Under the pieces are notes generated by a model, which saw only the letters and a program-made list of their open reading frames with translations, ran no database searches and was not told the origin of the DNA. From Sphingopyxis macrogoltabida (GTDB lineage: Bacteria > Pseudomonadota > Alphaproteobacteria > Sphingomonadales > Sphingomonadaceae), in assembly GCF_001314325.1 (NCBI RefSeq), contig NZ_CP009429.1, forward strand, positions 3,410,501-3,474,500: a stretch of 64,000 nucleotides of DNA, read 5' to 3'. Positions 1 to 64,000 of the stretch are shown here, in pieces. The position numbers were made by a program, and so were the translations under genes. Within the stretch, counting starts at the first letter, position 1. The number at the start of each line of letters is the position of its first letter.

Positions 1-623
1 TGTCGCAGATTTCGCTCGACGGCGCGGTCAAGGGTGCACCGCCGATCACCGACAAGGGCCCGGCGGGCAAGCCGGTGATCCCGACCCGCGTCGGCGGTCT
101 CGGCGAACTGCTCAACACTGCACCGCAACTGCTGCAGCGGCTGTCGACGCTGTCCGAGCGGCTCGCCGAACTTGCCGACGACCGCAATCAGGAAAGCTTT
201 GCCGCGATCCTCAAGAATGTCGAGCAGTCGACCGCGATCCTCGCGCGCAACGGCCCGGCGATCGAAAAGGCGCTCGCCGACACGCGGATCGCGATCCAGC
301 AAACCGGCAACGCCGCCGAACAGATCGGCAATCTCGCCGCCTCGGCGCAGGGCACGATCGACCGCAACGTCGACCCGGCGATGGCCAATCTGCGCGACAC
401 GCTGAAATCGGCGAGCGCGTCGATGGCGACGCTCGAAGCGGCCATCGCCGACGCCCGCCCCGGTCTCCAGACGTTCAGCGAAACCACCGTTCCCGAAGCC
501 AATGCGCTGATCCGCGACCTCCGCCGCACTTCCTCGACGCTGTCCAGCCTGACCGACAAGCTCGACCAGCAGGGCGCCGGCGCCGTGATCGGCGGCAGCA
601 AGCTGCCCGACTATAAACCATGA
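1..623 (+). CDS. MCE/MlaD family lipid-transport protein, C-terminal part (5' truncated by window)
   Basis: The reading frame is open from base 3 to the TGA at 621-623, so only the C-terminal ~206 residues are present. They consist of long amphipathic, coiled-coil-like helix (heptad-like Leu/Ala, many Gln/Asn/Ser), as follows the MCE domain in MlaD/PqiB-type substrate-binding subunits of inner-membrane ABC lipid transporters. The MCE domain itself lies outside the window. The assignment rests mainly on the next gene, a PqiC-type auxiliary lipoprotein whose ATG overlaps this stop codon (ATGA), the usual arrangement in mlaFED-like operons. An apparent GTG at 75 is internal, since the frame continues upstream. 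The protein would be anchored in the inner membrane and reach across the periplasm. Another coiled-coil periplasmic protein remains possible. Confidence 0.75.
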   Translation, partial: SQISLDGAVKGAPPITDKGPAGKPVIPTRVGGLGELLNTAPQLLQRLSTLSERLAELADDRNQESFAAILKNVEQSTAILARNGPAIEKALADTRIAIQQTGNAAEQIGNLAASAQGTIDRNVDPAMANLRDTLKSASASMATLEAAIADARPGLQTFSETTVPEANALIRDLRRTSSTLSSLTDKLDQQGAGAVIGGSKLPDYKP

Positions 624-1234
624 GGACCCTGCTTATGCTCCGCCGCCTTCGCACCCTGCCGCTGCTCGTCCTCGGCGCTGCCTCGCTCTCGGCGTGCGTC
701 AGTCTGGGCGGCAAGACGCCACCCTTCCTGCTGACCCTCGATGCTGCGGCCGCTCCCGTCGCCGGCGAAGCGCGCACGGCCAGCGAAGCCGCGACGCTGA
801 CGATCCTGATCCCGACCGCGCCGCAGAAATTGCGCACGGTGCGCATTCCGGTGCAGCAGGACAATGCCAGCATTGCCTATGTGAAGGATGCGCAATGGGT
901 CGAGGCGCCGCCGCGCCTGTTCCAGCGCCTCGTGTCCGAAACCGTCGCCGCGCGCACCTCGCGCGTCGTGCTCGACGAAGGGCAATATCTGACCGCGCCG
1001 GGCGACCAGCTCGCCGGGCAGCTCATGGAATTCGGCGTCGACGCAGCGACGAACGAGGCGGTCGTCGTCTATCAGGCGATGCTCGTCAACGCGGGCGGCA
1101 AGAGCGTTACCCAGCGCCGCTTCGAGGCGCGCGAACCGATCGGGAGCAAGGTCGAAGCGAAACCGGTCGGCGAGGCGCTCACCGCGGCGGCGAACAAGGT
1201 CGCGGTCGATATCGCGGGTTGGCTCGGCAGCTAA
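620..1234 (+). CDS. ABC-type transport auxiliary lipoprotein (PqiC/ABC_trans_aux-like)
   Basis: A 204-residue lipoprotein. The N-terminus has Arg residues, a hydrophobic stretch and the lipobox LSAC at about residues 23-26, so signal peptidase II cleavage and lipidation on that Cys are expected. The body (a line such as FLLTLDAAA near the start, then LRTVRIPV, YVKDAQWVEAPPRLFQRLVS) matches the ABC_trans_aux/PqiC family, periplasmic lipoproteins that partner MCE-type lipid transporters. The start ATG overlaps the upstream gene's stop by four bases, indicating translational coupling. It is probably the last gene of the operon, as the next gene is on the opposite strand. Confidence 0.85.
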   Translation: MRTLLMLRRLRTLPLLVLGAASLSACVSLGGKTPPFLLTLDAAAAPVAGEARTASEAATLTILIPTAPQKLRTVRIPVQQDNASIAYVKDAQWVEAPPRLFQRLVSETVAARTSRVVLDEGQYLTAPGDQLAGQLMEFGVDAATNEAVVVYQAMLVNAGGKSVTQRRFEAREPIGSKVEAKPVGEALTAAANKVAVDIAGWLGS

Positions 1235-1243
1235 GGCCGGCGC

Positions 1244-1717
1244 TCAGGCGCCGGCATGGCCGAGCGGCAGGCTCGACGTGCGCTTGACCTCGCTCATCAC
1301 GACGCTCGACGTCACCTCCCCCACCGCGGGAAGCTGCGAGAGCGTTTCGTAGAAGAATTTCTCGTAATAGCCGATGTCGGGGACGATGACCTTGAGCAGC
1401 ACGTCGATCCCGCCAAGCAGGATATAGCATTCGAGGATTTCGGGAATTTCCTGCACCTGCTGCCGGAACGCCGAGGTCGCCTGCGGGTCGTGGGCAACGA
1501 GCTTGACCGTCGCGAATATCTCGATGGTCAGGCCCAGCGCGGCAGGATCGACCAGCCATGTCTGGCGCCGGAGCACGCCCCTTTCCTTGAGCGCCCGGAC
1601 ACGCCTCCAGCAGGGCGGCGGGGTCATTCCGAGCTTGTCGGCAAGCTCGGCGATCGAAAGGCCGCCATCCTCCTGCAACAGTGAAATGATTCGGCGATCA
1701 ATCGAATCCAAGGTCAT
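1244..1717 (-). CDS. Lrp/AsnC family transcriptional regulator
   Basis: 157 residues from the ATG at 1717 (MTLDSIDRRI...); a GTG twelve bases upstream is an alternative. The N-terminal winged HTH is typical of AsnC proteins (LDSIDRRIISLLQEDGG, then IAELADKLGMTPPPCWRRV), followed by the ligand-binding RAM domain (ILECYILLGGIDVLLKVIVPD). Such regulators sense amino acids and often control adjacent catabolic genes. This one is divergent from an amino acid dehydrogenase, with about 118 bp between them containing an inverted repeat, so it is a good candidate regulator of that gene and of itself. Confidence 0.92.
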   Translation of the reverse strand: MTLDSIDRRIISLLQEDGGLSIAELADKLGMTPPPCWRRVRALKERGVLRRQTWLVDPAALGLTIEIFATVKLVAHDPQATSAFRQQVQEIPEILECYILLGGIDVLLKVIVPDIGYYEKFFYETLSQLPAVGEVTSSVVMSEVKRTSSLPLGHAGA

Positions 1718-1741
1718 ATATTTTATCACAATTGCCAGTAT

Positions 1742-1760
1742 GAGGTATTATAATTACCTC
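1742..1760. promoter_or_regulatory. Inverted repeat, candidate AsnC/Lrp-type operator
   Basis: GAGGTA and TACCTC arms separated by seven A/T bases form a 19-bp dyad in the AT-rich gap between the divergent regulator and dehydrogenase genes. AsnC/Lrp proteins bind imperfect AT-centred dyads of similar size. The role is inferred from position only. Confidence 0.4.
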
Positions 1761-1835
1761 GATTGACGATTTATCGCAATCATCCTGAATGAAATTACCC
1801 GCCTCTCCTGCGACATTCGTTGGCAGGAGGAAGCG

Positions 1836-2877
1836 ATGTTTCACCACCATCCGTCATTCGACCGGCACAAGCTGGTCACCGCGCGCCACGACGATGCGTC
1901 GGGCCTGTCGGCAATCATCGCCGTCCACGACGACAGCCGCGGCCCGGCGATCGGCGGGTGCCGGATCAGTCCCTATGCGACGCCCGATGCCGCGCTCAAC
2001 GACGTCCTCCGCCTGTCGCGAGGCATGACTTACAAGACCGCGATCGCCGACATCCCATACGGCGGGGGTAAGGCGGTGATCATCGCCGATCCGCGCACCG
2101 ACAAGACCCGCGCCCTGCTCGAAGCAATGGGCGATTTCGTCGAGAGCCTTGATGGCACCTATATCACCTCGTTCGATTCGGGTTCGACGCTCGACGATGT
2201 CAGGACCATCGGCACGCGGACGCGCTTTTCCGCGGGCACCCTGCCCGAAGCTGGTGACGCGTCGCAGTCAACCGCCGAGGGGGTTTTTGTCTGCATGCGC
2301 GCCGCGGCGGAACTGGCCCTCGGCCGCCCGACGCTGGGGGGGGTGCCGTGTCGCGGTGCAGGGGGTCGGCAATGTCGGCGGACGGCTTGTCCGGCTGCTC
2401 GCCGATGCCGGGGCGCAAATCTGGGTCGCCGATGCGAACGAGAATCTGGCGCGCGAGGTGGCGGAGGAGACCGGCGCGTCGCTTTGCGGCATCGACGACG
2501 TGCACCGGATCGACGCCGATATCTTCTCCCCCAACGCGCTTGGTGCGATCCTCAACGAAAGCAGCATCACCGAACTCAAGGCGAAGGTCGTAGTCGGCGG
2601 CGCCAACAACCAGCTCGCGACACCCGACGACGACCTCCGGCTGCGCGCAGCGGGGATCGCCTATTGCCCCGACTTCCTCGCCAACGCAGGCGGGATCGTC
2701 AATCTCCACTACCAGCGCTCGACATGGTCGCCCGCCCGGCTCGCCGAACATATCGAAGGGCTGGCCGCGACGTTTCGCGAAATTTTCGAAACCGCTGCCA
2801 AATCCGGTGCGGGCACGGGTGCGGTCGCCAATGCCATTGCCGAGGATCGCATTCGCGCCGCCGGGGGCCGGCGGTGA
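1836..2877 (+). pseudogene. Glu/Leu/Phe/Val dehydrogenase with a +1 frameshift in a G8 run (2336-2343)
   Basis: The start ATG at 1836 follows a strong AGGAGG site. Residues 1-167 show the substrate-binding domain with the catalytic-lysine segment GMTYKTAIADIPYGGGKAV. At the eight-G run 2336-2343 the frame is lost. The correct continuation, with the NAD-binding motif VQGVGNVGG and then NLHYQRSTWSP, lies in the neighbouring frame and ends with TGA at 2875-2877. Removing one G restores a continuous protein of about 346 residues, a normal length for leucine/valine/phenylalanine dehydrogenases, which oxidatively deaminate amino acids with NAD. The coding is otherwise intact, so this may be a sequencing error, a recent mutation or phase-variable slippage. 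The divergent AsnC-type regulator supports a role in amino acid catabolism. Confidence 0.85.
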
Positions 2878-3236
2878 CGGCGCACATCATCCGCGAATAT
2901 TATGCGCGCATCGACCGCTGCGACACCGACTGGGTCGTCGACCTGTTCGATGACGACGCGGTCTATGAACGCGCCGAGACCGTCTATACGGGGCGTCCGG
3001 CAATCGCCCGTTTCTTTCGCGAGGAGCGCCAGATCCGCGGCGTCCATCATATCGAAGCGCTGGTCGCCAACGATGACGGTGATCTGGTCGTCGCCATCGG
3101 CCGTTTCGACGGCGCCGGCGCCGCGGGGGACGTGCGCAACATAGGCTTCGCCGATATGTGGCAATTCGGCGATGGCGGACGCATCCATCTCCGCCGCACC
3201 TTCCTTGCTCGCGGCAGCGACTACGTCCGCCAGTAA
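2874..3236 (+). CDS. NTF2-like / SnoaL-like domain protein
   Basis: 120 residues from a GTG overlapping the dehydrogenase stop (GTGA at 2874-2877), which implies translational coupling. The small alpha+beta cone-fold pattern is clear: an N-terminal helix IIREYYARIDRCDTDWVVDLF, then DDAVYERAETVYTGRPAIARFF, a sheet region and a final ADMWQF...IHLRRTFL. NTF2-like proteins are small enzymes or binding proteins with a deep pocket; the substrate cannot be predicted. Because of the upstream frameshift this gene is in the same frame as the dehydrogenase N-terminus, so a fused read-through product of 466 residues is formally open; I treat that as an artefact. Confidence 0.7.
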   Translation: MTAHIIREYYARIDRCDTDWVVDLFDDDAVYERAETVYTGRPAIARFFREERQIRGVHHIEALVANDDGDLVVAIGRFDGAGAAGDVRNIGFADMWQFGDGGRIHLRRTFLARGSDYVRQ

Positions 3237-3240
3237 AGCC

Positions 3241-5832
3241 CTATCCCGCCAGGCTCTTGCTCGCCTGTTCAGTCACGTCGCGTGATAGCCCCGGCTGGGC
3301 AAGAATGCGTTCGAGTTCCGCACGCATCATCGCCCCCCGCGCTTCGTCGAAGCGCTTCCAGCGGCCGAGCGGCGGGATCATCTTCGCCGCGGTCTGCGGA
3401 TTCTTGGGATCCAGCGCGATGACGAGGTCGGCGATCAGCCGGTAGCCCGCGCCGTCGGCCTGATGGAACGCCGCCTGATTGCCGCTGAACGCGCCATAGA
3501 GCGAGCGCACGCGATTGGGGTTCGCCAGCGTGAAGTCAGGATGCTGCGCGAGGGCTTTCACCGCATCGACGGTGTCGGGGCGTAGCGACCAGGCCTGCAC
3601 CTGGAACCATTTGTCGAGCACGAGCGGATTGTCGCGATAGCGCTGGTAGAAGATGTCGAGCGCATGGGCGCGCTCGTCGCTGTCGCCATGCGCCAGCGTC
3701 GCGAGCGCGGCCTGCCGCTCGGTCATCCCGTCGGCGCCGGAGAAAATCCCGAACGCCAGTGCCGGGACGTCGTCCTGCCCCGTTGCCGCGAGATAGGCGA
3801 GCGCGACGCCGCGGAGGCGCCGGCCGCCCTTGGCCTTGCTCGACAGGTCGGTCGCGGGCGGTGCGGCGCCCGCGAGAACGGCGCGCCATTCGCTCTCAAG
3901 CGCGACGCCGATCGCCGCCTGCAGCGCCAGCCGCTCGCGCCGGATCGCGTCGGGATCGACCGTCACCATCTGATCGCCGATGAACGCCTCGCTGGGCAGC
4001 AGCACCGCTTCGGCGACGAAGGCCGGATCGGCTGCCGCGCCCGCGAGCGTCTGCGCGACGGCATCGATGACCGCCTGCGTATCGCCCGTATCGCCCGAGG
4101 CCGCAGCGACGAGCGTATCGAGCATCAGTTGCTGGAGCGCCTCGTACCGCGCGAACGGGTCATCGTCGTGCGCGGCAAGCCAGGCAAGTTCGCCCGGCGC
4201 GCGCTCGAAATCAACGATCACGGGAGCGGAGAAGCCGCGGTTGACCGACAGCGCCGGCCGCGATGCGAAGCGGCCGAGCGGCACCCGCTGCGCCGCGCCA
4301 CTCAGCGTCACCAGCGTGTCGGGCAGCGTAGCGCCGCTGCCGTCCATCGCAAAGGCGGCAAGCCGCAGCGGCATCATCATCGGCGCCTTGTCGGGCTGCC
4401 CCGGGGTCGGGGGCACGGCCTGCCTGATGTCGAGCGACCAGTCGTCGCCGTCCTGCGCCAGCGTCAGCGACAGCCGCGGCGTGCCCGCCTGCTCGTACCA
4501 GCGGCGGAACTGCTTAAGGTCGATATCGCCGCCCTCCTCCATCGCGCGGACGAAATCCTCGCAGGTCGCCGCTTCGCCGTCGTGACGATCGAAATAGAGG
4601 TCAGTGCCCTTGCGAAAGCGCTCGGGCCCGAGCAGCGTCGCCATCATGCGAATGATCTCGGCGCCCTTGTTGTAGATGGTCGCAGTGTAGAAGTTCGAGA
4701 TTTCCTGATAGCTGTCGGGACGGATGGGGTGCGCGAGCGGCCCCGCGTCCTCGGGAAATTGCGCGGCGCGGAGCAGGCGGACGTCCTCGATCCGCTTCAC
4801 CGGCGGCGACCCCATGTCGGCCGAGAAATTCTGGTCGCGAAAGACGGTGAAGCCTTCCTTCAGGCTGAGCTGGAACCAGTCGCGGCAGGTGACGCGATTG
4901 CCCGACCAGTTGTGGAAATATTCGTGCGCGACGACGCCCTCAACCCCGTCGAAATCAACATCGGTCGCGGTGTCGGGATCGGCGAGGATATAGCGGGTGT
5001 TGAAGATGTTGAGCCCTTTGTTCTCCATCGCCCCCATGTTGAAATCGCTGACCGCGACGATGTTGAACAGGTCGAGGTCATATTCGCGGCCATAGACGCG
5101 CTCGTCCCACGCCATGCTGTCCTGCAGCGCCTTCATCGCATGCCCGGTGCGCGCTTCATCGCCCTTGCGGACCCAGATGCCGAGTTCGACCTCGCGCCCC
5201 GACATCGTCGTGAAGCTGTCGCGGTTGACGACCAGGTCGCCCGCGACGAGTGCGAAGAGATAGGAGGGTTTCGGCCACGGATCTTCCCAGAGCGCCCAGT
5301 GGTCGTTCCCCGCTTCGCCCTGCTCGACGCAATTGCCGTTCGACAGCAGGATCGGGAAAGTCGCCTTGTCGCCCGTCATCCGCACCTTGTAGCGGCTCAG
5401 CACATCGGGCCGGTCGGGGTGGAAGGTGATGCGGCGAAATCCCTCTGCCTCGCACTGGGTACAAAGCATGTTGTTCGAAGCATAGAGGCCCATGAGCTGG
5501 GTGTTCGACGCGGGTGCGATCACCGTATCGACCTCGACCACCGCCGCCGTGCGGTCGCCAAGGTCGACGATCAGGTCGCTGCCGTCCATCCGCCAGTCGT
5601 TCCACACCGCACCGTCGACGCGCACCTCGGCTGCGGTCAAGCCGTCGCCGCGCAGGAGCAGGGGCGCGGGGGCAGCCGCATGGCGGACGACCGAAAGCGC
5701 GGCGCTGACCTTCGTCTGTTCGACGCCCAGCGCGAAATCGAGCGCGATGTCGGGAATTTGCCATTCGAGCGGGGCGTAATCGCCGCGATGAATGGTGACG
5801 GGGATGGCGGGCGTGGAAGAGAGGTCGGTCAT
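3241..5832 (-). CDS. pepN: Aminopeptidase N (M1 family)
   Basis: 863 residues, full length for gammaproteobacterial-type PepN. The substrate-anchoring GAMEN motif is at about residues 267-271, the zinc-binding HEYFH at 303-307, and the third zinc ligand Glu at about 326 (SLKEGFT). A C-terminal helical domain with the Ala-rich repeats of PepN follows. It is a cytosolic zinc metallopeptidase that releases N-terminal residues in the last steps of protein turnover. The gene converges on the NTF2-like gene with only four bases between stops, and is divergent from the SDR gene with 46 bp between starts. Confidence 0.96.
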   Translation of the reverse strand: MTDLSSTPAIPVTIHRGDYAPLEWQIPDIALDFALGVEQTKVSAALSVVRHAAAPAPLLLRGDGLTAAEVRVDGAVWNDWRMDGSDLIVDLGDRTAAVVEVDTVIAPASNTQLMGLYASNNMLCTQCEAEGFRRITFHPDRPDVLSRYKVRMTGDKATFPILLSNGNCVEQGEAGNDHWALWEDPWPKPSYLFALVAGDLVVNRDSFTTMSGREVELGIWVRKGDEARTGHAMKALQDSMAWDERVYGREYDLDLFNIVAVSDFNMGAMENKGLNIFNTRYILADPDTATDVDFDGVEGVVAHEYFHNWSGNRVTCRDWFQLSLKEGFTVFRDQNFSADMGSPPVKRIEDVRLLRAAQFPEDAGPLAHPIRPDSYQEISNFYTATIYNKGAEIIRMMATLLGPERFRKGTDLYFDRHDGEAATCEDFVRAMEEGGDIDLKQFRRWYEQAGTPRLSLTLAQDGDDWSLDIRQAVPPTPGQPDKAPMMMPLRLAAFAMDGSGATLPDTLVTLSGAAQRVPLGRFASRPALSVNRGFSAPVIVDFERAPGELAWLAAHDDDPFARYEALQQLMLDTLVAAASGDTGDTQAVIDAVAQTLAGAAADPAFVAEAVLLPSEAFIGDQMVTVDPDAIRRERLALQAAIGVALESEWRAVLAGAAPPATDLSSKAKGGRRLRGVALAYLAATGQDDVPALAFGIFSGADGMTERQAALATLAHGDSDERAHALDIFYQRYRDNPLVLDKWFQVQAWSLRPDTVDAVKALAQHPDFTLANPNRVRSLYGAFSGNQAAFHQADGAGYRLIADLVIALDPKNPQTAAKMIPPLGRWKRFDEARGAMMRAELERILAQPGLSRDVTEQASKSLAG

Positions 5833-5878
5833 GCGAACGATCTAGGCATGGCGCCGCCGACGCGCAATAAGGCGCGCG

Positions 5879-6670
5879 ATGGCACATATGCTGATTTTCG
5901 GAATGGGTTACGCGGCGAGCCACCTTGCGGGGCGGTTGCAGGCGCGCGGCTGGGAAGTGCTCGGCACGACGCGCGACGGACGCGGCGACACGATCGCTTT
6001 CGCGGACGAGACGGCGGTCCTGATCGCGCTGCGCGACGCGACGCACATCTTGTCGTCGGTCCCGCCGGTCGACGGTATCGATCCGGTCCTCGCACGCTAT
6101 GGCGAAGCGATCGCCCTCTCTCCCGCCGGCTGGACCGGTTATCTGTCTTCAACGGGCGTCTATGGCGATGCGGGCGGTGCCTGGGTCGACGAAAGCGCGC
6201 CGGTCAAGGGCCGCCGCCCCGATCGCAACGCCGCCGACGCTGCATGGGGAGGGCTGCGCAGCGATGTCCGCGTCTTCCGCCTGCCCGGCATCTACGGCCC
6301 CGGCCGTTCGATCCTCGACCGGATCGGCGAGGGCCGCGCGCACCGCATCGCCCTGCCCGGCCAGGTCTTTAGCCGCGTCCATGTCGACGATATCGCGGGC
6401 GGCGTCATGGCGTCGTTCCGAGGGCCGGCAGGCGTGTATAATCTCGCCGACGACGAACCATGCCATCAGAACCGGCTCGTCGAATGGGGTTGCGCGATGC
6501 TCGGCGTGCCGGTGCCGCCGCTCCAGACTTTGGACGAAGCCGGCCTGTCGCCCGCCGCCCGCGCCTTCTATGCCGAAAACCGCCGCGTCGCCAACGGCAA
6601 GGCGAAGCGGCTGCTGGGGTGGGCGCCGAAGTATCCGACGTTTCGCGAAGGGCTGGCAGCCTGCCGCTAG
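5879..6670 (+). CDS. NAD(P)-dependent sugar-epimerase-like SDR protein (YeeZ-type)
   Basis: 263 residues with an N-terminal Rossmann fold: LIFGMGYAASHLAG is the glycine-rich dinucleotide loop. Then come TGYLSSTGVYGDAGG, carrying the Ser and the Tyr of the extended-SDR active site (no clear YxxxK), and LPGIYGPGRS as in epimerase-like proteins such as E. coli YeeZ. The substrate is unknown. ATG codons at 5879 and 5888 are both plausible starts. The stop overlaps the convergent DUF445 gene by four bases. Confidence 0.82.
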   Translation: MAHMLIFGMGYAASHLAGRLQARGWEVLGTTRDGRGDTIAFADETAVLIALRDATHILSSVPPVDGIDPVLARYGEAIALSPAGWTGYLSSTGVYGDAGGAWVDESAPVKGRRPDRNAADAAWGGLRSDVRVFRLPGIYGPGRSILDRIGEGRAHRIALPGQVFSRVHVDDIAGGVMASFRGPAGVYNLADDEPCHQNRLVEWGCAMLGVPVPPLQTLDEAGLSPAARAFYAENRRVANGKAKRLLGWAPKYPTFREGLAACR

Positions 6671-7956
6671 AGCAGCACGTCGACCGTATGGATCAGCACG
6701 CCAACGAGGCCGCCGACGAGCGTGCCGTTGATGCGGATATATTGGAGGTCGTCGCCGACGGCATTTTCGAGCCGGTCGGTGATCGTCTTGGCATCCCAGC
6801 CGCGGATCGTGTCCGACACCAGTTTGAGCGCGGTTTCGCCATAGCTGTCGACCATGCCGACCACGGCGCGGCGCGCATAGCGGTTGAGCGTGCGCTTGAT
6901 CGCGGCATCCTCGCCCAGCATGCTACCGAACTGGGTGACAAGTTCGCCGATGCGGCCCGCGAGCATCGTATCGGGGTTGCGCGCCGCCTTGAGCAGCGCG
7001 GTACGGCCCTGCTCCCAAAGCCCATCGAGCCAGCGCTTCACCGCCTTGTTCTCGAGCAACTCGTCGCGCACCTTGGCGACCTTGGCCTGCACCTCGGGAT
7101 CGTGCTGGAGGTCGAGCGCCATCTTCGCGAGCCCTTCCTCGACGCGGATACGCAGCGGGTGCGTTTCGTCGACCGCCATTTCGCTGAGCAGCTTCGACAA
7201 CCCTGCGACGATGCGGTTCGAAATGCTCTCGTCGAGCCCGGTGAAGCGAACGATCGCATTGCTGTTGTCGTGGACCATCTGGTGAATCAGATGTTCGTTG
7301 AGTTCGAGCGTCTTGGACCCCCATTTGACCATCGCGTCGAGCAGCGGCTGATGCCGCCCCTCGGCAAGCGCAGCCTGCAGGGCCTGCCCCAGCAAGGGTG
7401 CGACGTCGAGTTCGCGAAGGCGGTCGGCGATCGCCGATTTCACCATCCCGCCAAGCCGCTGCTGGTCGAGCGCGCCGAGCCCGTCGGCGATGATCCGCGA
7501 CGCGCCAAGCCGCAACCGCCCGCCGCCCTCACCCGGTTCGGAGAGGAATTTGCCGACCGCGCCCGCGACGTCGACCGTCTGCATCTTGCGTGCGATCAGC
7601 CGCGGCAGCAGGAAATTGGTAAGCAGGAAGCGTGCGAGCGTGTCGCCGATGCGGTTCTTGTTGCGCGGCACGATGGCGGTGTGCGGGATCGGCAGCCCCA
7701 TCGGATGCCGGAACAGCGCCGTCACCGCAAACCAGTCGGCGAGCCCGCCGACCATCGCCGCCTCGGCAAAGGCGCGGACGAAGCCGATCGCCGGGTGGAC
7801 GTCCTGATAATATTTCGCGCCGACGAAGACGAACGCCATGACGACCAGCATGCCCGTCGCAACGACGCGGATGTTGAACCCGCCGGTCGGCACGGCAACG
7901 CCCATGCCGAGGGGGCGTGCGCCAAGGTCTTCCGAAGAATTGCTTTCCGTCATCAC
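6667..7956 (-). CDS. DUF445 family membrane protein
   Basis: 429 residues. Membrane segments occur near the N-terminus (IRVVATGMLVVMAFVFVGAKYY, residues ~28-50) with the family's conserved block VGGLADWFAVTALFRHP shortly after, and a second at the extreme C-terminus (INGTLVGGLVGVLIHTVDVLL). The long middle is helical and charged. DUF445 (YjiN-like) proteins are widespread inner-membrane proteins of unknown function. The gene lies downstream of the RND pump on the same strand with a 64-bp gap, so it could be co-transcribed with it, though nothing ties the functions together. Confidence 0.9.
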   Translation of the reverse strand: MMTESNSSEDLGARPLGMGVAVPTGGFNIRVVATGMLVVMAFVFVGAKYYQDVHPAIGFVRAFAEAAMVGGLADWFAVTALFRHPMGLPIPHTAIVPRNKNRIGDTLARFLLTNFLLPRLIARKMQTVDVAGAVGKFLSEPGEGGGRLRLGASRIIADGLGALDQQRLGGMVKSAIADRLRELDVAPLLGQALQAALAEGRHQPLLDAMVKWGSKTLELNEHLIHQMVHDNSNAIVRFTGLDESISNRIVAGLSKLLSEMAVDETHPLRIRVEEGLAKMALDLQHDPEVQAKVAKVRDELLENKAVKRWLDGLWEQGRTALLKAARNPDTMLAGRIGELVTQFGSMLGEDAAIKRTLNRYARRAVVGMVDSYGETALKLVSDTIRGWDAKTITDRLENAVGDDLQYIRINGTLVGGLVGVLIHTVDVLL

Positions 7957-8020
7957 CGTTCAAATGGCGGCTTGGCGCAAAGGTTGCAACCGGCGCGGCC
8001 TCCATCCGGGCCGCGCCGCG

Positions 8021-11000
8021 TCATTCGGCCGGATGCGGCGCGGGCGCCGAGTGCGGCTTCGTATCGTCGCCGGGTTTGTACGTCAGCAGGTTGCGCGCAA
8101 AGAAACCGCCAAGTCGCTTCTCGACGCTGTCGGCAAGACTGAATCCGGCGGGAACGATCAGCAGCGTCAATATCGTCGACAGGACAAGTCCGCCGATGAC
8201 GACGACGCCCATGGGCGCGCGGAACGCTCCGTCGCCCGACAGGGACAGTGCCGTCGGCACCATGCCCGCGACCATCGCGATCGTCGTCATAACAATCGGC
8301 TGCGCGCGCTTGCGGCCTGCATCGAGTAGGGCCTCCATCTTGCCGACCCCTTGATCCATCTCCTCGATCGCGAAGTCGACGAGCAGGATCGAGTTTTTGG
8401 CGACGATGCCGAGCAGCATCAGCAAGCCGATATAGACGGGGATCGAGACCGCCATGCCGGCGACAAGCAACCCCAGCAGGCCGCCGAGCGGCGCCAGCAG
8501 CAGCGACGACATGTTGACGAGCGGCGACACAAAGCGGCGATAGAGCAGCACCAGCGTCGAGAAGACGAGCATCAGGCCCGCCACCACCGCGATGATGAAA
8601 TTCTTGATCAGCTCGCCCTGCCATTTGGCTTCGCCCTGAACGATCTTGCGGACGCCCTGCGGCATGGTTTTCACCGCGGGCAGTGCGTCGATCTTTTGCT
8701 GGGCGTTGCCCGTCACCAATCCCGGCGCCAGATCGGCACCGATCACGATGCGCCGCGTCTGGTTGTAGCGGCGCAGTTCGGTGGGGCCGGCGCCAAAGCC
8801 GATCTCCGCCACCGATTTGAGCGGTACCGTCACGCCGCGCGACGTCGGTACGGGCAAATTCTCGATCGTCGACAGGCTGCGCCGCGAATCCTCCGAGAGC
8901 AGCACGCGGATCGGAATCTGGCGATCGGAAAGCGAGAATTTCGCTGCATTCTGGTCGATATCGCCGAGTGTCGCGATGCGGATCGTCTGGCTGAGCGCCG
9001 CCGTCGTCACCCCGAGATCGGCGGCGAGATCGAGGCGCGGCGTCACGATGATTTCGGGGCGCGGAATATCGCCCTCGATCCGCGGCGAACGGATTTCCTT
9101 GAGCCCGCGCATTTCGCCGACGATTTTCATGGCATGTTTTTCGAGCGCAACCGGATCGTCGCCGCCGATCACCATGGTGATGTCGCGTCCGGAAAAACCG
9201 CTCGACTGGCTCTGGAAACTTACCCGGGCGTCGGGAATCGCCGCCATCTTCGGTTGCAGCGCACGTTCCCATTCGACGCTCGTCACCTCGCGCTTTTTCT
9301 TGAGCGTGATATAGACGCCGCCGCCGCCGACGTTGACGTCATAGAAGGCATTTTCGACATTCTTGTCGCCCGACAGGATCGTGTTGATCTGGTCGGAGAT
9401 ATGCTCGCTCTGCGCCAGCGTCGAACCCGGCGGCAGCTCATATTTGACCTGACTATAGTCGCTGTTGATCGTCGGCTGAAACTGCTGCGGCAGCACCGCG
9501 AACAGGATGATGCTCGTGACGAAGGCGGCCCCGCCGATACCAACGATCCAGACGCGATGGTCGTACAGTCGCGCCCAGGCGCGCTGGACCATGAACTTCG
9601 CCCAATTGGTGAAGGCGAACCGGCGCACGCCGATCTTCCATGCCAGCGCCCCAAGCAGGATCGCGAGCAGGCTGGTCAGCAGGAAAGTAACGATCGCTAT
9701 CGCCGGCGTCTGCAGCAGGAAGTGCAGCGCCGTGTTCGGGCGGCTTCCCCCCGGGGGAACCGGCTGGAAATAGGAGACGATCGAGAAGACGACCGTCAGC
9801 GCCGCGAGCAGCAGCGGAACGAAAAGGAAGACGAGCCGGGTCTGCACCGCCTCGAAACGCTCGCGCACGGCCTTGTGTTTGCTGTTGTCGAGCGTCCACG
9901 CGAGGACGCGCTCGTACCGGTCGATCCATGGCCCTTCGGCGTGCGCCTGCTCGCCCTGCGCGGACAGGAAATAGGCGGCGATCATCGGCGTGATCATGCG
10001 CGCGACGGCAAGGCTCATCAGCACCGCGAAGACGACGGTCATGCCGAACTGGATGAAGAACTGGCCCGAAATGCCCGGCATCAACGCGACCGGAAGGAAG
10101 ACCGCGACGATCGACATCGTCGTGGCGACGACCGCGAGCCCGATCTCGTCGGCGGCGTCGATCGACGCCTGATAGGCGGTCTTGCCCATCCGCATATGTC
10201 TGACGATATTCTCGATCTCGACGATCGCATCGTCGACGAGCACCCCGGCGACGAGGCTGAGCGCGAGCAGCGACAGGGCGTTCAGCGAAAAGCCCATCAT
10301 GTCCATGAACCAGAAGGTCGGAATGGCGGACAAGGGGATCGCGAGCGCACTGATCAACGTCGCGCGCCAGTCGCGCAGGAAGAGGAAGACGACGACGACC
10401 GCCAGCACCGCACCCTCGACCATCGCCGCCATCGAGCTGCGATATTGTTCCTTGGTATAGTCGGTGCGGGTGAAGAGGATCTTGAAATCGACCTTCGGGT
10501 TGTTCTTGGTGATCTCGGCGAGCTTCTTCATCGTCTCATCATGGATCGTGACGTCCGACGAGCCCTTTGCCTTTTCGATCGCAAAGCTCAGCACCTGCTT
10601 GCCGCGGATCTTCGCGAGATTGCGCTGCTCGGCATAGCCGTCGGTCACCTTGGCCACATCCGCCAGACGAATGGTCCGCCCATTGCCGATCGAGATGCGC
10701 GTCTCGCCGAGCTGGAAGGCGCTCGCCGCATTGCCGAGCACGCGGACCGCCTGCTCGGCGCCCGCGATCTCGGTGCGGCCGCCAGCAGCGTTGAGGTTCA
10801 CCTGGCGCAATTCCTGGTTCACCTGGCTTGCGGTCAGGCCATAGCTCTGCATTCGTGCGGGATCGAGGATGACGCGGATTTCACGATCGACCCCGCCCGA
10901 ACGGCTGACCTTCGCCATGCCGGGGATCGAGAGCAGTTCCTTCGCCACCGTATTGTCGACGAACCACGACAGCTGTTCGAGCGTCATGTCGGTCGCCTCG

Positions 11001-11437
11001 ACCGCGAAATAGGTAATCGGTCCGCCCGCGGCGTCGACGCGCACGACCTGCGGCTCGAGAATGCCTTCGGGCAGCTCGCTGCGAATTTGCTGAACCGCCT
11101 GATTGACGTCGTTATAGGCGCGATCGATCGGGGTCCCGATCGCGAACTGGATCATCGTCGAGCTGCTGCCCTCGTTGACGTAGGACGACATTTCGTCGAC
11201 GCCGCTGACGCCGCGAACCGCGGCCTCGATACGCTGTGTCACCTGCGTTTCGAGCTCGGTCGGCGCCGCGCCGGGCTGCGCCACCATGACCTGCACCAGC
11301 GGAAATTCGACGTCGGGCTGGTCGTTCACGTCCATCCGGTTGAAGCTGACGACCCCCGCCAGCAGCAACAGCACGAAGAGGACGATCGGCGGCACCGGAT
11401 TGCGGATGCACCAGGCGGAAATATTGCGAAAGCTCAT
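8021..11437 (-). CDS. RND efflux transporter permease (HAE1/AcrB-like), unusually long
   Basis: 1,138 residues against about 1,030-1,060 for most AcrB-type pumps. Typical features are the N-terminal [14 protein letters not shown] helix, the porter domain, the TM4 proton-relay segment [17 protein letters not shown] with the Asp pair, and [19 protein letters not shown] in the C-terminal half. The extra length sits between the sixth and seventh canonical helices (about 9600-9880), where two additional hydrophobic stretches surround a PVPPGG linker. It uses the proton motive force to export drugs or other amphiphiles from the inner membrane and periplasm. The adaptor gene lies 31 bp upstream. No outer-membrane channel gene is nearby. 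Confidence 0.93.
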
Positions 11438-11468
11438 GATATAAACGCCTTTGTGCGCACCATCCGGA

Positions 11469-12644
11469 TTATTGCGACGCCTTCTGAATCACCGGCTTCA
11501 CCTTGTCGCCGACGTTCAGGAACGCGCCCGCCAGCACAACGACCTTTTCGTTTCCGGTCAGGCCCGACGCGATCGACACGCCGCTGTCGCTGACGGTGCC
11601 GACCTTGATCGCGCGCTGTTCGATCTTGTCGTCCTTGCCAACGATCAGCACATAATTGCCGTCGGCCCGGCTGTGGACCGCACTTTCGGGCAGCAACGGC
11701 GCCTCGGCGGTGCCCGCCACCAGCCGCGCATCGGCAAAGCCGCCCGGCCGCAGCGAACTGCTGTACGGGATCGCGATGCGGACCATGCCCTGGCGCGTGT
11801 CGGTGTTGACGACGGGGGAAACCTGCCACACCTGCCCGGCAATCTGCAGGCTGGTTCCGACCGGGGTGACGGTCGCGCGCGTTCCCGCAGCGACGCGCTG
11901 CAGATCGGCCTCGGCCATCTGCGCGAGCATTTCCATTTCGCCGCCCTTGGCCATGCGGAACAGCACGCCGCTGCCCGCGCCGACGATCTGGCCCGGCTCG
12001 ACCTGCCGCGTCAGCACAAGCCCCGCAGCCGGCGCCACGATGTTGAGCCGACCGTTGCGCGCGACCGCTTCCTGATATTGCGCCTGCGCGACACGGACAC
12101 GCGCGTTGGCGGCATCGCGCGTCGCGCGCTTGCGGTCCATGTCGGCCTTGGAAATGAAGCCGCGTCCGACCAGCGCTTCGGCGCGTTCGAGTTCGGCCTG
12201 TGCGAGATTCGCATCGGCTTGCGCGACGCGGATCGATGCGGAGAGACCCGCCGCCTGCTGCGTCTGCACCGACCGGTCGATGATCGCCAGCGTCTGCCCC
12301 GCGCCGACCCACTGGCCCGGCTCGACGAGTACGCGCACGACTTCGCCGCCCTCGCCCGCGACGCCGACCGGCATCTCGCGGCGCGCCGCAATCGTGCCGT
12401 TGGCGGAAATCGCGGCCTCGACCGAAACGCGTCCCGGGATCACCACCGTGACGCTGGGCGCATTCGTCGTAGCAGCCTCGTCCCCCGCAGTCGCGGCGCC
12501 ATCGCCCATGCCCTGCTTGAACCCGTACCAGGCCGCCACGAGCACCAGCGCGACCAGCACGAGCGCGACGATCAGCCGCGTCCGCTTGCGGCGATTGTCC
12601 GCATCGTCGTAAAAGCTTTGGGTCGACCCCGTCAGGCTGTCCAT
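11469..12644 (-). CDS. RND efflux periplasmic adaptor (membrane fusion) protein
   Basis: 391 residues from the ATG at 12644, preferred because GGAAAG sits eight bases upstream; an in-frame GTG at 12671 is an alternative. A single N-terminal membrane anchor (RLIVALVLVALVLVAAWYGF) is followed by the lipoyl/beta-barrel and alpha-hairpin of the family: VRVLVEPGQWVGAGQTLAII, then ASIRVAQADANLAQAELERAE, then the mirrored LTRQVEPGQIVGAG. It bridges the RND permease to an outer-membrane channel and forms a two-gene operon with the permease. No local regulator gene was found. Confidence 0.92.
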   Translation of the reverse strand: MDSLTGSTQSFYDDADNRRKRTRLIVALVLVALVLVAAWYGFKQGMGDGAATAGDEAATTNAPSVTVVIPGRVSVEAAISANGTIAARREMPVGVAGEGGEVVRVLVEPGQWVGAGQTLAIIDRSVQTQQAAGLSASIRVAQADANLAQAELERAEALVGRGFISKADMDRKRATRDAANARVRVAQAQYQEAVARNGRLNIVAPAAGLVLTRQVEPGQIVGAGSGVLFRMAKGGEMEMLAQMAEADLQRVAAGTRATVTPVGTSLQIAGQVWQVSPVVNTDTRQGMVRIAIPYSSSLRPGGFADARLVAGTAEAPLLPESAVHSRADGNYVLIVGKDDKIEQRAIKVGTVSDSGVSIASGLTGNEKVVVLAGAFLNVGDKVKPVIQKASQ

Positions 12645-12766
12645 CACATCCACTTTCCGCTCGTAGTTCACGCCGAATTCCCAATCTGCCGTTCGTGGCA
12701 GCCGACACGACGATCGCCCGACAGCGATCCGCCCCCAGTCCGCACGACCCAGTTTCGTCGAGGTGT

Positions 12767-12793
12767 ATTATCTAATTAAATCACCCGTGACAA
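12767..12793 (-). promoter_or_regulatory. Candidate promoter of the RND operon
   Basis: On the minus strand TTGTCA (12793-12788) is followed 15 bases later by GATAAT (12772-12767), inside a distinctly AT-rich patch about 120 bp before the adaptor start. The match is good but the spacing is short. Shifting the -10 to TAATAC gives 17 bp with a poorer match. Confidence 0.35.
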
Positions 12794-12864
12794 GGGGGAA
12801 ACAACGCCGCTTCGCCCGCAATCCGGCTGCGCCTCATAGCCGCCGGACCCGGCGATTTCCAAAG

Positions 12865-12899
12865 AAAAAGGGCGCCCCGCCGATGCGGGCCGCCCTTTT
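12865..12899 (-). terminator. Rho-independent terminator of the first GlsB-like gene
   Basis: Read on the minus strand, AAAAGGGCG and CGCCCTTTT-type arms enclose a GC-rich loop and run into a T-rich tail. It lies about 37 bp after the stop of the 12936-13205 gene and separates it from the RND operon promoter. Confidence 0.7.
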
Positions 12900-12935
12900 G
12901 CTGCCGGTCCGAAATGGACCGGAACAGGCGTTTCG

Positions 12936-13205
12936 TCAGCGCACGCGACCGCGCCGGACGAGGTTTACGATGGCGAGCAGGATCACCGCGCCGATGAAAG
13001 CGGTGAGCAAGGTCATCGGGTCAAAGGCGTCGCCGCGCAAATGTCCGCCGCCGAGGAAGCGCCCGAACAGGAAGCGTCCGAGGATCGATCCGATACAGCC
13101 GACGATGATGTTGAGGAAAATACCCTGCTGTGCGTCGGTACGCATCACGATGCTGGCCAGCCAGCCGATCACACCACCCATGATGATTGCGATAATGAAG
13201 TCCAT
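12936..13205 (-). CDS. GlsB/YeaQ/YmgE family stress-response membrane protein
   Basis: 89 residues with three predicted helices. The family pattern is clear: an N-terminal GGVIGWLASIVMRTDAQQGI, a glycine-rich middle (IVGCIGSILGRFLFG) and a C-terminal ILLAIVNLVRRG. These small inner-membrane proteins ('transglycosylase-associated') are commonly induced by stress; biochemical function is unknown. A close paralogue lies immediately upstream (13327-13590) in the same orientation, with a ~120-bp gap that includes a hairpin. Confidence 0.92.
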   Translation of the reverse strand: MDFIIAIIMGGVIGWLASIVMRTDAQQGIFLNIIVGCIGSILGRFLFGRFLGGGHLRGDAFDPMTLLTAFIGAVILLAIVNLVRRGRVR

Positions 13206-13292
13206 AATATTGACCCCCTACGATCGTTTCCATCGCCTGCCTTCGCAGACGCTATGTTGGTAACCCAAATATTTGAAATCGCCTAGCAGAAT

Positions 13293-13320
13293 GGCGGCGG
13301 CGCCGAATGGAGCCGCCGCC
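13293..13320 (-). terminator. GC-rich hairpin between the two GlsB-like genes
   Basis: Perfect 9-bp arms (GGCGGCGGC at 13293-13301 and GCCGCCGCC at 13312-13320) with a 10-base loop, seven bases after the stop of the 13327-13590 gene. There is no strong T-tract on the minus strand, so it may attenuate or stabilise rather than terminate. Confidence 0.4.
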
Positions 13321-13326
13321 CTCCCG

Positions 13327-13590
13327 TCAGCGCACGCTGCCGCGGCGCACCAGGTTGATGATGCCGAGCAGCACCACTGCACCGATAAAGGCCCAGAGCA
13401 GGCCGACCGGACTGAAGGCATCGAGGCTGGCACCCATGCCGAACATGCCGCCGAGAATGTTGCCGAGGAACGCGCCGACGATGCCGACGACGACGTTCAG
13501 GATGATCCCCTGCTGCGCGTCGGTGCGCATGACGATGCTGGCCAGCCAGCCGATGACGCCGCCGACGATCAAAGTGATAATCAGACCCAT
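13327..13590 (-). CDS. GlsB/YeaQ/YmgE family stress-response membrane protein (second copy)
   Basis: 87 residues. Starting at the ATG at 13590 gives a GGAAGGG ribosome site six bases upstream; longer upstream extensions of the frame have no family similarity. It shares the N-terminal block GGVIGWLASIVMRTDAQQGI with the neighbour at 12936-13205 and the C-terminal VRRGSVR/VRRGRVR end, so the two arose by tandem duplication. The middle differs (GNILGGMFGMGASLDAF against the copy's GRFLFGRFLGGG). Three membrane helices are likely; function as for the paralogue. Confidence 0.92.
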   Translation of the reverse strand: MGLIITLIVGGVIGWLASIVMRTDAQQGIILNVVVGIVGAFLGNILGGMFGMGASLDAFSPVGLLWAFIGAVVLLGIINLVRRGSVR

Positions 13591-13962
13591 GTTATTCCCT
13601 TCCTCAACCGGCCGAGCAGATGCCGAAACGCCGGCAAAAAATGCGAACGCCTCATCGCGTCCGGACATCGTTTCAACGATGCTGCTAAAATGCGAAGGGG
13701 GTACGAAAGGTTCCCGGCCGGCCCCGAAAGGCGCGGCCGGGAAAGTAGGATCAGTTCCCGATCTGGAACTGTTCCGGGTCGCAAGGCGGGAATAGCGGCG
13801 CGCCAGCGGACGCGGTGTGAGATGCGTCACAGGACCTGATATTTTTCGAATAGTGTGTCGCGCTGGCGAAAGCCCGCGGCCCGCCGCAACTAGCGTTCCG
13901 AAATCGCAGCCTGGACCTTCTTTTCGCCGGCGACCCTTTTCCTTTGGCCCCCGCGATGCCAC
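13591..13962. other. Gene-free interval upstream of the second GlsB-like gene and of the MBL gene
   Basis: 372 bp between divergent starts. Two perfect inverted repeats stand out: 9-bp arms TTCCCGGCC/GGCCGGGAA (13711-13719, 13734-13742) and 7-bp arms CAGTTCC/GGAACTG (13752-13758, 13765-13771). They could be regulatory or transcript structures. I found no recognisable promoter or RNA gene. Confidence 0.5.
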
Positions 13963-14889
13963 ATGGCGCGCATGAGCGAAGAAAAGCCCTGGCCCGACAC
14001 GATCCGCGCCGGCGACTGCGAGCAGCACGAGCCGCTCGTCCGGCGCGTGCTCGCACCCAACCCGTCGCCCTATACCTTTACCGGCACCCAGACGTGGATT
14101 GTCGGGGCGGGCGCCGACGTCGCGGTGATCGATCCCGGCCCCACCGGCAGCGGCATGAGCATCGGCGATCCGCCCGACGCGAACGGCGCCGGCCATGTCG
14201 ACGCGATCCTGCGCGCGGTTGCGGGGCAGCGCGTCGCCGCGATCCTTTGCACCCATACCCACCGCGATCATTCGCCCGCCGCCGCGCCGCTCAAGGAAGC
14301 GACCGGCGCGCCGATCATCGGCTGCGCGCCGCTGGTCCTGACCGACGATGGCCCGCGCGCCGATTCGGCCTTCGATCCGGACTATGCGCCCGACCGCGTG
14401 CTTGGCGACGGTGAACGGATATCGGGCGACGGCTGGACGATCGAGGCGGTCGCCACGCCCGGCCACACGTCGAACCATCTTTGTTTCGCGCTGCCCGAAA
14501 GCCGCGCGCTGTTCACCGGCGACCATGTCATGGCGTGGTCGACCAGCGTCGTCAGTCCGCCCGACGGCGACATGGCGGCCTATATGGCGAGCCTCGCAAA
14601 ACTCTACGATCGCGACGACCGCGTCTATTATCCGGCGCACGGGCCCGCGGTAACGAAGCCGAAACAGCTTGTTCGCGGCATGCTCGGCCACCGCAGGCAA
14701 CGCGAACGCCAGATCCTGCGCGAGCTGGAAAAGGGCACGGCTGTGATACCGGTCATGGTGCAGCATATGTACAAGGGCCTAGACCCCCGCCTGACCGGCG
14801 CCGCCGGTCGTTCGGTGCTCGCCCATCTGCTCGATCTCGAAGCGCGCGGCATCGTGCGTACCGAGAACGAAGAATGGGAACTTGCCTGA
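13963..14889 (+). CDS. MBL-fold metallo-hydrolase (LACTB2/glyoxalase II-like)
   Basis: 308 residues; ATG codons at 13963 and 13972 are both possible starts. The metallo-beta-lactamase signature THTHRDHS (HxHxDH) provides most of the zinc ligands. Further conserved blocks are TPGHTSNHLCF, with another ligand His, and TGDHVMAWSTSVVSPPDGD. The C-terminal ~60 residues look like a winged-helix appendage (LDPRLTGAAGRSVLAHLLDLEARGIV), as in LACTB2-type hydrolases and RNases. The substrate is not predictable. It is the first gene of a three-gene run (14890 and 15675 follow with zero gap and a 4-bp overlap). Confidence 0.88.
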   Translation: MARMSEEKPWPDTIRAGDCEQHEPLVRRVLAPNPSPYTFTGTQTWIVGAGADVAVIDPGPTGSGMSIGDPPDANGAGHVDAILRAVAGQRVAAILCTHTHRDHSPAAAPLKEATGAPIIGCAPLVLTDDGPRADSAFDPDYAPDRVLGDGERISGDGWTIEAVATPGHTSNHLCFALPESRALFTGDHVMAWSTSVVSPPDGDMAAYMASLAKLYDRDDRVYYPAHGPAVTKPKQLVRGMLGHRRQRERQILRELEKGTAVIPVMVQHMYKGLDPRLTGAAGRSVLAHLLDLEARGIVRTENEEWELA

Positions 14890-15678
14890 ATGCTTTTGCC
14901 GATCCTGATCGCTGCCGCCCAGCCGGTTGCCGCACCCGCATCCGGCCCGGTCGTCGTCGCCCTCGTCGCAGGCGATGGCGAAGCGCGCTGCCTGCCCGAC
15001 CGCAGCCTCTGCCTCGAACTGCCCGGCGAAGGAAAGGACGAAGGCGGACGCGAGCTGCGCATCTCCTCGCCCGGATCGGGCGACGATACCGGCACGATAT
15101 CATTGCCGCTGCCTTACGGGGCAGACGGCAAGGGTGTGAGCCTATGGCCGAACATCATCCCCGTCCCGAGCACGAACGAAGACGCTGCGCAGCCCGCAGC
15201 AGAATTCCTCGTCGGCGTAATCGAGGAGGAGCGCGCCATGTATTCGGGCGGCGGCGGATCGGGCGGGAGGCTCCATCTGCTCCGCGTCGGCGTGGCGCCG
15301 CACGCAGCGGGCCTCGTCGAGGTACTCGACACTGTCTGGGACAGCTCGCTGATGATCCGCGCCTGCTTTTCGGAGCAGGATATGAAAAACCGGCTCGAAG
15401 CCTGCCATGACGAATATAGCTTCACCGGCGCGCTGGCCGCGGCGGCGCCCGATGGCGGCGAACTGCCTGCGCTCACCCTCCGCACGGCCGCGACCGCCTA
15501 TCCGCAGACGTCGCGCCGGACCGAGGACAACAGCAATATCAAGCTGAAGAAGAGCGACCTTACGCACTGGAAGGATCCCGAATGCAGCTACACGCGTTTG
15601 CTGCATTATAACCCCGCGACGGCGCGATACGAAATGGATCGCCCGGCGCCCGATTGCTCGGTCTATACAACGCCATGA
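14890..15678 (+). CDS. Hypothetical exported protein
   Basis: 262 residues, starting directly after the MBL stop (TGAATG). The short hydrophobic N-terminus (MLLPILIAAAQPVAAPASG) looks like a signal peptide cleaved near residue 16-19. The rest is soluble, with six Cys residues, a Gly-rich loop (YSGGGGSGGRLHLLRVG) and a Cys near the end that could form disulfides. I do not recognise the family. Coupling to its neighbours suggests co-expression with the MBL hydrolase and the DUF4230 protein, but no shared function is evident. Confidence 0.75.
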   Translation: MLLPILIAAAQPVAAPASGPVVVALVAGDGEARCLPDRSLCLELPGEGKDEGGRELRISSPGSGDDTGTISLPLPYGADGKGVSLWPNIIPVPSTNEDAAQPAAEFLVGVIEEERAMYSGGGGSGGRLHLLRVGVAPHAAGLVEVLDTVWDSSLMIRACFSEQDMKNRLEACHDEYSFTGALAAAAPDGGELPALTLRTAATAYPQTSRRTEDNSNIKLKKSDLTHWKDPECSYTRLLHYNPATARYEMDRPAPDCSVYTTP

Positions 15679-16316
15679 CATCATCTTCTTCCTCGCCCCG
15701 TATCCTCTCGCGCCTCATCCTGCTCGCCGCAGCGCTGATAATGCTGCTCGCCGTCTGGTGGGCGGTCGCGGCGTGGCGCGACTGGCAGAAGGGCTATGAT
15801 CCCGAAACCGTGGTCGCGGCGAGCCTGCAGGGCCTGCAGGAGCAGAATATCCTCGTGCCCTTCACCGCGCGCTACGTCGCGGTGGTGACCTCGACGCAGA
15901 GCCGGCTCGGCCTCAGCGCGAAGAAGACGCTGATCATGCCGGGCACGGTGCGCTACGAACTCGACCTCGGCAAGCTGAAGCAGTCCGACCTCGACTGGGA
16001 TGCCGCGACCAACGCGCTGACCGTCACGCTGCCGCCGCTCCGGCTCGCGGGTCCCGAGATCGATATCGACGCGATCAGCGAGTTTCGCGACGGCGAAATC
16101 CTGCTGGCGCTGACCGATGCCGAACGGACGCTCGACGCCGCAAACCGCAAGCGCGCGCAGGAAGAGTTGATCAAGCAGGCCAAGGGCACGACGCCGATGC
16201 GGCTCGCGCAGGGTGCGGCGAGGACCGCGGTCGAACAAAGCTTCGCGATGCCGCTCAAGGCGGCGGGGATCGACGCGAAGGTGACGGCACGCTTCGCCGC
16301 GACTCCGGGCGGCTAA
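15675..16316 (+). CDS. DUF4230 domain-containing membrane-anchored protein
   Basis: 213 residues from the ATG at 15675, which overlaps the previous stop as ATGA. One N-terminal transmembrane helix (LILLAAALIMLLAVWWAVAAW) is followed by a soluble domain whose lines match DUF4230: ARYVAVVTSTQS, IMPGTVRYELDLGKL, ALTVTLPPLRLAGPEID, then a helical stretch and a final beta segment ending in VTARF. The function of this family is unknown. It is likely inner-membrane anchored with the domain in the periplasm. Confidence 0.85.
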   Translation: MTSSSSSPRILSRLILLAAALIMLLAVWWAVAAWRDWQKGYDPETVVAASLQGLQEQNILVPFTARYVAVVTSTQSRLGLSAKKTLIMPGTVRYELDLGKLKQSDLDWDAATNALTVTLPPLRLAGPEIDIDAISEFRDGEILLALTDAERTLDAANRKRAQEELIKQAKGTTPMRLAQGAARTAVEQSFAMPLKAAGIDAKVTARFAATPGG

Positions 16317-16330
16317 GAAGCCGCTTTCCG
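16309..16330 (+). terminator. Stem-loop overlapping the DUF4230 stop
   Basis: GCGGCT-AAGA-AGCCGC forms a perfect 6-bp stem that includes the stop codon, followed by TTT and a further T-rich stretch. It is a short but plausible intrinsic terminator for the MBL-DUF4230 run. Confidence 0.4.
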
Positions 16331-16383
16331 CTTTTTCGCGGCTGCGCTATCCTCCGCCTCGGGGTCGGACAGGGGGAAAAGGC

Positions 16384-17097
16384 ATGGCTACGACCGCAGG
16401 AGGCGCGGTACGCGCCGAGCTATTCTGGCATCGCATGGCGATCGGCCTCGCGATCTTCATCGTCTTCGGCTTTCTCCAGTTCGCCCTGCGCGGCTTCGTC
16501 GATCCGGTCGCGGCGCCGTTCTGGGTGCATGCGCACGGCATCGCGATGCTCGCATGGCTCGGATTGCTGATCGTCCAGCCGACGCTCGTCTCGCGCGACA
16601 ATCTGCCGCTGCACCGCAAGCTCGGATGGGCCGGGGCCGCGCTGGCGCTGGCGATCACCGCGCTCGGCGTCTTCACCGGCGTCGCATCGCTGGTACTGAA
16701 CCGGTTTCCGCCCTTCTTCTCGCCGCCCTATTTCCTGGCCCTGACCACCATCGAGGCGCTGGCATTCGGGGCGATGGTCTGGGCTGCCGTGCGCCGCCGC
16801 CATACCACCGCGTGGCACCGGCGGCTGATGATCGGCGCGACTATTATCATTCTTGAACCGGCGCTGGGCCGCCTCCTGCCAATGCCGCTGATGGTCGGCT
16901 GGTCCGACATCCCGGTCGGCCTCATCCAGCTTGCGGTCGTCGGCATCATCGCGCTTTACGATCGCCGCACACTCGGCCGCATCCACCCGGCAACCAAGGC
17001 GATCGCGGCGGTTGTCATCCTCGTACGCGCCACCATCTATCTGCTTGCGTTGACGCCCCCCGTCATCGCGCTTGCGGAAAGACTGGCCGGCGGCTGA
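16384..17097 (+). CDS. Hypothetical multi-pass membrane protein
   Basis: 237 residues with about six or seven hydrophobic helices and short loops. His residues sit at membrane edges (WVHAHGIAMLAW, LPLHRKLGW, TAWHRRLMIGATI), a pattern shared with DUF2306-like and other heme- or quinone-associated membrane proteins; a specific family cannot be fixed by eye. An AGGGGGAAAAGGC purine-rich stretch precedes the ATG. It stands alone between the DUF4230 gene and nadA. Confidence 0.7.
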   Translation: MATTAGGAVRAELFWHRMAIGLAIFIVFGFLQFALRGFVDPVAAPFWVHAHGIAMLAWLGLLIVQPTLVSRDNLPLHRKLGWAGAALALAITALGVFTGVASLVLNRFPPFFSPPYFLALTTIEALAFGAMVWAAVRRRHTTAWHRRLMIGATIIILEPALGRLLPMPLMVGWSDIPVGLIQLAVVGIIALYDRRTLGRIHPATKAIAAVVILVRATIYLLALTPPVIALAERLAGG

Positions 17098-17166
17098 CGC
17101 GGCGAATTGCCCTGCCGCAGGTCGCCGTGTAGAGGGGGCGCCAAAGGCACCAGACAAGGATAAGCC

Positions 17167-18156
17167 ATGACTGCTCCCGTTCGCGAGAATCTCTCCGGCC
17201 TCGACCTGCGCGCCGAAATCGACCGCCTCCGCAAGGAGCGCAACGCCGTCATCCTCGCGCATTATTATCAGAAGCCCGAGATTCAGGATCTCGCCGATTT
17301 CGTCGGCGACAGCCTCGAACTGTCGCGCAAGGCGGCCGACACCGACGCCGACGTCATCGCGTTCTGCGGGGTCAAGTTCATGGCCGAGACGGCGAAGATC
17401 CTCAGCCCGCAGAAGACGGTGATCCTGCCCGACATGGATGCCGGGTGCAGTCTCGAGGACAGTTGCCCGCCCGAACAGTTCAAACGCTTCCGCGAAGCAC
17501 ATCCCGACCATATTGCGCTGACCTACATCAACTGCTCGGCGGCGGTGAAGGCGCTCTCCGATGTCATCGTCACCTCGTCGAGCGCCGAAACGATCATCAG
17601 CCAGATCCCGCCCGAACAGAAGATCATCTTCGGTCCCGACCGCCATCTCGGCGGCTATCTCAACCGCAAGTTCGGGCGCGAGATGCTGCTGTGGCCGGGC
17701 GTGTGCATCGTCCACGAGGCGTTCAGCGAGACCGAGCTCTTGAAGCTGAAGGCGCAGCACCCGGACGCGCCGGTCGCCGCGCACCCCGAATGCCCGCCGC
17801 ACATCATCGACCACGCCGATTATGTCGGCTCGACGAGCGGCATATTGCAGTTCGCGAAGAGCTTTCCCGGCGACACGCTGATCGTCGCGACTGAGCCGCA
17901 CATCATCCACCAGATGGAACTCGCGCTGCCCGGGAAGACGTTCATTGGCGCGCCCGGGGCCGACGGCAACTGCAACTGCAACATCTGCCCGTATATGGCG
18001 CTCAACACGATGGAAAAGCTGTACATCGCGCTGCGCGACCTCGAACCTCGGATCGAGATGGAGGAAGGGCTGCGCCTCGCCGCGCGCAAGAGCCTCGACC
18101 GCATGCTCGAAATGGCGTCGGGGACGATCGGCAAGGGCGATCTCGGCAAGCGATAG
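17167..18156 (+). CDS. nadA: Quinolinate synthase A
   Basis: 329 residues. NadA condenses iminoaspartate with dihydroxyacetone phosphate to give quinolinate in de novo NAD synthesis and needs a [4Fe-4S] cluster. The three expected cluster Cys regions are present: TYINCSAAVKAL, LLWPGVCIVHEAF and NCNCNICPYMALN. The N-terminal VILAHYYQKPEIQD and the PAHPECPPHIIDHADYVGSTSG-like block (here VAAHPECPPHIIDHADYVG) are characteristic. nadB and nadC are not adjacent. Confidence 0.97.
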   Translation: MTAPVRENLSGLDLRAEIDRLRKERNAVILAHYYQKPEIQDLADFVGDSLELSRKAADTDADVIAFCGVKFMAETAKILSPQKTVILPDMDAGCSLEDSCPPEQFKRFREAHPDHIALTYINCSAAVKALSDVIVTSSSAETIISQIPPEQKIIFGPDRHLGGYLNRKFGREMLLWPGVCIVHEAFSETELLKLKAQHPDAPVAAHPECPPHIIDHADYVGSTSGILQFAKSFPGDTLIVATEPHIIHQMELALPGKTFIGAPGADGNCNCNICPYMALNTMEKLYIALRDLEPRIEMEEGLRLAARKSLDRMLEMASGTIGKGDLGKR

Positions 18157-18285
18157 GCGGTCCGGCCCTGCTGCCGGTTGCCTTCGGGCAAAAAAGCCAT
18201 AGGTTCCAACGACCGGGGCCCGAGTCCCGCCGCTCCGGCGGGCGCCTGATGGCGGTTGCTTGCGCCCCCGAAGGAGGTAGGTCGC

Positions 18286-19479
18286 ATGGCTCAAGACTGG
18301 CTGGCTGATGTCCGCAAATATGCCGCCGACGCCGATGAAAAGGTGGTCGCGGCAATCGTCAAATATCTGGGCATCGCGCTCAGAAAGGTCGATTCCTCGC
18401 TCGTTTCCTTTACCGACAAGAAGGAAACCGACCGGGTTCGGGAGAATTTCCTCAAAAAGAAGCTCGGCCTGACGCACGATGACGCGACGCTCGACGCCGC
18501 GATTGCCGGGGTCGGCGAGCGAATGAAGGGCGATCGGACCAAGAACCGCGTTACCGTCTATTATCTGCTCGCCGAACATTTCGGGCTCCTGACGCTGTTC
18601 GGCGGGGTCGCGGGCGCCGCTGCCGGCGCCGCAGGGCTTGCCGGAGCGGCCGGCGCTGCTGCGGGCCTGGCCGGATCGCCGAAGGGTGACGGCGGCGGCG
18701 TAGACACCAATGGCGGCGCCAAGGCGGACGACCCCGCCCCGGCACTCGACGCGCCGCTTGCGGCTGCCGCGCTGGGTGCGGCCGGAGCGGCGGCGGCGAC
18801 TCCTGCCGCCGCGGCGCCACCGCCCGCGCCGGAGCCTGTGCCGCCTCCCCCGCCTCCCCCGCCTCCACCACCGCCGCCCTCCGCAGCGCCGGCCACGCCG
18901 CAGGCCGCCTATTCGGCGCCCGAGGAGACTCCCGGCGGCGGCGGCATGGGCTGGCTGCCGTGGCTGCTGCTTGCGCTGCTCCTGCTTGCGCTGATCTTCT
19001 TCGGCATGCGCTATTGCTCGAAACAGGAAGCGCCCGTCACGCCGACCGGCGACGCCATCGCGATCAGCGAAACCGCGACGCCCTCGGCCGGCGACGCCAT
19101 ACCGGCTCCCGCCGCGGCGATTCCCGAGGGCGCGGGCGTGATCGCGGCGGAGCGCGAAGGCAAGCCGATGCTGACGGTCTATTTCGACACCGGCAAATCG
19201 GTGGTGTCGAACGACCTGTCGACCGCGGCAGCGGCGGTGAAGACCTATCTCGAAGGCAATCCTGCGGCGACGCTCGCCGTATCGGGCTATAACGATCCGA
19301 CGGGCAACGCCGCCGCCAATGCCGAACTGTCGAAGAACCGCGCGCAGAGCGTCAAGGCGGCGCTCGAAAAGCTGGGCATCGCCGCCGACAAGGTGGTGCT
19401 CGAAAAACCCGCCGAGACGACGACGACCGGGACCGACAATGCCGCGGCGCGCCGCGTCGAGGTGACCGTCAAGGGTTAG
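18286..19479 (+). CDS. DUF2853-OmpA fusion protein (cytoplasmic DUF2853, one TM, periplasmic OmpA-like domain)
   Basis: 397 residues from the ATG at 18286, which has a GGAGG site just upstream. Residues ~1-105 match DUF2853 (DWLADVRKYAADADEKVV, DSSLVSFTDKKETDRVRENF, KGDRTKNRVTVYYLLAEHFG). An Ala/Gly-rich stretch and a polyproline linker (about 180-205) follow, then one transmembrane helix (221-243) and a C-terminal OmpA-like domain (MLTVYFDTGKSVVSNDLS, NAELSKNRAQSVKAAL, AARRVEVTVKG) expected to bind peptidoglycan. There is no signal peptide, so DUF2853 should face the cytoplasm. DUF2853 is usually a free-standing small protein, so the fusion is notable. It is followed by a strong terminator. 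Confidence 0.88.
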   Translation: MAQDWLADVRKYAADADEKVVAAIVKYLGIALRKVDSSLVSFTDKKETDRVRENFLKKKLGLTHDDATLDAAIAGVGERMKGDRTKNRVTVYYLLAEHFGLLTLFGGVAGAAAGAAGLAGAAGAAAGLAGSPKGDGGGVDTNGGAKADDPAPALDAPLAAAALGAAGAAAATPAAAAPPPAPEPVPPPPPPPPPPPPPSAAPATPQAAYSAPEETPGGGGMGWLPWLLLALLLLALIFFGMRYCSKQEAPVTPTGDAIAISETATPSAGDAIPAPAAAIPEGAGVIAAEREGKPMLTVYFDTGKSVVSNDLSTAAAAVKTYLEGNPAATLAVSGYNDPTGNAAANAELSKNRAQSVKAALEKLGIAADKVVLEKPAETTTTGTDNAAARRVEVTVKG

Positions 19480-19500
19480 TCGGTCCTTCGGACGAAATGG

Positions 19501-19529
19501 AAGCGGAGCCTTCGGGCTCCGCTTTTTTT
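19501..19529 (+). terminator. Rho-independent terminator
   Basis: A perfect 10-bp stem (AAGCGGAGCC/GGCTCCGCTT) with a TTCG tetraloop runs straight into a T-tract. It lies 21 bp after the stop of the DUF2853-OmpA gene. Confidence 0.92.
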
Positions 19530-20275
19530 GCGCCGCCGGTCTCCTTCGAGTCGCTGTCGTCCCGATGTCGAAAAGCGGCCGGTGCGACTCGCGGCCACCG
19601 CAAAGTTGGCGCATTTCGAATCCGAAAATGTTGCGCCGCTGTTACAAAAATGCTGCGCAGCAAAGGCTTGTTGCTAATGCCGGACTTATCCACAAGCGCG
19701 ACGGTTTGGGCGCCGCATTGCGATGCTTTTTTGTTGGCGGCCCCGCGGCTTCATGTCAGCTTCAAATCATCGGACGACAGAGACGTCGACCCGCCGGGAC
19801 ATTAAGGGTGGTTGCAAGACTAGCCGGAAGAGAACGGATCGGACTGACGAGGAAATCGAACGATAGCTTGATCACGGAACGCAGCGATTCCCACGAGTTG
19901 AGGCGGACCCGATCGAGTACAGGAAGACAGCCCATCGCTTGGACAGCGATTGCTTCGGCAGACGCAAGAAGAGATGATGAAGAGTTTTCCAGGTGCGGCC
20001 GGCCCCCGAAAGGGGGCCGACCAAACCGTCGCCGGACTGTTACGGCGCGTGCGAAGACGCATCGTTTTGCGGGCTGCTGATCGCAAGAACAGCGGACCGG
20101 GATGAGGCGGATCGCCGCCACTGGAGCAAGACCGGATAGTGGGGGTTGGCAGCGATGCCGGCCCCCATTTCGTATGCGCTCCGCTCGCGGTGGCCGCGCG
20201 TCTGGCCGCCCACGACGGCGGCTCGGCAGCTTTCGGCCGATTGCAGTCGTTCCTCGCGAATGGCACGCTGAATGG
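19530..20275. other. Gene-free interval, less GC-rich than its flanks
   Basis: About 745 bp. Open frames on both strands here have no protein-like composition or recognisable motif. Two features stand out: a perfect 9-base DnaA-box sequence TTATCCACA at 19686-19694, and an 8-bp perfect stem with a GAAA tetraloop (20000-20019). Neither is enough to name an origin or an RNA gene. No tRNA-, tmRNA-, RNase P- or SRP-like signature was seen. Confidence 0.5.
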
Positions 20276-20536
20276 ATGGGTCGCCGAACTCCAATCCGAT
20301 TCGCCGTCAAGCCCGAGAGCGAGATGGAAGCCGTTGCTTATGTCCGCGAACGGGGATTTGAACCTAGCGAGATCGAGCGTGACGAACACGGCTTTGTCTA
20401 CCTAGTGTTTTCTCCGCTACCGGACAGCCAATGCCGCACTTTGGCGCAGGCGCTGCCAATCCATCTAAGTGCGAAGATTGGCTTCGCGATGAATGGCGCG
20501 CCACCGTTTACAACGCCCGACCAAAATGACCGCTAA
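20276..20536 (+). CDS. Hypothetical small protein
   Basis: 86 residues from the ATG at 20276; the frame is open further upstream but the composition there is not protein-like. The central part (MEAVAYVRERGFEPSEIERDEHGFVYLVFSP) looks like a genuine soluble alpha/beta protein. No family was recognised, no strong ribosome site is seen, and the region is less GC-rich than the flanks. The start is uncertain. Confidence 0.4.
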   Translation: MGRRTPIRFAVKPESEMEAVAYVRERGFEPSEIERDEHGFVYLVFSPLPDSQCRTLAQALPIHLSAKIGFAMNGAPPFTTPDQNDR

Positions 20537-20634
20537 CCGACCGCTTTATGCCGTTCAGATCAGAAATTTCTCTTCCCACTAGCGGACGCCGTAAATGGTA
20601 GGCTACCGCCCGCCATCAGGAGAGCCTATTACGC

Positions 20635-20940
20635 ATGAAAATTCGGAAGATCATTGGCCGATGGACAAAACGCGAGGAGAGCGCTCTCAGCCATCAGTTT
20701 CACGGCAAGTCTGCCGATGATCGGTTCCGTGGGTTGCGACGATCCGAGCGAAATGAAGCGAAGCTATTTATTTTGGCGTTTGCTCCGGCGATTTTGACCA
20801 CACCCTTCATCGGGAAGTGGTCCGATGCCTCATTTTTAGGCAAATCTATTATGGTGGCATCCGGTCTTTGGATGATCGGGGTTCTCTTGGTTGGAGGATA
20901 TCTGTTGTTCAGGTCTATCTATCGGACAACACACAAATGA
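20635..20940 (+). CDS. Hypothetical membrane protein
   Basis: 101 residues with an AGGAGA site ten bases before the ATG. The basic, charged N-terminal half (KIIGRWTKREESALSHQFHG) is followed by two hydrophobic helices (LFILAFAPAILTTPFIG and IMVASGLWMIGVLLVGGYLLF) and a basic tail. Codon use is more AT-rich than in neighbouring genes, suggesting recent acquisition. No family was recognised. Confidence 0.6.
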   Translation: MKIRKIIGRWTKREESALSHQFHGKSADDRFRGLRRSERNEAKLFILAFAPAILTTPFIGKWSDASFLGKSIMVASGLWMIGVLLVGGYLLFRSIYRTTHK

Positions 20941-21092
20941 TCTGACCGAAAGCTGCCATTCCCCTCCCCATCCCAAACCAAACACACACCGACAAGGCAG
21001 CACGGGAGAAGCGAGTGGACGCGCCACTCCCTTCCCCCGCCCCTGCCGCCGACCTCACCGGGGACGAAGGTCGGCGTCGAAACTCCGGAAAT

Positions 21093-22811
21093 TCAGTCGC
21101 CCGATTTTTCCGTTTCGGCGATCGCCTTGTCCAGATCGGCCGCCACCTTGGCGCGCATCGTGTCGGACATCGCTCCGTCGCTTTGGCGGAGATTGTCGCG
21201 CGCCTTCTTCAGCGCCGAAAGCCGCGCCGCCTTGCCGCCGGGCCCATCCGCGCAGGCGATCATCACAAAACGGCTGCGCTTGCCGCCGTCGCTTTCCTCG
21301 CGGTCGACTGCCGGCGGGGCGCTGCCGTCGCCGCAGCGGGCGATCGCCATCGCCTGCCCGCGTACCGGCGCCCATCCGGCGGCAGGCATCGGCGGCATCG
21401 GCGGCATCGGGGGGAGCGGCGCCAGTGCGGTGCGGAAGCGCGCCTTGCGCTTCGCCTCCAGCTTGTCGGCGATCGCCTCGGCGCGGGTGCCGGTGATGCC
21501 CTGTTCCTTCAGTGTCGCGACGATATCGCTGCGCGACAGGCCGCCCGGCATCGCGAATTCCAGATGACGGACGCCCGTCGCGCCCCTGTCCCCGGTGCTG
21601 CCCCTGTCGCCGGTGCTGTTGCTGTCGTCGCCGCTTTCGCGGATCGTGACGCGCCGTACCTCTCGCTTCGAACCATCGTCGGACGTCCAGACCTGTTCGG
21701 TCACGCCGTCCTTGCCCGAGGTGACGAGCATCACCCCGTGCGGCGCATCGGGCGCCGCCGGGGCCTCGGGCGGCAACGGCGCATCGGGCGGCAGCGGAGC
21801 TGCGGGCGGTGGCGGGGGTGCCGGGGGTTCGGGCATGTCCACGGACTGCACGCTCGCGCTCGCGATCCCGGCGGGGACGAGGGTCGCCGTCGTCGCAAGG
21901 ACGCCGAGCGCCACGCCGCCGACGAGCAGCCGTCCCGCGAGACCGCGCCGTTTCGAGATATCCTGTCGCATCAACATCGTCAGCCTCTCCTGCAGATTGT
22001 CGTGCACCGCCATCGGCGCAGCTAGCGACAGCCGCGCGCCCACCGCCGCCTTGGCGATCGCCGTGGCATAGCGGGCGGTGCGTATGTCGCGCGGCGCCGC
22101 GTCGGCCCCACAACCCACCATGGTCAGCACCCGCGCGTCGCACGCCGCTTCCTGGTCGAAGCGGAAGGCGCGGAGCGCGCGCCAGGCGAAGGGATTGAAC
22201 CATTGCGCCGCGAGCAGCACCAGCGCAGCCGCATTCGCCCACAGGTCGCCGTGACGGTGGTGGGTCAGTTCATGGTCGATCGCGAGCGCGCGTTCCTCGG
22301 CGGCATAGCGCGCGAAGAAATCGCGCGGCACCGCAACATAAGGACGGAGCAGGCCGAAAGCGACCGGGCCGTCGACGGCCTCGCTCATGACCAGCCGGAC
22401 CTTGCCGACCGCTTCGAGTTCGACCCCGCCGCGCAGCACTGCCGCCCGAAAACGGTGGTGCGCCAGCAGCGCGCTGACCAGCACCGCGACCGCCCCCGCC
22501 GCCCACAGAGCGAACAGCAGCGGCACGGCATCGGCCATCGACCAGACTGGCGCATCGGCCGCCGAAACGACGGTGGTCACCGGCGCGACCGTGGCGAGCA
22601 GCGCCGTGTCGACCGGCACCGTCACGACGGGATCCGCGAACGGCAGCGGCGGCAGGATCAGGCGCAGCGCCGGAACCAGCCACAGCGCATAGGTCAGCCG
22701 CGGTCCGAAATGGCGCGCGAAGGGTTTGCGGACGATCAGCACCGCCAGCACGAGGATGGCGGTGGCGAACATCGTGTCGCCCCAGGCCTGCATCAGCACT
22801 GCGGCGCTCAT
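21093..22811 (-). CDS. M56 family metallopeptidase (BlaR1/MecR1-like signal transducer)
   Basis: 572 residues. Four or so N-terminal membrane helices surround the cytoplasmic zinc-protease motif HELTHHRHGDLW (residues ~180-191; HExxH), then LRAFRFDQEAACDARVL, as in BlaR1/MecR1. After the last helix (GVALGVLATTATLVPAGIAS) comes a long Pro-rich region (PEPPAPPPPPAAPLPPDAP) and an acidic/basic helical C-terminus. There is no penicillin-binding sensor domain, so the inducing signal is unknown. Its ATG overlaps the stop of the BlaI-like repressor gene by four bases. In the known systems activation of this protease leads to cleavage of the repressor. Confidence 0.9.
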   Translation of the reverse strand: MSAAVLMQAWGDTMFATAILVLAVLIVRKPFARHFGPRLTYALWLVPALRLILPPLPFADPVVTVPVDTALLATVAPVTTVVSAADAPVWSMADAVPLLFALWAAGAVAVLVSALLAHHRFRAAVLRGGVELEAVGKVRLVMSEAVDGPVAFGLLRPYVAVPRDFFARYAAEERALAIDHELTHHRHGDLWANAAALVLLAAQWFNPFAWRALRAFRFDQEAACDARVLTMVGCGADAAPRDIRTARYATAIAKAAVGARLSLAAPMAVHDNLQERLTMLMRQDISKRRGLAGRLLVGGVALGVLATTATLVPAGIASASVQSVDMPEPPAPPPPPAAPLPPDAPLPPEAPAAPDAPHGVMLVTSGKDGVTEQVWTSDDGSKREVRRVTIRESGDDSNSTGDRGSTGDRGATGVRHLEFAMPGGLSRSDIVATLKEQGITGTRAEAIADKLEAKRKARFRTALAPLPPMPPMPPMPAAGWAPVRGQAMAIARCGDGSAPPAVDREESDGGKRSRFVMIACADGPGGKAARLSALKKARDNLRQSDGAMSDTMRAKVAADLDKAIAETEKSGD

Positions 22812-23176
22812 GACTTGAGCTTCCGGAGCAACGCCTCGATTTCGGCGATATCGGTGTCGGTCAGCGCCTCGCGCTCGGCGAGATGCGCGATCATCGGGCT
22901 GACGCGCCCCCCGAACAGCCGGTCGACGAAGCGCTGCGATTCCTCGCCCACCGCGTCGGCGCGTTCGACCGCGGGGCGATAGAGATAGCGCCGGCCGTCG
23001 GCCTCCGCGGTGACGGCGCCTTTCTGGACCAGCCGCGCGAGCAGCGTCTTGACCGTCGCCTGCGTCCAGCCATTGACCTTGCCGATGCGCGTGGTGAGTT
23101 CGGCGGCGGTCTGCGGATTATCATCCCACAGCGCCGACAGCACCTGCATTTCCGACTCGCTTGCCCGTTCCGCCAT
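22808..23176 (-). CDS. BlaI/MecI/CopY family transcriptional repressor
   Basis: 122 residues. The winged-helix family signature is clear: SEMQVLSALWDDNPQTAAELT, VNGWTQATVKTLLARLVQKGAV, then DGRRYLYRPAVER and a helical dimerisation tail. It is co-transcribed with the M56 protease that presumably inactivates it. A perfect BlaI-type operator lies 38-53 bp upstream of its start, so autorepression is very likely. No beta-lactamase gene lies next to it; the L,D-transpeptidase gene upstream is a possible target. Confidence 0.94.
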   Translation of the reverse strand: MAERASESEMQVLSALWDDNPQTAAELTTRIGKVNGWTQATVKTLLARLVQKGAVTAEADGRRYLYRPAVERADAVGEESQRFVDRLFGGRVSPMIAHLAEREALTDTDIAEIEALLRKLKS

Positions 23177-23213
23177 ATCGAAAACCCCTCCGTCCGGCGT
23201 CGCCTCGCAACGC

Positions 23214-23229
23214 GACTACAAATGTAGTC
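23214..23229. promoter_or_regulatory. BlaI/MecI-type operator
   Basis: GACTACA-AA-TGTAGTC is a perfect 7-bp inverted repeat with a 2-bp spacer and contains the TACA...TGTA core recognised by BlaI/MecI repressors. It sits just upstream of the repressor gene. Confidence 0.8.
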
Positions 23230-23537
23230 AATGGCCTGAACGGCGGATGAATGATAGCGCGATCGAAGGTGTCGGAATATTTGACAAGCCGGAGCGGCGG
23301 TAAGATTTTGCTAACCAGCGTGTCCTGCCGGAATCCGTGTCCGCCCCAAACTGGCACGGCAATTGTATGGTATGAGATGTTCCCGAGTGTTCCGCTCAAG
23401 CGAGCGGCGGGGGACATCGGTCTGGTCCCTGATGTCCCCTGCCCTCACCGGGAAATCCCCACTTACCCCCGAAGCAGACGGGGGGCGGAGCGGCCGAAAG
23501 GCCCCGCCCCCCGGAAGCTCTTTCAGCAGCCCGAGTT
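23230..23537. other. Gene-free interval between the BlaI operator and the L,D-transpeptidase
   Basis: About 308 bp with no credible gene. It holds a perfect 9-bp inverted repeat GGGGACATC/GATGTCCCC (23410-23418, 23431-23439) with a 12-base loop, and the hairpin at 23480-23512 annotated separately. TTGACA at 23281 on the + strand has no well-spaced -10. Confidence 0.5.
23480..23512 (-). terminator. Strong hairpin after the L,D-transpeptidase gene
   Basis: A 9-bp G/C stem, a three-base bulge and a further 4-bp stem closed by a GAAA loop (as read on the + strand), starting about 26 bp past the stop of the minus-strand gene. There is no T-tract, so termination is likely but not certain. Confidence 0.45.
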
Positions 23538-24863
23538 CTATCCGTCGCGGCCGTAGACGTCGTTGCGGAAGGCGACACCGCGTTCGGTAGCAACGGCGGT
23601 TATATAGGTGAGGTAGACCGGCACCTGCACCGGCAACGCCACGGCCTGTTCGGGCGCCTTCGACTTCGTGCGGATCGACCGCTGCATCAGCCACTGGCCA
23701 AGCTCGGCGGCATTTTCCAGCCGGATGCAGCCGTTGCTGAAATGGCGGTCGGGTTTCGCGAGCAGGTCGCGCGCCGGCGTGTCGTGCAGGTAAATGCCTT
23801 CCTTGTTCGGGAAGAGGAATTTCACCTTGCCCATCGAATTGGCCCCGCCCGGCAATTCGCGCAGCCGCAGCACCTGCGACCCCGATGCCACCGCGTGCCA
23901 GTCGATTTCGGATTGGGACAGCTTGCGCGGATTGGGGCCCCAATCCGACAGCGCCTCCATCCGCAGCGAAGCGAGGCTGCGCCCCGCAAGGACCTTGGGC
24001 GCAATGCTTTTTTCGGCGAGATAGTCGGGGACGTTCCAATAGGGATTGAGGATCGCCCATTGCAGCTTGCCGGCGAGCATCGGCGTCTGCGTCTCGGGCG
24101 CGCCGACGACCACCTTCATCGTCCCCGCGCGCTTGCCGTCGCCATAATACCAGAGCTGCCCCGAAGAGGCATCGACGACGACATGGTGAACCCACGGCCC
24201 CGGCAGGACGCGCGCGCGGTCGAGGTTCAGGCGCAGGCGCGCCATCTCGGCCTTCGACGCCCCCTGTTTCTGCGCATGGCCGACGAGGCGGCGGAGGCGG
24301 ACATAATGTTCGCTCATCCAGCCCATATCGCCGACATAGGCGGTGAAGGACTTGGGAAAGGCGGCGGCGCGCAGCACCGTCAGCGTGTCGGGGCGCTTCG
24401 GTTTCAGCGCCTTGTCGGCATAGGTCATCTTCGCCTTGCCGGCGCCGCGCTGGTCGCGGACATAACGCGCGAAGGCATCGGACAGCGCGAGTTCGGCATC
24501 GGCCAGCGCCTGCGGATTGCCGGTTCTGGCCCGCGCGACCAAAGTGCGCAGTTCATCGACGTCGTAGGAAGAGGCTTTGAGGCCGTCGAGGCCGGCCGAG
24601 TCGAGATAAGCGACCAGCGTCGCCGCCTGCGGTCCCACGCCGCCCGGCCCGACCCACAGCGGCTTGAAGCCACGTTCGGCATAAAAGCGCCGGAGATCGC
24701 CGCCGGCTTCCGCGCGCATCGCATCGAGGACGGCGGCCGGAACCGGCGCCGCGCGCGCGGCCTTCGGCGCGGCGATCGCAGGCGGTTGGAATCCGACACC
24801 GAGCGCCAGCGCGATGAGGAACAGGGGAACGCGGCAGCGCCGCGTTCCCCGGCCATGCGGCAT
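23538..24863 (-). CDS. L,D-transpeptidase (YkuD/YcbB-type)
   Basis: 441 residues from the ATG at 24863; the longer open frame upstream lies over the lipoprotein gene. An N-terminal signal peptide (VPLFLIALALGVGFQPPAIAA) is followed by a peptidoglycan-binding-like helical region (FYAERGFKPLWVGPGG) and the YkuD catalytic domain with WAILNPYWNVPDYL, KEGIYLHDTP and the active-site motif HFSNGCIRL (Cys at ~379). Such enzymes make 3-3 cross-links in peptidoglycan or attach proteins to it. The start codon overlaps the stop of the small lipoprotein gene (TGATG), so the two are co-translated. Confidence 0.93.
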   Translation of the reverse strand: MPHGRGTRRCRVPLFLIALALGVGFQPPAIAAPKAARAAPVPAAVLDAMRAEAGGDLRRFYAERGFKPLWVGPGGVGPQAATLVAYLDSAGLDGLKASSYDVDELRTLVARARTGNPQALADAELALSDAFARYVRDQRGAGKAKMTYADKALKPKRPDTLTVLRAAAFPKSFTAYVGDMGWMSEHYVRLRRLVGHAQKQGASKAEMARLRLNLDRARVLPGPWVHHVVVDASSGQLWYYGDGKRAGTMKVVVGAPETQTPMLAGKLQWAILNPYWNVPDYLAEKSIAPKVLAGRSLASLRMEALSDWGPNPRKLSQSEIDWHAVASGSQVLRLRELPGGANSMGKVKFLFPNKEGIYLHDTPARDLLAKPDRHFSNGCIRLENAAELGQWLMQRSIRTKSKAPEQAVALPVQVPVYLTYITAVATERGVAFRNDVYGRDG

Positions 24864-25117
24864 CAGCCGCGTTCTCCGAGACGGGTCGGGGCGGGCGGCG
24901 GCGGGGGCGGCATCATCGGCGCGTTCGGATGATAGATGCCGTCGGCAGTGTAATAACCGTCGATAATCCCATCGCCGTCGCGATCGGCGGCGACGCTGCC
25001 GGGGACGGCGCCGGGCGGCGGAGGCGGCGCGGCAGCGACCTCCTCCTTCTGCGAGCAGGCCCCGAGCGCCATCGCTGCGGCGGCGGTCACGGTAAGGACA
25101 AGAGGTTTGAAACGCAT
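24863..25117 (-). CDS. Small lipoprotein with proline-rich ends and a DxDGDG Ca-binding-like motif
   Basis: 84 residues from the ATG at 25117, which follows an AAGGAG site; an upstream in-frame start lacks one. The lipobox LGAC is at about residues 17-20. The mature part has two polyproline stretches around DRDGDGIIDGYYTADGIYHP, a short loop resembling dockerin/EF-hand calcium sites. It is coupled to the L,D-transpeptidase gene, suggesting an envelope role. No named family was recognised. Confidence 0.75.
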   Translation of the reverse strand: MRFKPLVLTVTAAAAMALGACSQKEEVAAAPPPPPGAVPGSVAADRDGDGIIDGYYTADGIYHPNAPMMPPPPPPAPTRLGERG

Positions 25118-25274
25118 AGAGACCACTCCTTTTTTGGGCGCACAGAACTGCGGTCGCGCGCGAGAGTTCAACCCGGAGAAAGGTGCCTATGTTGCGGCGA
25201 GGCGTTGTCGGGCGCGGCCAAAGGTGCTTTTTGGACGATAGTTCGTGCAACCTTGCCGCTTATGCCGGCGCACT

Positions 25275-25715
25275 TCAATCGGCGGGAGCGCTGTCTTCGA
25301 TGCCGAACAGCGCCGCAAATGCCTGTCGCTTTCGCAGCAGGTCGGCGAGACTATAGCCGTCGAGCACCCGCATGAAGGCCGCGAGCGCTTCGGCGAGCGC
25401 GCCCGTCAGGCCGCAGGCGGGCGCGATGATGCAGCTTCCGCAATCGACGAGATCGAAGCCTTCCTCGGTATGGCGAACGACCGCCCCGACATTGATCTCC
25501 GCTGCCGGCCGGGCAAGGCGAACGCCGCCGAACCGGCCGCGCACGCTTTCCAGATAGCCGGCGTTCACCAGGTCGTTGACGACCTTCATCAAATGGTTCT
25601 GCGAAATGCCGTAGGCGCGCGAAATCTCCGAGATCGGGCTTAGCCGCTCACTGTCCTGCGCGCCCACATAGAGGAGCACGCGCATCGCATAGTCGGTGTA
25701 GCGCGTCAGGCGCAT
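25275..25715 (-). CDS. Rrf2 family regulator, NsrR-like
   Basis: 146 residues from the ATG at 25715 (MRLTRYTDYAMRVLLYVG), with GAGG upstream. The winged helix has the Rrf2 pattern (ISEISRAYGISQNHLMKVVNDLVNAGYLESVRGRFGGVRLA). Three Cys in DCGSCIIAPACGL fit the Fe-S ligand region of NsrR, the nitric-oxide sensor. It is divergent from two globin genes, the usual NsrR targets in NO detoxification, with ~100 bp of AT-rich DNA between them carrying dyads. Confidence 0.88.
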   Translation of the reverse strand: MRLTRYTDYAMRVLLYVGAQDSERLSPISEISRAYGISQNHLMKVVNDLVNAGYLESVRGRFGGVRLARPAAEINVGAVVRHTEEGFDLVDCGSCIIAPACGLTGALAEALAAFMRVLDGYSLADLLRKRQAFAALFGIEDSAPAD

Positions 25716-25748
25716 CGCAATCCTCGAAAGCCGCTTCAATCAGATAAT

Positions 25749-25765
25749 ATGCATTTTTGTTGCAT
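25749..25765. promoter_or_regulatory. Candidate NsrR-type operator
   Basis: ATGCA and TGCAT arms seven bases apart lie in an AT-rich stretch upstream of both the NsrR-like gene and the globins; a related ACATGCGCAT...ACATG pattern follows at about 25783-25803. Known NsrR sites contain ATGCAT/ATACAT-like half-sites, so the match is suggestive. Confidence 0.45.
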
Positions 25766-25816
25766 GTTTCAAATCGCACGAATACATGCGCATTAAATAC
25801 ATGATTGGAGCGAGTC

Positions 25817-26215
25817 GTGGACCGGGACAGCCAGATCGATGAAGCGATGCTCGAGCGCCTGATTCCGCGCTTTTACGAGCGCGTGCGGGCCGATGCCGAA
25901 ATCGGCCCGTTGTTCGACGCGGCGGTGCACGACTGGCCCGGCCATCTCGACAAGCTCGTCGCCTTCTGGTCGTCGGTGATGCTGACCAGCGGGCGCTACA
26001 AGGGCAACCCCGTCGCCGAGCACCTCAAACACAAGGCGCAGATCACCCCTGCGATGTTCGACCGCTGGCTCGCGATCTGGGCCGCGACGACCGACGAACT
26101 GACCCCACCTGCCATCGCAACGGCGCTGCAGGCAAAGGCGGGGCGCATCGCCGAAAGCCTGCAACTCGCCCTCTTCTTCCGCCTCGACGACCCGTCGGGC
26201 GGCAAGGCGGGCTGA
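25817..26215 (+). CDS. Truncated hemoglobin, group III type
   Basis: 132 residues from the GTG at 25817, chosen because GGAG lies six bases upstream. The family lines are IPRFYERVRADAEIGPLFDAAV, DWPGHLDKLVAFWSSVMLTSGRYKGNPVAEH and MFDRWLAIWAATTDEL. The conserved His after GNP..EH and the Phe/Trp-rich heme pocket fit group III truncated hemoglobins (Ctb-like), which bind O2/NO and are linked to nitrosative stress. It forms a pair with the next globin and is divergent from an NsrR-like repressor. Confidence 0.88.
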   Translation: MDRDSQIDEAMLERLIPRFYERVRADAEIGPLFDAAVHDWPGHLDKLVAFWSSVMLTSGRYKGNPVAEHLKHKAQITPAMFDRWLAIWAATTDELTPPAIATALQAKAGRIAESLQLALFFRLDDPSGGKAG

Positions 26216-26260
26216 CCGCCCGCAATCCGTCTCCCCTCCCTGAAACAGAAGGATAATGTC

Positions 26261-26710
26261 ATGCGTACCGCTTCCGCCCATGCCATGGAAATCGTCAAGG
26301 CCACCGCACCGGCGCTCGAAAAGCACGGCCTTGCGATCACCACCGCCATGTATGCGCGCTTGTTCCGGAATGCCGAGATCGAGGCGATGTTCGACCGCGC
26401 CGCGCAAGCGAACGGCGAGCAGCCGAAACGGCTCGCGGCGGCGATTCTTGCCTATGCGAAGAATATCGACAAGCTGCAGAACCTCGGCCCCGCGGTATCG
26501 CGCATGGTCGCGCGCCATGTCGAAACGGGGGTGAAGCCCGAACATTATCCCCATGTCGCCAACGCGCTGTTGCCCGCGATCCGCGACGTGCTGGGCGAAG
26601 CGGTCGCGACCGACGAGGTGCTCGCGGCGTGGGGCGAAGCCTATTGGATGCTCGCCGACATCCTGATCGCCGCCGAGGCACAGGCCTATGAGGATGCCGA
26701 AGCGGCGTGA
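26261..26710 (+). CDS. Single-domain bacterial globin (Vgb/flavohemoglobin-globin-like)
   Basis: 149 residues with a full eight-helix globin pattern: MEIVKATAPALEKHGLAITTAMYARLFRNAEIEAMF at the start (A-C helices, CD region with Phe), RLAAAILAYAKNID, then RHVETGVKPEHYPHVANALLPAI, whose His in KPEHYP is the likely proximal heme ligand. There is no flavin reductase domain, so it resembles Vitreoscilla hemoglobin or a stand-alone NO-dioxygenase globin. It follows the truncated hemoglobin by 45 bp with AAACAGAAGGATAA in front, so both are probably one NsrR-controlled transcript. Confidence 0.9.
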   Translation: MRTASAHAMEIVKATAPALEKHGLAITTAMYARLFRNAEIEAMFDRAAQANGEQPKRLAAAILAYAKNIDKLQNLGPAVSRMVARHVETGVKPEHYPHVANALLPAIRDVLGEAVATDEVLAAWGEAYWMLADILIAAEAQAYEDAEAA

Positions 26711-26743
26711 TGGTTTTCGACCGGTTGCGGTCGTTTCCACCAT

Positions 26744-26816
26744 CGTCATCCCGGACTTGATCCGGGGTCCATGACGTCGGCGCTGCAGTGGATCCCGGAT
26801 CAAGTCCGGGATGACG
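26744..26816. repeat. REP-like inverted repeat element (copy 1)
   Basis: A ~23-base arm reading GTCATCCCGGACTTGATCC.. is followed 25 bases later by its near-perfect inverse complement ending ..AAGTCCGGGATGAC. Translated, this family gives the 'VIPDLIRDP / IKSGMT' strings common in alphaproteobacterial genomes. A second copy is at 61976-62053. Confidence 0.85.
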
Positions 26817-26915
26817 AATACGGGTGGAGCAACGTCCCTCCCCACCCCGACGCCGCCATACAAAAGGCCCGCCGGCGCGTGCGCCAGCGGGCCTCGATGT
26901 CCGCCGGTCGGCCGC

Positions 26916-27248
26916 TTATTCGGCGCGCGCCGGGATATCCTGGACCAGCGTGTGGAGTTCGCCGGCTTCCCACATTTCCATCATGATGTCGGAGCCGCCA
27001 ACGAATTCGCCCTTTACATAAAGCTGCGGGATCGTCGGCCAGTCGGAAAATTCCTTGATCCCCTGCCGGATTTCCATGTCCTGCAGCACGTCGACGCTGT
27101 CATATTCGACGCCAAGCCGGTCGAGCATCGCGATCGCGCGCGAGGAAAAACCGCATTGCGGGAACAGCGGCGTGCCCTTCATGAACAGCAGGACGGGATG
27201 ATCGGCGACCAGCTTGGCGATGCGGTCGTGGGTCGTGGGGTCGGTCAT
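26916..27248 (-). CDS. grxD: Monothiol glutaredoxin (Grx4/GrxD family)
   Basis: 110 residues with the CGFS active site (Cys32 in PLFPQCGFSSRA) and the glutathione-binding segments WPTIPQLYVKGEFVGGSDI. CGFS glutaredoxins carry [2Fe-2S] clusters with glutathione and partner BolA proteins in Fe-S delivery and iron sensing. The gene directly follows a BolA gene on the same strand (51 bp apart), which supports the pairing. Confidence 0.95.
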   Translation of the reverse strand: MTDPTTHDRIAKLVADHPVLLFMKGTPLFPQCGFSSRAIAMLDRLGVEYDSVDVLQDMEIRQGIKEFSDWPTIPQLYVKGEFVGGSDIMMEMWEAGELHTLVQDIPARAE

Positions 27249-27299
27249 GTCGTGTCTCCGGTCCGGCGCGTAAAACTGCGCCGCAAAAATCCATGCCCC

Positions 27300-27533
27300 C
27301 TATGAAGGAACGGCGGTCGTCAATTGCAAGGCATGAAGTTCGCCGCCCATCCGCCCGCCGAGCGCGGCATAGACCGCCTTGTGCTGGGCGACGCGGGACA
27401 TGCCGCGAAACGATTCGCTGACGACATGCGCGGCATAATGGTCGTTGTCGCCCGCGAGATCGCGAATCGTCACCTCGGCATCGGGGAACGCCGCCGCGAT
27501 CATCGCCCGCAGATCATCTTCGCGCATGCCCAT
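27300..27533 (-). CDS. BolA family protein
   Basis: 77 residues from the ATG at 27533 (a second ATG at 27527). The compact BolA fold is evident: IAAAFPDAEVTIRDLAGDNDHYAAHVVS, then FRGMSRVAQHKAVYAALGGRMGGELHAL, with the FxGxxxVxRHR-like segment here FRGMSRVAQHK and a C-terminal HALQL. These proteins form [2Fe-2S] heterocomplexes with CGFS glutaredoxins, whose gene is next. It is four bases downstream of the zeta-subunit gene, so the three form an operon. Confidence 0.93.
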   Translation of the reverse strand: MGMREDDLRAMIAAAFPDAEVTIRDLAGDNDHYAAHVVSESFRGMSRVAQHKAVYAALGGRMGGELHALQLTTAVPS

Positions 27534-27537
27534 GATA

Positions 27538-27864
27538 TCAGCCCTGGCTGTCCATGAACTGGCGCCGTGCCTCTGCAGTCTTGTCGTTGAGAACGCTGCG
27601 AATCTCGGCATCGCTGATCTCGACACTCGCCGCGGTCAGGTCGCCCGCCAGCTTGCGGATGACGTCCTCGTCGCCCGCTTCCTCGAAATCGGCCTGGACC
27701 ACCGCCTTGGCATAGGCGTCGGTTTCCTCGGGGGTCAGCCCCATCCGCTCGGCCGCCCATTCGCCGACGAGCCGGTTGCGACGCGCGGTAATGCGGAACT
27801 GCACTTCCTGGTCGCGGGCGAATTTCGTTTCGAAAGCCCGTTCACGATCGTCGAATGCGCTCAT
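27538..27864 (-). CDS. DUF1476 / F1-ATPase zeta subunit (ATPase inhibitor)
   Basis: 108 residues from the ATG at 27864 with a GAGG(A)-like site upstream. The sequence begins with the family hallmark FDDRERAFETKFARDQEVQFRI and continues RRNRLVGEWAAERMGLT. In Paracoccus this family is the zeta subunit that blocks ATP hydrolysis by F1 through its N-terminal helix; it is restricted to alphaproteobacteria. First gene of the zeta-BolA-glutaredoxin operon, divergent from the CHAT gene. Confidence 0.95.
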   Translation of the reverse strand: MSAFDDRERAFETKFARDQEVQFRITARRNRLVGEWAAERMGLTPEETDAYAKAVVQADFEEAGDEDVIRKLAGDLTAASVEISDAEIRSVLNDKTAEARRQFMDSQG

Positions 27865-28075
27865 CTTGTCCTCTTTGCAAAAATCTGCCGGTCCGTTGCA
27901 GATAGGTTGCGCGCCCCGGCGAAGCAAGCCGCCTGTGCCGCAGATCACTTCCCTTTTTGATGCGAAGGGGTTAGGGTCCGCCGCACACGGGAATGGGTCG
28001 CACCGCAGCGTTGAAAGACTGCGCCTTGCCGTAATCGTCGGCGGGCGCCCAGGCTTGTGTTTGGGGGATTGCGTA

Positions 28076-31000
28076 ATGACGGCTCGACGCCCGGCTCTTC
28101 GGCCGTATTTTCTGGCGGCGCTGGCGATGCTGGCGAGCACCTCGACCGGTGCCGCACAGGCACAGGGCGGCGATCCCACGCTTCGCGACAGTTTTTCGAT
28201 CGGCGATCAGGGCGGCTCGCTGTGCGAAGTGCAGTCGACGGTGCGCGACAGCGTGATCAAGGGCATGTTCGACCGCGCTTGGATGATCGTCTGCCGCGAT
28301 GCGAGCCAGCCGGTCGGCTATGTCCGCACGCTGCGTTCGACCCCCGGCGAGGCGCTGGCACGGATCGAGGCGGGCCGCGCGGGAACCATCGTCTGCGCCG
28401 CCGGCGGCGCCTGCACGGTCAAGGACAGCGACGTCGCATGGGCGACGCGTATCGAAGCCGACGGTAACACCAGCTACAGCGTCGAGGGCTTCGCCGCCTA
28501 TGGCGATGCGCTGAACCTTGCGCTCCAGTCGGTGCGCGAACGCCGGGTCGTGCCGGGTGTAATCAAGGTGGCGACGACCTCGGTCGGCGGCAACGACGGC
28601 TTCGCGCGCACGCTCGCCGGCACAATCGACGTCGACCGGGCGCTGGCCGAAGGCTATCGCCGCAACCACAGCGGCGACTATGCCGAGGCGGCCGAATTTT
28701 TCGAGGCGCTGTCGCGCCGCGCGATCGAGGAACAGGCGGCCGCCGACCTCGACCCCACCGAATTCACGCTCAACCGCGCGCTCCAGAAATCGAATCTCGG
28801 CGAATTTGCCGAGGCCGAACGCCTGTTCGGCGAGGTCGAGGCGATCCCGACCAGCGACGCCGTGCAGCTTCGCCTGCGCCGCAATTTCCGCGCGATCCAC
28901 GCGCTGAACCAGCGCGATTACGATGGCGCCGCGGCGCTGCTGCAGGCGCCGATCCCGCCGCTCGCCAATGCGGTGAGCGTCAACGGCGATGCGGTCACGC
29001 TGACGCCCGAAATCGTTGCCGGGGTCAACAGCGGCGCGAACGCCCGCGCGATCCGCCAGACCTCCGACCGCGAACGGCTGACCCCGGCCGAACGCGCTCA
29101 GATCATCGACGCACAGGCGGTCCACCTGCTCGGCACCGTCGAACGGCTGCGCGGCAATCCGGCGGCGGCGAAGGCGGCGCAGATCAAGGGGCTCGCCGAT
29201 GCGATTGCCGTCCGCGAAGGACGCGTCACCTCGATCGTCCGCCTGCGGTCGCAGATGCTCGGCGAACTCGCGCTCGCCGAAGAGGCGGAGGGCGATATCG
29301 CCGGCGCCGATGCGCGCTTCCTCGAATCGATCAACGCGCTGGCGGTCGAATATCCCGAAACCAACGCGCTCGCTTCGGCGCGCGCGCGCTACGCCGCCTT
29401 CCTGACCCGCCACGGACAGGACGACAAGGCGCTGGGCATCTACCGCGAGGTCGTCGCGGCGCTTGCGGGATCGCAGCGCTCGACCACCGGCATGGCGAAC
29501 ATGATGGCGCCCTATTACCGGCTGCTCGCGGCGCGCAGCGCCTCCGACCCGGCGGCGATCGGCGATTTCTTCGTCGCCAGCCAGTTGCAGGTGCGCCCGG
29601 GCGTTGCCGACACGCAAGCGGTGCTAGCCCGCGAACTGTCGGCGGGTAGCAGCGAGGGGTCGCGGCTATTCCGCCAGGCGACGACATTGAACCGCGACAT
29701 CGAACGCGCCCGGATCGAGGATGCGCGGCTGGCGCAGATGCCGGTCACCCCGGAAATCAACGCGCTGCGCGCCGACCTCAAGACCCAGCTCGACAATCTC
29801 GGCTTCCAGCAGGCTGAGACGGTCGTCGCCCTCTCCGCCTTCCCGCAATATCGCGTCGTTGCGCCGGGCAAGCTCGACCTTCCCGAACTGCAGCAGGTGC
29901 TGCGCCCCGACGAAGCCTATCTCAAGATGCTCGTCGTCGGCGACGCGGTCTATGCGATGCTGATCGAACAGGGCGGCGCGCAGCTCTGGCGATCGGACAT
30001 CGGCGCGGGCGACCTGGAGACCGCTGTCGACACGATCCGCGCGTCGATTTCGGTGGTCGAGAACGGCCGCCGCGTCACCTATCCGTTCGACGCCGCCGCG
30101 GCACGCAAGCTCTATACCGGGTTATTCAGCCCCGCCGCGGAGCGCCTGCCGGCCATCGCCCACCTGATCTTCGAACCCGACGGCGCAATGCTGCGCCTGC
30201 CGATCAACCTGCTGGTCACCGCCGACACCGGGCTGGCCGATTACGAACGGCGGCTTGCCGATCCCGAGGCCGATGCCTTCGACATGCGCCAGATCGCGTG
30301 GCTCGGCCGCTCGACGCGCCCGAGCACCGCCGTCTCGGCGCTCGCCTTTCGCAACGCGCGCCAGTCGGCGCCATCGGCGGCGGCGAACCAATATTTCGGG
30401 CTCGGCCAGAATCTGCCGGTCGCCGGCACGCTGCCTTCGCTCGGCTCGCGCGGCGCCGCAGGCGGCACCGATGCCGATTGCCAATGGGACATCGCGCAGT
30501 GGAGCCGGCCGATCTCGGCCGACGAACTCGTCACGGCGCGCAGCGCGATGGGCCGCGATTCCGCAACGCTGCTGACCGGCGGCGCCTTTACCGATACGGC
30601 GGTCAAGGCGCGCGCCGATCTTGCCGACTACCGGATCATCCATTTCGCGACGCACGGCCTCGTGACCGCGCCGCGCGCCGCTTGCCCGGCGCGGCCCGCG
30701 CTGGTTACCTCGTTCGGCGACAGCAGTTCGGACGGGCTTTTGACCTTTCAGGAAATCTACGACCTCAAGATCGATGCCGACCTCGTCATCCTGTCGGCCT
30801 GCGACACGGCGGGCGCCGCCTCGGTCAGCGCGACGCGCGAGGCGGGCGTCGCGAGCGGCGGCGGCAACGCGCTCGACGGACTGGTGCGCAGCTTCATCGG
30901 CGCCGGCGGCCGCTCGGTCATCGCGAGCCACTGGCCCGCGCCCGACGATTTCGACGCGACCAAGCGGCTGATCGGCGGCCTGTTCGGGACCCAGCGCGGG

Positions 31001-31177
31001 ACCAGCGTCGCCGACGCGATGTGGGCGACGCAAGCGCGGCTGATGAACGAGAAGCAGACCTCGCATCCCTATTATTGGGCCGGTTTCGCGATCATCGGCG
31101 ACGGCGGCCAGCCGCTGCTCCACGATACGGTGAACACGGCACAGAGTGGAGAGGCAGCCGGCCGCGCGGCTCGCTGA
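28076..31177 (+). CDS. Exported TPR-CHAT protein (caspase-like peptidase fold)
   Basis: 1,033 residues from the ATG at 28076 (GGGGGA upstream). An N-terminal signal peptide (PYFLAALAMLASTSTGAAQAQ) predicts export. Residues ~190-620 contain helical TPR-like repeats (YRRNHSGDYAEAAEFFEALSR, FTLNRALQKSNLGEFAEAERLFGEV, ARYAAFLTRHGQDDKALGIYREV). The C-terminal CHAT domain (~720-1020) has the expected His/Cys dyad: His860 in HFATHGL and Cys909 in LVILSACDTAG, then GRSVIASHWPAPD and HPYYWAGFAIIGDGG. CHAT domains are caspase-related; many are peptidases activated by partners. It is four bases upstream of a sensor cyclase gene and near a two-partner secretion pair. Confidence 0.92.
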   Translation: MTARRPALRPYFLAALAMLASTSTGAAQAQGGDPTLRDSFSIGDQGGSLCEVQSTVRDSVIKGMFDRAWMIVCRDASQPVGYVRTLRSTPGEALARIEAGRAGTIVCAAGGACTVKDSDVAWATRIEADGNTSYSVEGFAAYGDALNLALQSVRERRVVPGVIKVATTSVGGNDGFARTLAGTIDVDRALAEGYRRNHSGDYAEAAEFFEALSRRAIEEQAAADLDPTEFTLNRALQKSNLGEFAEAERLFGEVEAIPTSDAVQLRLRRNFRAIHALNQRDYDGAAALLQAPIPPLANAVSVNGDAVTLTPEIVAGVNSGANARAIRQTSDRERLTPAERAQIIDAQAVHLLGTVERLRGNPAAAKAAQIKGLADAIAVREGRVTSIVRLRSQMLGELALAEEAEGDIAGADARFLESINALAVEYPETNALASARARYAAFLTRHGQDDKALGIYREVVAALAGSQRSTTGMANMMAPYYRLLAARSASDPAAIGDFFVASQLQVRPGVADTQAVLARELSAGSSEGSRLFRQATTLNRDIERARIEDARLAQMPVTPEINALRADLKTQLDNLGFQQAETVVALSAFPQYRVVAPGKLDLPELQQVLRPDEAYLKMLVVGDAVYAMLIEQGGAQLWRSDIGAGDLETAVDTIRASISVVENGRRVTYPFDAAAARKLYTGLFSPAAERLPAIAHLIFEPDGAMLRLPINLLVTADTGLADYERRLADPEADAFDMRQIAWLGRSTRPSTAVSALAFRNARQSAPSAAANQYFGLGQNLPVAGTLPSLGSRGAAGGTDADCQWDIAQWSRPISADELVTARSAMGRDSATLLTGGAFTDTAVKARADLADYRIIHFATHGLVTAPRAACPARPALVTSFGDSSSDGLLTFQEIYDLKIDADLVILSACDTAGAASVSATREAGVASGGGNALDGLVRSFIGAGGRSVIASHWPAPDDFDATKRLIGGLFGTQRGTSVADAMWATQARLMNEKQTSHPYYWAGFAIIGDGGQPLLHDTVNTAQSGEAAGRAAR

Positions 31178-31181
31178 GACG

Positions 31182-33266
31182 ATGGCGACGACCGTAACCG
31201 CACCCGCGTCCGAAATCGCGGCGCCGGCCGACCGGCCGGCTGCGGTGCCGCTGCGCAAGCGCGTCCGCCAGCTCGTGCGGCAACTCGGCCCGTGGCGGAT
31301 GGTCGTGCTCGGCCTGTTCCTGCTCGCTGCGGTCCTGATCGCCCGGTCGAGCTGGCAGATGCCGCTGATCAACGCCGCCGAACGCGCGCTTTACGACGCG
31401 CGCGCGACCGCGATGGCGCCGCATGTCGGACAGGACAAGCGCATCGTCATGATCACCTATAATGACGAGACTTTGTTCAACACGGGCATCCGTTCGCCGC
31501 TCGACCGGACCCTGCTCGCCAACGCGCTCGGCAATCTCGATCAGATGGGCGCAAAGGCGATCGGCATCGATATATTGTTCGATTCGCCGCGCCCCGACGA
31601 CGACCTGTTGAAAACGCAGCTCCGCGCGATGAAGACGCCGACCTGGCTCGCCTATGTCGAGCAGGAGAGCAACCCCAACACCATCTTCTATGAACAGCAA
31701 AAGTTCCTTGAGGCGTGGCATACCGACGTACGGACGGCGAAGACACGGCCGACGAGCGTGTTGTTCCGCACCGACGACGACAGCGTGATCCGAAAGTGGC
31801 CCGACCGGCCGAAGAAGCTGCCGCCGCTGATGGCCAACGCGCTCGCCCCGGTCGATGCGGCGCACGCCAATTATCAGGGCAATATCCGCTACCTGCTTCC
31901 CGCCCGCGCCGCCGAAGGGCAGGAAGAACCGGTGTTCGCGAACATCCCGATCGACGCCTTTGCGGTGCCGATGGACGCCGAAACGCGCGCCGGCTTCGCC
32001 GATCTGGTCAAGGACCGCTATGTCCTGATCGGCGGCGACATCATCGATACCGATCAGTTCAACACCCCGCTCAGCCGCTTCATCAATCCGCTGACCGGCC
32101 AACACGAAACGATGATCGGGCTGGAGGTGCACGCGCTGATGCTGGCGCAGCAGCTCGATGGAGCGTGGGCGACGCCGCTGTCGTCGCCGATGCTGTGGGC
32201 GCTCGCCATCCTTGTCGTGCTCGCCGGCGGGCTGACCAGCCTGATCGACATGCGGCCGCGCTGGGTCGTCCTCGCCTTCCTCGCGCAGATGGCCTTTTTC
32301 ATCGTCGCGCCCTTCTGGCTGCAACGGCAAGGGTTCGACACCACCACCCTCCCCGCCTTCGGCTGGGCGCTCGGCTGGCTGTTCGGCTATGCCGCGGTCG
32401 GTACGGCGGCGCGCACCGTCGGATCGCGCCAGCGTGCCTTTGCACAGTCGGCGCTCGGCAAATATCTGCCCGCCGACGTCGCGGCGCAGATCATGCGCGA
32501 CCCCGACCAGCTGTCGCTGCACGGCGAACGGCGCAACATCTTCTGTATCTTCACCGACCTCGAAGGCTTCACCAAATTGAGCCATGCGACGACGCCGGAA
32601 ACGGTCGCGCGCCTGCTCAACGCCTATCTCGACCGCCTGTCGGACATCGTACTCGACCATGGTGGCACGATCGACAAGTTCGTCGGCGACGCGATCGTCG
32701 CCTTTTGGGGCGCGCCGCTCAGCCGTCCCGACGACGGGACACGCGCCGCCGCCGCAGCGCTCGCCATGTATGAAGCAGGCGAGCAGTTCCGTATCGATCT
32801 CGCCGAAGGCGTGCCACCGCTGGGAATGACGCGCGTCGGTCTTCACGTCGGCGACGCGATCGTCGGCAATTTCGGTGGCGAGGGACGTATCCAGTACACC
32901 GCGCTCGGCGACAGCATGAACACCGCCTCGCGGCTCGAGGCCGCGAACAAGAGCCTGAAGACGGGGGTGCTGATTTCGGCCGAGGCTGCGGCACGGTCGG
33001 GCCGCGACGATCTGGTGCCGATGGGGCGCGTCACGCTGCGCGGCCGCGCCCAACCGGTCGACACCTTTACCCCGCGCCCCGATCTGGCACCCGAACGGCG
33101 CGCGCGCATCGCCGCGCTTGTTGCCGCGCACGCGGCGGGCGATAAAAGCGCTTATGTGACCTGTGCCACAGCATTGGCGAAAGAAGAGGATCAGGATGCA
33201 TCCGTCCTGTTCCTGATCGAACGCCTGAACGAGACCGAAAAAGGAGAAAGCTATGTCCTTTCCTGA
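31182..33266 (+). CDS. CHASE2 sensor adenylate cyclase (class III)
   Basis: 694 residues from the ATG at 31182; a GTG at 31146 lies inside the CHAT gene. One N-terminal helix (~40-58), an extracytoplasmic CHASE2 sensor domain (YNDETLFNTGIRSPLDRTLLAN, GAKAIGIDILFDSPRPDDD), three helices (~335-415), then a cytoplasmic class III cyclase. Metal-binding Asp459 (FTDLEGFT) and Asp503 (KFVGDAIVAFWGAP), Lys499 and Thr573 (QYTALGDSMNTASR) for adenine selection, Asn580 and Arg584 for transition-state contacts are all present. This Lys/Thr pair is the class IIIb pattern, so cAMP is the expected product. The gene overlaps the next gene by 14 bp. Confidence 0.94.
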   Translation: MATTVTAPASEIAAPADRPAAVPLRKRVRQLVRQLGPWRMVVLGLFLLAAVLIARSSWQMPLINAAERALYDARATAMAPHVGQDKRIVMITYNDETLFNTGIRSPLDRTLLANALGNLDQMGAKAIGIDILFDSPRPDDDLLKTQLRAMKTPTWLAYVEQESNPNTIFYEQQKFLEAWHTDVRTAKTRPTSVLFRTDDDSVIRKWPDRPKKLPPLMANALAPVDAAHANYQGNIRYLLPARAAEGQEEPVFANIPIDAFAVPMDAETRAGFADLVKDRYVLIGGDIIDTDQFNTPLSRFINPLTGQHETMIGLEVHALMLAQQLDGAWATPLSSPMLWALAILVVLAGGLTSLIDMRPRWVVLAFLAQMAFFIVAPFWLQRQGFDTTTLPAFGWALGWLFGYAAVGTAARTVGSRQRAFAQSALGKYLPADVAAQIMRDPDQLSLHGERRNIFCIFTDLEGFTKLSHATTPETVARLLNAYLDRLSDIVLDHGGTIDKFVGDAIVAFWGAPLSRPDDGTRAAAAALAMYEAGEQFRIDLAEGVPPLGMTRVGLHVGDAIVGNFGGEGRIQYTALGDSMNTASRLEAANKSLKTGVLISAEAAARSGRDDLVPMGRVTLRGRAQPVDTFTPRPDLAPERRARIAALVAAHAAGDKSAYVTCATALAKEEDQDASVLFLIERLNETEKGESYVLS

Positions 33267-34011
33267 CCTGCCGATGCGCCGCCTGGGGATGGCCGCCGCC
33301 GCGATCATGGCGGTCGCGGTTGCCGGCACCGCTGCCGCCCAGTCGATGGTCGTCCGCTCGACCGGTCCGTCGGCCAGCAAATATCCGACCGGGACGAAAT
33401 TGAAGTCGACCGACAAGGTGACGCTCGTCAACGGCGACAAGGTCGTGCTGATACAAGCGGGCAAGACCCGCACCCTGTCGGGTCCGGGGACCTTCGGCGC
33501 GACCGGCACCGTGCAGGTCAGCCAGTCGATGGGAACGACGGTGACGCGGATGATCGCCAAGAGCCCGACGATGCGCTCGCGCGGCGGGGCGACGCGCGGC
33601 GACAACATCGTCGCCACCGATACACGCGCGCCCAACCTCTGGTATCTCGACTATCGCGAAGGCGGCACTTTCTGCGTCGCCGATCCCGCGACCCTGCTGC
33701 TCTGGCGCCCGACCATGGATACCGAAGAGCTGCTGACGATCGAGCAGGCAGGCAAGATCGAAAAGGTCGCGCTCGTCAACGGCGCCAATTTCCGCAAATG
33801 GCCGACCGACGTCATGCCCGTCCAATATGGTGTTGAATATCGCCTGTCGGGTGCGGGGCTGCCGACTCCGGTGCGGGTGCGCTTTGCGCAAGTGGACAGC
33901 GTTCCCGACACCGTCGAGGGATCGGTCGATATGCTGGTCGCCAAGGGCTGCTCGCCGCAACTCAACCGGCTGGTCGACGCAATGTCCGAATCGGAGACCG
34001 CAGGGGGCTGA
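33253..34011 (+). CDS. Exported protein of unknown function in the CHAT/TPS cluster
   Basis: 252 residues. AAGGAGAAAG precedes the ATG at 33253, which lies inside the end of the cyclase gene. The signal peptide is clear (LGMAAAAIMAVAVAGTAAAQ). The mature part starts with a beta-rich region STGPSASKYPTGTKLKS, VTLVNGDKVVLIQAGKTRTLSGPGTFG, reminiscent of FecR-like/SH3-like periplasmic domains, then an alpha/beta half ending with a predicted TPVRVRFAQVD strand. I cannot name a family. Its overlap with the cyclase and position before TpsB suggest a periplasmic partner of one of them. Confidence 0.8.
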   Translation: MSFPDLPMRRLGMAAAAIMAVAVAGTAAAQSMVVRSTGPSASKYPTGTKLKSTDKVTLVNGDKVVLIQAGKTRTLSGPGTFGATGTVQVSQSMGTTVTRMIAKSPTMRSRGGATRGDNIVATDTRAPNLWYLDYREGGTFCVADPATLLLWRPTMDTEELLTIEQAGKIEKVALVNGANFRKWPTDVMPVQYGVEYRLSGAGLPTPVRVRFAQVDSVPDTVEGSVDMLVAKGCSPQLNRLVDAMSESETAGG

Positions 34012-34186
34012 GCCATCGTGCCCATTGAACGGACGGAGGGCATCTGATACCAGTCGAACAAGCCGCCGGGTTGAGCGGTAAGTCCTTTCCTTGGGTCGAT
34101 AAATTCGCGCTGCCGCCTGTGCGGCAGGGCATCTGAATTGGCACGTCGCGAGCGATCGCGCGGGCGTTCGTACACAAGGGGTGGTG

Positions 34187-35995
34187 ATGGGGTATCTGGG
34201 GGATCACGCGAAGGCCGACAGCGGGCGATTGAAGGCCGTTCTGTCCGGTTCGGCGGCGCTAGCGGCCTTAGTTGTTCCCGGCGCAGCGCTGGCGCAGGCG
34301 ACGCCGCAAATCCCGACGCGCGAAGAGATCCAGCAACCGGTGCTGCCCCCCGCGGTTCCGCCGGGCGAACAGATCGTCACCGCCGACGACAGTATCGAAC
34401 GCGCGCCCTGCCCGCTCGCCAATCCTGAATTTTCGAACGTCCGTATCACGCTCCGCAGCGTGCAATTCCGGGCCGTCGACGGGATCGACCCGGCGATGCT
34501 CGACGCAAGCTGGTCCGATCGCGTCGGGCAGGAAGTGCCGGTTTCCGTCGTGTGCGACATTCGCGACCGCGCGGCGACGATGCTGCGCGCACGCGGCTAT
34601 CTCGCCGCGGTGCGCGTGCCGCCGCAGACGATCGACGACAGCATTGTCCGCCTCGACATTCTCGCCGCCCGCATGACGCGCATCGAGGTCCGCGGCGATG
34701 CGGGCGCCAACGAAGGACTGCTCCAGCGTTACCTGTCGCGGCTCGATGATCAGCCGGTGTTCAATATCGTCGACGCCGAACGCTATCTGCTGCTCGCGCG
34801 CGACATTCCGGGCATGGACGCGCGGCTCACGCTGCGCCCCGGCGGCGCGCCCGGCGAGGTCGTCGGCGAGGTGACGGTGGCGCGGACGCCGGTGATGTTC
34901 GACGCCAATATCCAGAATTTCGGATCGCACGATGTCGGCCGTTGGGGCGGCGTCGCGCGCGTCCGCTTCGCCGGGCTGACCGGCATGGGCGACCTGACCA
35001 CCGCAAGCTTCTATGCCAGCGGCGACCCCAAGGAACAGAAGGTGCTGCAGCTCGCGCACGAGTTCCGGGTCGGCGGCGACGGGCTGCGCTTCGGCGCCAA
35101 TTACACTTATGCCTGGACCCGCCCCGACATCGCCGGCTTGCCGATCAAGTCGAACACCCAGATCGTCAGCCTGTTCGCCGCCTATCCGCTCATCCTGACG
35201 CAGGCGCGGCGCCTGACCCTCGCCGGCGGGATCGACATTATCGACCAGGACATCGGCCTCGGCCCCGTCCCGCTCAACCGCGACCGGCTGCGCGTCCTCA
35301 ACCTGCGCGCCGACGCCGGCTGGATCGACGCCGCCTCGATCGCCGGACGCAACGGATACAGCCCCGCCGAACCGCGTTTTTCCTTCGCCACCTCGGTCGA
35401 AGCGCGGCAAGGGCTGAACGCGCTCGGCGCGAGCAAGAATTGCGGCCCGACGGGCGCCGCCTGTTTTCTGCCCGGCCGCGTGCCGCTGACCCGTATCGAG
35501 GGCAAGCCGGACGCTTTCCTCGTCCGCGCCAATGCGAACGCCGAATGGCGGCCGACGAAATTGTTCACGCTGGCCGCGGCGCCGCGCGCGCAATGGGCGA
35601 GCGATCCGCTCCTCTCCTATGAGGAATTTTCGGGCGGCAATTTCACCGTCGGACGCGGCTTCGATCCCGGCACGATCATCGGCGACAGCGGCGTCGGTGT
35701 CGCGCTCGAGGCGCGTTACGGTTCGTTCGTCCCCGCCAATACCAAGAGTTTCGCTTTCCAGCCCTTCGTCTTTTTCGACGCCGGCTGGGTATGGAACAAG
35801 GATCGCGCCTTCGCAGGCCTCAATCCGCAGAAACTCTATTCGGCCGGCGGCGGTGTGCGGGTCGCCTATGGCGCTCTTGCTCGCGTCGACGTGACCCTCG
35901 CGGTGCCGCTCAATCGGGCCGGCTTCCTGACCGAGCGGCCCGACCCGCGCTTGCTGGTTTCGCTGACGACCCAATTCGGCGTGCGGGCGCGCTGA
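34187..35995 (+). CDS. TpsB outer-membrane transporter (ShlB/FhaC/HecB family)
   Basis: 602 residues from the ATG at 34187, with AAGGGG five bases upstream. A signal peptide ends near AALVVPGAALAQA, followed by a linker, POTRA-type domains (NVRITLRSVQFRAVDGI, ARGYLAAVRVPPQTIDDSIVRLDILAARMTRIEVRG) and a C-terminal beta-barrel with alternating residues and terminal aromatic strands (YGALARVDVTLAVPL, LLVSLTTQFGVRAR). It recognises the TPS domain of its TpsA partner in the periplasm and exports it. The partner gene follows with almost no gap. Confidence 0.93.
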   Translation: MGYLGDHAKADSGRLKAVLSGSAALAALVVPGAALAQATPQIPTREEIQQPVLPPAVPPGEQIVTADDSIERAPCPLANPEFSNVRITLRSVQFRAVDGIDPAMLDASWSDRVGQEVPVSVVCDIRDRAATMLRARGYLAAVRVPPQTIDDSIVRLDILAARMTRIEVRGDAGANEGLLQRYLSRLDDQPVFNIVDAERYLLLARDIPGMDARLTLRPGGAPGEVVGEVTVARTPVMFDANIQNFGSHDVGRWGGVARVRFAGLTGMGDLTTASFYASGDPKEQKVLQLAHEFRVGGDGLRFGANYTYAWTRPDIAGLPIKSNTQIVSLFAAYPLILTQARRLTLAGGIDIIDQDIGLGPVPLNRDRLRVLNLRADAGWIDAASIAGRNGYSPAEPRFSFATSVEARQGLNALGASKNCGPTGAACFLPGRVPLTRIEGKPDAFLVRANANAEWRPTKLFTLAAAPRAQWASDPLLSYEEFSGGNFTVGRGFDPGTIIGDSGVGVALEARYGSFVPANTKSFAFQPFVFFDAGWVWNKDRAFAGLNPQKLYSAGGGVRVAYGALARVDVTLAVPLNRAGFLTERPDPRLLVSLTTQFGVRAR

Positions 35996-36023
35996 CGTGA
36001 CTTTTGCATCGAGGATGACTGCC

Positions 36024-39000
36024 ATGCGTGCCATCTCCACCCCGTCGCCGGTCCGCCATGGCAAAAGGCACCTGCTCGAAAGCTGCGCCATCGTGGCGGG
36101 GATGGCCGCGCTGGCCTACGGCGGCCCCGCGCTGGCGCAGGGTGTAGCTGGAACCGGGCAGGTCGTCGCCGGACCGGGCCTCAGCGGCGCGACCATCTCG
36201 CCCCCCGCACCGCTCGGCCCGACCGCACCCCCCAACACGACACAGGTCACCACCACAGGTCCGCAAACGATCATCAACTGGACGCCGACCGATACCAGCA
36301 CCGACACCGCACTGGGCGCGATCGATTTCCTGCCTGCGGACAACAACCTCGAATTTTACGGCACTGGCCAATATACAGTGCTCAACCGCTTCATCGGCCC
36401 CGCATCCGCGGCACGGCAGATCGGAATCAACGGCACGGTCAACGGCTATATCGGGTCACCCTTTGCAAGCGGCGGAAACACCCAGGGCGGCAATATCTGG
36501 TTTTACAACGCCGGTGGTATCCTGGTCGGCGGCAGCGCGACCTTTAACGTCGGCAGCCTGCTGCTCACCGCGAACAACATCGACACGGCGGATGGGCTGT
36601 TCGGACCGGGCGGTGAAATCCGCTTCCGCGGCGTGGCCGGGACTTCGGAAGTCCAGATCGCACAGGGCGCAACGGTCAATGCCCTGACGGTCGGCAATCC
36701 GGGCGGCAGCTATGTCGCGCTGGTCGCGCCGCGCATCGTCCAGCGCGGCCGGGTGCGTACCGACGGATCGACCGCCTATGTCGCGGCCGAACAGGCCGAT
36801 ATCAGCATCAACAACGGCCTGTTCGACATCAATGTCACCGTCGGCGCCGCCGATGGCGATGTCATTACCCACAGCGGCGTGACGACGGGCCCGGCGCACC
36901 AGCAGGGCGATACCGACCAGAACCGTATCTATATGGTCGCGATTCCGAAGAACGACGCGGTGACGATGCTGGTGTCGGGCCAGATCGGTTACGAAGACGC
37001 GCTCTCGGCGCAGGTCGATCCCGACGGCGCGGTGCGTCTGTCGGCGGGTTATAATATCGTCGACGGCGAATTTGCGGCGGCACCCGTCGCGACCGGCACG
37101 GCCAATATCACCGTCAACGATACGCTCTTCCTCAGCGATGTCGTCGCGCATGCCAGCGGCGCCTTTACCGGCCGGCCATTGAGCGAAATTCCGCCGCCGA
37201 TCTTCGACACACCCGACTTCGCCCATGTCGGCCGCATCTCGGTACAGGGCAACGCGACCTTCATCGGCGACGAGAGCACGACGATCACCGTCGACACGAA
37301 CCGTTTCGTCGGCGCGACCGGCGACCTGATCATTCAGACCGGAGCGGCCGGCGGCGTGCCCGGAGCGGTGAACGTCAACGTCGACGGCGGCCAGATATCC
37401 GCAAGCAATCTGTCGATCCTCGCCGATGGTGCGGTCGATGCGGCAACCGGCGACAGCCGCGGCGGCACCGCCGCGCTGACCGTTTCGAACGGCGGCTCTG
37501 CAAGCGCGGTCGGAACCGTCACCGTCTCGGCGAACGGCATTGCCGGACGCGATACGGCCGGTGCCGGCGGCGACGGCACGGGCGGCACCGCCACGATCAC
37601 CGTGACCGGATCCAATCTGGCGACCGGCGTCGCGAGCCGGGTTGCCGGCAACACCATCGTCGCAGCGGCCAACGGCGTGGGCGGCGGACTCGAGGACGGC
37701 GGCTCGGGCATCTTCACCGCCTCCGACCAGGGCGGCAGCGGCACCGGCGGTAACGTGACGATCAGTGTCCAGGACGGCGCCTCGCTCACCGCGACCGACG
37801 GCTCGGTGACCGCGAGCGCGAGCGGCTCGGGCCAGATCGGCAATATCCAGTCGGGCAATGGCACGGGCGGCGCGGCACGGATCGAAGTCGCCGGCGCGGA
37901 CAGCGTCTTCGACACGCCGACGACGACGATCGACGCTTTCGGAGCAGGCGGCGGCAGCATATCCGACATCGTGATCGGGACGATCCCGTCGCAGGGCGGC
38001 GGCTCTGGCCGCGGCGGATCGGCGACCCTGAGCATCGCCGGCGATGCAACGACCGCGATCAATCCCGGCGCCACCAGCCTGAACGTCACCGGCAGCGGCG
38101 GCGGCGCGGTCGGCGCCGAAAATGTCGCTGGCGGGAACGCGGTCGGCGGCACTGCGACGGTCGAGGCCAGCGGGCTCGTCGCAGTCACCTTTCCCTCGCT
38201 CACGGTAACCGCGGACGGATTCAGTGGCGGCGCCTCGTCGCCGAGTTTGCTGACCGGGCAGAGCGGCAACGCCACAGGCGGAACGATCAACGTCACGGCC
38301 GACAATGGCGCAACGCTGACCGTCGACGCGAACGTGCAGCTCTTCGCGGCAGGGATCGTCGCGTTCAGCGAAAATCTTGGTAGCGGCCTTGGTGGCAACG
38401 TGACTGTTTCCGCCGAGGATGCCGGTACGATCGACGTTGCCGGCGGCATCGGAATCGATGTTTCGGGCGGTGGCTTCGGCACCAGTATTTCCGAAAGCGG
38501 CGGCAGTGGCACCGGCGGCAGGGTCAATTTGCTGGCGGCGCGCAGCGGCGTGTTGACGGCGTCGCGATATGACGTGGTGGCGAGCGGGCTGACCGCGAAT
38601 GTCCGGGGCACGGGTGGCCCGGCACAGGGCGGCTTCGTCAATATCGAGGCGACCGCCGGCGGCAGCATTGCGGCGACCGACGTCAGCCTCGGCACGATCA
38701 TCGACGCCAGCGCGCTGAGCGGCGTCAGCGCCGACGGATCGGTCGCCGGCGGCGGCACCATCCAGATCACCGCCGGGGGCGGCAGCATCGACTTCAATGC
38801 AACGACGACCCTCCAGGCGAGCGGCGTGTCGGGCGGCGCGACGAACGCCGGCAGCAGCACGACCGGCAATGGCGGCTTCATCCAGATCCAGGTCCTCGAC
38901 GACCCCACGGGCCCCAGTTCGATCGCCTTCGACACCTTGCAGGGTGGCGCCGACGGGCTCACCGCCGTCGATGTCGAATCCGCGCCCGGCTTTGAGCAAA

Positions 39001-42000
39001 GCGCGGGCGACGGTCAGGGCGGAACAATGGCGATCTCGGTCGCGGGCGGCACCTTTACCGCGAATTCGATCAACGTCACCGCCGACGGCTATGGCGGCGG
39101 TGTCGGCACGGCGAGCGGGACCGGGCGAGGCGGCACGGCAAGCTATACCCAGACGGGCGGCACCGTGACCGTCGGCGACATGGCGATCAGCGCCAGTGGC
39201 TTCGGCGGCTTCGCACCCGATGTGTCGGGCCAGGGACTTGGCGGCAATGCGACGATCGACCTGCTCGGCGGCACGCTGACCGGCGGCGATATCGTCGCGA
39301 TGGCTGTCGGCATCGGCGGCGCCGGCGCCATGGGCAATGATTTCGACCCCGCGGGCGCCATCCCCAGCGGCAGCGGCGGCGAAGGGCAAGGCGGCACCGC
39401 GACGATCACCGTCGACGGTGCGACGGTCGATGCCAGCACCCTCGCGGCCTATGCCACCGGCAGCGGCGGGACGGGCGGCGTATTCGTGGCGTCGTCGTTC
39501 GGCGACCCGCCGGGCAACGGCGGCGACGGCGGCACCGGCCTCGGCGGCACCGCAACGGTCACCGTCGCCACCGGCACGGTCACGGCAGCCGGCATCCTTG
39601 CCGATGCCGCCGGGATCGGCGGCGAAGGCGGCACCGTCTTCGCATCGAGCAGTTCGGGCGTCCCGGTCGGCACCGGCGTCGGCGGCAACGGCGGCGAGGG
39701 CCGCGGCGGCAACGCAACGATCGATTTCACCGACGCAGCGACAGTGACCGGCGACATCACCAGTTCGGCGGCCGGGATCGGCGGCAGCGGCGGCGGCGGC
39801 TTTTCGGGCGGCAACGGCGGCCTTGCCATCGGCGGGCTCGCGCAAGCGATCGTCACCGGTTTCGATGCGGGAACGCTGGCGGTCACCGTCGATGCGAGCG
39901 CGGTCGGCGGTAACGGCGCCGACGGCAGCAATGGCACCGGCGGCCGCGGCGGCGACGCCCGCGGCGGGACGGCGCGCATCGAAGCGACGGGGGCCGGCGC
40001 CAGCGCGACCGTCGGTCAGGCCAATTTCGTCACCGACGGCGTGGGCGGCAACGGCGGCAATGGGGGAATTCCCTTTGGCGCAACGCCCGATGTCGCGCCG
40101 CGCGGCGGCGATGGCGGCACCGGCGAAGGCGGCGCGCTGGAAGTCGTCGCCAGCGGCGGCGCGACCGTCCTACTCGGCCCCGATACCAGCGGCACCGTGG
40201 CGCTCGGCAGTCGCGGCACCGGTGGCAACGCCGGCAACGGATCGGCGGCCGCCTTCCTCGACGGATCGCAGGGCGGCGACGGCGGCAATGGCGGCGGCGC
40301 GATCGGCGGCACCGTCCACCTGCTCGCGAGCGGCGGCACGATCACCTCGAACGGTGTCCCGGTGGATATCGCCGTCGATGGGACCGCAGGCGTCAGCGGC
40401 AGCGGCGGCGCCGGCACTGGCACCGGCGCGGACGGTGCCAGCGGCAGCAGCAACGGCACGACCGGCGGCCGGGTCAGTTTCGAAGCCTTCAGCAATCCGG
40501 GCGAAGCCGGCCAGATATCATTGGGTGCCACGACGATCGCCGCGAACGGCGACAGCGCCGGGCGCATCGAGATGCGCGCCGAGGGCACGATCGCGATGAC
40601 GAGCCTCTCGGCCGAAGCGCTGGGCCTCGCCCCGCCGACCAATCTCGACACCGACACCGCCAGCACCGGCATCTTCATGAGCGTTTACGGCGATACAGGC
40701 GCGATCACGACCACCGGCGCAATGTCGCTCAACACCGGCAGCTCGATCGGCGTCTATGCGCAGGCGGCCGGGACGGTTGCGGCGGGCGGCGACCTGACGA
40801 TGCAGGCGGCCGACGAGATCGATATCCGCCACGATTTCCGCACCGGCACCGCGCCGACCATCGCGGCGGGTGGCGCCATGTCGATCAACGCCGCAGTCAG
40901 CATCCGCGCCCAGACCGGCAGCTTGCTGAGCGCCGGGACGTCGCTTCTGCTCAACGCTTTCGCTTCCAACGGCGGGATCAATGTCGACGGAATCGAAGCG
41001 GGCACGTCGACGCTCATCCTCTCGCAGAATGTCGCGCGCGTCGGTTCGTCGACCAGCGGCGACGACCTGACCATCAATTCGTTCCTCATCGACGTCGGCA
41101 GTGCCAACGCCGGTGACGATATCAGCATCATCGGCAATAATTTGACGCTCGGCACGCTGACCACCGACGGCAGCGGCCTCGACTCCGAAATCGACGGATC
41201 GAACATCTTCCTTCAAAGCGCCGCGGCGACGACGGTGACGCATGCCGAAGCCGATAATGATTTCACCGCCGTCGTCGGCAGTTTCCAGACCGGGCTCAAC
41301 TCGATCATCACCGGCGGCGACATCATCGTCAACTCGCCGGGTGCCGTCGACCTTGGCAATTCGACCGCGGGCGGTTTCGTCTCGGTGAACGGCCAGTCGA
41401 TCGCCTTCAATGCGATCGACGCCGGATCGACGGTCTTCCTGACGGCAACGGGCACCGTCCCCGGCGCCGCAGGCATCGGCGGCGTCTCGATCGATGCCGG
41501 CGACAATATCAGCCTGAATGCGACCGAGATCGGAATCACCGGCACCGTAGCCAGCGGCGGATCGATCGTCGCGAACGGCAGCGCCGGCGCGGTCGCGATC
41601 GACACCGCCAATGCCGACGATACCATCTTCATCGAAGCGACCGGCGATATCACCGGCGCCTACAACGGCTTCCGGGGCGTATCGCTGAACGCGGGCGGCG
41701 ATATCGCCGGTTCGGCCAGCGCAACCGGTTTCGAAAGCTCGAGCAGCGGCACCCCGATCGCGGCCAGCGTGTTCGTCGATGCGGGCGGCGACGTCACCCT
41801 GACGTCGGGCAATGCCGCGGGGATGTACGGCGTCAATGCCGGTGGCAGCGCGACGCTCACCGGCGTCAGCGCCGGCGAGGATTTGCTCGTCCGGGCCGGC
41901 ACCACCGCCAGCCTGACCAACCTGACCGCAGGCGACGACCTGACGGTGCAGGCGCCCGGAACGATCACCGCGGCCGGCCTGCTCACCACCGGCACCGGCC

Positions 42001-45000
42001 CCGACAACCAGTCGATCGATTACAGCACCGGTTTCGACGTCATCACCTCGTCCCCCGACGGATCGAACATCGTTCTGACCTCGACCGGCGGAAATGTCGC
42101 CGCAAACAGCGCGAACGCTTTCGACAATCTGACCGTCACCGCGGCGGGCACCTTGTCCTCGACGGGATTGCTGCAATCGGGGCTGGTGACCAGCCTGACG
42201 GGCAACCTCGTCAATCTGACCGCGGTCACCGCGGGCACCGACATCGGCGTCAATTCGGCCAGCGCCGCATCGGCAACCGGCGCGCTCGCCGCCGGGCACG
42301 ACGTGACGGTCGTTGCCGCGGCCAACGTCAATATCGCCGAACTCGATGCCGGCGACGACGTGAGTGTCAATGCGGGCGGCACCGCCCGGATCGGCGCCGC
42401 CTACAGCTATGGCAGCGGTCTCGACAATGAAGGCAATGGCAGCAACATCGGCATCACCGCCGGCGGCGCGCTGATCCTTGCCGGCATCGTCCAGTCGGCA
42501 GGCAATGTCACGCTGCAAGGCCCGTCGGTTTCGACCGCGGCGATCGACGCCGCCGGCGACGTCGCCGTCACGGCCACGGCGGGCAGCATCGTCGCAAACG
42601 GCGACATCAGCGGCTTCCGCATCACCCTCGATGCCGCCGGAAACATCAGCCACGCGGCGAACAGCCGGATCGACGCCGACTTCACGCTGCGGCTCGACGC
42701 CGACGGAAACATCAGGGTCGGCACGGCGTCGTCGGGCGACGACATGTTCCTGACGGCGGGCGGGACGATCACCGGCGGGGCACTCACGTCGGACCGGAAC
42801 ATCCTCCTTTTCGCCGACCAGGCGGTCAACCTGACGGGCGACGCCAGCGCCGGGCTTGCGCTGCGCATCGAAGGCAGCGCGGTCGACCTTGGCGACATCG
42901 CGGTCGATGCCGCCGAGCTCGGGATCACCGCGACGAGTGGGGGCGTCCAGTCCACCGGAGCCATCAACGCCAACGGCCCGGTCACGGTGGTCGGCGCGGG
43001 CGCGGTTTCCATGACCGGCGACATGATCACGCGCAGCGTGATCAACATCAGCGGGGCATCGGTCACGGTCGGGAATGTGACCGGCAGCGATTCGATTAGT
43101 CTCATCGCCAGCGACGGCGCGGTCAACTCGACGGGGACGCTCGACGCCGGGCGCAACATTTTCATCTCGACCACCGACGGCGGCAGCTTCAACCGCATGG
43201 TCGCGGGCGACGACATCGCCATCAATGGCAGCGGCGACATCGATATCGCCTTCATGAATGCGACCGGCGACAATCCGGACGGCGAAGAGATCGGCAGCAA
43301 TGTCGGCATCAACCTGACCGCGGGCAACGTCTTCGTCGCGCATGGCGAGGCGGCGGACGATTATGTCGTCAACGCGACCAGCTTCCGCACCGGGCTCAAC
43401 TCGATCATCGCCGGCGGCAATATCGACATCACGACCGTGGGTGCGTCCGATCTGGGCAATTCGACCGCGGGCGGATCAATCACGGTCGCTGCGCAATCAA
43501 TCGCGTTCAACACGCTCGATGCCGGGGCGACGATCAACCTCACCGCGAACGGCACCGCGGCGGGTGCCGAAGGGATCGACGGGGCGACGGTGATCGCGGG
43601 CAGCGACATCAACATGAACGGCAACAGCATCGCGATCACCGATTCGGTGACCGGCGCCGCCAATTTCTTCGCGATTGGCAGCGGCGGGGCGGTTGCGGTC
43701 GCCCGCGCCGATGTTACCGGCACCATCTCGATCTTTGCCAACGGCAATCTGACCGGGACCTATGTCGCGGGGAACAATATCTTCCTCGATTCGGCCGCCA
43801 ATATCACCGCATCGGCGAATGCGAACGGCGGCAACCTGTTCGTCGACGCCGCGGGCAATGCGACGCTGACCGACAGCGGCGCGGCGAGCATGTTCGGGGT
43901 CAATGCCGGACAGGCGGCATCGATTACCGGAGGCACGGCGGGCGAAGACCTGCTGGTCATTGCGGGGACGACGGCGAACCTGTCGAACGTAACCGTGGGC
44001 GACGACGTCACCGTCCGCGCCAACGGCGCGATCACGGCGCAGGGTGTCCGCACCACGGGCGCCGGCACCGATAACCGCGCACTGAGCTTTTCCCCCGCCA
44101 GCGGCTTCACCATCAGCTCGGGCGAAGGCACCTCAGCCACCGACGGCGCCGATATCGTCATGGCGTCGGCCAGCGGCGCGATCAACGCTGGCGGGCTGTC
44201 GGCGGGCGACGATATCCTGCTAACGGCCGCGACTGCGCTGACCCTAAATGGCGCCACGACGCTCGGCCTCGGCATCACCGGTGGCGACAGCAGCATCCGC
44301 ACCCAGAGCGCCAGCGCGGTGCTCGGCGGCCTTGCGGCGGCTAGCGACGTGGTGGTCGATGCCAGCGGCGCGATCGCGGTCAACAGCCCGTCGACCGCCG
44401 GCCGCGACGTGATCATCAACGCCGCCTCGGCCAATATCGCGATCTTGACGAATCCGGCGGGCGATCCGGTCGATACGCTTGCCGCCGGACGCGACCTTTC
44501 GATCCAGACGGCGGGAGCCATCGCCGGCGGCAGCGTGAGCGCCGGGCGCGACCTGACGCTGTCGGCGGGGTCGACGATCGACATCGCGCGCGCCTCGACC
44601 GCAGCAGGCGGATCGCTGACACTCGACGCGGCCGCCGGCATCACCGCCGCCTCGCTGGGCGGCGGCGGCGCGACCAGTCTGACGAGCGCCGACGGAGCCA
44701 TTGTGGTCGGCAACCTTGCTTCGGCGGGACCGGTCAGCGCCATCGGCGACAGCGTCGCGATCGACGGAGCGGGCAATCTGATCTTCAGCCAGCTTCAGGC
44801 GGCGGGCGGCAACGCCCGGGTTACCACCGGCGGCAATCTTGCCATCACCGCCGGAACGGTCTCCGGCGAAGCGCGGCTGTCCGCCGGCGGCAACCTTGCC
44901 GTGACCCGCCTCGATGCCGGCGATGCGATCCTCGCATCGAACGGCACGATGACGCTCGGCAATGTGACCGCCGACGAAACCCTCGCGGCAACCGCACAGT

Positions 45001-46178
45001 CGCTGCTGACGGTGAACGGCGCCGTCACGGGGCGGACGATGTCGCTCGCATCGGCCGATATCGCGATCGCCAGTGCCGGCCGCGTCGGCACTGGCACGAC
45101 CGAAAGCCTCGAACTCCGCAATATCGATAACCGGGTGCAGACCTTCATCGGCGGCACCGGGACGCAGAACGGCTATCATATCGACAGCGACGAGCTGACG
45201 CGCGTCTATGGCACCGATATCCGCATCTTCGCGCCCGCGGTCGACCGGTCGGGCGGGCGCTTCATCGGCACCCTGCCGCCCGATGTGGTGATCGACGATT
45301 TCACGATGACCGCAGGATCGTCGACCTCGAACCTCGGCACGAACGGATCGCTGACGATCGCCACCCCGGGGACGGCGCGCGTCGTCGGCGATGTCGCGTT
45401 GACCGGTATGGGCGACAACAACGCCCTCAACATCTTCGCCGACCAGTCGCTCGAAATCATTCTGGGCGAGGCGTCGATCCGCCTTTCGGGGAGCAGCAGC
45501 AGCGCGCCCGCCGGGCGGTTGAACCTCGCCTCCGAAGACGTGATCGTCGCGACGCTCGCGGCGATCGACGATGTCGCGGCGGCCGGCAGCACCGACGCGA
45601 TCGAGGACCGGCTGGCGCAGAACGATGGCATTACCAGCGACGAGGGCGCGCTCTTCGCGGGCGGCATCAATGTGGGGGTCAGCGGCGGCTTCTATGTCCA
45701 GAACAGCGGCGGCAGCGACTTCGGCGAACGTCGCGGCCTGACCTTCGGCGCACTCGGCCTCAACGTCGATACCGCGGGTACGGACACGCGGATCGTGATC
45801 AACGGCGTCCATCTCGGCCCGTCGGGACAGGTCACCGGGCTCGACACGATCCCCCTGCTGACGATCAACGGCATCGCGAGCGGCCAGGCCCCCACCGACG
45901 CCTTTGACCAGCGTTCGCGCTTCAACGGCTGCCTGATCGCCAACACCGGCGCCTGCCTCACCATACCCGAGCCCGAATATCACAACAGCTTCCCGGTGCA
46001 GGATGTCATCGAGGAAGAGGTCGACGACGACGGCGACGACGGTATCACGCTGCCGCAATCGCTGATCACGATGCGCGACCTCGACCCGCTGACCGGCGAG
46101 CCGCTGCTCGACGATCCGGTGACCGGCGCGGGCAACGACGATCTGTGGACGCCGGCCACCGACACGCAGCAGCCCTGA
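36024..46178 (+). CDS. TpsA giant exoprotein (filamentous hemagglutinin-like adhesin)
   Basis: About 3,384 residues. I place the start at the ATG at 36024 (GAGG nine bases before); ATG 36015 and GTG 35997 are alternatives. A long signal peptide ends at GGPALAQG. The TPS secretion domain follows (ADNNLEFYGTGQYTVLNRF, GNIWFYNAGGILVGGSATFN), where the usual NPNGI is replaced by NAGGI. Residues ~470-1480 are glycine-rich beta-helix repeats (GNGGDGGTGLGGTATV type); ~1500-3050 are FhaB-like AGDD(I/L)TV repeats including a long duplication. The C-terminus has paired Cys and an acidic tail. It is expected at the cell surface as a beta-helical adhesin or secreted filament. It is by far the largest gene here. 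Confidence 0.93.
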   Translation: MRAISTPSPVRHGKRHLLESCAIVAGMAALAYGGPALAQGVAGTGQVVAGPGLSGATISPPAPLGPTAPPNTTQVTTTGPQTIINWTPTDTSTDTALGAIDFLPADNNLEFYGTGQYTVLNRFIGPASAARQIGINGTVNGYIGSPFASGGNTQGGNIWFYNAGGILVGGSATFNVGSLLLTANNIDTADGLFGPGGEIRFRGVAGTSEVQIAQGATVNALTVGNPGGSYVALVAPRIVQRGRVRTDGSTAYVAAEQADISINNGLFDINVTVGAADGDVITHSGVTTGPAHQQGDTDQNRIYMVAIPKNDAVTMLVSGQIGYEDALSAQVDPDGAVRLSAGYNIVDGEFAAAPVATGTANITVNDTLFLSDVVAHASGAFTGRPLSEIPPPIFDTPDFAHVGRISVQGNATFIGDESTTITVDTNRFVGATGDLIIQTGAAGGVPGAVNVNVDGGQISASNLSILADGAVDAATGDSRGGTAALTVSNGGSASAVGTVTVSANGIAGRDTAGAGGDGTGGTATITVTGSNLATGVASRVAGNTIVAAANGVGGGLEDGGSGIFTASDQGGSGTGGNVTISVQDGASLTATDGSVTASASGSGQIGNIQSGNGTGGAARIEVAGADSVFDTPTTTIDAFGAGGGSISDIVIGTIPSQGGGSGRGGSATLSIAGDATTAINPGATSLNVTGSGGGAVGAENVAGGNAVGGTATVEASGLVAVTFPSLTVTADGFSGGASSPSLLTGQSGNATGGTINVTADNGATLTVDANVQLFAAGIVAFSENLGSGLGGNVTVSAEDAGTIDVAGGIGIDVSGGGFGTSISESGGSGTGGRVNLLAARSGVLTASRYDVVASGLTANVRGTGGPAQGGFVNIEATAGGSIAATDVSLGTIIDASALSGVSADGSVAGGGTIQITAGGGSIDFNATTTLQASGVSGGATNAGSSTTGNGGFIQIQVLDDPTGPSSIAFDTLQGGADGLTAVDVESAPGFEQSAGDGQGGTMAISVAGGTFTANSINVTADGYGGGVGTASGTGRGGTASYTQTGGTVTVGDMAISASGFGGFAPDVSGQGLGGNATIDLLGGTLTGGDIVAMAVGIGGAGAMGNDFDPAGAIPSGSGGEGQGGTATITVDGATVDASTLAAYATGSGGTGGVFVASSFGDPPGNGGDGGTGLGGTATVTVATGTVTAAGILADAAGIGGEGGTVFASSSSGVPVGTGVGGNGGEGRGGNATIDFTDAATVTGDITSSAAGIGGSGGGGFSGGNGGLAIGGLAQAIVTGFDAGTLAVTVDASAVGGNGADGSNGTGGRGGDARGGTARIEATGAGASATVGQANFVTDGVGGNGGNGGIPFGATPDVAPRGGDGGTGEGGALEVVASGGATVLLGPDTSGTVALGSRGTGGNAGNGSAAAFLDGSQGGDGGNGGGAIGGTVHLLASGGTITSNGVPVDIAVDGTAGVSGSGGAGTGTGADGASGSSNGTTGGRVSFEAFSNPGEAGQISLGATTIAANGDSAGRIEMRAEGTIAMTSLSAEALGLAPPTNLDTDTASTGIFMSVYGDTGAITTTGAMSLNTGSSIGVYAQAAGTVAAGGDLTMQAADEIDIRHDFRTGTAPTIAAGGAMSINAAVSIRAQTGSLLSAGTSLLLNAFASNGGINVDGIEAGTSTLILSQNVARVGSSTSGDDLTINSFLIDVGSANAGDDISIIGNNLTLGTLTTDGSGLDSEIDGSNIFLQSAAATTVTHAEADNDFTAVVGSFQTGLNSIITGGDIIVNSPGAVDLGNSTAGGFVSVNGQSIAFNAIDAGSTVFLTATGTVPGAAGIGGVSIDAGDNISLNATEIGITGTVASGGSIVANGSAGAVAIDTANADDTIFIEATGDITGAYNGFRGVSLNAGGDIAGSASATGFESSSSGTPIAASVFVDAGGDVTLTSGNAAGMYGVNAGGSATLTGVSAGEDLLVRAGTTASLTNLTAGDDLTVQAPGTITAAGLLTTGTGPDNQSIDYSTGFDVITSSPDGSNIVLTSTGGNVAANSANAFDNLTVTAAGTLSSTGLLQSGLVTSLTGNLVNLTAVTAGTDIGVNSASAASATGALAAGHDVTVVAAANVNIAELDAGDDVSVNAGGTARIGAAYSYGSGLDNEGNGSNIGITAGGALILAGIVQSAGNVTLQGPSVSTAAIDAAGDVAVTATAGSIVANGDISGFRITLDAAGNISHAANSRIDADFTLRLDADGNIRVGTASSGDDMFLTAGGTITGGALTSDRNILLFADQAVNLTGDASAGLALRIEGSAVDLGDIAVDAAELGITATSGGVQSTGAINANGPVTVVGAGAVSMTGDMITRSVINISGASVTVGNVTGSDSISLIASDGAVNSTGTLDAGRNIFISTTDGGSFNRMVAGDDIAINGSGDIDIAFMNATGDNPDGEEIGSNVGINLTAGNVFVAHGEAADDYVVNATSFRTGLNSIIAGGNIDITTVGASDLGNSTAGGSITVAAQSIAFNTLDAGATINLTANGTAAGAEGIDGATVIAGSDINMNGNSIAITDSVTGAANFFAIGSGGAVAVARADVTGTISIFANGNLTGTYVAGNNIFLDSAANITASANANGGNLFVDAAGNATLTDSGAASMFGVNAGQAASITGGTAGEDLLVIAGTTANLSNVTVGDDVTVRANGAITAQGVRTTGAGTDNRALSFSPASGFTISSGEGTSATDGADIVMASASGAINAGGLSAGDDILLTAATALTLNGATTLGLGITGGDSSIRTQSASAVLGGLAAASDVVVDASGAIAVNSPSTAGRDVIINAASANIAILTNPAGDPVDTLAAGRDLSIQTAGAIAGGSVSAGRDLTLSAGSTIDIARASTAAGGSLTLDAAAGITAASLGGGGATSLTSADGAIVVGNLASAGPVSAIGDSVAIDGAGNLIFSQLQAAGGNARVTTGGNLAITAGTVSGEARLSAGGNLAVTRLDAGDAILASNGTMTLGNVTADETLAATAQSLLTVNGAVTGRTMSLASADIAIASAGRVGTGTTESLELRNIDNRVQTFIGGTGTQNGYHIDSDELTRVYGTDIRIFAPAVDRSGGRFIGTLPPDVVIDDFTMTAGSSTSNLGTNGSLTIATPGTARVVGDVALTGMGDNNALNIFADQSLEIILGEASIRLSGSSSSAPAGRLNLASEDVIVATLAAIDDVAAAGSTDAIEDRLAQNDGITSDEGALFAGGINVGVSGGFYVQNSGGSDFGERRGLTFGALGLNVDTAGTDTRIVINGVHLGPSGQVTGLDTIPLLTINGIASGQAPTDAFDQRSRFNGCLIANTGACLTIPEPEYHNSFPVQDVIEEEVDDDGDDGITLPQSLITMRDLDPLTGEPLLDDPVTGAGNDDLWTPATDTQQP
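37440..40480 (+). repeat. Glycine-rich repeat segment inside the TpsA gene
   Basis: The coded protein consists of irregular 15-40-residue units around GGxGxGGTATIxVxG, with runs of GGC codons, resembling the appearance of PE_PGRS or RTX-like beta-solenoids. There is no DNA-level tandem identity, so the repeats are old and diverged. Confidence 0.75.
41220..42075 (+). repeat. Long internal duplication in TpsA, unit 1
   Basis: About 285 codons starting near HAEADNDFTAVVGSFQTGL and passing through DLGNSTAGGFVSVNGQSIAFN, GMYGVNAGGSATL, AGEDLLVRAGTTASL to SSPDGSNIVL. The same succession of motifs recurs in unit 2; at the start of the unit the offset is exactly 2,100 bases (e.g. CGGGCTCAACTCGATCAT at 41291 and 43391). 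Confidence 0.85.
43310..44165 (+). repeat. Long internal duplication in TpsA, unit 2
   Basis: Counterpart of unit 1: HGEAADDYVVNATSFRTGL, DLGNSTAGGSITVAAQSIAFN, SMFGVNAGQAASI, AGEDLLVIAGTTANL, then TSATDGADIVMAS. Identity is high in the first ~120 bases (2,100-base offset) and then drifts with small in-frame indels. Confidence 0.85.
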
Positions 46179-46212
46179 GCCTTTCGGTTGACGGACCGCC
46201 TCGGCGCGAGGC

Positions 46213-47691
46213 ATGGGCGACGGCATGACCGACGCCCCTGCCCCCGCGCCCTTGCGGCTGTTCAACAGCCTGACGCGCAGCCTGGAACCATTCCAGCCCG
46301 TCCACCCCGGCGAGGCGCGGGTCTATTCGTGCGGGCCTACGGTCTATAATTATCAGCATATCGGCAATATGCGCGCCTATGTCTTTGCCGACACATTGGG
46401 CCGTACGCTGTCGTTCAAGGGCTATGCGCTGCGCCACATCATCAACATCACCGACGTCGGCCACCTGACCTCGGATGCCGATGCCGGCGACGATAAGATG
46501 GAGAAGGCTGCGGCGCAGCAGGGCAAGACGGCGTGGGACATCGCCGCCTTTTACACCGCCGAATTCAAGCGCGACCTCGACTGGCTGAACGTCCGCAACC
46601 CTGCGAAATGGACCGTCGCGACCGATTATGTCCCGCGGATGATCGAGTTCGCGAAGCGTATCGCCGATACCCATTGCTACGAACTCGACAGCGGCCTCTA
46701 TTTCGACGTCTCGACCGTCGCCGATTACGGCCGCCTCGCGCGCGCGGTGACCGACGAGGGCGAGGGGCGGATCGAGGAAGTGGACGGCAAGCGCCATTCC
46801 GCCGACTTCGCGATCTGGCGCAAGACGCCGGCCGGCGAGACGCGCCAGATGGAATGGGATTCGCCGTGGGGCCGCGGTGCGCCGGGCTGGCATCTCGAAT
46901 GCTCGGTCATGGGCGAGGCCGAACTCGGCATGCCGTTCGATATCCACACCGGCGGCATCGATCACCGCGAAATCCACCACCCGAACGAAATCGCGCAGAA
47001 TCAGGCCTATCGCGGCCGCGGCAGTCTGGACTGCGCCGAACATTCGGGCGCGCGCCTCTGGATGCACAATAATTTCCTGATCGACCGCGGCGGCAAGATG
47101 TCGAAGTCGACGGGCGAGTTCCTGCGACTCCAACTGCTCGTGGACCGCGGCTACTCACCCCTCGCCTATCGCCTGATGTGCCTGCAGGCGCATTATCGCG
47201 GCGAACTGGAATTCTCCTGGGAAGGGCTCGGCGCGGCGCTGACGCGGCTCAAGCGGCTGGTCATGGCAGCGGCTACGGTTCGCGAGGCCGACGGCGCCGC
47301 AATAACCGACCGCCGTCTCGCTGACCTGCTCGAAAAATTCGACGCCGCCATGTCGGACGACCTGGGCACCGCAGTCGCGCTCACGCTGCTCGAAGAAGCG
47401 GCGGCGATGAAGAAGATCGACGCCGGGCAAAAGCGGGCGACGCTGGCCGCGATGGATGCGGTGCTCGGCCTCGGCGTGCTGACGCTCGAACGCACCGACC
47501 TGCGCATCCGTCCGAAATCGGCGACGATCGCCGAAGCAGAGATCGAAGCCATTCTCGCGCGCCGCAAGGAAGCCCGCGCCGCCAAGGATTTCGCGGCGTC
47601 GGACGCGCTGCGCGACGAACTCATCGCCGCGGGGGTCGAGGTGATGGACGGCGACCCACTCGGCTGGGACTGGCGGCTCGAAGCCAATTAG
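46213..47691 (+). CDS. cysS: Cysteinyl-tRNA synthetase
   Basis: 492 residues; ATG codons at 46213 and 46225 are both possible starts. Class I signatures: YNYQHIGNMRAY (HIGH-like) and GGKMSKSTGEF (KMSKS). The zinc-site residues typical of CysRS are visible: Cys in VYSCGPTVYN, Cys in HLECSVMG, His/Glu in HTGGIDHREIHHPNE. A DALR-type C-terminal anticodon-binding helical domain ends with FAASDALRDELIAAGVEVMDG. It charges tRNA-Cys with cysteine; an essential gene unrelated to the adhesin gene in front. Confidence 0.98.
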   Translation: MGDGMTDAPAPAPLRLFNSLTRSLEPFQPVHPGEARVYSCGPTVYNYQHIGNMRAYVFADTLGRTLSFKGYALRHIINITDVGHLTSDADAGDDKMEKAAAQQGKTAWDIAAFYTAEFKRDLDWLNVRNPAKWTVATDYVPRMIEFAKRIADTHCYELDSGLYFDVSTVADYGRLARAVTDEGEGRIEEVDGKRHSADFAIWRKTPAGETRQMEWDSPWGRGAPGWHLECSVMGEAELGMPFDIHTGGIDHREIHHPNEIAQNQAYRGRGSLDCAEHSGARLWMHNNFLIDRGGKMSKSTGEFLRLQLLVDRGYSPLAYRLMCLQAHYRGELEFSWEGLGAALTRLKRLVMAAATVREADGAAITDRRLADLLEKFDAAMSDDLGTAVALTLLEEAAAMKKIDAGQKRATLAAMDAVLGLGVLTLERTDLRIRPKSATIAEAEIEAILARRKEARAAKDFAASDALRDELIAAGVEVMDGDPLGWDWRLEAN

Positions 47692-47729
47692 AGGCTTGTT
47701 CCGCCTTCACGGGCTGCTAGCCTCGTTGC

Positions 47730-48086
47730 ATGTCGCAACTCATCTGCTGGCTCCTCGTCGGACTTGTCCACCTGATTCCGGCGCTGGCCTTGTTCCGGCC
47801 GGCGCTGATCACGCGGCTCTATGGCGTCCAGCCCGACAGTCCGGTCTTCGTACTGATGCATCACCGCGCGGCGCTGTTCTTTGCCGTGCTCGTCGCGTGC
47901 GTCTGGGCGGCCTTCGATCCCGGCGGGCGAAAGCTGGCAACGCTGCTCGCCGCGGTGTCGATGCTGAGCTTCCTGTTGCTCTACCAATCATATGGACGCC
48001 CGGCACAGCTCGGCACCATCGCGCTCGTCGATCTTGTCGGCCTCATCCCGCTCGCATGGGCAGGCTGGCACGCGTTTCAGCAGTAG
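47730..48086 (+). CDS. Small four-helix membrane protein of unknown function
   Basis: 118 residues, almost entirely hydrophobic, with four predicted helices (LICWLLVGLVHLIPALALF, HRAALFFAVLVACVWAAF, LATLLAAVSMLSFLLLYQ, LGTIALVDLVGLIPLAWAG). The loop LYGVQPDSPVFVLMHHRA between helices 1 and 2 contains a His pair. I do not recognise a characterised family. It precedes the 2-hydroxyacid dehydrogenase by eight bases, so they may be co-transcribed. Confidence 0.75.
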   Translation: MSQLICWLLVGLVHLIPALALFRPALITRLYGVQPDSPVFVLMHHRAALFFAVLVACVWAAFDPGGRKLATLLAAVSMLSFLLLYQSYGRPAQLGTIALVDLVGLIPLAWAGWHAFQQ

Positions 48087-48093
48087 GAAAACC

Positions 48094-49038
48094 ATGACCA
48101 AGACCATCACCGTCCTCTCGGGCCTGATCCGGCCGCTCGTCGAAAACCGCCTGCCCGACTGGGTCGAACCGCGCTTTTTCCAATCGAAGGAAGAGGCGCT
48201 CGAACTCGCGCCGGAGGCCGAAATCGGCTGGTTCGACATGTACGACAAGAAGGATATGGTGGCGGCGATCGGCGCGGCGACCAGGCTCAAATGGCTGAAT
48301 TCCATCTATGCCGGGGTCGACGGCATGCCGCTCGACCTGCTCCGCGAACGCGGGACGGTGGTCACCAACGGCGCCGGGATCAACGCGATCACCATCGCCG
48401 AATATGTCGTGATGGGCATGCTGACCGTCGCCAAGGGCTATCGCGACGTCGTCCGCGCGCAGGAGCGCCGCGAATGGCTGATCGACTCGCCGGGCAAGGT
48501 CGAACTCTTCGGCTCGAAGGCATTGCTCCTCGGCTATGGCGCGATCGGCAAGCTGATCGAAGAACGGCTGCAGGCGTTCGCGGTCGAAGTCACCGTCGTC
48601 CGCCGTTCGCCGGGTGAGAACACGCTCGGCCCCGACCAGTGGCGCGCTAGGCTCGGCGATTTCGACTGGGTGATCCTCGCGGTCCCCGCAACGCCCGAGA
48701 CCGACGGCATGATCGGCGCCGCCGAACTTACGGCGATGAAGCCCAGCGCAACCCTCATCAACATCGCGCGCGGCAGCGTCGTCGATCAGCAAGCGCTGGT
48801 TGCCGCACTCGACGCGAGGCAGATCGCATCGGCCTTCCTCGACGTCACCACCCCCGAACCGCTGCCCGCCGACGATCCGCTGTGGAGCCTCGACAATGCC
48901 CACATCACGATGCACCTGTCGGGCCGCGCACAGGACAAGATGTTCATCCGCGCGGCGCAGCGCTTCCATGAAAATCTGACGCGCTGGGAGAAAGGCGAGC
49001 CGCTCGAACCGCGCGTCGATCTAACATTGGGCTATTGA
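48094..49038 (+). CDS. D-2-hydroxyacid dehydrogenase family protein
   Basis: 314 residues from the ATG at 48094 (AGGAAAACC upstream). The NAD-binding loop is LLGYGAIGKLIEERL, and the active-site Arg lies in INIARGSVVDQQAL. The catalytic Glu (TTPEPLPADDPLW) and His (HITMHLSGRA) regions are present, although the usual SPH is replaced by TMH. These enzymes reduce 2-keto acids or oxidise D-2-hydroxyacids with NAD(P)H; the substrate is unknown. The 3' end overlaps the convergent gene by seven bases. Confidence 0.9.
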   Translation: MTKTITVLSGLIRPLVENRLPDWVEPRFFQSKEEALELAPEAEIGWFDMYDKKDMVAAIGAATRLKWLNSIYAGVDGMPLDLLRERGTVVTNGAGINAITIAEYVVMGMLTVAKGYRDVVRAQERREWLIDSPGKVELFGSKALLLGYGAIGKLIEERLQAFAVEVTVVRRSPGENTLGPDQWRARLGDFDWVILAVPATPETDGMIGAAELTAMKPSATLINIARGSVVDQQALVAALDARQIASAFLDVTTPEPLPADDPLWSLDNAHITMHLSGRAQDKMFIRAAQRFHENLTRWEKGEPLEPRVDLTLGY

Positions 49039-49589
49039 TCCGCCGCCACGCTGCGGAACAATAATGCCGCGGCGCCCCACATCAGCACAAAGACGACGGT
49101 AACCGGCAACACCGCGCGGTCGGCACCGTACGCGACCACGCCGACGACGAGTTGGGCCAACGCAGCCGCCGCCATAGCGCGGGCCAGCCCTGCCGCTCGC
49201 GCGCCCGCGCCGACCGCCCCCGCGATCGCAACGAGCAGGACGCCGCCAAACATCAGATTGGCCGGATTGCCCTCGTCGCCGATGATCCCGACCGCGCCGT
49301 TGATCCAGACGAGCAGGAAACCCGCGAGAAGCGCAATGCCTGTACCAAGTCGGTAGGCAATCCTGTCGCTGCTGTGCACCGCGACTTCGAGCACACCGCC
49401 GACAATGGCGAACATCACCCCCGCGAAGATGAAATCGCCGGCACTCCAGTCGACCGCGTCGGTGAACTGCATCGCGACGAACGGCAGCAGCAGCAAGAAG
49501 GCTGCCATCCCCCAGCCGACGATCCGCCAACCGCGCCAATACATCGCGCGCTCGATGAACGTCCTGGCCATTGCCTCCATATTCGTCAT
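49032..49589 (-). CDS. Hypothetical membrane protein, divergent from a winged-helix regulator
   Basis: 185 residues with GGAGG eight bases before the ATG. Six hydrophobic segments are visible (WGMAAFLLLLPFVAMQF, FIFAGVMFAIVGGVLEVAV, LGTGIALLAGFLLVWINGAVG, LMFGGVLLVAIAGAVGAG, and two at the C-terminus). No family was identified. It is transcribed divergently from the CadC-like regulator with 88 bp between the starts, which suggests that regulator may control it. Confidence 0.7.
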   Translation of the reverse strand: MTNMEAMARTFIERAMYWRGWRIVGWGMAAFLLLLPFVAMQFTDAVDWSAGDFIFAGVMFAIVGGVLEVAVHSSDRIAYRLGTGIALLAGFLLVWINGAVGIIGDEGNPANLMFGGVLLVAIAGAVGAGARAAGLARAMAAAALAQLVVGVVAYGADRAVLPVTVVFVLMWGAAALLFRSVAADQ

Positions 49590-49677
49590 TGTCTTGCCTC
49601 CATTCCTGTGTGAGGCCTGCTGCCTGCCCCGGACGCGGGGCGAGCGGCATGAGCAAAATATGAGATTTGGCTGAAAA

Positions 49678-50721
49678 ATGACCGTGGAAAGCTATCGCTT
49701 CGATGCCTTTCTGTTCGAGCCCGGCGACCGGCGTCTGCTGAAAGGCGGCAGCCCGGTCGATCTTAACGCCCGCTATCTCGACGCGCTCGCGTTGCTCGTG
49801 CGCGAGCAGGGGCGGATGGTACCCAAGGATCGCTTCATGGCCGAGGTCTGGCATGGTGTGCCGGTGACCGACGAGGCACTGACCCAATGCATCCGGACGT
49901 TGCGCCGCTTGCTCGGCGACGATGCGACACGGCCGACCTTTATCGAAACGGTTCCCAAGCACGGCTATCGGTTTATCGCGGCGGTCGAAACCGCCGTGGC
50001 GCCTTCCACGTCGCCGGCGGCGGCGCCCCGCATCCACGATATTCTGCTAACCGGCGGTGCGGGTACGGCCGGCGCGGCGCTCGCCGGCGCGATCGGCGGG
50101 CTGCTCTATGGTCTGGTTGCAGCGGCCCAGCCATCAGCGACAGGCGGCAACGCCCTCTCGGTGCTGCTGGTGCTGCTCGCGCTGACCACGACGCTGGCGG
50201 CGGTCGGCGGCGCCGGCGTATCCTTCGGTATCGCCACTGCGCACTACGCCCGGACGCGGCGTGACATGTGGACGATCGCTGGCGGCGCGGCGGGCGGTTT
50301 TATGGTCGGGGCGATCGCCAAGCTGATCGGGCTCGATGCGTTCAGCCTGCTGCTGGGACAAAGCCCAGGCGATTTTACCGGCGCGGCCGAAGGCGCCCTG
50401 CTCGGCGGGACCGTCGGGATCGCCCTTTGGGCTGCCCGGCGAGGCGCACCTTGGCCGTTCGCAAGGCGCACCGCGCTCGCCGCGCTCGTTGGTGCGGCCG
50501 GCGGCGCGACGATCAGCCTGTTGGGAGGGCGGCTGTTCGGCGGCAGCCTCGCGCTGCTCGAACGCCGCTTCCCCGGCTCGCGCCTCGATCTCGATGCGAT
50601 CGGCGCGCTCTTTGGCGAGCGCGGCATCGGAACGGCAGGCGAGCTGGCCACGGCCATGCTGGAGGCGGCGCTATTCGCCGCGTGCATCGCCGGCGCCATG
50701 ATTGCGGCCGAAAAGAATTAA
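49678..50721 (+). CDS. Membrane-linked winged-helix regulator (CadC/OmpR-type DNA-binding domain)
   Basis: 347 residues. Residues 1-102 are an OmpR/PhoB-type winged helix without a receiver domain: YRFDAFLFEPGDRRLLKGG, LTQCIRTLRRLLGDDA, TFIETVPKHGYRFIAAV. After a short linker come several Gly/Ala-rich membrane segments (GAGTAGAALAGAIGGLLYGLV, LSVLLVLLALTTTLAAVGG and others to the end). The layout resembles CadC/ToxR-like one-component regulators, except that the membrane part has many helices and no periplasmic sensor. It is divergent from a membrane protein gene and converges with the phosphodiesterase gene, overlapping it by four bases. Confidence 0.85.
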   Translation: MTVESYRFDAFLFEPGDRRLLKGGSPVDLNARYLDALALLVREQGRMVPKDRFMAEVWHGVPVTDEALTQCIRTLRRLLGDDATRPTFIETVPKHGYRFIAAVETAVAPSTSPAAAPRIHDILLTGGAGTAGAALAGAIGGLLYGLVAAAQPSATGGNALSVLLVLLALTTTLAAVGGAGVSFGIATAHYARTRRDMWTIAGGAAGGFMVGAIAKLIGLDAFSLLLGQSPGDFTGAAEGALLGGTVGIALWAARRGAPWPFARRTALAALVGAAGGATISLLGGRLFGGSLALLERRFPGSRLDLDAIGALFGERGIGTAGELATAMLEAALFAACIAGAMIAAEKN

Positions 50722-51566
50722 GCCGGTCGCTCGGCCTTCAACTCGCGGACCAGCGGCTGCAGATTGCGGTCATATTTCGCGAGCATCGTGTGTGCGCCGG
50801 CGTGATCGTAGAAGCTCACCAGTTCGCGCCCGTTCCAGCGGTGGAGCGCATAGGCGGGATCCTCGGCGACGATCATCGGGCGGTCGTCGGGGTGGTCCTC
50901 GTCGATCGGCCTGAGGTCGAGCGACACCTGCGGCGCCGTCGATGAGCAAATCGCGATGGTGCGGCCTTCCCATGCGACGGTGACGCTGCGGTGCAGGTGG
51001 CCGCAGATCAGGCCCCGGACCTGCGGGTGGCGCCGCACGACATCGCCGAAGGTCGCGACCCAGGGTTCGTCGGGGTGCGTGTTCATCCACTCGATGCCGC
51101 TCTCGACCGGCGGGTGGTGCATCACGATATAGGTCGGCTTGTTCCCGTCCTTCGCCAGTTCGGTATCAAGCCAAGCGGCGCGGCGCTCGCAAAAGGCGCC
51201 GCCGTGGCGCCCTTCCTCGAGCGTATCGACCGTCACCAGCCGCAATTCGGGCAGCTCGATCGCATATTGGACAAAGCCGTTGCCGTCGTCGAACCCCGGA
51301 AACTGGGCGTGGAAATTGTCGCGCACGTCGTGGTTGCCGACGCTCGGCCACACCGGAAAGGGGCAGCGCGAAAAGGCGGTGGCGAGGCGGCGATAGCTGT
51401 CGGCATCGCCGCGGTCGGTGATGTCTCCCGTGGCGAGCAAAAGATCGGGACGGTTCGGGCCGTCGATCAGCACGTCGAGGACCTCGTCGAGCCGCTTGCG
51501 GTTATATTCCGCCGGATTGTCCGGATCGAAACCGATATGAATATCGGTGATCTGGGCGATCAGCAT
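50718..51566 (-). CDS. Metallophosphoesterase, CpdA-like cyclic nucleotide phosphodiesterase
   Basis: 282 residues from the ATG at 51566 (GGGGACGG in front); a longer upstream reading lacks motifs. The five metallophosphoesterase blocks appear in order: QITDIHIG, LLATGDITDRGD, SVGNHDVRDN, VMHHPPVES and ICGHLHRSVT. Length, spacing and the TDIHIG start match class III phosphodiesterases such as CpdA, which hydrolyse cAMP. It is the last gene of the run that begins with an oxidoreductase carrying two cyclic-nucleotide-binding domains (42-bp gap to the preceding gene), which makes a cyclic nucleotide substrate more credible. Another phosphomonoester or phosphodiester substrate cannot be excluded. 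Confidence 0.87.
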   Translation of the reverse strand: MLIAQITDIHIGFDPDNPAEYNRKRLDEVLDVLIDGPNRPDLLLATGDITDRGDADSYRRLATAFSRCPFPVWPSVGNHDVRDNFHAQFPGFDDGNGFVQYAIELPELRLVTVDTLEEGRHGGAFCERRAAWLDTELAKDGNKPTYIVMHHPPVESGIEWMNTHPDEPWVATFGDVVRRHPQVRGLICGHLHRSVTVAWEGRTIAICSSTAPQVSLDLRPIDEDHPDDRPMIVAEDPAYALHRWNGRELVSFYDHAGAHTMLAKYDRNLQPLVRELKAERPA

Positions 51567-51608
51567 ATCCGTCCCCTGCTCCGGCCGGCTGGTCCGACCG
51601 CCCAATCT

Positions 51609-53543
51609 TCATCCACCCCTGTCGGCGGGTCTTAGCGCAGGCGCGCGCCACGTCACATCATAAAGACCGCGCCGCTCGCCACCTGTGATCAGGCTCACAG
51701 TATAGGCGCCGCGCGGCGGACGGTCTGTGATCGCGCTCACATTCTTCTTGCGCTGCGTCGGCGGCATCCACGGCTTGCCGCCGTCCGAATGATATTCGTG
51801 ACACATCGCACAGGGCGATTCGGTCGCCGTCTCGACCTTCACCAGCCGCGCGCCGCCCTCGCCGACATGGCAATCGCGGCACTGGCGGACGCCGGGAACC
51901 AACAGGTCGGTCGCGGCCTTCGATCCCGGCGCGGCGGTGTGACAGTCGGCGCAGTCGGTTTCCTTGTGCGCGTCATGATCGAACCAGCCCTTTTGCAGGA
52001 AGCGCGACGTCTGGTCGACCGCGGCGACCCGCCAGCCGGTTCCGGCCTGCGGCGCGAAGATCGTGTGGCAGTCGTAACAGGCGCCGCCCTTCGAGAAGAC
52101 CGCGCGCACCGCGTCCTGCGCCCGGCTCGGCCGCACGGCGACCTCGCGGAAATAGATGTTGTAGACCTGTCCCTCGGCATATTGGCCCGGCCGCCGCCGC
52201 TGCATTCCGCCAAGCTGTAACGGCCGAGCCGGCGGGGTCGAGCGATAATAAGCGGTGAGGTCGGCGACGACCTGATCGGGCTCGCCATGGCGCAGCGTGC
52301 GCGTGACGCCGCCGACGGTCTCGAACGCGAGGCTGTGGCACATCGCGCAGTCGCGCTCCATCTCGACCGGCTTGATCCGGACCCCGTCGGCGTCGGGACG
52401 ATGGCAATTTTCGCATTCGAGCTTTTGCCCGAAATCGTATCGGCCGCGGAAACTCGCCGCCATCCGCGCGACGCCGCCGGTCGCCTGCAAATGCATGTCG
52501 TGCGGGAATTTGAGGCCGTTATAATCGACCGTGCCCTTGGCGAGCGTCGTGCGCACCAGCTTCGCGCCCGGCGCCGAGCGGACGAGCGGGCGGAATTCGG
52601 GGTGGCTGGTGCCGAAATCGCCGGCGTCGCCGAGCAAGGTCGGATGCCCCGCACTTTTCAGCCGCGCCGACATGCCGTCGTGGCAATCGGCGCAGAATTT
52701 CTGCGGCGTCGCGGGCATCGGCCCCGCGCCCTCATGCTCGGTATGGCAATCGACGCAGCGCCCCTGCGGCTTGTTGAAGGTCTTGGCGAACCCCGCGAGG
52801 ATCTTCTCGCCCACCCCCGGCGGATGGCGCGCCGCGAGCAGCATCGCCGCCGGGGCGTTCGCATGCGCCATGCTCATCGCCTTGTGTTCGCCGGTGTGAC
52901 AATTGACGCACGCCTTGTCGGTCACCGCCACGAACGGCTCGACGTGGCACGACTGGCAATCATTCTTCAGGCTGGCGTGCGCGCTCGACAGCGGCCCCGA
53001 CAGCCAGGCGCTGTCGGCATGATAGCCGTCGGGGCGCTCGTTCACATTCTTGTAGCTGTACCACGCCCAGATCGGCCCGATCAGGAAGGCGGCCAGCATT
53101 AGCAGGCCGAACACCCACGCCCCGATGCGCTTGCCGGGCATCACCCCGGCGAGCGAGAAGGCCTTGGCCTCATCGACGTCCTTCGACGATTGCGACAGCT
53201 CGTCGATCCGCTCGACGAGCAGGATGATGTCATCGCCCTCGCGCGCGATCGTCAGCCGGTGACCGCCGAAACGCAGTTCGGCGCCCGCGGCGCTGTCGAT
53301 ATCGGCGGTGTCGACCGAGCGGCCGTTGATGTCGAAGCCCAGCCCTTCGCTGGCTGCAACCCGGACGTGACGCCCGTCGGCGCTGCTGATCGTCGCATGG
53401 TGCGGGTTCACCGCGAGGTCGGCGACGTGGATCGTGTTGCTGCCCTCGCGGCCGAGCGTGATCGTGTCGCCGGGCAGCGGCGCGTCGCGGATGATCTGCT
53501 TGCCCGTCTTCGTCGTCGAAATGCGGCGCAGGATGAAGCTCAT
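51609..53543 (-). CDS. FHA domain fused to a membrane-anchored decaheme c-type cytochrome
   Basis: 644 residues. The N-terminal ~110 residues form an FHA domain (LGREGSNTIHV, NPHHATIS), a phospho-threonine-binding fold expected in the cytoplasm. One transmembrane helix spans ~141-163. The remaining periplasmic part has ten CxxCH heme sites, starting at residues 196, 212, 263, 284, 377, 399, 489, 531, 555 and 578, with extra His residues as axial ligands (FPHDMH, DHDAHKE). Multiheme domains of this kind move electrons across the periplasm. The start is ten bases after the di-heme membrane protein gene. Fusing FHA to a multiheme cytochrome is an unusual architecture. Confidence 0.93.
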   Translation of the reverse strand: MSFILRRISTTKTGKQIIRDAPLPGDTITLGREGSNTIHVADLAVNPHHATISSADGRHVRVAASEGLGFDINGRSVDTADIDSAAGAELRFGGHRLTIAREGDDIILLVERIDELSQSSKDVDEAKAFSLAGVMPGKRIGAWVFGLLMLAAFLIGPIWAWYSYKNVNERPDGYHADSAWLSGPLSSAHASLKNDCQSCHVEPFVAVTDKACVNCHTGEHKAMSMAHANAPAAMLLAARHPPGVGEKILAGFAKTFNKPQGRCVDCHTEHEGAGPMPATPQKFCADCHDGMSARLKSAGHPTLLGDAGDFGTSHPEFRPLVRSAPGAKLVRTTLAKGTVDYNGLKFPHDMHLQATGGVARMAASFRGRYDFGQKLECENCHRPDADGVRIKPVEMERDCAMCHSLAFETVGGVTRTLRHGEPDQVVADLTAYYRSTPPARPLQLGGMQRRRPGQYAEGQVYNIYFREVAVRPSRAQDAVRAVFSKGGACYDCHTIFAPQAGTGWRVAAVDQTSRFLQKGWFDHDAHKETDCADCHTAAPGSKAATDLLVPGVRQCRDCHVGEGGARLVKVETATESPCAMCHEYHSDGGKPWMPPTQRKKNVSAITDRPPRGAYTVSLITGGERRGLYDVTWRAPALRPADRGG

Positions 53544-53553
53544 CGGTCCCGCC

Positions 53554-54435
53554 TCACCAGTAGAAGAAGACGCTGATGATGTGCGCCGACAGCGCCGCGA
53601 TCAGCGCGAAGGTCAGCGGCACATGCACATAAAGCCAGATTTCGAGCAACGCGCGGATGCGGAGGTGTTGACGCAGCCGCCCCAGCGCCGCCTGCTTCTG
53701 CGACAGCAGCCCGACGACCTTCTCGCGCGCCTCGGCATCGCTGCTCCGCGATGCCGACAGCGCACGGTGCGCCGCCGCCGTCGCGCAATCGGGATAGCGG
53801 CCCGACAGCCGTGCGCCGATCCCGCCCGCGAACGGGTCCTCGTCGAGCGCGGCGAGCACCGGCGCCGTGTCCTCGGGCGTCAGCGGCTGCGCTGCCGTAT
53901 GGAGCTGGCGGTCGAAGGCGCGGATCGCCTCGAGCATCTGCATCTGCGTCATTTCGTCACGGTTGTTCGACAGGGCGGCGGGCAGGGTCGCATAGACGAC
54001 GACGCCATAAAGCCCCGACAGGATGACGAGCATCATCAACGCCCAGGCCAGCGTGTGGACATTCCAGCCGAGCTGGAAGCCGGTGTGCCAGGTGCCGATG
54101 ATAATCAGGCTGAGCCCCAGATAGACATGCGCCGAGGTCCACGCCTTCAGCGACCAGTGATCGCTCGTCATCTTGCGCTTGCGATAACCCAATGCGGTGA
54201 GCCACAGGATCAGGCCAGCGCCGATCGTACCGAGCGTATAGCCGTACCAGCTCCCGCCATTGTGCCGCGGCGTCACGTCGACCAGCGCGTAGCTGACGAT
54301 CACGAGCAGGCAAAGGCTGGCCGAGATCTTGGCCCAGCGAAAACCCGCATAGCGCAAGAAGCCCTCATGCCGCCGCTCGCGCACGCGCTCGACCTGCGTG
54401 GCCTTGTTGCGCCGCCGCTGAAAGAGACTCGCCAT
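53554..54435 (-). CDS. Putative di-heme b-type membrane cytochrome
   Basis: 293 residues from the ATG at 54435, which overlaps the upstream stop (TGATG). About five membrane helices are predicted. Two helices carry His pairs with 13 residues between them, His103/His117 (AHVYLG..TWHTGF) and His271/His285 (YVHVPL..SAHIIS), the classic spacing for two bis-His hemes b stacked across a membrane. A soluble loop of ~110 residues lies between the helices. I did not recognise a named family. Position between a cytoplasmic flavo-iron-sulfur protein and a periplasmic multiheme protein supports trans-membrane electron transfer. Confidence 0.8.
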   Translation of the reverse strand: MASLFQRRRNKATQVERVRERRHEGFLRYAGFRWAKISASLCLLVIVSYALVDVTPRHNGGSWYGYTLGTIGAGLILWLTALGYRKRKMTSDHWSLKAWTSAHVYLGLSLIIIGTWHTGFQLGWNVHTLAWALMMLVILSGLYGVVVYATLPAALSNNRDEMTQMQMLEAIRAFDRQLHTAAQPLTPEDTAPVLAALDEDPFAGGIGARLSGRYPDCATAAAHRALSASRSSDAEAREKVVGLLSQKQAALGRLRQHLRIRALLEIWLYVHVPLTFALIAALSAHIISVFFYW

Positions 54436-56867
54436 CAGTCGGCGTCCTCTTGCAGCCGCGCGATCGACAGGAATTCCTCCGGCGACACGCGGATTGCGGC
54501 GCCGGTCGGGCATGCCCGCACGCAGGCGGGCCCGCCCGCGATGCCCTTGCACATGTCACACTTCACGGCAATCTTCTTGGGCTTCTCCTCGCCCAATTGC
54601 TTCTTCGTCCATTTGGGCGACGGCTCGCCGGGGCCGGGGCCGAAGCCGGTGAGCAGCCAGCGCAGCAGGCTTGGCTTTTGGGGTGGCGCCGCCTCCATGC
54701 GGATCACGCCATAGGGGCAGTTGCGCATGCAGTTGCCGCAGCCGATGCAGCCGGGCTCCATGAACACCTCGCCGTCGGGGCCGCGGTGGATCACGTTGGG
54801 CGGGCAGTCGGCCATGCAATGCGGATGCTCGCAGTGGCGACAGCTCGTCGGCACGTGCAGATGCGCAAAGGTCTTGCCCGCCTCGCGGTCGAGCCGCGAC
54901 AGACCTTCGTGGCTGTCGGCGCACGCTTTCTCGCAATTGTCGCAGCCGACGCAGAGATTCTCGTCGATCAGGAGCGCGTCGGTGGCTTCGCCGAGCCCCT
55001 CCTTCATGATGAAGCTCGCGGTGTCCGAATAGAGGTCGACCGCGCTCGAATAGCTTGCCTTGCGCGATTCGATGAAGCTGTTCATTTGCGCGCGCTCGGC
55101 GACCGCCGCCTCGGTCGCCTCGCGCACCTGCGGCCGCGCAGCGAGCATCTTGCGAAAGCTTTCACCGGTCAGCTTGATGAGCTCGGCGCCGACTGCCGCC
55201 TTCACCGTGGCGTTGCGCGGCTCGCCGCTCAGGACGCCCATCTCGCCGAAGAAGCTGCCCGCGGGCAAATAGCGGAGGAAGATCGGCTTGCCGCCGATAT
55301 CCTTCTCGACCACCATCGATCCCGAGCGGATGACATAGACGTCGTCGCCCTGCTCGCCCTCGGTCAGCACCGTCTTGCCCGCGGGCACGCGCTCGACCTC
55401 GGCCGTGTCGACGACCTCGGCCAGATCGTCGACCGTCAACCCACCCTTGAAGATCTGGAGCAACTGGCGCTCGAGCGAGATGCGGTTGATCACACGCTTT
55501 GCGCCGGGCACCGCCGCCATCAGCTTGAGCGCCGCAGTCCGCGACACCTCGACGAAAATGCTGTCCTCGCCGGCGCGAATCGTCGCGCCGCGCTTGCGCC
55601 CCGAAATCAGCCCGACCTCGCCGAAGATCGATCCTTGTTCGATCGGGACGGTCAAATCGGGACCGACCTCGACCTCGGCATGGCCGTCGGCGATCGCGAA
55701 CAGCGACGATCCCGGCTCGCCCTTTTCGAACACGACGTCGCCCTTGCGGTAGAAGGCGACCTTCGAATCGAGCATGAATTCGCGCATCTGGAGCGGCGAC
55801 ACATCGGCGAAGATGCGGATGCGGGTGCGCAGATATTCGAGCCATTCGCTCACCGGTTTCTGCTGCGGCAGCCCCGCGAAGATTGCGGCCAGATCCTTTT
55901 CGTCGGCGGGGGTCAGCGCGGTGTTGCCGTTGATGAACTCGACGACGTCATAGCCCTGGTTCATGCAATGCTTGATCAGCGGATAGCCGGCGAGGGCGCC
56001 GATCACGAAAATGCCGGGTACGGTCGATTCAAAGGTCGGCGACAGCTTCGGAAAGGCTTCGCGGTCGGGCCCGGTAAATTCGATCCCCATCGATTCGACG
56101 AAACCGCGCGGCGCGACCGACCCCAGCCGTGCGACGATCACGTCGCACTGGATCTTCTCGTCGCCGGTCGGCGTCTCGAGCGTCAGCCAGCCGGGTTCGA
56201 CCATCTTCGGCTGCGTTTCGGTACGGATCGACATGAAGCCATTCTCGCCCGCCTCCATCATGTCGGAGACATTCTTCGCCTTGGCGCGCGCGAAATCCTT
56301 CGAGCGGTTCAGAATGGTGACGGTATTTTCGAGCGCCTCTTCGGCGACGCCGAGCGCATTCTCGATACCCGCGTCGCCCGATCCGACGACGGTAATATGC
56401 TTGTCCTTGAAATCCTCGGGGTCATCGACGGTATAGATGATGTGCGGCAGGTCGTTGCCCGGACAGCGCATCCGGTTCGGATTGCCCTGCGTGCCGATGG
56501 CCAGCACGATATTTTCCGCCTTGAATACGCCCTTGCTGGTCTTGATCTCGAACGCGCCCTGCTGCCCGGTCACTTCGGTAACCTCGGCTTCCTTGACGAC
56601 ATTGACCTTGTTGCTCGCCGCATCCTCGTCCCAGTTACCGAGAATATATTCGCGCGCCCCCTCGGCGAAACGGCAATCCGATCGCAGGTCGAGCCGATCG
56701 GGCGTCGCGAGGACACGCTTGCCCTTCTGATATTTGAAGATCGTATCGGAAAGATGGTCGGTCTTTTCGAGCAGCACATGACTGAGCCCGAGCTGCCCCG
56801 CACGCGACGCGGCGCTGAGCCCCGCGGGGCCCGAACCGATGATCGCGACCTTGACCGCGTCACTCAT
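54435..56867 (-). CDS. Flavoprotein / double cyclic-nucleotide-binding / four-[4Fe-4S] fusion oxidoreductase
   Basis: 810 residues in three parts. 1-325: thioredoxin-reductase-like FAD/NAD(P) module with two dinucleotide loops (IIGSGPAGLSAA; TVVGSGDAGIENA) but no CxxC redox disulfide. ~355-600: two cNMP-binding domains, each with a phosphate-binding-type segment (GSIFGEVGLISG..RGATI; GSFFGEMGVLSG..RNATV). ~645-790: ferredoxin module with sixteen cluster Cys in four groups (CVGCDNCEKAC, CRHCEHPHCMADC, CIGCGNCMRNC, CDMC..CVRAC), as in DmsB/NrfC-type subunits. It probably accepts electrons from NAD(P)H and passes them through Fe-S clusters to the membrane cytochrome encoded next. First gene of the operon, with a dyad upstream. 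Confidence 0.9.
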   Translation of the reverse strand: MSDAVKVAIIGSGPAGLSAASRAGQLGLSHVLLEKTDHLSDTIFKYQKGKRVLATPDRLDLRSDCRFAEGAREYILGNWDEDAASNKVNVVKEAEVTEVTGQQGAFEIKTSKGVFKAENIVLAIGTQGNPNRMRCPGNDLPHIIYTVDDPEDFKDKHITVVGSGDAGIENALGVAEEALENTVTILNRSKDFARAKAKNVSDMMEAGENGFMSIRTETQPKMVEPGWLTLETPTGDEKIQCDVIVARLGSVAPRGFVESMGIEFTGPDREAFPKLSPTFESTVPGIFVIGALAGYPLIKHCMNQGYDVVEFINGNTALTPADEKDLAAIFAGLPQQKPVSEWLEYLRTRIRIFADVSPLQMREFMLDSKVAFYRKGDVVFEKGEPGSSLFAIADGHAEVEVGPDLTVPIEQGSIFGEVGLISGRKRGATIRAGEDSIFVEVSRTAALKLMAAVPGAKRVINRISLERQLLQIFKGGLTVDDLAEVVDTAEVERVPAGKTVLTEGEQGDDVYVIRSGSMVVEKDIGGKPIFLRYLPAGSFFGEMGVLSGEPRNATVKAAVGAELIKLTGESFRKMLAARPQVREATEAAVAERAQMNSFIESRKASYSSAVDLYSDTASFIMKEGLGEATDALLIDENLCVGCDNCEKACADSHEGLSRLDREAGKTFAHLHVPTSCRHCEHPHCMADCPPNVIHRGPDGEVFMEPGCIGCGNCMRNCPYGVIRMEAAPPQKPSLLRWLLTGFGPGPGEPSPKWTKKQLGEEKPKKIAVKCDMCKGIAGGPACVRACPTGAAIRVSPEEFLSIARLQEDAD

Positions 56868-56944
56868 GCACGCGCGCCTTCGCGGCCGGAAGCCTCGATC
56901 GAAAAGACATGGAACGCGTGAACGGGCATCCTATTCCCCCCAAC

Positions 56945-56960
56945 CGCTTACCCCTAAGCG
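56945..56960. promoter_or_regulatory. Inverted repeat upstream of the electron-conduit operon
   Basis: CGCTTA-CCCC-TAAGCG is a perfect 6-bp dyad about 80 bp before the start of the flavoprotein gene, next to the AT-rich CTTAATATG. It is a candidate operator; the regulator is unknown. Confidence 0.35.
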
Positions 56961-57073
56961 ACCTTAATATGGATGCGACCCGGACTTATGTCCTGAAGAT
57001 GAAGCTATGCCCTTGAAAGCGGGAAAAGGTCAACCGGCGAGGCGGAGCTGCGAGACGTTCGCAATAGACCGAT

Positions 57074-57847
57074 TCAGGCGAGCTCGAACATCGCCGCGAT
57101 GCGATCCGAAGCCACCGGCTCGAACCGCGCCCAGCCGTCGGGGCCCAGCTTTTCGAGCGGGCGGAAGCGTGCCTTGTACGCCATGCGCGCCGATCCTTCG
57201 ATCCAGTAGCCGAGATAGACATAGGGTAAACCGGCGTTCGCGGCGCGGATCACATGGTCGGCGATGATATAGGTGCCGAGCCCCTCGCGCATCGGGTGCG
57301 CCGCGTCGAAGAAGCTGTAGATCATCGACAGCCCGTCGCCCTGCCGGTCGGTCAGGCAGCAGCCGACGAGGCGGCCGCGGCTGCCGTCGACGGTCGGTTC
57401 GCGATATTCGATCATATGGCTGTCGACCGGGGTCTGTTCGACCATGTCGGCGAAATCCTGATCGTCCATGTCGGCCATGCCGCCAGTGGGATGGCGCGAG
57501 GCGAGATAGGACTGGAGCAGGCTATATTGCTCGTCGGTCGCCCAAGGTTTGCAGGCGGTCGCAATCAGGTCGCCGTTGCGGCGCAGGTTGCGCTTTTGCG
57601 AATTGCTCGGCTTGAACTCGCTTGCACAAACACGGACCGACACGCACGCCGAACAATCGGCGCAGCTCGGGCGATAGGCGACCGACTGGCTGCGCCGGAA
57701 GCCGATACGGCCCAGCGCATCGTTGAGTTCGTTCGCATTGTTGCCGCTGAGTTCGGTGAACACCTTCCGTTCGGTCTTGCCCTCCAGATAGGGGCACGGC
57801 GCCGGGCTGGTGACGAAGAAACGCGGGAAACGGAACGGTGCGGACAC
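57074..57847 (-). CDS. bpt: Aspartate/glutamate leucyltransferase (Bpt family)
   Basis: 257 residues, full length. Family lines are [53 protein letters not shown] and [24 protein letters not shown]. The Cys-rich N-terminus (PCPYL, CADCSAC) is characteristic of the arginyltransferase/Bpt superfamily. Bpt adds leucine to N-terminal Asp/Glu, marking proteins for ClpS-ClpAP degradation in the N-end rule pathway. It is a single gene; its start is divergent from nothing recognisable. Confidence 0.95.
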
Positions 57848-58163
57848 GCGTGGGAACCTCCGGGCTTTTGCGATGCCGTTCCCCCCGACGCGGGTCCCGA
57901 CGCGCTACATGCACCGAATATGCCGCGCCCGGTCAATGGTGCAAACAGCATTTACCATTTTTGTTCGTCCCGTTCTGACTCAACTTCGCAAATTGCTGAA
58001 TCGGCGGGTAACTTTTGTGCCGAAGTGAATCACTTCCTCCCTGTGCCGCAGGCATGAGGAGGTGGCAGCGCGAAGCGCTGACGGAGGGGCTGGGGCTTCT
58101 CGCCCCTCCACCGCCTTCGGCGGTCCCCCTCCCCACCGCTGCGCGGCAGGGAGGATGCATTGC
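57848..58163. other. Gene-free interval with a hairpin-rich repeat (about 58056-58157)
   Basis: 316 bp between bpt and pyk. The right half holds several small hairpins: CAGCGC-GAA-GCGCTG (58066-58080), CCGCC-TTC-GGCGG (near 58110) and CCGCTGCGCGG near 58140, within purine-rich GGAGG/GGGAGG borders. This looks like a dispersed palindromic repeat of the kind scattered through sphingomonad genomes; no second copy lies in the window. Small open frames across it are shadows. Confidence 0.5.
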
Positions 58164-59618
58164 TTAGGCGTATCCGCGGAGCTCGTCGCCGGTCAGCGTT
58201 GCGACATGCAGCACGTTGGTCGACCCCGGCGTGCCGAACGGCACCCCCGCCATCATCACCAGCTTGGCGCCCGCCTTGCCGATGCCGTGGCGCAGCGCCA
58301 TGCGCTTGCCCTTGGCGATCATCTCCTCGAAGCTGCCGATGTCGCGGGTCGGCACCGCATGCGCGCCCCACAGCAGCCCCATTCGCCGCGCCGCCTCTTT
58401 CTTCGGGGTCAGGACGAGCAGCGGCGCGCCCGGCCGCTCGCGCGCGACGCGGCGCGCCGTCGACCCCGAGAAGGTGAAACAGATGATCGCATCGGCAGCG
58501 ATCGTCGTGATGATACTGCCCGCCGCCTCGGCCAGCGCGTCGGCGGTGGTCGCGTCGGGCGCAGTCTCGGTAAAGTGCAGCCGGCGGAAATAATCGGGGT
58601 CGCTTTCGACCGAGCGCGCGATCGAATCCATCATGGTGACAGCTTCGACGGGCCACGCCCCCGCCGCGGTCTCGGCCGACAGCATGATCGCATCCGCCCC
58701 GTCGTACACCGCCGTGGCAACATCGCTGACTTCGGCGCGTGTCGGCGACGGCGAGACGATCATCGATTCGAGCATCTGCGTCGCCACGACCACCGGTTTG
58801 CCCATCCGCCGCGCAGTCGCGACGATCCGCTTCTGCAGCGGCGGCACGGCTTCCGGGGGCAGTTCGACCCCCAGGTCGCCGCGCGCGACCATCGCGGCGT
58901 CGGCAATCTCCAATATCTCATCGATCCGCTGGACACCCGACGGTTTTTCGAACTTCACCAGCAAGGCTGCCTTGCCGCCGATCAGCCGCCGCGCCTCGGC
59001 GACGTCCTCCGGCCGCTGGACGAACGACAGCGCGATCCAGTCGACATGCTGTTCGAGCGCGAAGGTCAGGTCCTTGCGGTCCTTTTCGGTCAGCGCGGCG
59101 AGCGGCACGACGACATCGGGGACATTGACCCCCTTGCGGTCCGATATCCGGCCGCCGACCTCGACGATCGTCTCGATCCGGTCGGTGCCAACCTTCTTGA
59201 CCCGCAGCACCAGCTTGCCGTCGTCGACGAGCAGCCGCGTCTCGGGTTCGAGCGCGGCAAAGAGTTCGGGGTGCGGCAAGTGGACGCGGGTCGCATCGCC
59301 CGGCGTCTTGTCGGCATCGAGGACGAACTTCCGCCCCTTCACCAACTCGGCGGGGCCGTCCTTGAAGGTCCCGACGCGTAGCTTTGGCCCCTGCAGGTCG
59401 ACGAGGATCGTCGTCGGGCGCCCGGTCTCTTTCTCCAGCGCCCGGATCGCCGCGATGACCTTCGCGTGACCCGCATGATCGCCGTGACTCATGTTGACGC
59501 GGAAGGCATCGGCGCCGGCGCGGTGCAGCACCGCGATCATCTCCGGGTTCGCGCTCGCGGGGCCGAGGGTCGCCAGGATGCGGACCTTGCGCTGGCGGGG
59601 CGTAAAACTCTGGACCAC
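58164..59618 (-). CDS. pyk: Pyruvate kinase
   Basis: 484 residues. Catalytic blocks are present in order: RILATLGPAS, VNMSHGDHAGH, ILVDLQGPKLRVG, the B domain, FVQRPEDVAEAR, then VKFEKPSGVQRIDEIL with the catalytic Lys, MVARGDLGVELP and DAIMLSAETAAGAWP. The last step of lower glycolysis: phosphoenolpyruvate plus ADP to pyruvate plus ATP, in the cytosol. Sphingomonads use the Entner-Doudoroff route into the same step. It is single and divergent from the DUF1244 gene. Confidence 0.97.
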   Translation of the reverse strand: MVQSFTPRQRKVRILATLGPASANPEMIAVLHRAGADAFRVNMSHGDHAGHAKVIAAIRALEKETGRPTTILVDLQGPKLRVGTFKDGPAELVKGRKFVLDADKTPGDATRVHLPHPELFAALEPETRLLVDDGKLVLRVKKVGTDRIETIVEVGGRISDRKGVNVPDVVVPLAALTEKDRKDLTFALEQHVDWIALSFVQRPEDVAEARRLIGGKAALLVKFEKPSGVQRIDEILEIADAAMVARGDLGVELPPEAVPPLQKRIVATARRMGKPVVVATQMLESMIVSPSPTRAEVSDVATAVYDGADAIMLSAETAAGAWPVEAVTMMDSIARSVESDPDYFRRLHFTETAPDATTADALAEAAGSIITTIAADAIICFTFSGSTARRVARERPGAPLLVLTPKKEAARRMGLLWGAHAVPTRDIGSFEEMIAKGKRMALRHGIGKAGAKLVMMAGVPFGTPGSTNVLHVATLTGDELRGYA

Positions 59619-59724
59619 GGGTGCTCCGACAATTGGAAAGGCTGGGCGGCTTGCCTAGGGCGTATATCCCCGGCAAGGCAAGCCGCGTATAGCTATTCAT
59701 GCCACCACCGGAAGGAAATCCGCC

Positions 59725-60045
59725 ATGTCCTGCAGCGACGACCAGATCCCCGCGAACGATGCGCTCGACAGTCTCGACGATGCGGTGGCCGCCGCGGCCT
59801 TCCGTCGCCTCGTGCGGCTGCTCCAGCACCGCAGCGATGCCGCGAATATCGACCTGATGGGGCTCGCCGGTTTCTGCCGCAATTGCCTCGGCGACTGGAT
59901 CGCCGAGGCGGGCGACCTCGAAAAGGAAGCCGGCCGCGCGATCGTTCACGGCATGCCGACCGCCGAATGGAAAGCGCTGCATCACACTGCGGCGACCGCC
60001 GAACAGCTTAAGCGGATGGAAGAAAGCATGGCGAAGAATCCCTGA
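59725..60045 (+). CDS. DUF1244 family protein
   Basis: 106 residues with GGAAGGAAATCC before the ATG. The family core is [34 protein letters not shown], including a Cys-x2-Cys, followed by [17 protein letters not shown]1244 proteins are small, helical and widespread in alpha- and gammaproteobacteria; the function is unknown. It leads a series of small same-strand genes (gapR, ybjQ, yebC). Confidence 0.92.
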
Positions 60046-60107
60046 CGCCGCTAGGACGCGCCAGCCGCGATTCTCGCGTCACATCTTTCCCATCACCGGA
60101 GCCTGAA

Positions 60108-60350
60108 ATGAGCGAAGCCACCACCACCGACCAGCAACTGCGCCTGTTCATCGAGCGCGTCGAACGGTTGGAAGAAGAGAAAAAGGGCATCGCCGACGAT
60201 ATCCGCGACACCTATAACGAAGCCAAGAGCAACGGCTATGATCCCAAGATCATGCGCCAGATCGTGCGCCTGAGGAAAATGCCGATCCACGACCGCAAGG
60301 AAATGGAAGCGATCCTCGACGTTTATAAATCGGCGCTCGGCATCGACTGA
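60108..60350 (+). CDS. gapR: GapR (DUF2312), DNA-binding protein recognising overtwisted DNA
   Basis: 80 residues. The hallmark helical sequence of DUF2312 is clear: [38 protein letters not shown], then [26 protein letters not shown]. In Caulobacter GapR forms a ring-like tetramer around overtwisted DNA ahead of replication and transcription complexes and stimulates topoisomerases. It is found almost only in alphaproteobacteria and is a useful taxonomic marker here. Confidence 0.95.
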
Positions 60351-60382
60351 CGCACACCACGAGAACCCGCAGGAGAGTGACG

Positions 60383-60700
60383 ATGTTCAGCACCACCACC
60401 AATAATGTCGAAGGCCGTCCGGTCCGCGAATATCTGGGCATCGTCACCGGCGAGGTGATCGTCGGCGCCAACCTGTTCCGCGACCTGTTCGCGAGCATCA
60501 CCGACATCGTCGGCGGCCGTTCGGGCAAATATGAGGACGTCCTCGCCCGTGCGCGCAAGGAAGCGATCGCCGAGATGGAGGCCGAAGCGACGCGCCTCGG
60601 CGGCAATGCGGTGATCGGCGTCGATCTCGATTACGAGGTGCTCGGCCAGAACGGCTCGATGCTGATGGTCTCCGCCAGCGGAACGGCCGTGGTTGTCTGA
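60383..60700 (+). CDS. YbjQ family protein (UPF0145)
   Basis: 105 residues from the ATG at 60383, with AGGAGAGTG in front. The sequence [37 protein letters not shown] and ADLE-like [21 protein letters not shown] are diagnostic for the UPF0145/YbjQ family. Members form pentamers related to the heavy-metal-binding fold; the physiological role is unknown. It sits between gapR and yebC on the same strand with short gaps. Confidence 0.93.
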
Positions 60701-60756
60701 TCGGCGCGGCCGCGCTAGGGCGGCGGCCACATTTTTCGATCCGATGGAGGTAGGCT

Positions 60757-61503
60757 GTGGCCGGCCATAGTAAATTCAAGAACATCATGCACCGCAAGGG
60801 TGCGCAGGACAAAAAGCGCAGCAGCCTCTTCTCGAAGCTCAGCCGGGAAATCACCGTCGCGGCGAAGATGGGCCTGCCCGATCCCGACGCGAACGCGCGC
60901 CTGCGCGCCGCGGTCAACGCCGCCAAGGCGCAGTCGATGCCGAAGGACAATATCCAGCGCGCGATCGACAAGGCGGCCGGCAACGACGGCGATAATTACG
61001 AAGAAATCCGCTACGAAGGCTATGGCCCCGGCGGCGTATCGCTGATCGTCGAGGCGCTGACCGACAACCGCAACCGCACCGCGACCAACGTGCGCACCGC
61101 CTTCAGCAAGAACGGCGGCAACCTCGGCACCAGCGGCAGCGTCAGCCACGGCTTCGACCGGCTCGGCCTCATCAACTATGGCGCGAGCGCGGGCGACGCC
61201 GACACGGTGTTCGAAGCCGCGCTGGATGCCGGCGCCGACGACGTCGAATCGTCCGAGGACGGCCACGACATCTGGACCAGCGTCGACAGCCTGCACGAAG
61301 TCGCAAAGGCGCTCGAAACGAAGCTCGGCGAGGCCGAAGGCGTCAAGCTGGCGTGGAAGCCGACGCTGAAGAGCGAAGTCGGCGACGAAAGCGTCGCGCA
61401 GACCTTGTTCAAGCTGATCGACACGCTCGACGACGACGACGATGTCCAGACCGTCTGGGGCAATTATGAAATCCCCGACGCGGTGATGGAGAAGCTCGGC
61501 TGA
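60757..61503 (+). CDS. YebC/PmpR family protein
   Basis: 248 residues from a GTG at 60757, preceded by TGGAGG; the start is fixed by the invariant [21 protein letters not shown]. Three-domain YebC structure: N-terminal helical domain, then [18 protein letters not shown] and [16 protein letters not shown]. The family was long annotated as transcriptional regulators of, among others, ruvABC-linked genes, and is now also connected with translation. It sits directly before ruvC, with a 4-bp overlap if the CTG start is used. Confidence 0.96.
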
Positions 61504-61973
61504 TCATCCTCGGCCTCGATCCCTCGCTCAGTTGTACCGGCTGGGGCGTCATCCGCGTCGAGGGCAGCCGGATCAGCCATATCGCCAATGGGCAGGTAAA
61601 GACCGACGCGAAGGCGTCCCTGCCCGACCGGCTCGCCTATCTCGATACGGTGCTCGCGGCGGTGATCGCCGATCATGTACCGGCGTGCGCAGCGGTCGAA
61701 GAGGTGTTCGTCAACGACAATCCGCAATCGACGCTGAAGCTCGCGCACGCCCGCGGCGTGGTGCTGCTGGGCTGCGCGCGGAGCGGACTCGCGGTCACCG
61801 AATATGCGCCCCGGCTGGTCAAGAAGGCGATCGTCGGCACCGGCGGGGCGGCGAAGGAGCAGGTGCAGGCGATGCTGCGCGTGCTGCTCCCCGGCGCCAA
61901 GGTGGCGGGGGCCGACGCCGCCGACGCGCTCGCGGTCGCGATCTGCCACGCAAACCACCGCCCGCGCCTCTGA
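61500..61973 (+). CDS. ruvC: Holliday junction resolvase RuvC, apparently with a non-canonical CTG start
   Basis: 157 residues if translation begins at CTG 61500. The N-terminus [18 protein letters not shown] contains the catalytic Asp7; other acidic residues lie in [15 protein letters not shown] and [13 protein letters not shown]. No ATG, GTG or TTG occurs between an in-frame TGA at 61467-61469 and the motif; the first usual start (GTG 61650) would remove the first 50 residues including Asp7. GGAGAAG at 61488-61494 is well placed for CTG, which overlaps the yebC stop (CTGA). RuvC cuts Holliday junctions together with RuvAB. Confidence 0.93.
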
Positions 61974-61975
61974 AT

Positions 61976-62053
61976 TTCGTCACCCCGGACTTGATCCGGG
62001 GTCCATCGCCGCAGCGCCGATATGGATGCCGGATCAAGTCCGGCATGACGAAA
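61976..62053. repeat. REP-like inverted repeat element (copy 2)
   Basis: The arm TTCGTCACCCCGGACTTGAT.. is matched by ..ATCAAGTCCGGCATGACGAA about 26 bases on. It is the same family as the element at 26744-26816 and fills the gap between ruvC and ruvA. It may also act as a transcript-stabilising or terminating hairpin. Confidence 0.85.
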
Positions 62054-62100
62054 GAGGGAAATTGATTCCCTTTTCGTTCTCCTCGCGCTAGGCACGGGCC

Positions 62101-62700
62101 ATGATCGCGAAACTCACCGGACGGCTCGATTCCAGCGGCGCAGGCCATGCGGTGATCGACGTCGGCGGCGTGGGCTATCTGGTCGAAGCCTCGGCACGCA
62201 CATTGGACGCGCTTGGCCCTGTCGGCGGCGAGGTCACCATCCACACCGAAATGCTCGTCGGCGAGGATTTTCTGCGCCTGCTCGGCTTCGCCAAGGCCGA
62301 GGAACGCGACTGGTTCCGCCTGCTTACCAGCGTTCAGGGTGTCGGCGCCAAGGTCGCGCTCGCCATCCTCTCGGCGCTCGAAATCGGCGATTTGCAGCGC
62401 GCCCTTGCGAGCGGCGACAGCGCGATGATCGCGCGCGCCAACGGCGTCGGGCCCAAGCTCGCGCAGCGAATCACGCATGAACTGAAGGACAAGGCGGGCG
62501 CGCTCGGCGGGATTGCCGGTTCGGGGGCCGCCCTATCCGCCACCGCCGGCCCGCTCGGCGACGCGGTTGCAGCGCTAACCGGGCTGGGCTTCAAGCCCGG
62601 CGAAGCGAGCGCTGCGGTTGCGGCGGCGAGCGAAGAACTGGGTGCGGCTGCCAGCCTCGACGCGTTGGTACGCATAGCGCTCAAAAAGGCGGCAAAGTGA
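62101..62700 (+). CDS. ruvA: Holliday junction branch migration protein RuvA
   Basis: 199 residues. OB-fold N-terminus [31 protein letters not shown], the [24 protein letters not shown] segment, and tandem helix-hairpin-helix motifs ([16 protein letters not shown] and [16 protein letters not shown]). The C-terminal ~50 residues are the RuvB-contacting domain ([19 protein letters not shown]). Tetramers hold the four-way junction for RuvB. Two unrelated small genes separate it from ruvB. Confidence 0.97.
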
Positions 62701-63041
62701 GTCGCATGCTTATTGTTGCGGCTGCCGCAGGTGCCATGCAATGCCTCGGTGGCTGCGATGCGGCAATGGATCGGATCGCCCAGGATCGCGCCATCGAACA
62801 TGCGAAGGGACAGGTCGCGGGCGCGCTCGGTGGAGGCGAGCCCCGCTTTCGTAACGTTTTCCAATCGCCGGCGAACTTCACCTGCGGCAACGTTGCCCGC
62901 TATCAATCTATCAAATTCCAGCGCTTTTTCGCCTCCGGTATCGACGAACCTTTTCTCGAAGAGGATTTCGGGAAAGATAAGATGGATATGATGTGGGATG
63001 CCGCATGTGTCCGGCCGCCGAGCGGGAAGCCGCAAGAATGA
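62697..63041 (+). CDS. Small putative lipoprotein of unknown function between ruvA and ruvB
   Basis: 114 residues from GTG 62697 (overlapping the ruvA stop) or 111 from ATG 62706. The N-terminus has a hydrophobic stretch and a lipobox-like CLGGCDAA, so export and lipidation are plausible. The rest ([29 protein letters not shown]) is soluble with two further Cys. No family was recognised. Overlaps on both sides show it is transcribed with the ruv genes. Confidence 0.7.
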
Positions 63042-63442
63042 ACAGCATCATCCGCAACGCCTCCTGCCGCTGTGGCCAGCTCCGCATTACCTGCACCGGC
63101 GAGCCGATCCGCGTGTCCGTCTGCCACTGTCGCAATTGCAAGGCGCGGAGCGGAAGCGCCTTTTCCGCACAGGCGCGCTTCCCTGCCGATCAGGTTCGCA
63201 TCGAAGGCGAAGCGAAATTGTACCAACATGCCGGCGGCAGCGGCACTCTCGCGGACTTCTACTTTTGTAAGGACTGCGGCTCAACGCTCTGGTTTCTCAA
63301 CCGCCCGGAACTCGACAGCTATGCCGTGCCGATCGGCAATTTCGAACCCGGCCATGACTTCGAGCCGCAATTTTCAGTCTATGAGGATCGTCAGTTACCT
63401 TGGGTTTGTATCCTCGGCGAGGCAATAGAACGGTATGACTGA
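63038..63442 (+). CDS. GFA family (DUF636) zinc-binding protein
   Basis: 134 residues from the ATG at 63038 (ATGA overlap). The Cys pattern of the glutathione-dependent formaldehyde-activating (Gfa) fold is present: [32 protein letters not shown]; these bind two zinc ions. Family members have varied or unknown activities, so a formaldehyde role is not established. The 3' end overlaps ruvB by eight bases, so it is embedded in the ruv operon. Confidence 0.9.
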
Positions 63443-64000
63443 GCCCGCCCTCACCACCCCGATCCGCACCCCCGAGGATGCCGATGCCGCGCTGCGGCCG
63501 AAGTCGCTTGCCGAGTTCGTCGGGCAGGCGGCGGCGCGCGAGAACCTCCGTATCTTCGTCGAAGCTGCGAAGTCGCGCGGCGACGCGCTCGACCATGTGC
63601 TGTTCTTCGGCCCGCCGGGGCTCGGCAAGACGACCCTCGCGCAGATCGTCGCGAAGGAGCTCGGCGTGGGTTTCCGCTCGACCAGCGGCCCGGTGATCGC
63701 CAAGGCGGGCGACCTCGCCGCGCTGCTCACCAATCTCGAGGACGGCGACGTGCTGTTCATCGACGAAATCCACCGCCTGTCGCCTGCGGTCGAGGAGATT
63801 CTCTACCCGGCGATGGAGGACCGCGCGCTCGACATCATGATCGGCGAAGGACCGTCGGCGCGCAGCGTCCGCATCGACCTGCCCAAATTCACCCTCGTCG
63901 GCGCGACGACGCGGCAGGGTCTGCTGACGACGCCGCTGCGCGACCGTTTCGGCATTCCGGTGCGGCTCAATTTCTATACCCATGCCGAACTCGAACAGGT
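63435..64000 (+). CDS. ruvB: Holliday junction branch migration helicase RuvB (3' truncated by window)
   Basis: The first 188 codons are present. The family start is [26 protein letters not shown]. The Walker A motif is [14 protein letters not shown], Walker B is [12 protein letters not shown], and the sensor-1 region is [20 protein letters not shown]. RuvB is the AAA+ motor that drives branch migration with RuvA. The remaining small and winged-helix domains lie beyond the window. The ATG lies inside the end of the GFA gene. Confidence 0.97.

Follow-up and report, generated by a model that had tools for sequence, protein, structure and literature searches.

The well-studied electron conduits of bacterial envelopes draw their electrons from quinol, as exemplified by CymA of Shewanella (PMC13322032). 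The porin–cytochrome complexes MtrAB, MtoAB and PioAB have components at the inner membrane, in the periplasm and at the outer membrane, among them decaheme cytochromes and a barrel. The gene set described here is divided in the same way, but its input would be NAD(P)H, entering through a flavoprotein (A), as opposed to quinol via CymA, and it bears cyclic-nucleotide-binding (cNMP) and FHA domains. The ext cluster of Geobacter (extHIJKLMNOPQS) likewise brings together a porin-like protein and several multiheme cytochromes in one cluster. Its inner part is a Rieske protein with a cytochrome-bc-like b (PMC5877670), whereas the inner part here is a cNMP flavoprotein. CbcL, also at the inner membrane of Geobacter, joins a b-type membrane cytochrome to a multiheme c-type cytochrome (PMC5585712); set against that description, the b and c cytochromes found here are two proteins, B and C, the second with an FHA domain, and B would be supplied by a soluble NAD(P)H unit. 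In passages of PMC5566968, PMC9226611, PMC13322032, PMC5585712 and PMC5877670, consulted after searches of an open-access library that excludes subscription journals, we found no description of A–B–C together with the outer half considered below.

Four-gene locus of Sphingopyxis macrogoltabida

The window, a stretch of 64,000 nucleotides from the Sphingopyxis macrogoltabida genome, contains four neighbouring genes on the minus strand, labelled A–D.

54435..56867, minus strand: A, NAD(P)H/FAD flavoprotein with cNMP and Fe–S domains (open reading frame, Pfam, alignment)
53554..54435, minus strand: B, predicted di-heme b membrane protein (His pairs, structure model, fusion to A)
51609..53543, minus strand: C, FHA domain, one transmembrane helix and decaheme c-type cytochrome (motifs, profiles, structure model)
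50718..51566, minus strand: D, class III metallophosphoesterase (Pfam, motifs, position next to C in relatives)

A and B share 1 base, B and C are separated by 10 bases and C and D by 42 bases, provided that D starts at the ATG at 51566. The preliminary description had placed four open reading frames at these coordinates and assigned modules to each; all four are present, and their make-up is borne out, FHA domain included. Database records label the conduit proteins as hypothetical, cytochrome c3 family, cyclic nucleotide-binding domain-containing and metallophosphoesterase. Conservation across genomes indicates that the arrangement is not due to chance. The sequence itself shows the domains, the invariance of their ligands, the linkage and joint occurrence of the genes and the fusion of two of them. 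Our reading, which we hold to be probable, is that the locus belongs to a conduit that is fed by NAD(P)H, spans the envelope and is gated by a cyclic nucleotide.

Flavoprotein with nucleotide-binding and Fe–S domains

A, predicted to be cytoplasmic, combines a flavin domain (Pyr_redox_3, 114 bits), two stretches matching cNMP_binding (112.3 bits, cut-off 27.5) and a region matched by Fer4 models, all in Pfam. Within residues 639–786 lie 16 cysteines, every one of them invariant in an alignment of 46 sequences (the A of the window and 45 A open reading frames chosen by length range); this ferredoxin-type domain would hold four [4Fe-4S] sites. The phosphate-binding residues of both cNMP domains, Glu417/Arg426 and Glu542/Arg551, are likewise invariant in 46 of 46 sequences, so that the binding of a cyclic nucleotide by A, as initially proposed, appears plausible. 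In a distant cousin (L183), the cNMP domains are kept and are paired with a different flavoprotein.

The flavin domain is common to A, YpdA and the thioredoxin-reductase-like ferredoxin–NADP reductases. It scores 132.5 bits against the YpdA model, below the cut-off of 339.9, and matches 7a7b and 5ygq in the PDB. A differs from YpdA and the thioredoxin reductases in that its flavin domain sits inside a cNMP/Fe–S protein and in lacking CxxC, which is found in the first 330 residues of none of the 46 aligned sequences.

Predicted membrane cytochrome

B has two histidine pairs with x13 spacing, H103/H117 and H271/H285, which sit in long membrane helices 3 and 5 of a structure model that we read as having five transmembrane helices. 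The pairs are expected to bind two b hemes, and all four histidines are invariant in alignments of 19 and 35 relatives. In two genomes of the same genus (G373 and G482), A and B form a single protein of 1118 or 1123 amino acids. This fusion, the 16 of 16 conserved Fe–S cysteines and the four invariant heme-b histidines support the electron path from NAD(P)H through FAD, [4Fe-4S] and heme b to heme c that was put forward at the outset and that would follow from the parts.

Against the Pfam model for cytochrome b561/Ni-hydrogenase b, the B of the window scores 15.8 bits and that of another locus (L075) 28.8 bits, both under the cut-off of 30.1. Members of this family often handle quinones. The weak resemblance favours a reading that we regard as unlikely, in which B exchanges electrons with quinone and A–B–C works as a regulated enzyme comparable to CbcL, acting as an NAD(P)H:quinone or as a quinol:cytochrome c oxidoreductase. 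CbcL is a putative quinone oxidoreductase that contains both b and c hemes (PMC5585712). The A–B fusion and the Fe–S domain point instead to direct input from NAD(P)H.

In NADPH oxidases and ferric reductases, NAD(P)H reduces FAD, and the electrons then cross the membrane through two stacked b hemes. The conduit would follow the same order, but with another flavin fold, an Fe–S relay in between and a multiheme exit. Ferric-reductase transmembrane and FNR-type FAD/NAD domains are absent from the matches listed, which comprise the best 25 of 32 families in the case of A and a single family in that of B.

FHA domain and decaheme cytochrome

C carries ten CxxCH motifs and one hydrophobic helix at residues 140–158, with an N-terminal FHA domain that is predicted to be cytoplasmic and a decaheme domain that is predicted to be periplasmic. 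Exactly ten motifs are present in 71 of 78 C open reading frames, taken from loci among the best 80 of 587 (see below). Sequence searches of C against solved structures gave weak NrfH/c7 matches only.

The FHA domain scores 17.0 bits in the full protein, below the Pfam cut-off of 20.7, and equals that cut-off (20.7 bits) when taken alone; a PF00498 search of the whole genome did not find it. A match to FHA at E ≤ 0.1 is obtained for 34 of 37 homologous domains, a profile of the C FHA domains retrieves PDB structures of GarA, OdhI and Rv1747 with a best E of 9e-11, and the AlphaFold2 model of the region is mostly beta (pLDDT 88.6). Judged by fold and profile, the N-terminal domain of C is FHA. 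In FHA domains, phosphothreonine is contacted by Gly-Arg, Ser, His and Asn-Gly. Among 37 aligned domains (the window and 36 of 69 usable loci), Gly31-Arg32 is the sole invariant contact, which weakens the phospho-sensing first ascribed to C: the domain stands, whereas its binding to a phosphorylated partner becomes doubtful.

Conservation and the outer half

Loci were chosen by B alone, as the best 80 of 587 in a scan of contigs, and the frequencies given here apply to those 80, several of which end at contig ends. C occurs in 77 of them and A in 67, counting L049 and L101 as well as L118, whose A comes after F5. Downstream of A–B–C, three further genes encode an HbpS-like protein (F3, 57 loci), a probable outer-membrane barrel (F4, 52 loci; taken for a barrel from the appearance of its sequence) and a decaheme/beta-propeller cytochrome (F5, 51 loci), and A, C, F3, F4 and F5 all lie on the same strand as B. 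Together with a c554-type cytochrome (F7), F3–F5 constitute the outer half; in 45 of the 51 F5 from these best 80 of 587 loci, there are exactly ten CxxCH.

The set A–B–C travels together in Alpha-, Beta- and Gammaproteobacteria. Conservation of the neighbourhood extends beyond close relatives, and the original idea is not refuted by this test, which had been named for it. Homologue searches were run with E limits of 1e-30, 1e-10 (including F5), 1e-6, 1e-40 (cyclase) and 1e-60 (A). For the 12 loci without A beside B, it is encoded elsewhere in 10 genomes, in 7 of which it adjoins F7 and/or an F5 piece, and was not found in 2 (G710 and G714, E limit 1e-60). A version without A in Betaproteobacteria was considered and dropped after genome searches, which left only the genomes of L060 and L095 without A.

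In the Sphingopyxis of the window, the outer half lies 1.1 Mb away from A–B–C. Across the order, both halves are present together or missing together in 76 of 77 genomes, a set to which one genus contributes 36; the sole exception (G031), a genome that is 73% complete, has F5 but no C. Within Sphingopyxis (36 genomes), C is found in 33 and F5 in 34, with G015 and G017 lacking both. Other members of the family have F5 in 6 of 6 genomes with B and in 0 of 11 without B, and other families of the order have neither B/C nor F5 (0 of 24 each). A peculiarity of Sphingopyxis only, as those 24 genomes had suggested, was rejected after wider genome and contig scans. The outer half is not universal: of the 13 class-level genomes with C or B in which F5 was sought, it is missing from 4 (G317, G111, G119 and G164), and at phylum level it is missing from 5 of the 6 genomes that have a B homologue. 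The first description is corrected in one respect, in that the four genes form just the inner half of a more extensive conduit in many genomes.

Sequence searches returned no convincing solved relatives of B, F4 or F5. Pfam and NCBIfam each contain an MtrB/PioB-type porin model; there was no such Pfam match in the 11 F4 scanned and no NCBIfam match for the F4 of the genome itself. Against the MtrA/DmsE decaheme model, C scores 20.2 bits (cut-off 192.2) and F7 15.8 bits, and F5 is not among the matches listed. F5 and the ExtM model have a multiheme stretch in common (70.4 bits, below the cut-off of 800). F4 and F5 are encoded by adjacent genes and may form one complex in the outer membrane, as in MtrAB and PioAB.

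A trans-membrane NAD(P)H oxidase, reducing O2 to superoxide or peroxide outside the inner membrane as a NOX counterpart for signalling, Mn/Fe chemistry or defence, would fit the NOX logic of the NAD(P)H–FAD–two-b-heme order, the aerobic life of several named hosts and the handling of heme, iron and redox stress by HbpS elsewhere. Two decahemes and a barrel, however, exceed what oxygen reduction needs, no NOX-type ferric-reductase domain is among the Pfam matches listed for A or B, and we consider this reading very improbable. It also seems quite unlikely that electrons flow inward, with surface cytochromes oxidising an extracellular donor (a metal, a cathode or a reduced organic compound) and delivering electrons to C, B and a cytoplasmic pool. 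Reduction of NAD(P)+ from such donors would be uphill, and no proton-coupled step is seen in A or B; these points weigh against the observations that one locus (L053) comes from a MAG named Biocath_Alpha_33 and that envelope cytochrome sets of the Mto/Pio kind can serve oxidation (PMC5566968).

Putative phosphodiesterase, palindromes and cyclase cassette

D is a calcineurin-type phosphoesterase (Pfam, 61.5 bits) with the class III metallophosphoesterase motifs DxH (DIH), GD, GNHD, HHPP and GHLH. It is probably nearest to the cyclic-nucleotide phosphodiesterases SpdA (2′,3′-cNMP) and CpdA, with SpdA the closer (141.2 bits, cut-off 400) and CpdA at 80.7 bits (cut-off 225), both below cut-off. 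D adjoins C in family-level relatives, but outside Sphingopyxis 2 of the 24 loci at class level have it; it belongs mainly to the sphingomonad version of the conduit. From the proposed four-gene unit, A–B–C is upheld, but not D as a general member.

Two exact CRP-type palindromes lie upstream of D.

51684..51699, unstranded: exact TGTGA-N6-TCACA palindrome within the 3′ part of C, some 125 bp upstream of the D start
51726..51741, unstranded: another exact palindrome of the form TGTGA-N6-TCACA, 42 bp upstream of the first

The first is kept in all 20 Sphingopyxis loci examined, and the second is exact in 4 of the 20 (L001, L002, L008 and L012). No exact site is found in the second locus of the same genome or in 15 loci of other genera; matches with one mismatch occur in L171, L175, L177, L178, L188 and L211. 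There is one candidate CRP protein. Upstream of A, there is no match to a CRP site even at 3 mismatches, and a single FNR-site match with 2 mismatches was taken as chance.

The window also contains a cassette with a putative source of cyclic nucleotide, followed by linked secretion genes.

27776..31177, plus strand: CHAT-domain protein, first in the cyclase cassette (linked, putative role)
31146..33266, plus strand: CHASE2 sensor with class III adenylate/guanylate cyclase (linked, putative role)
33253..34011, plus strand: hypothetical protein of the cassette, no Pfam match (‘FecR-like’ is our own label)
34181..35995, plus strand: ShlB/FhaC-type two-partner-secretion transporter (linked)
35997..46178, plus strand: exoprotein of 3393 amino acids, no Pfam match, its position making it the partner of the FhaC gene (linked)

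With a limit of E 1e-40, the cyclase is found in 15 of 15 Sphingopyxis genomes with C and 0 of 2 without C (17 of 36 genomes tested), and in none of the 11 members of the family that lack B. In Sphingobium, the cassette adjoins the outer half. A class III cyclase domain occurs in 2 of the 80 named loci (best 80 of 587), and 6 of the 12 genomes tested at class or phylum level give no match at 1e-40. The presence of the CHASE2 cyclase cassette in the window, together with D and the conserved CRP-type palindrome, suggests that, chiefly in sphingomonads, the conduit is surrounded by a cAMP circuit.

A real conduit might also do without gating, its cNMP and FHA domains serving to scaffold or localise the complex or to sense another nucleotide for assembly. 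The retention of only Gly-Arg over 37 FHA domains, the rarity of D and the cyclase outside sphingomonads and the different flavoprotein of L183 are consistent with this alternative; the invariance of Glu and Arg in both cNMP domains across 46 sequences and the joint gain or loss of cyclase and conduit within the family argue against it, and on balance we think it somewhat unlikely.

Proposed electron path and its control

In the gated conduit that we favour, A–B–C would sit at the inner membrane as the entry point of a chain that spans the envelope. NAD(P)H would reduce the FAD of A, and electrons would pass through four [4Fe-4S] clusters to B, cross the membrane via two b hemes and reach the periplasmic decaheme domain of C. 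If the direction of flow, the crossing of the outer membrane and the acceptor are as we infer, the outer half (c554-type F7, HbpS-like F3, barrel F4 and decaheme/propeller F5) would then carry them to an acceptor at the cell surface. A cyclic nucleotide, of an identity and gating role that we likewise infer, would switch electron flow by occupying both cNMP domains of A, and the FHA domain of C may provide a second cytoplasmic docking site. In sphingomonads, the CHASE2 cyclase would make the nucleotide and D would destroy it; in Sphingopyxis, expression of D may be tied to cAMP via the CRP site. We suggest, tentatively, that a second messenger might allosterically open or close an NAD(P)H-fed wire through two membranes, with the whole loop of CHASE2 cyclase, sensor-reductase and CRP-site phosphodiesterase held by sphingomonads.

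What differs here is the input module, an NAD(P)H flavoprotein bearing its own nucleotide sensors, in three proteobacterial classes. To our knowledge, the hosts Sphingopyxis, Lysobacter and Tahibacter are not textbook metal respirers. If the proposal is true, it would allow a direct test of whether a bacterium switches electron export quickly by cAMP or a relative, would mean that surface redox activity has been overlooked in common environmental bacteria, and would add a class of extracellular electron transfer that occurs in Alpha-, Beta- and Gammaproteobacteria, some of which are grown as aerobes.

Architecture of the inner half

The four-gene operon proposed in the preliminary description is confirmed in the window (50718–56867, minus strand). 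It encodes an NAD(P)H flavoprotein with two cNMP domains and 16 Fe-S cysteines (A), a predicted di-heme b membrane protein (B), an FHA domain joined through one transmembrane helix to ten CxxCH c-heme sites (C) and a class III metallophosphoesterase nearest to SpdA/CpdA (D). The FHA domain, its sole doubtful part, proved real as a fold-level assignment. An arginyl-tRNA-protein transferase gene (57074–57847), also on the minus strand, lies 206 bp upstream of A.

The predicted model of B (pLDDT 87.3) contains five long helices, interpreted here as membrane-spanning; fewer than five are picked out by a simple hydropathy scan. The third long helix carries H103 and H117 and the fifth H271 and H285, a placement that suits two stacked b hemes. 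Alignments of 19 and of 35 relatives show no change at these four residues or at H127. By charge rules, the heme on the cytoplasmic side would be bound by H103/H271 and that on the periplasmic side by H117/H285. In A, the flavin domain resembles YpdA and a ferredoxin–NADP reductase (PDB) and carries the thioredoxin-reductase cysteine pair in 0 of 46 sequences, which together fit electron transfer to the Fe-S domain. In a distant cousin of the set from genome G395 (locus L183, 3843–11148), the cNMP/Fe-S protein has no TrxR-like flavin domain. Its neighbours are an FNR-type flavoprotein that includes a 2Fe-2S domain, a diverged B, a cytochrome of the c554 type and a multiheme protein with no FHA match. 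Retention of the cNMP/Fe-S part alongside a different flavin part suits a reading of A as an NAD(P)H input with an attached sensor.

Distribution and linkage

The window is part of one contig in a genome of 5.7 Mb, and close relatives of C bear Sphingopyxis names. C is found in 25 of 289 genomes of the class (own genome counted) and in 0 of 24 genomes from other families of the order. A B homologue adjoins it in all 24 class-level loci other than our own; within their short flanks of about 1.5 kb, the Fe-S part of A is visible in 18 and D in 2. B occurs in 16 of 398 genomes of the phylum sample. Named genomes were scanned with B alone as query and the best 80 of 587 loci taken, so that the neighbours are independent evidence: C lies near B in 77 of these 80 and A in 67. 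Their labels are mostly Alpha-, Beta- and Gammaproteobacteria, many of them MAGs, with hosts such as Oceanibacterium, Ferrovibrio, Aerophototrophica, Lysobacter and Tahibacter. In two genomes of one genus, G482 and G373, A and B form a single polypeptide, followed downstream by a C homologue with nine CxxCH.

L181, 3052–6420: A+B fusion, one protein
L182, 4849–8202: A+B fusion, one protein

This fusion is the strongest hint of electron transfer from A to B.

The outer half

Among the best 80 of 587 B loci, C is followed in the same direction by F3 (HbpS-like repeats; 57 loci), F4 (about 620 aa; 52) and F5 (about 1260 aa; 51), the last with ten CxxCH (45/51) and then LVIVD beta-propeller repeats. 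A small protein, F6, occurs in 21 of the 80, and F7, a c554-type cytochrome on either strand, in 19. We read F4 as a probable outer-membrane barrel; model searches gave no confirming match. For 12 loci without A beside B, A is encoded elsewhere in 10 of the genomes (one match partial), and adjoins F7 and/or an F5 piece in 7 of the 10 (loci L219, L220, L222–L226). In five loci labelled among Rhodospirillaceae, Legionellales and Mesoflavibacter (L071, L072, L079, L085, L086), two other gene families, convergent with A-B-C, replace F3–F5; one of them has five CxxCH where complete.

In the window's own genome the outer half stands apart.

C1:4572350–4582001: operon-like row F7-F3-F4-F5, about 1.1 Mb from A-B-C-D

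The halves are likewise apart in G664 and G708, and adjoin in sister genera (genomes G204, G303, G623 and G668) and on two Sphingobium replicons. The Sphingobium megaplasmid NZ_CP020539.1 (L192), typed as conjugative, carries both halves, and the system may therefore move between strains.

Of 36 Sphingopyxis genomes, 33 (own counted) have C and 34 have F5; the two without F5 also lack C, and the single F5-only genome is 73% complete. F5 is present in 6/6 other family members with B, in 0/11 without B and in 0/24 genomes of other families. Inner and outer halves thus agree in presence or absence in 76 of 77 genomes of the order, counts that are not independent, as 36 of the 77 belong to one genus. 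Genera g25 and g247 each include one genome with both halves and another with neither (G303/G461, G668/G574). Counting against co-occurrence, however, a search for F5 in genomes with C or B gave no match in 4 of 13 at class level and 5 of 6 at phylum level. In G483 the contig stops directly after F4.

Proposed cyclic-nucleotide control

The phosphate-binding Glu and Arg are kept in both cNMP domains of A in all 46 sequences. Two palindromes precede D.

Window 51684–51699: exact TGTGA-N6-TCACA, some 125 bp ahead of D, within the 3′ end of C
Window 51726–51741: second exact CRP-type palindrome, also in the terminal part of C

The first holds the same position, 88 bases upstream of the stop codon of C, in 20/20 Sphingopyxis loci examined (our own, L001, included), all of one genus and shared ancestry. 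The residues encoded between its arms vary (VS[LMQD][IV]TG), while its Thr codon ACA, which accounts for 87 of the 836 Thr codons in these genes, is unchanged throughout the 20 loci, so the arms look selected as DNA. The loci examined from other genera showed no exact CRP-type site. The genome encodes a CRP-like protein (L229) that has a GE..R phosphate cassette and a helix, SREHINR, similar to the recognition helix of E. coli CRP; control of D by cAMP-CRP is a fair guess. A third exact TGTGA-N6-TCACA lies far from the operon at 13816, and a CadC-like winged-helix protein, a possible regulator, is encoded convergent with D (49678–50721).

A candidate source of the nucleotide lies in the same window.

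Window 27776–46178: five-gene cassette, CHAT, CHASE2 cyclase, hypothetical, FhaC, 3393-aa exoprotein

On a Sphingobium herbicidovorans plasmid these five genes recur in identical order and, with a Crp/Fnr gene ahead, lead directly into F7-F3-F4-F5, which is convergent with A-B-C-D. Genes of the cassette are also found close to the outer half in G204, G623, G668, G708 and G583, the last a more distant genome; the retrieved flanking sequence of G303 showed none. The cyclase occurs in 15/15 tested Sphingopyxis with C and 0/2 without. Among the other family members, six have B: strong matches turn up in four of these, a match of 31% identity in G623 and a weak one, at a different place, in G303; there is no match in 11 family members without B or in 6 genomes of other families. 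In 14 of the 15 Sphingopyxis the cyclase lies 13–19 kb from C, a spacing that simple synteny may explain within a single genus. Twelve class- and phylum-level genomes with A-B-C or B gave six weaker matches and six none, and a class III cyclase domain occurs in 2 of the best 80 of 587 named B loci; this rarity elsewhere marks the cyclase as a regional addition, not a universal partner.

Proposed mechanism and comparison with known conduits

Domains, ligands, linkage, co-occurrence and the A+B fusion are established at the sequence level. Electrons would pass from NAD(P)H through FAD, four [4Fe-4S] clusters, two b hemes and ten c hemes to the outer half; the nucleotide would gate this flow, D would act as an off-switch and the FHA domain may be a docking site. 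Such a conduit would work like the porin-cytochrome type, yet by the sequence criteria tested it matches neither the Mtr/Pio nor the ext family. Among named proteins, F5 comes nearest to ExtM, at a score far under the ExtM cut-off, and the inner part of the ext cluster is of bc type (PMC5877670). No account of the A-B-C/outer-half set was found in the open-access literature searched. As read here from sequence, the set would differ from known conduits by a strong regulatory twist.
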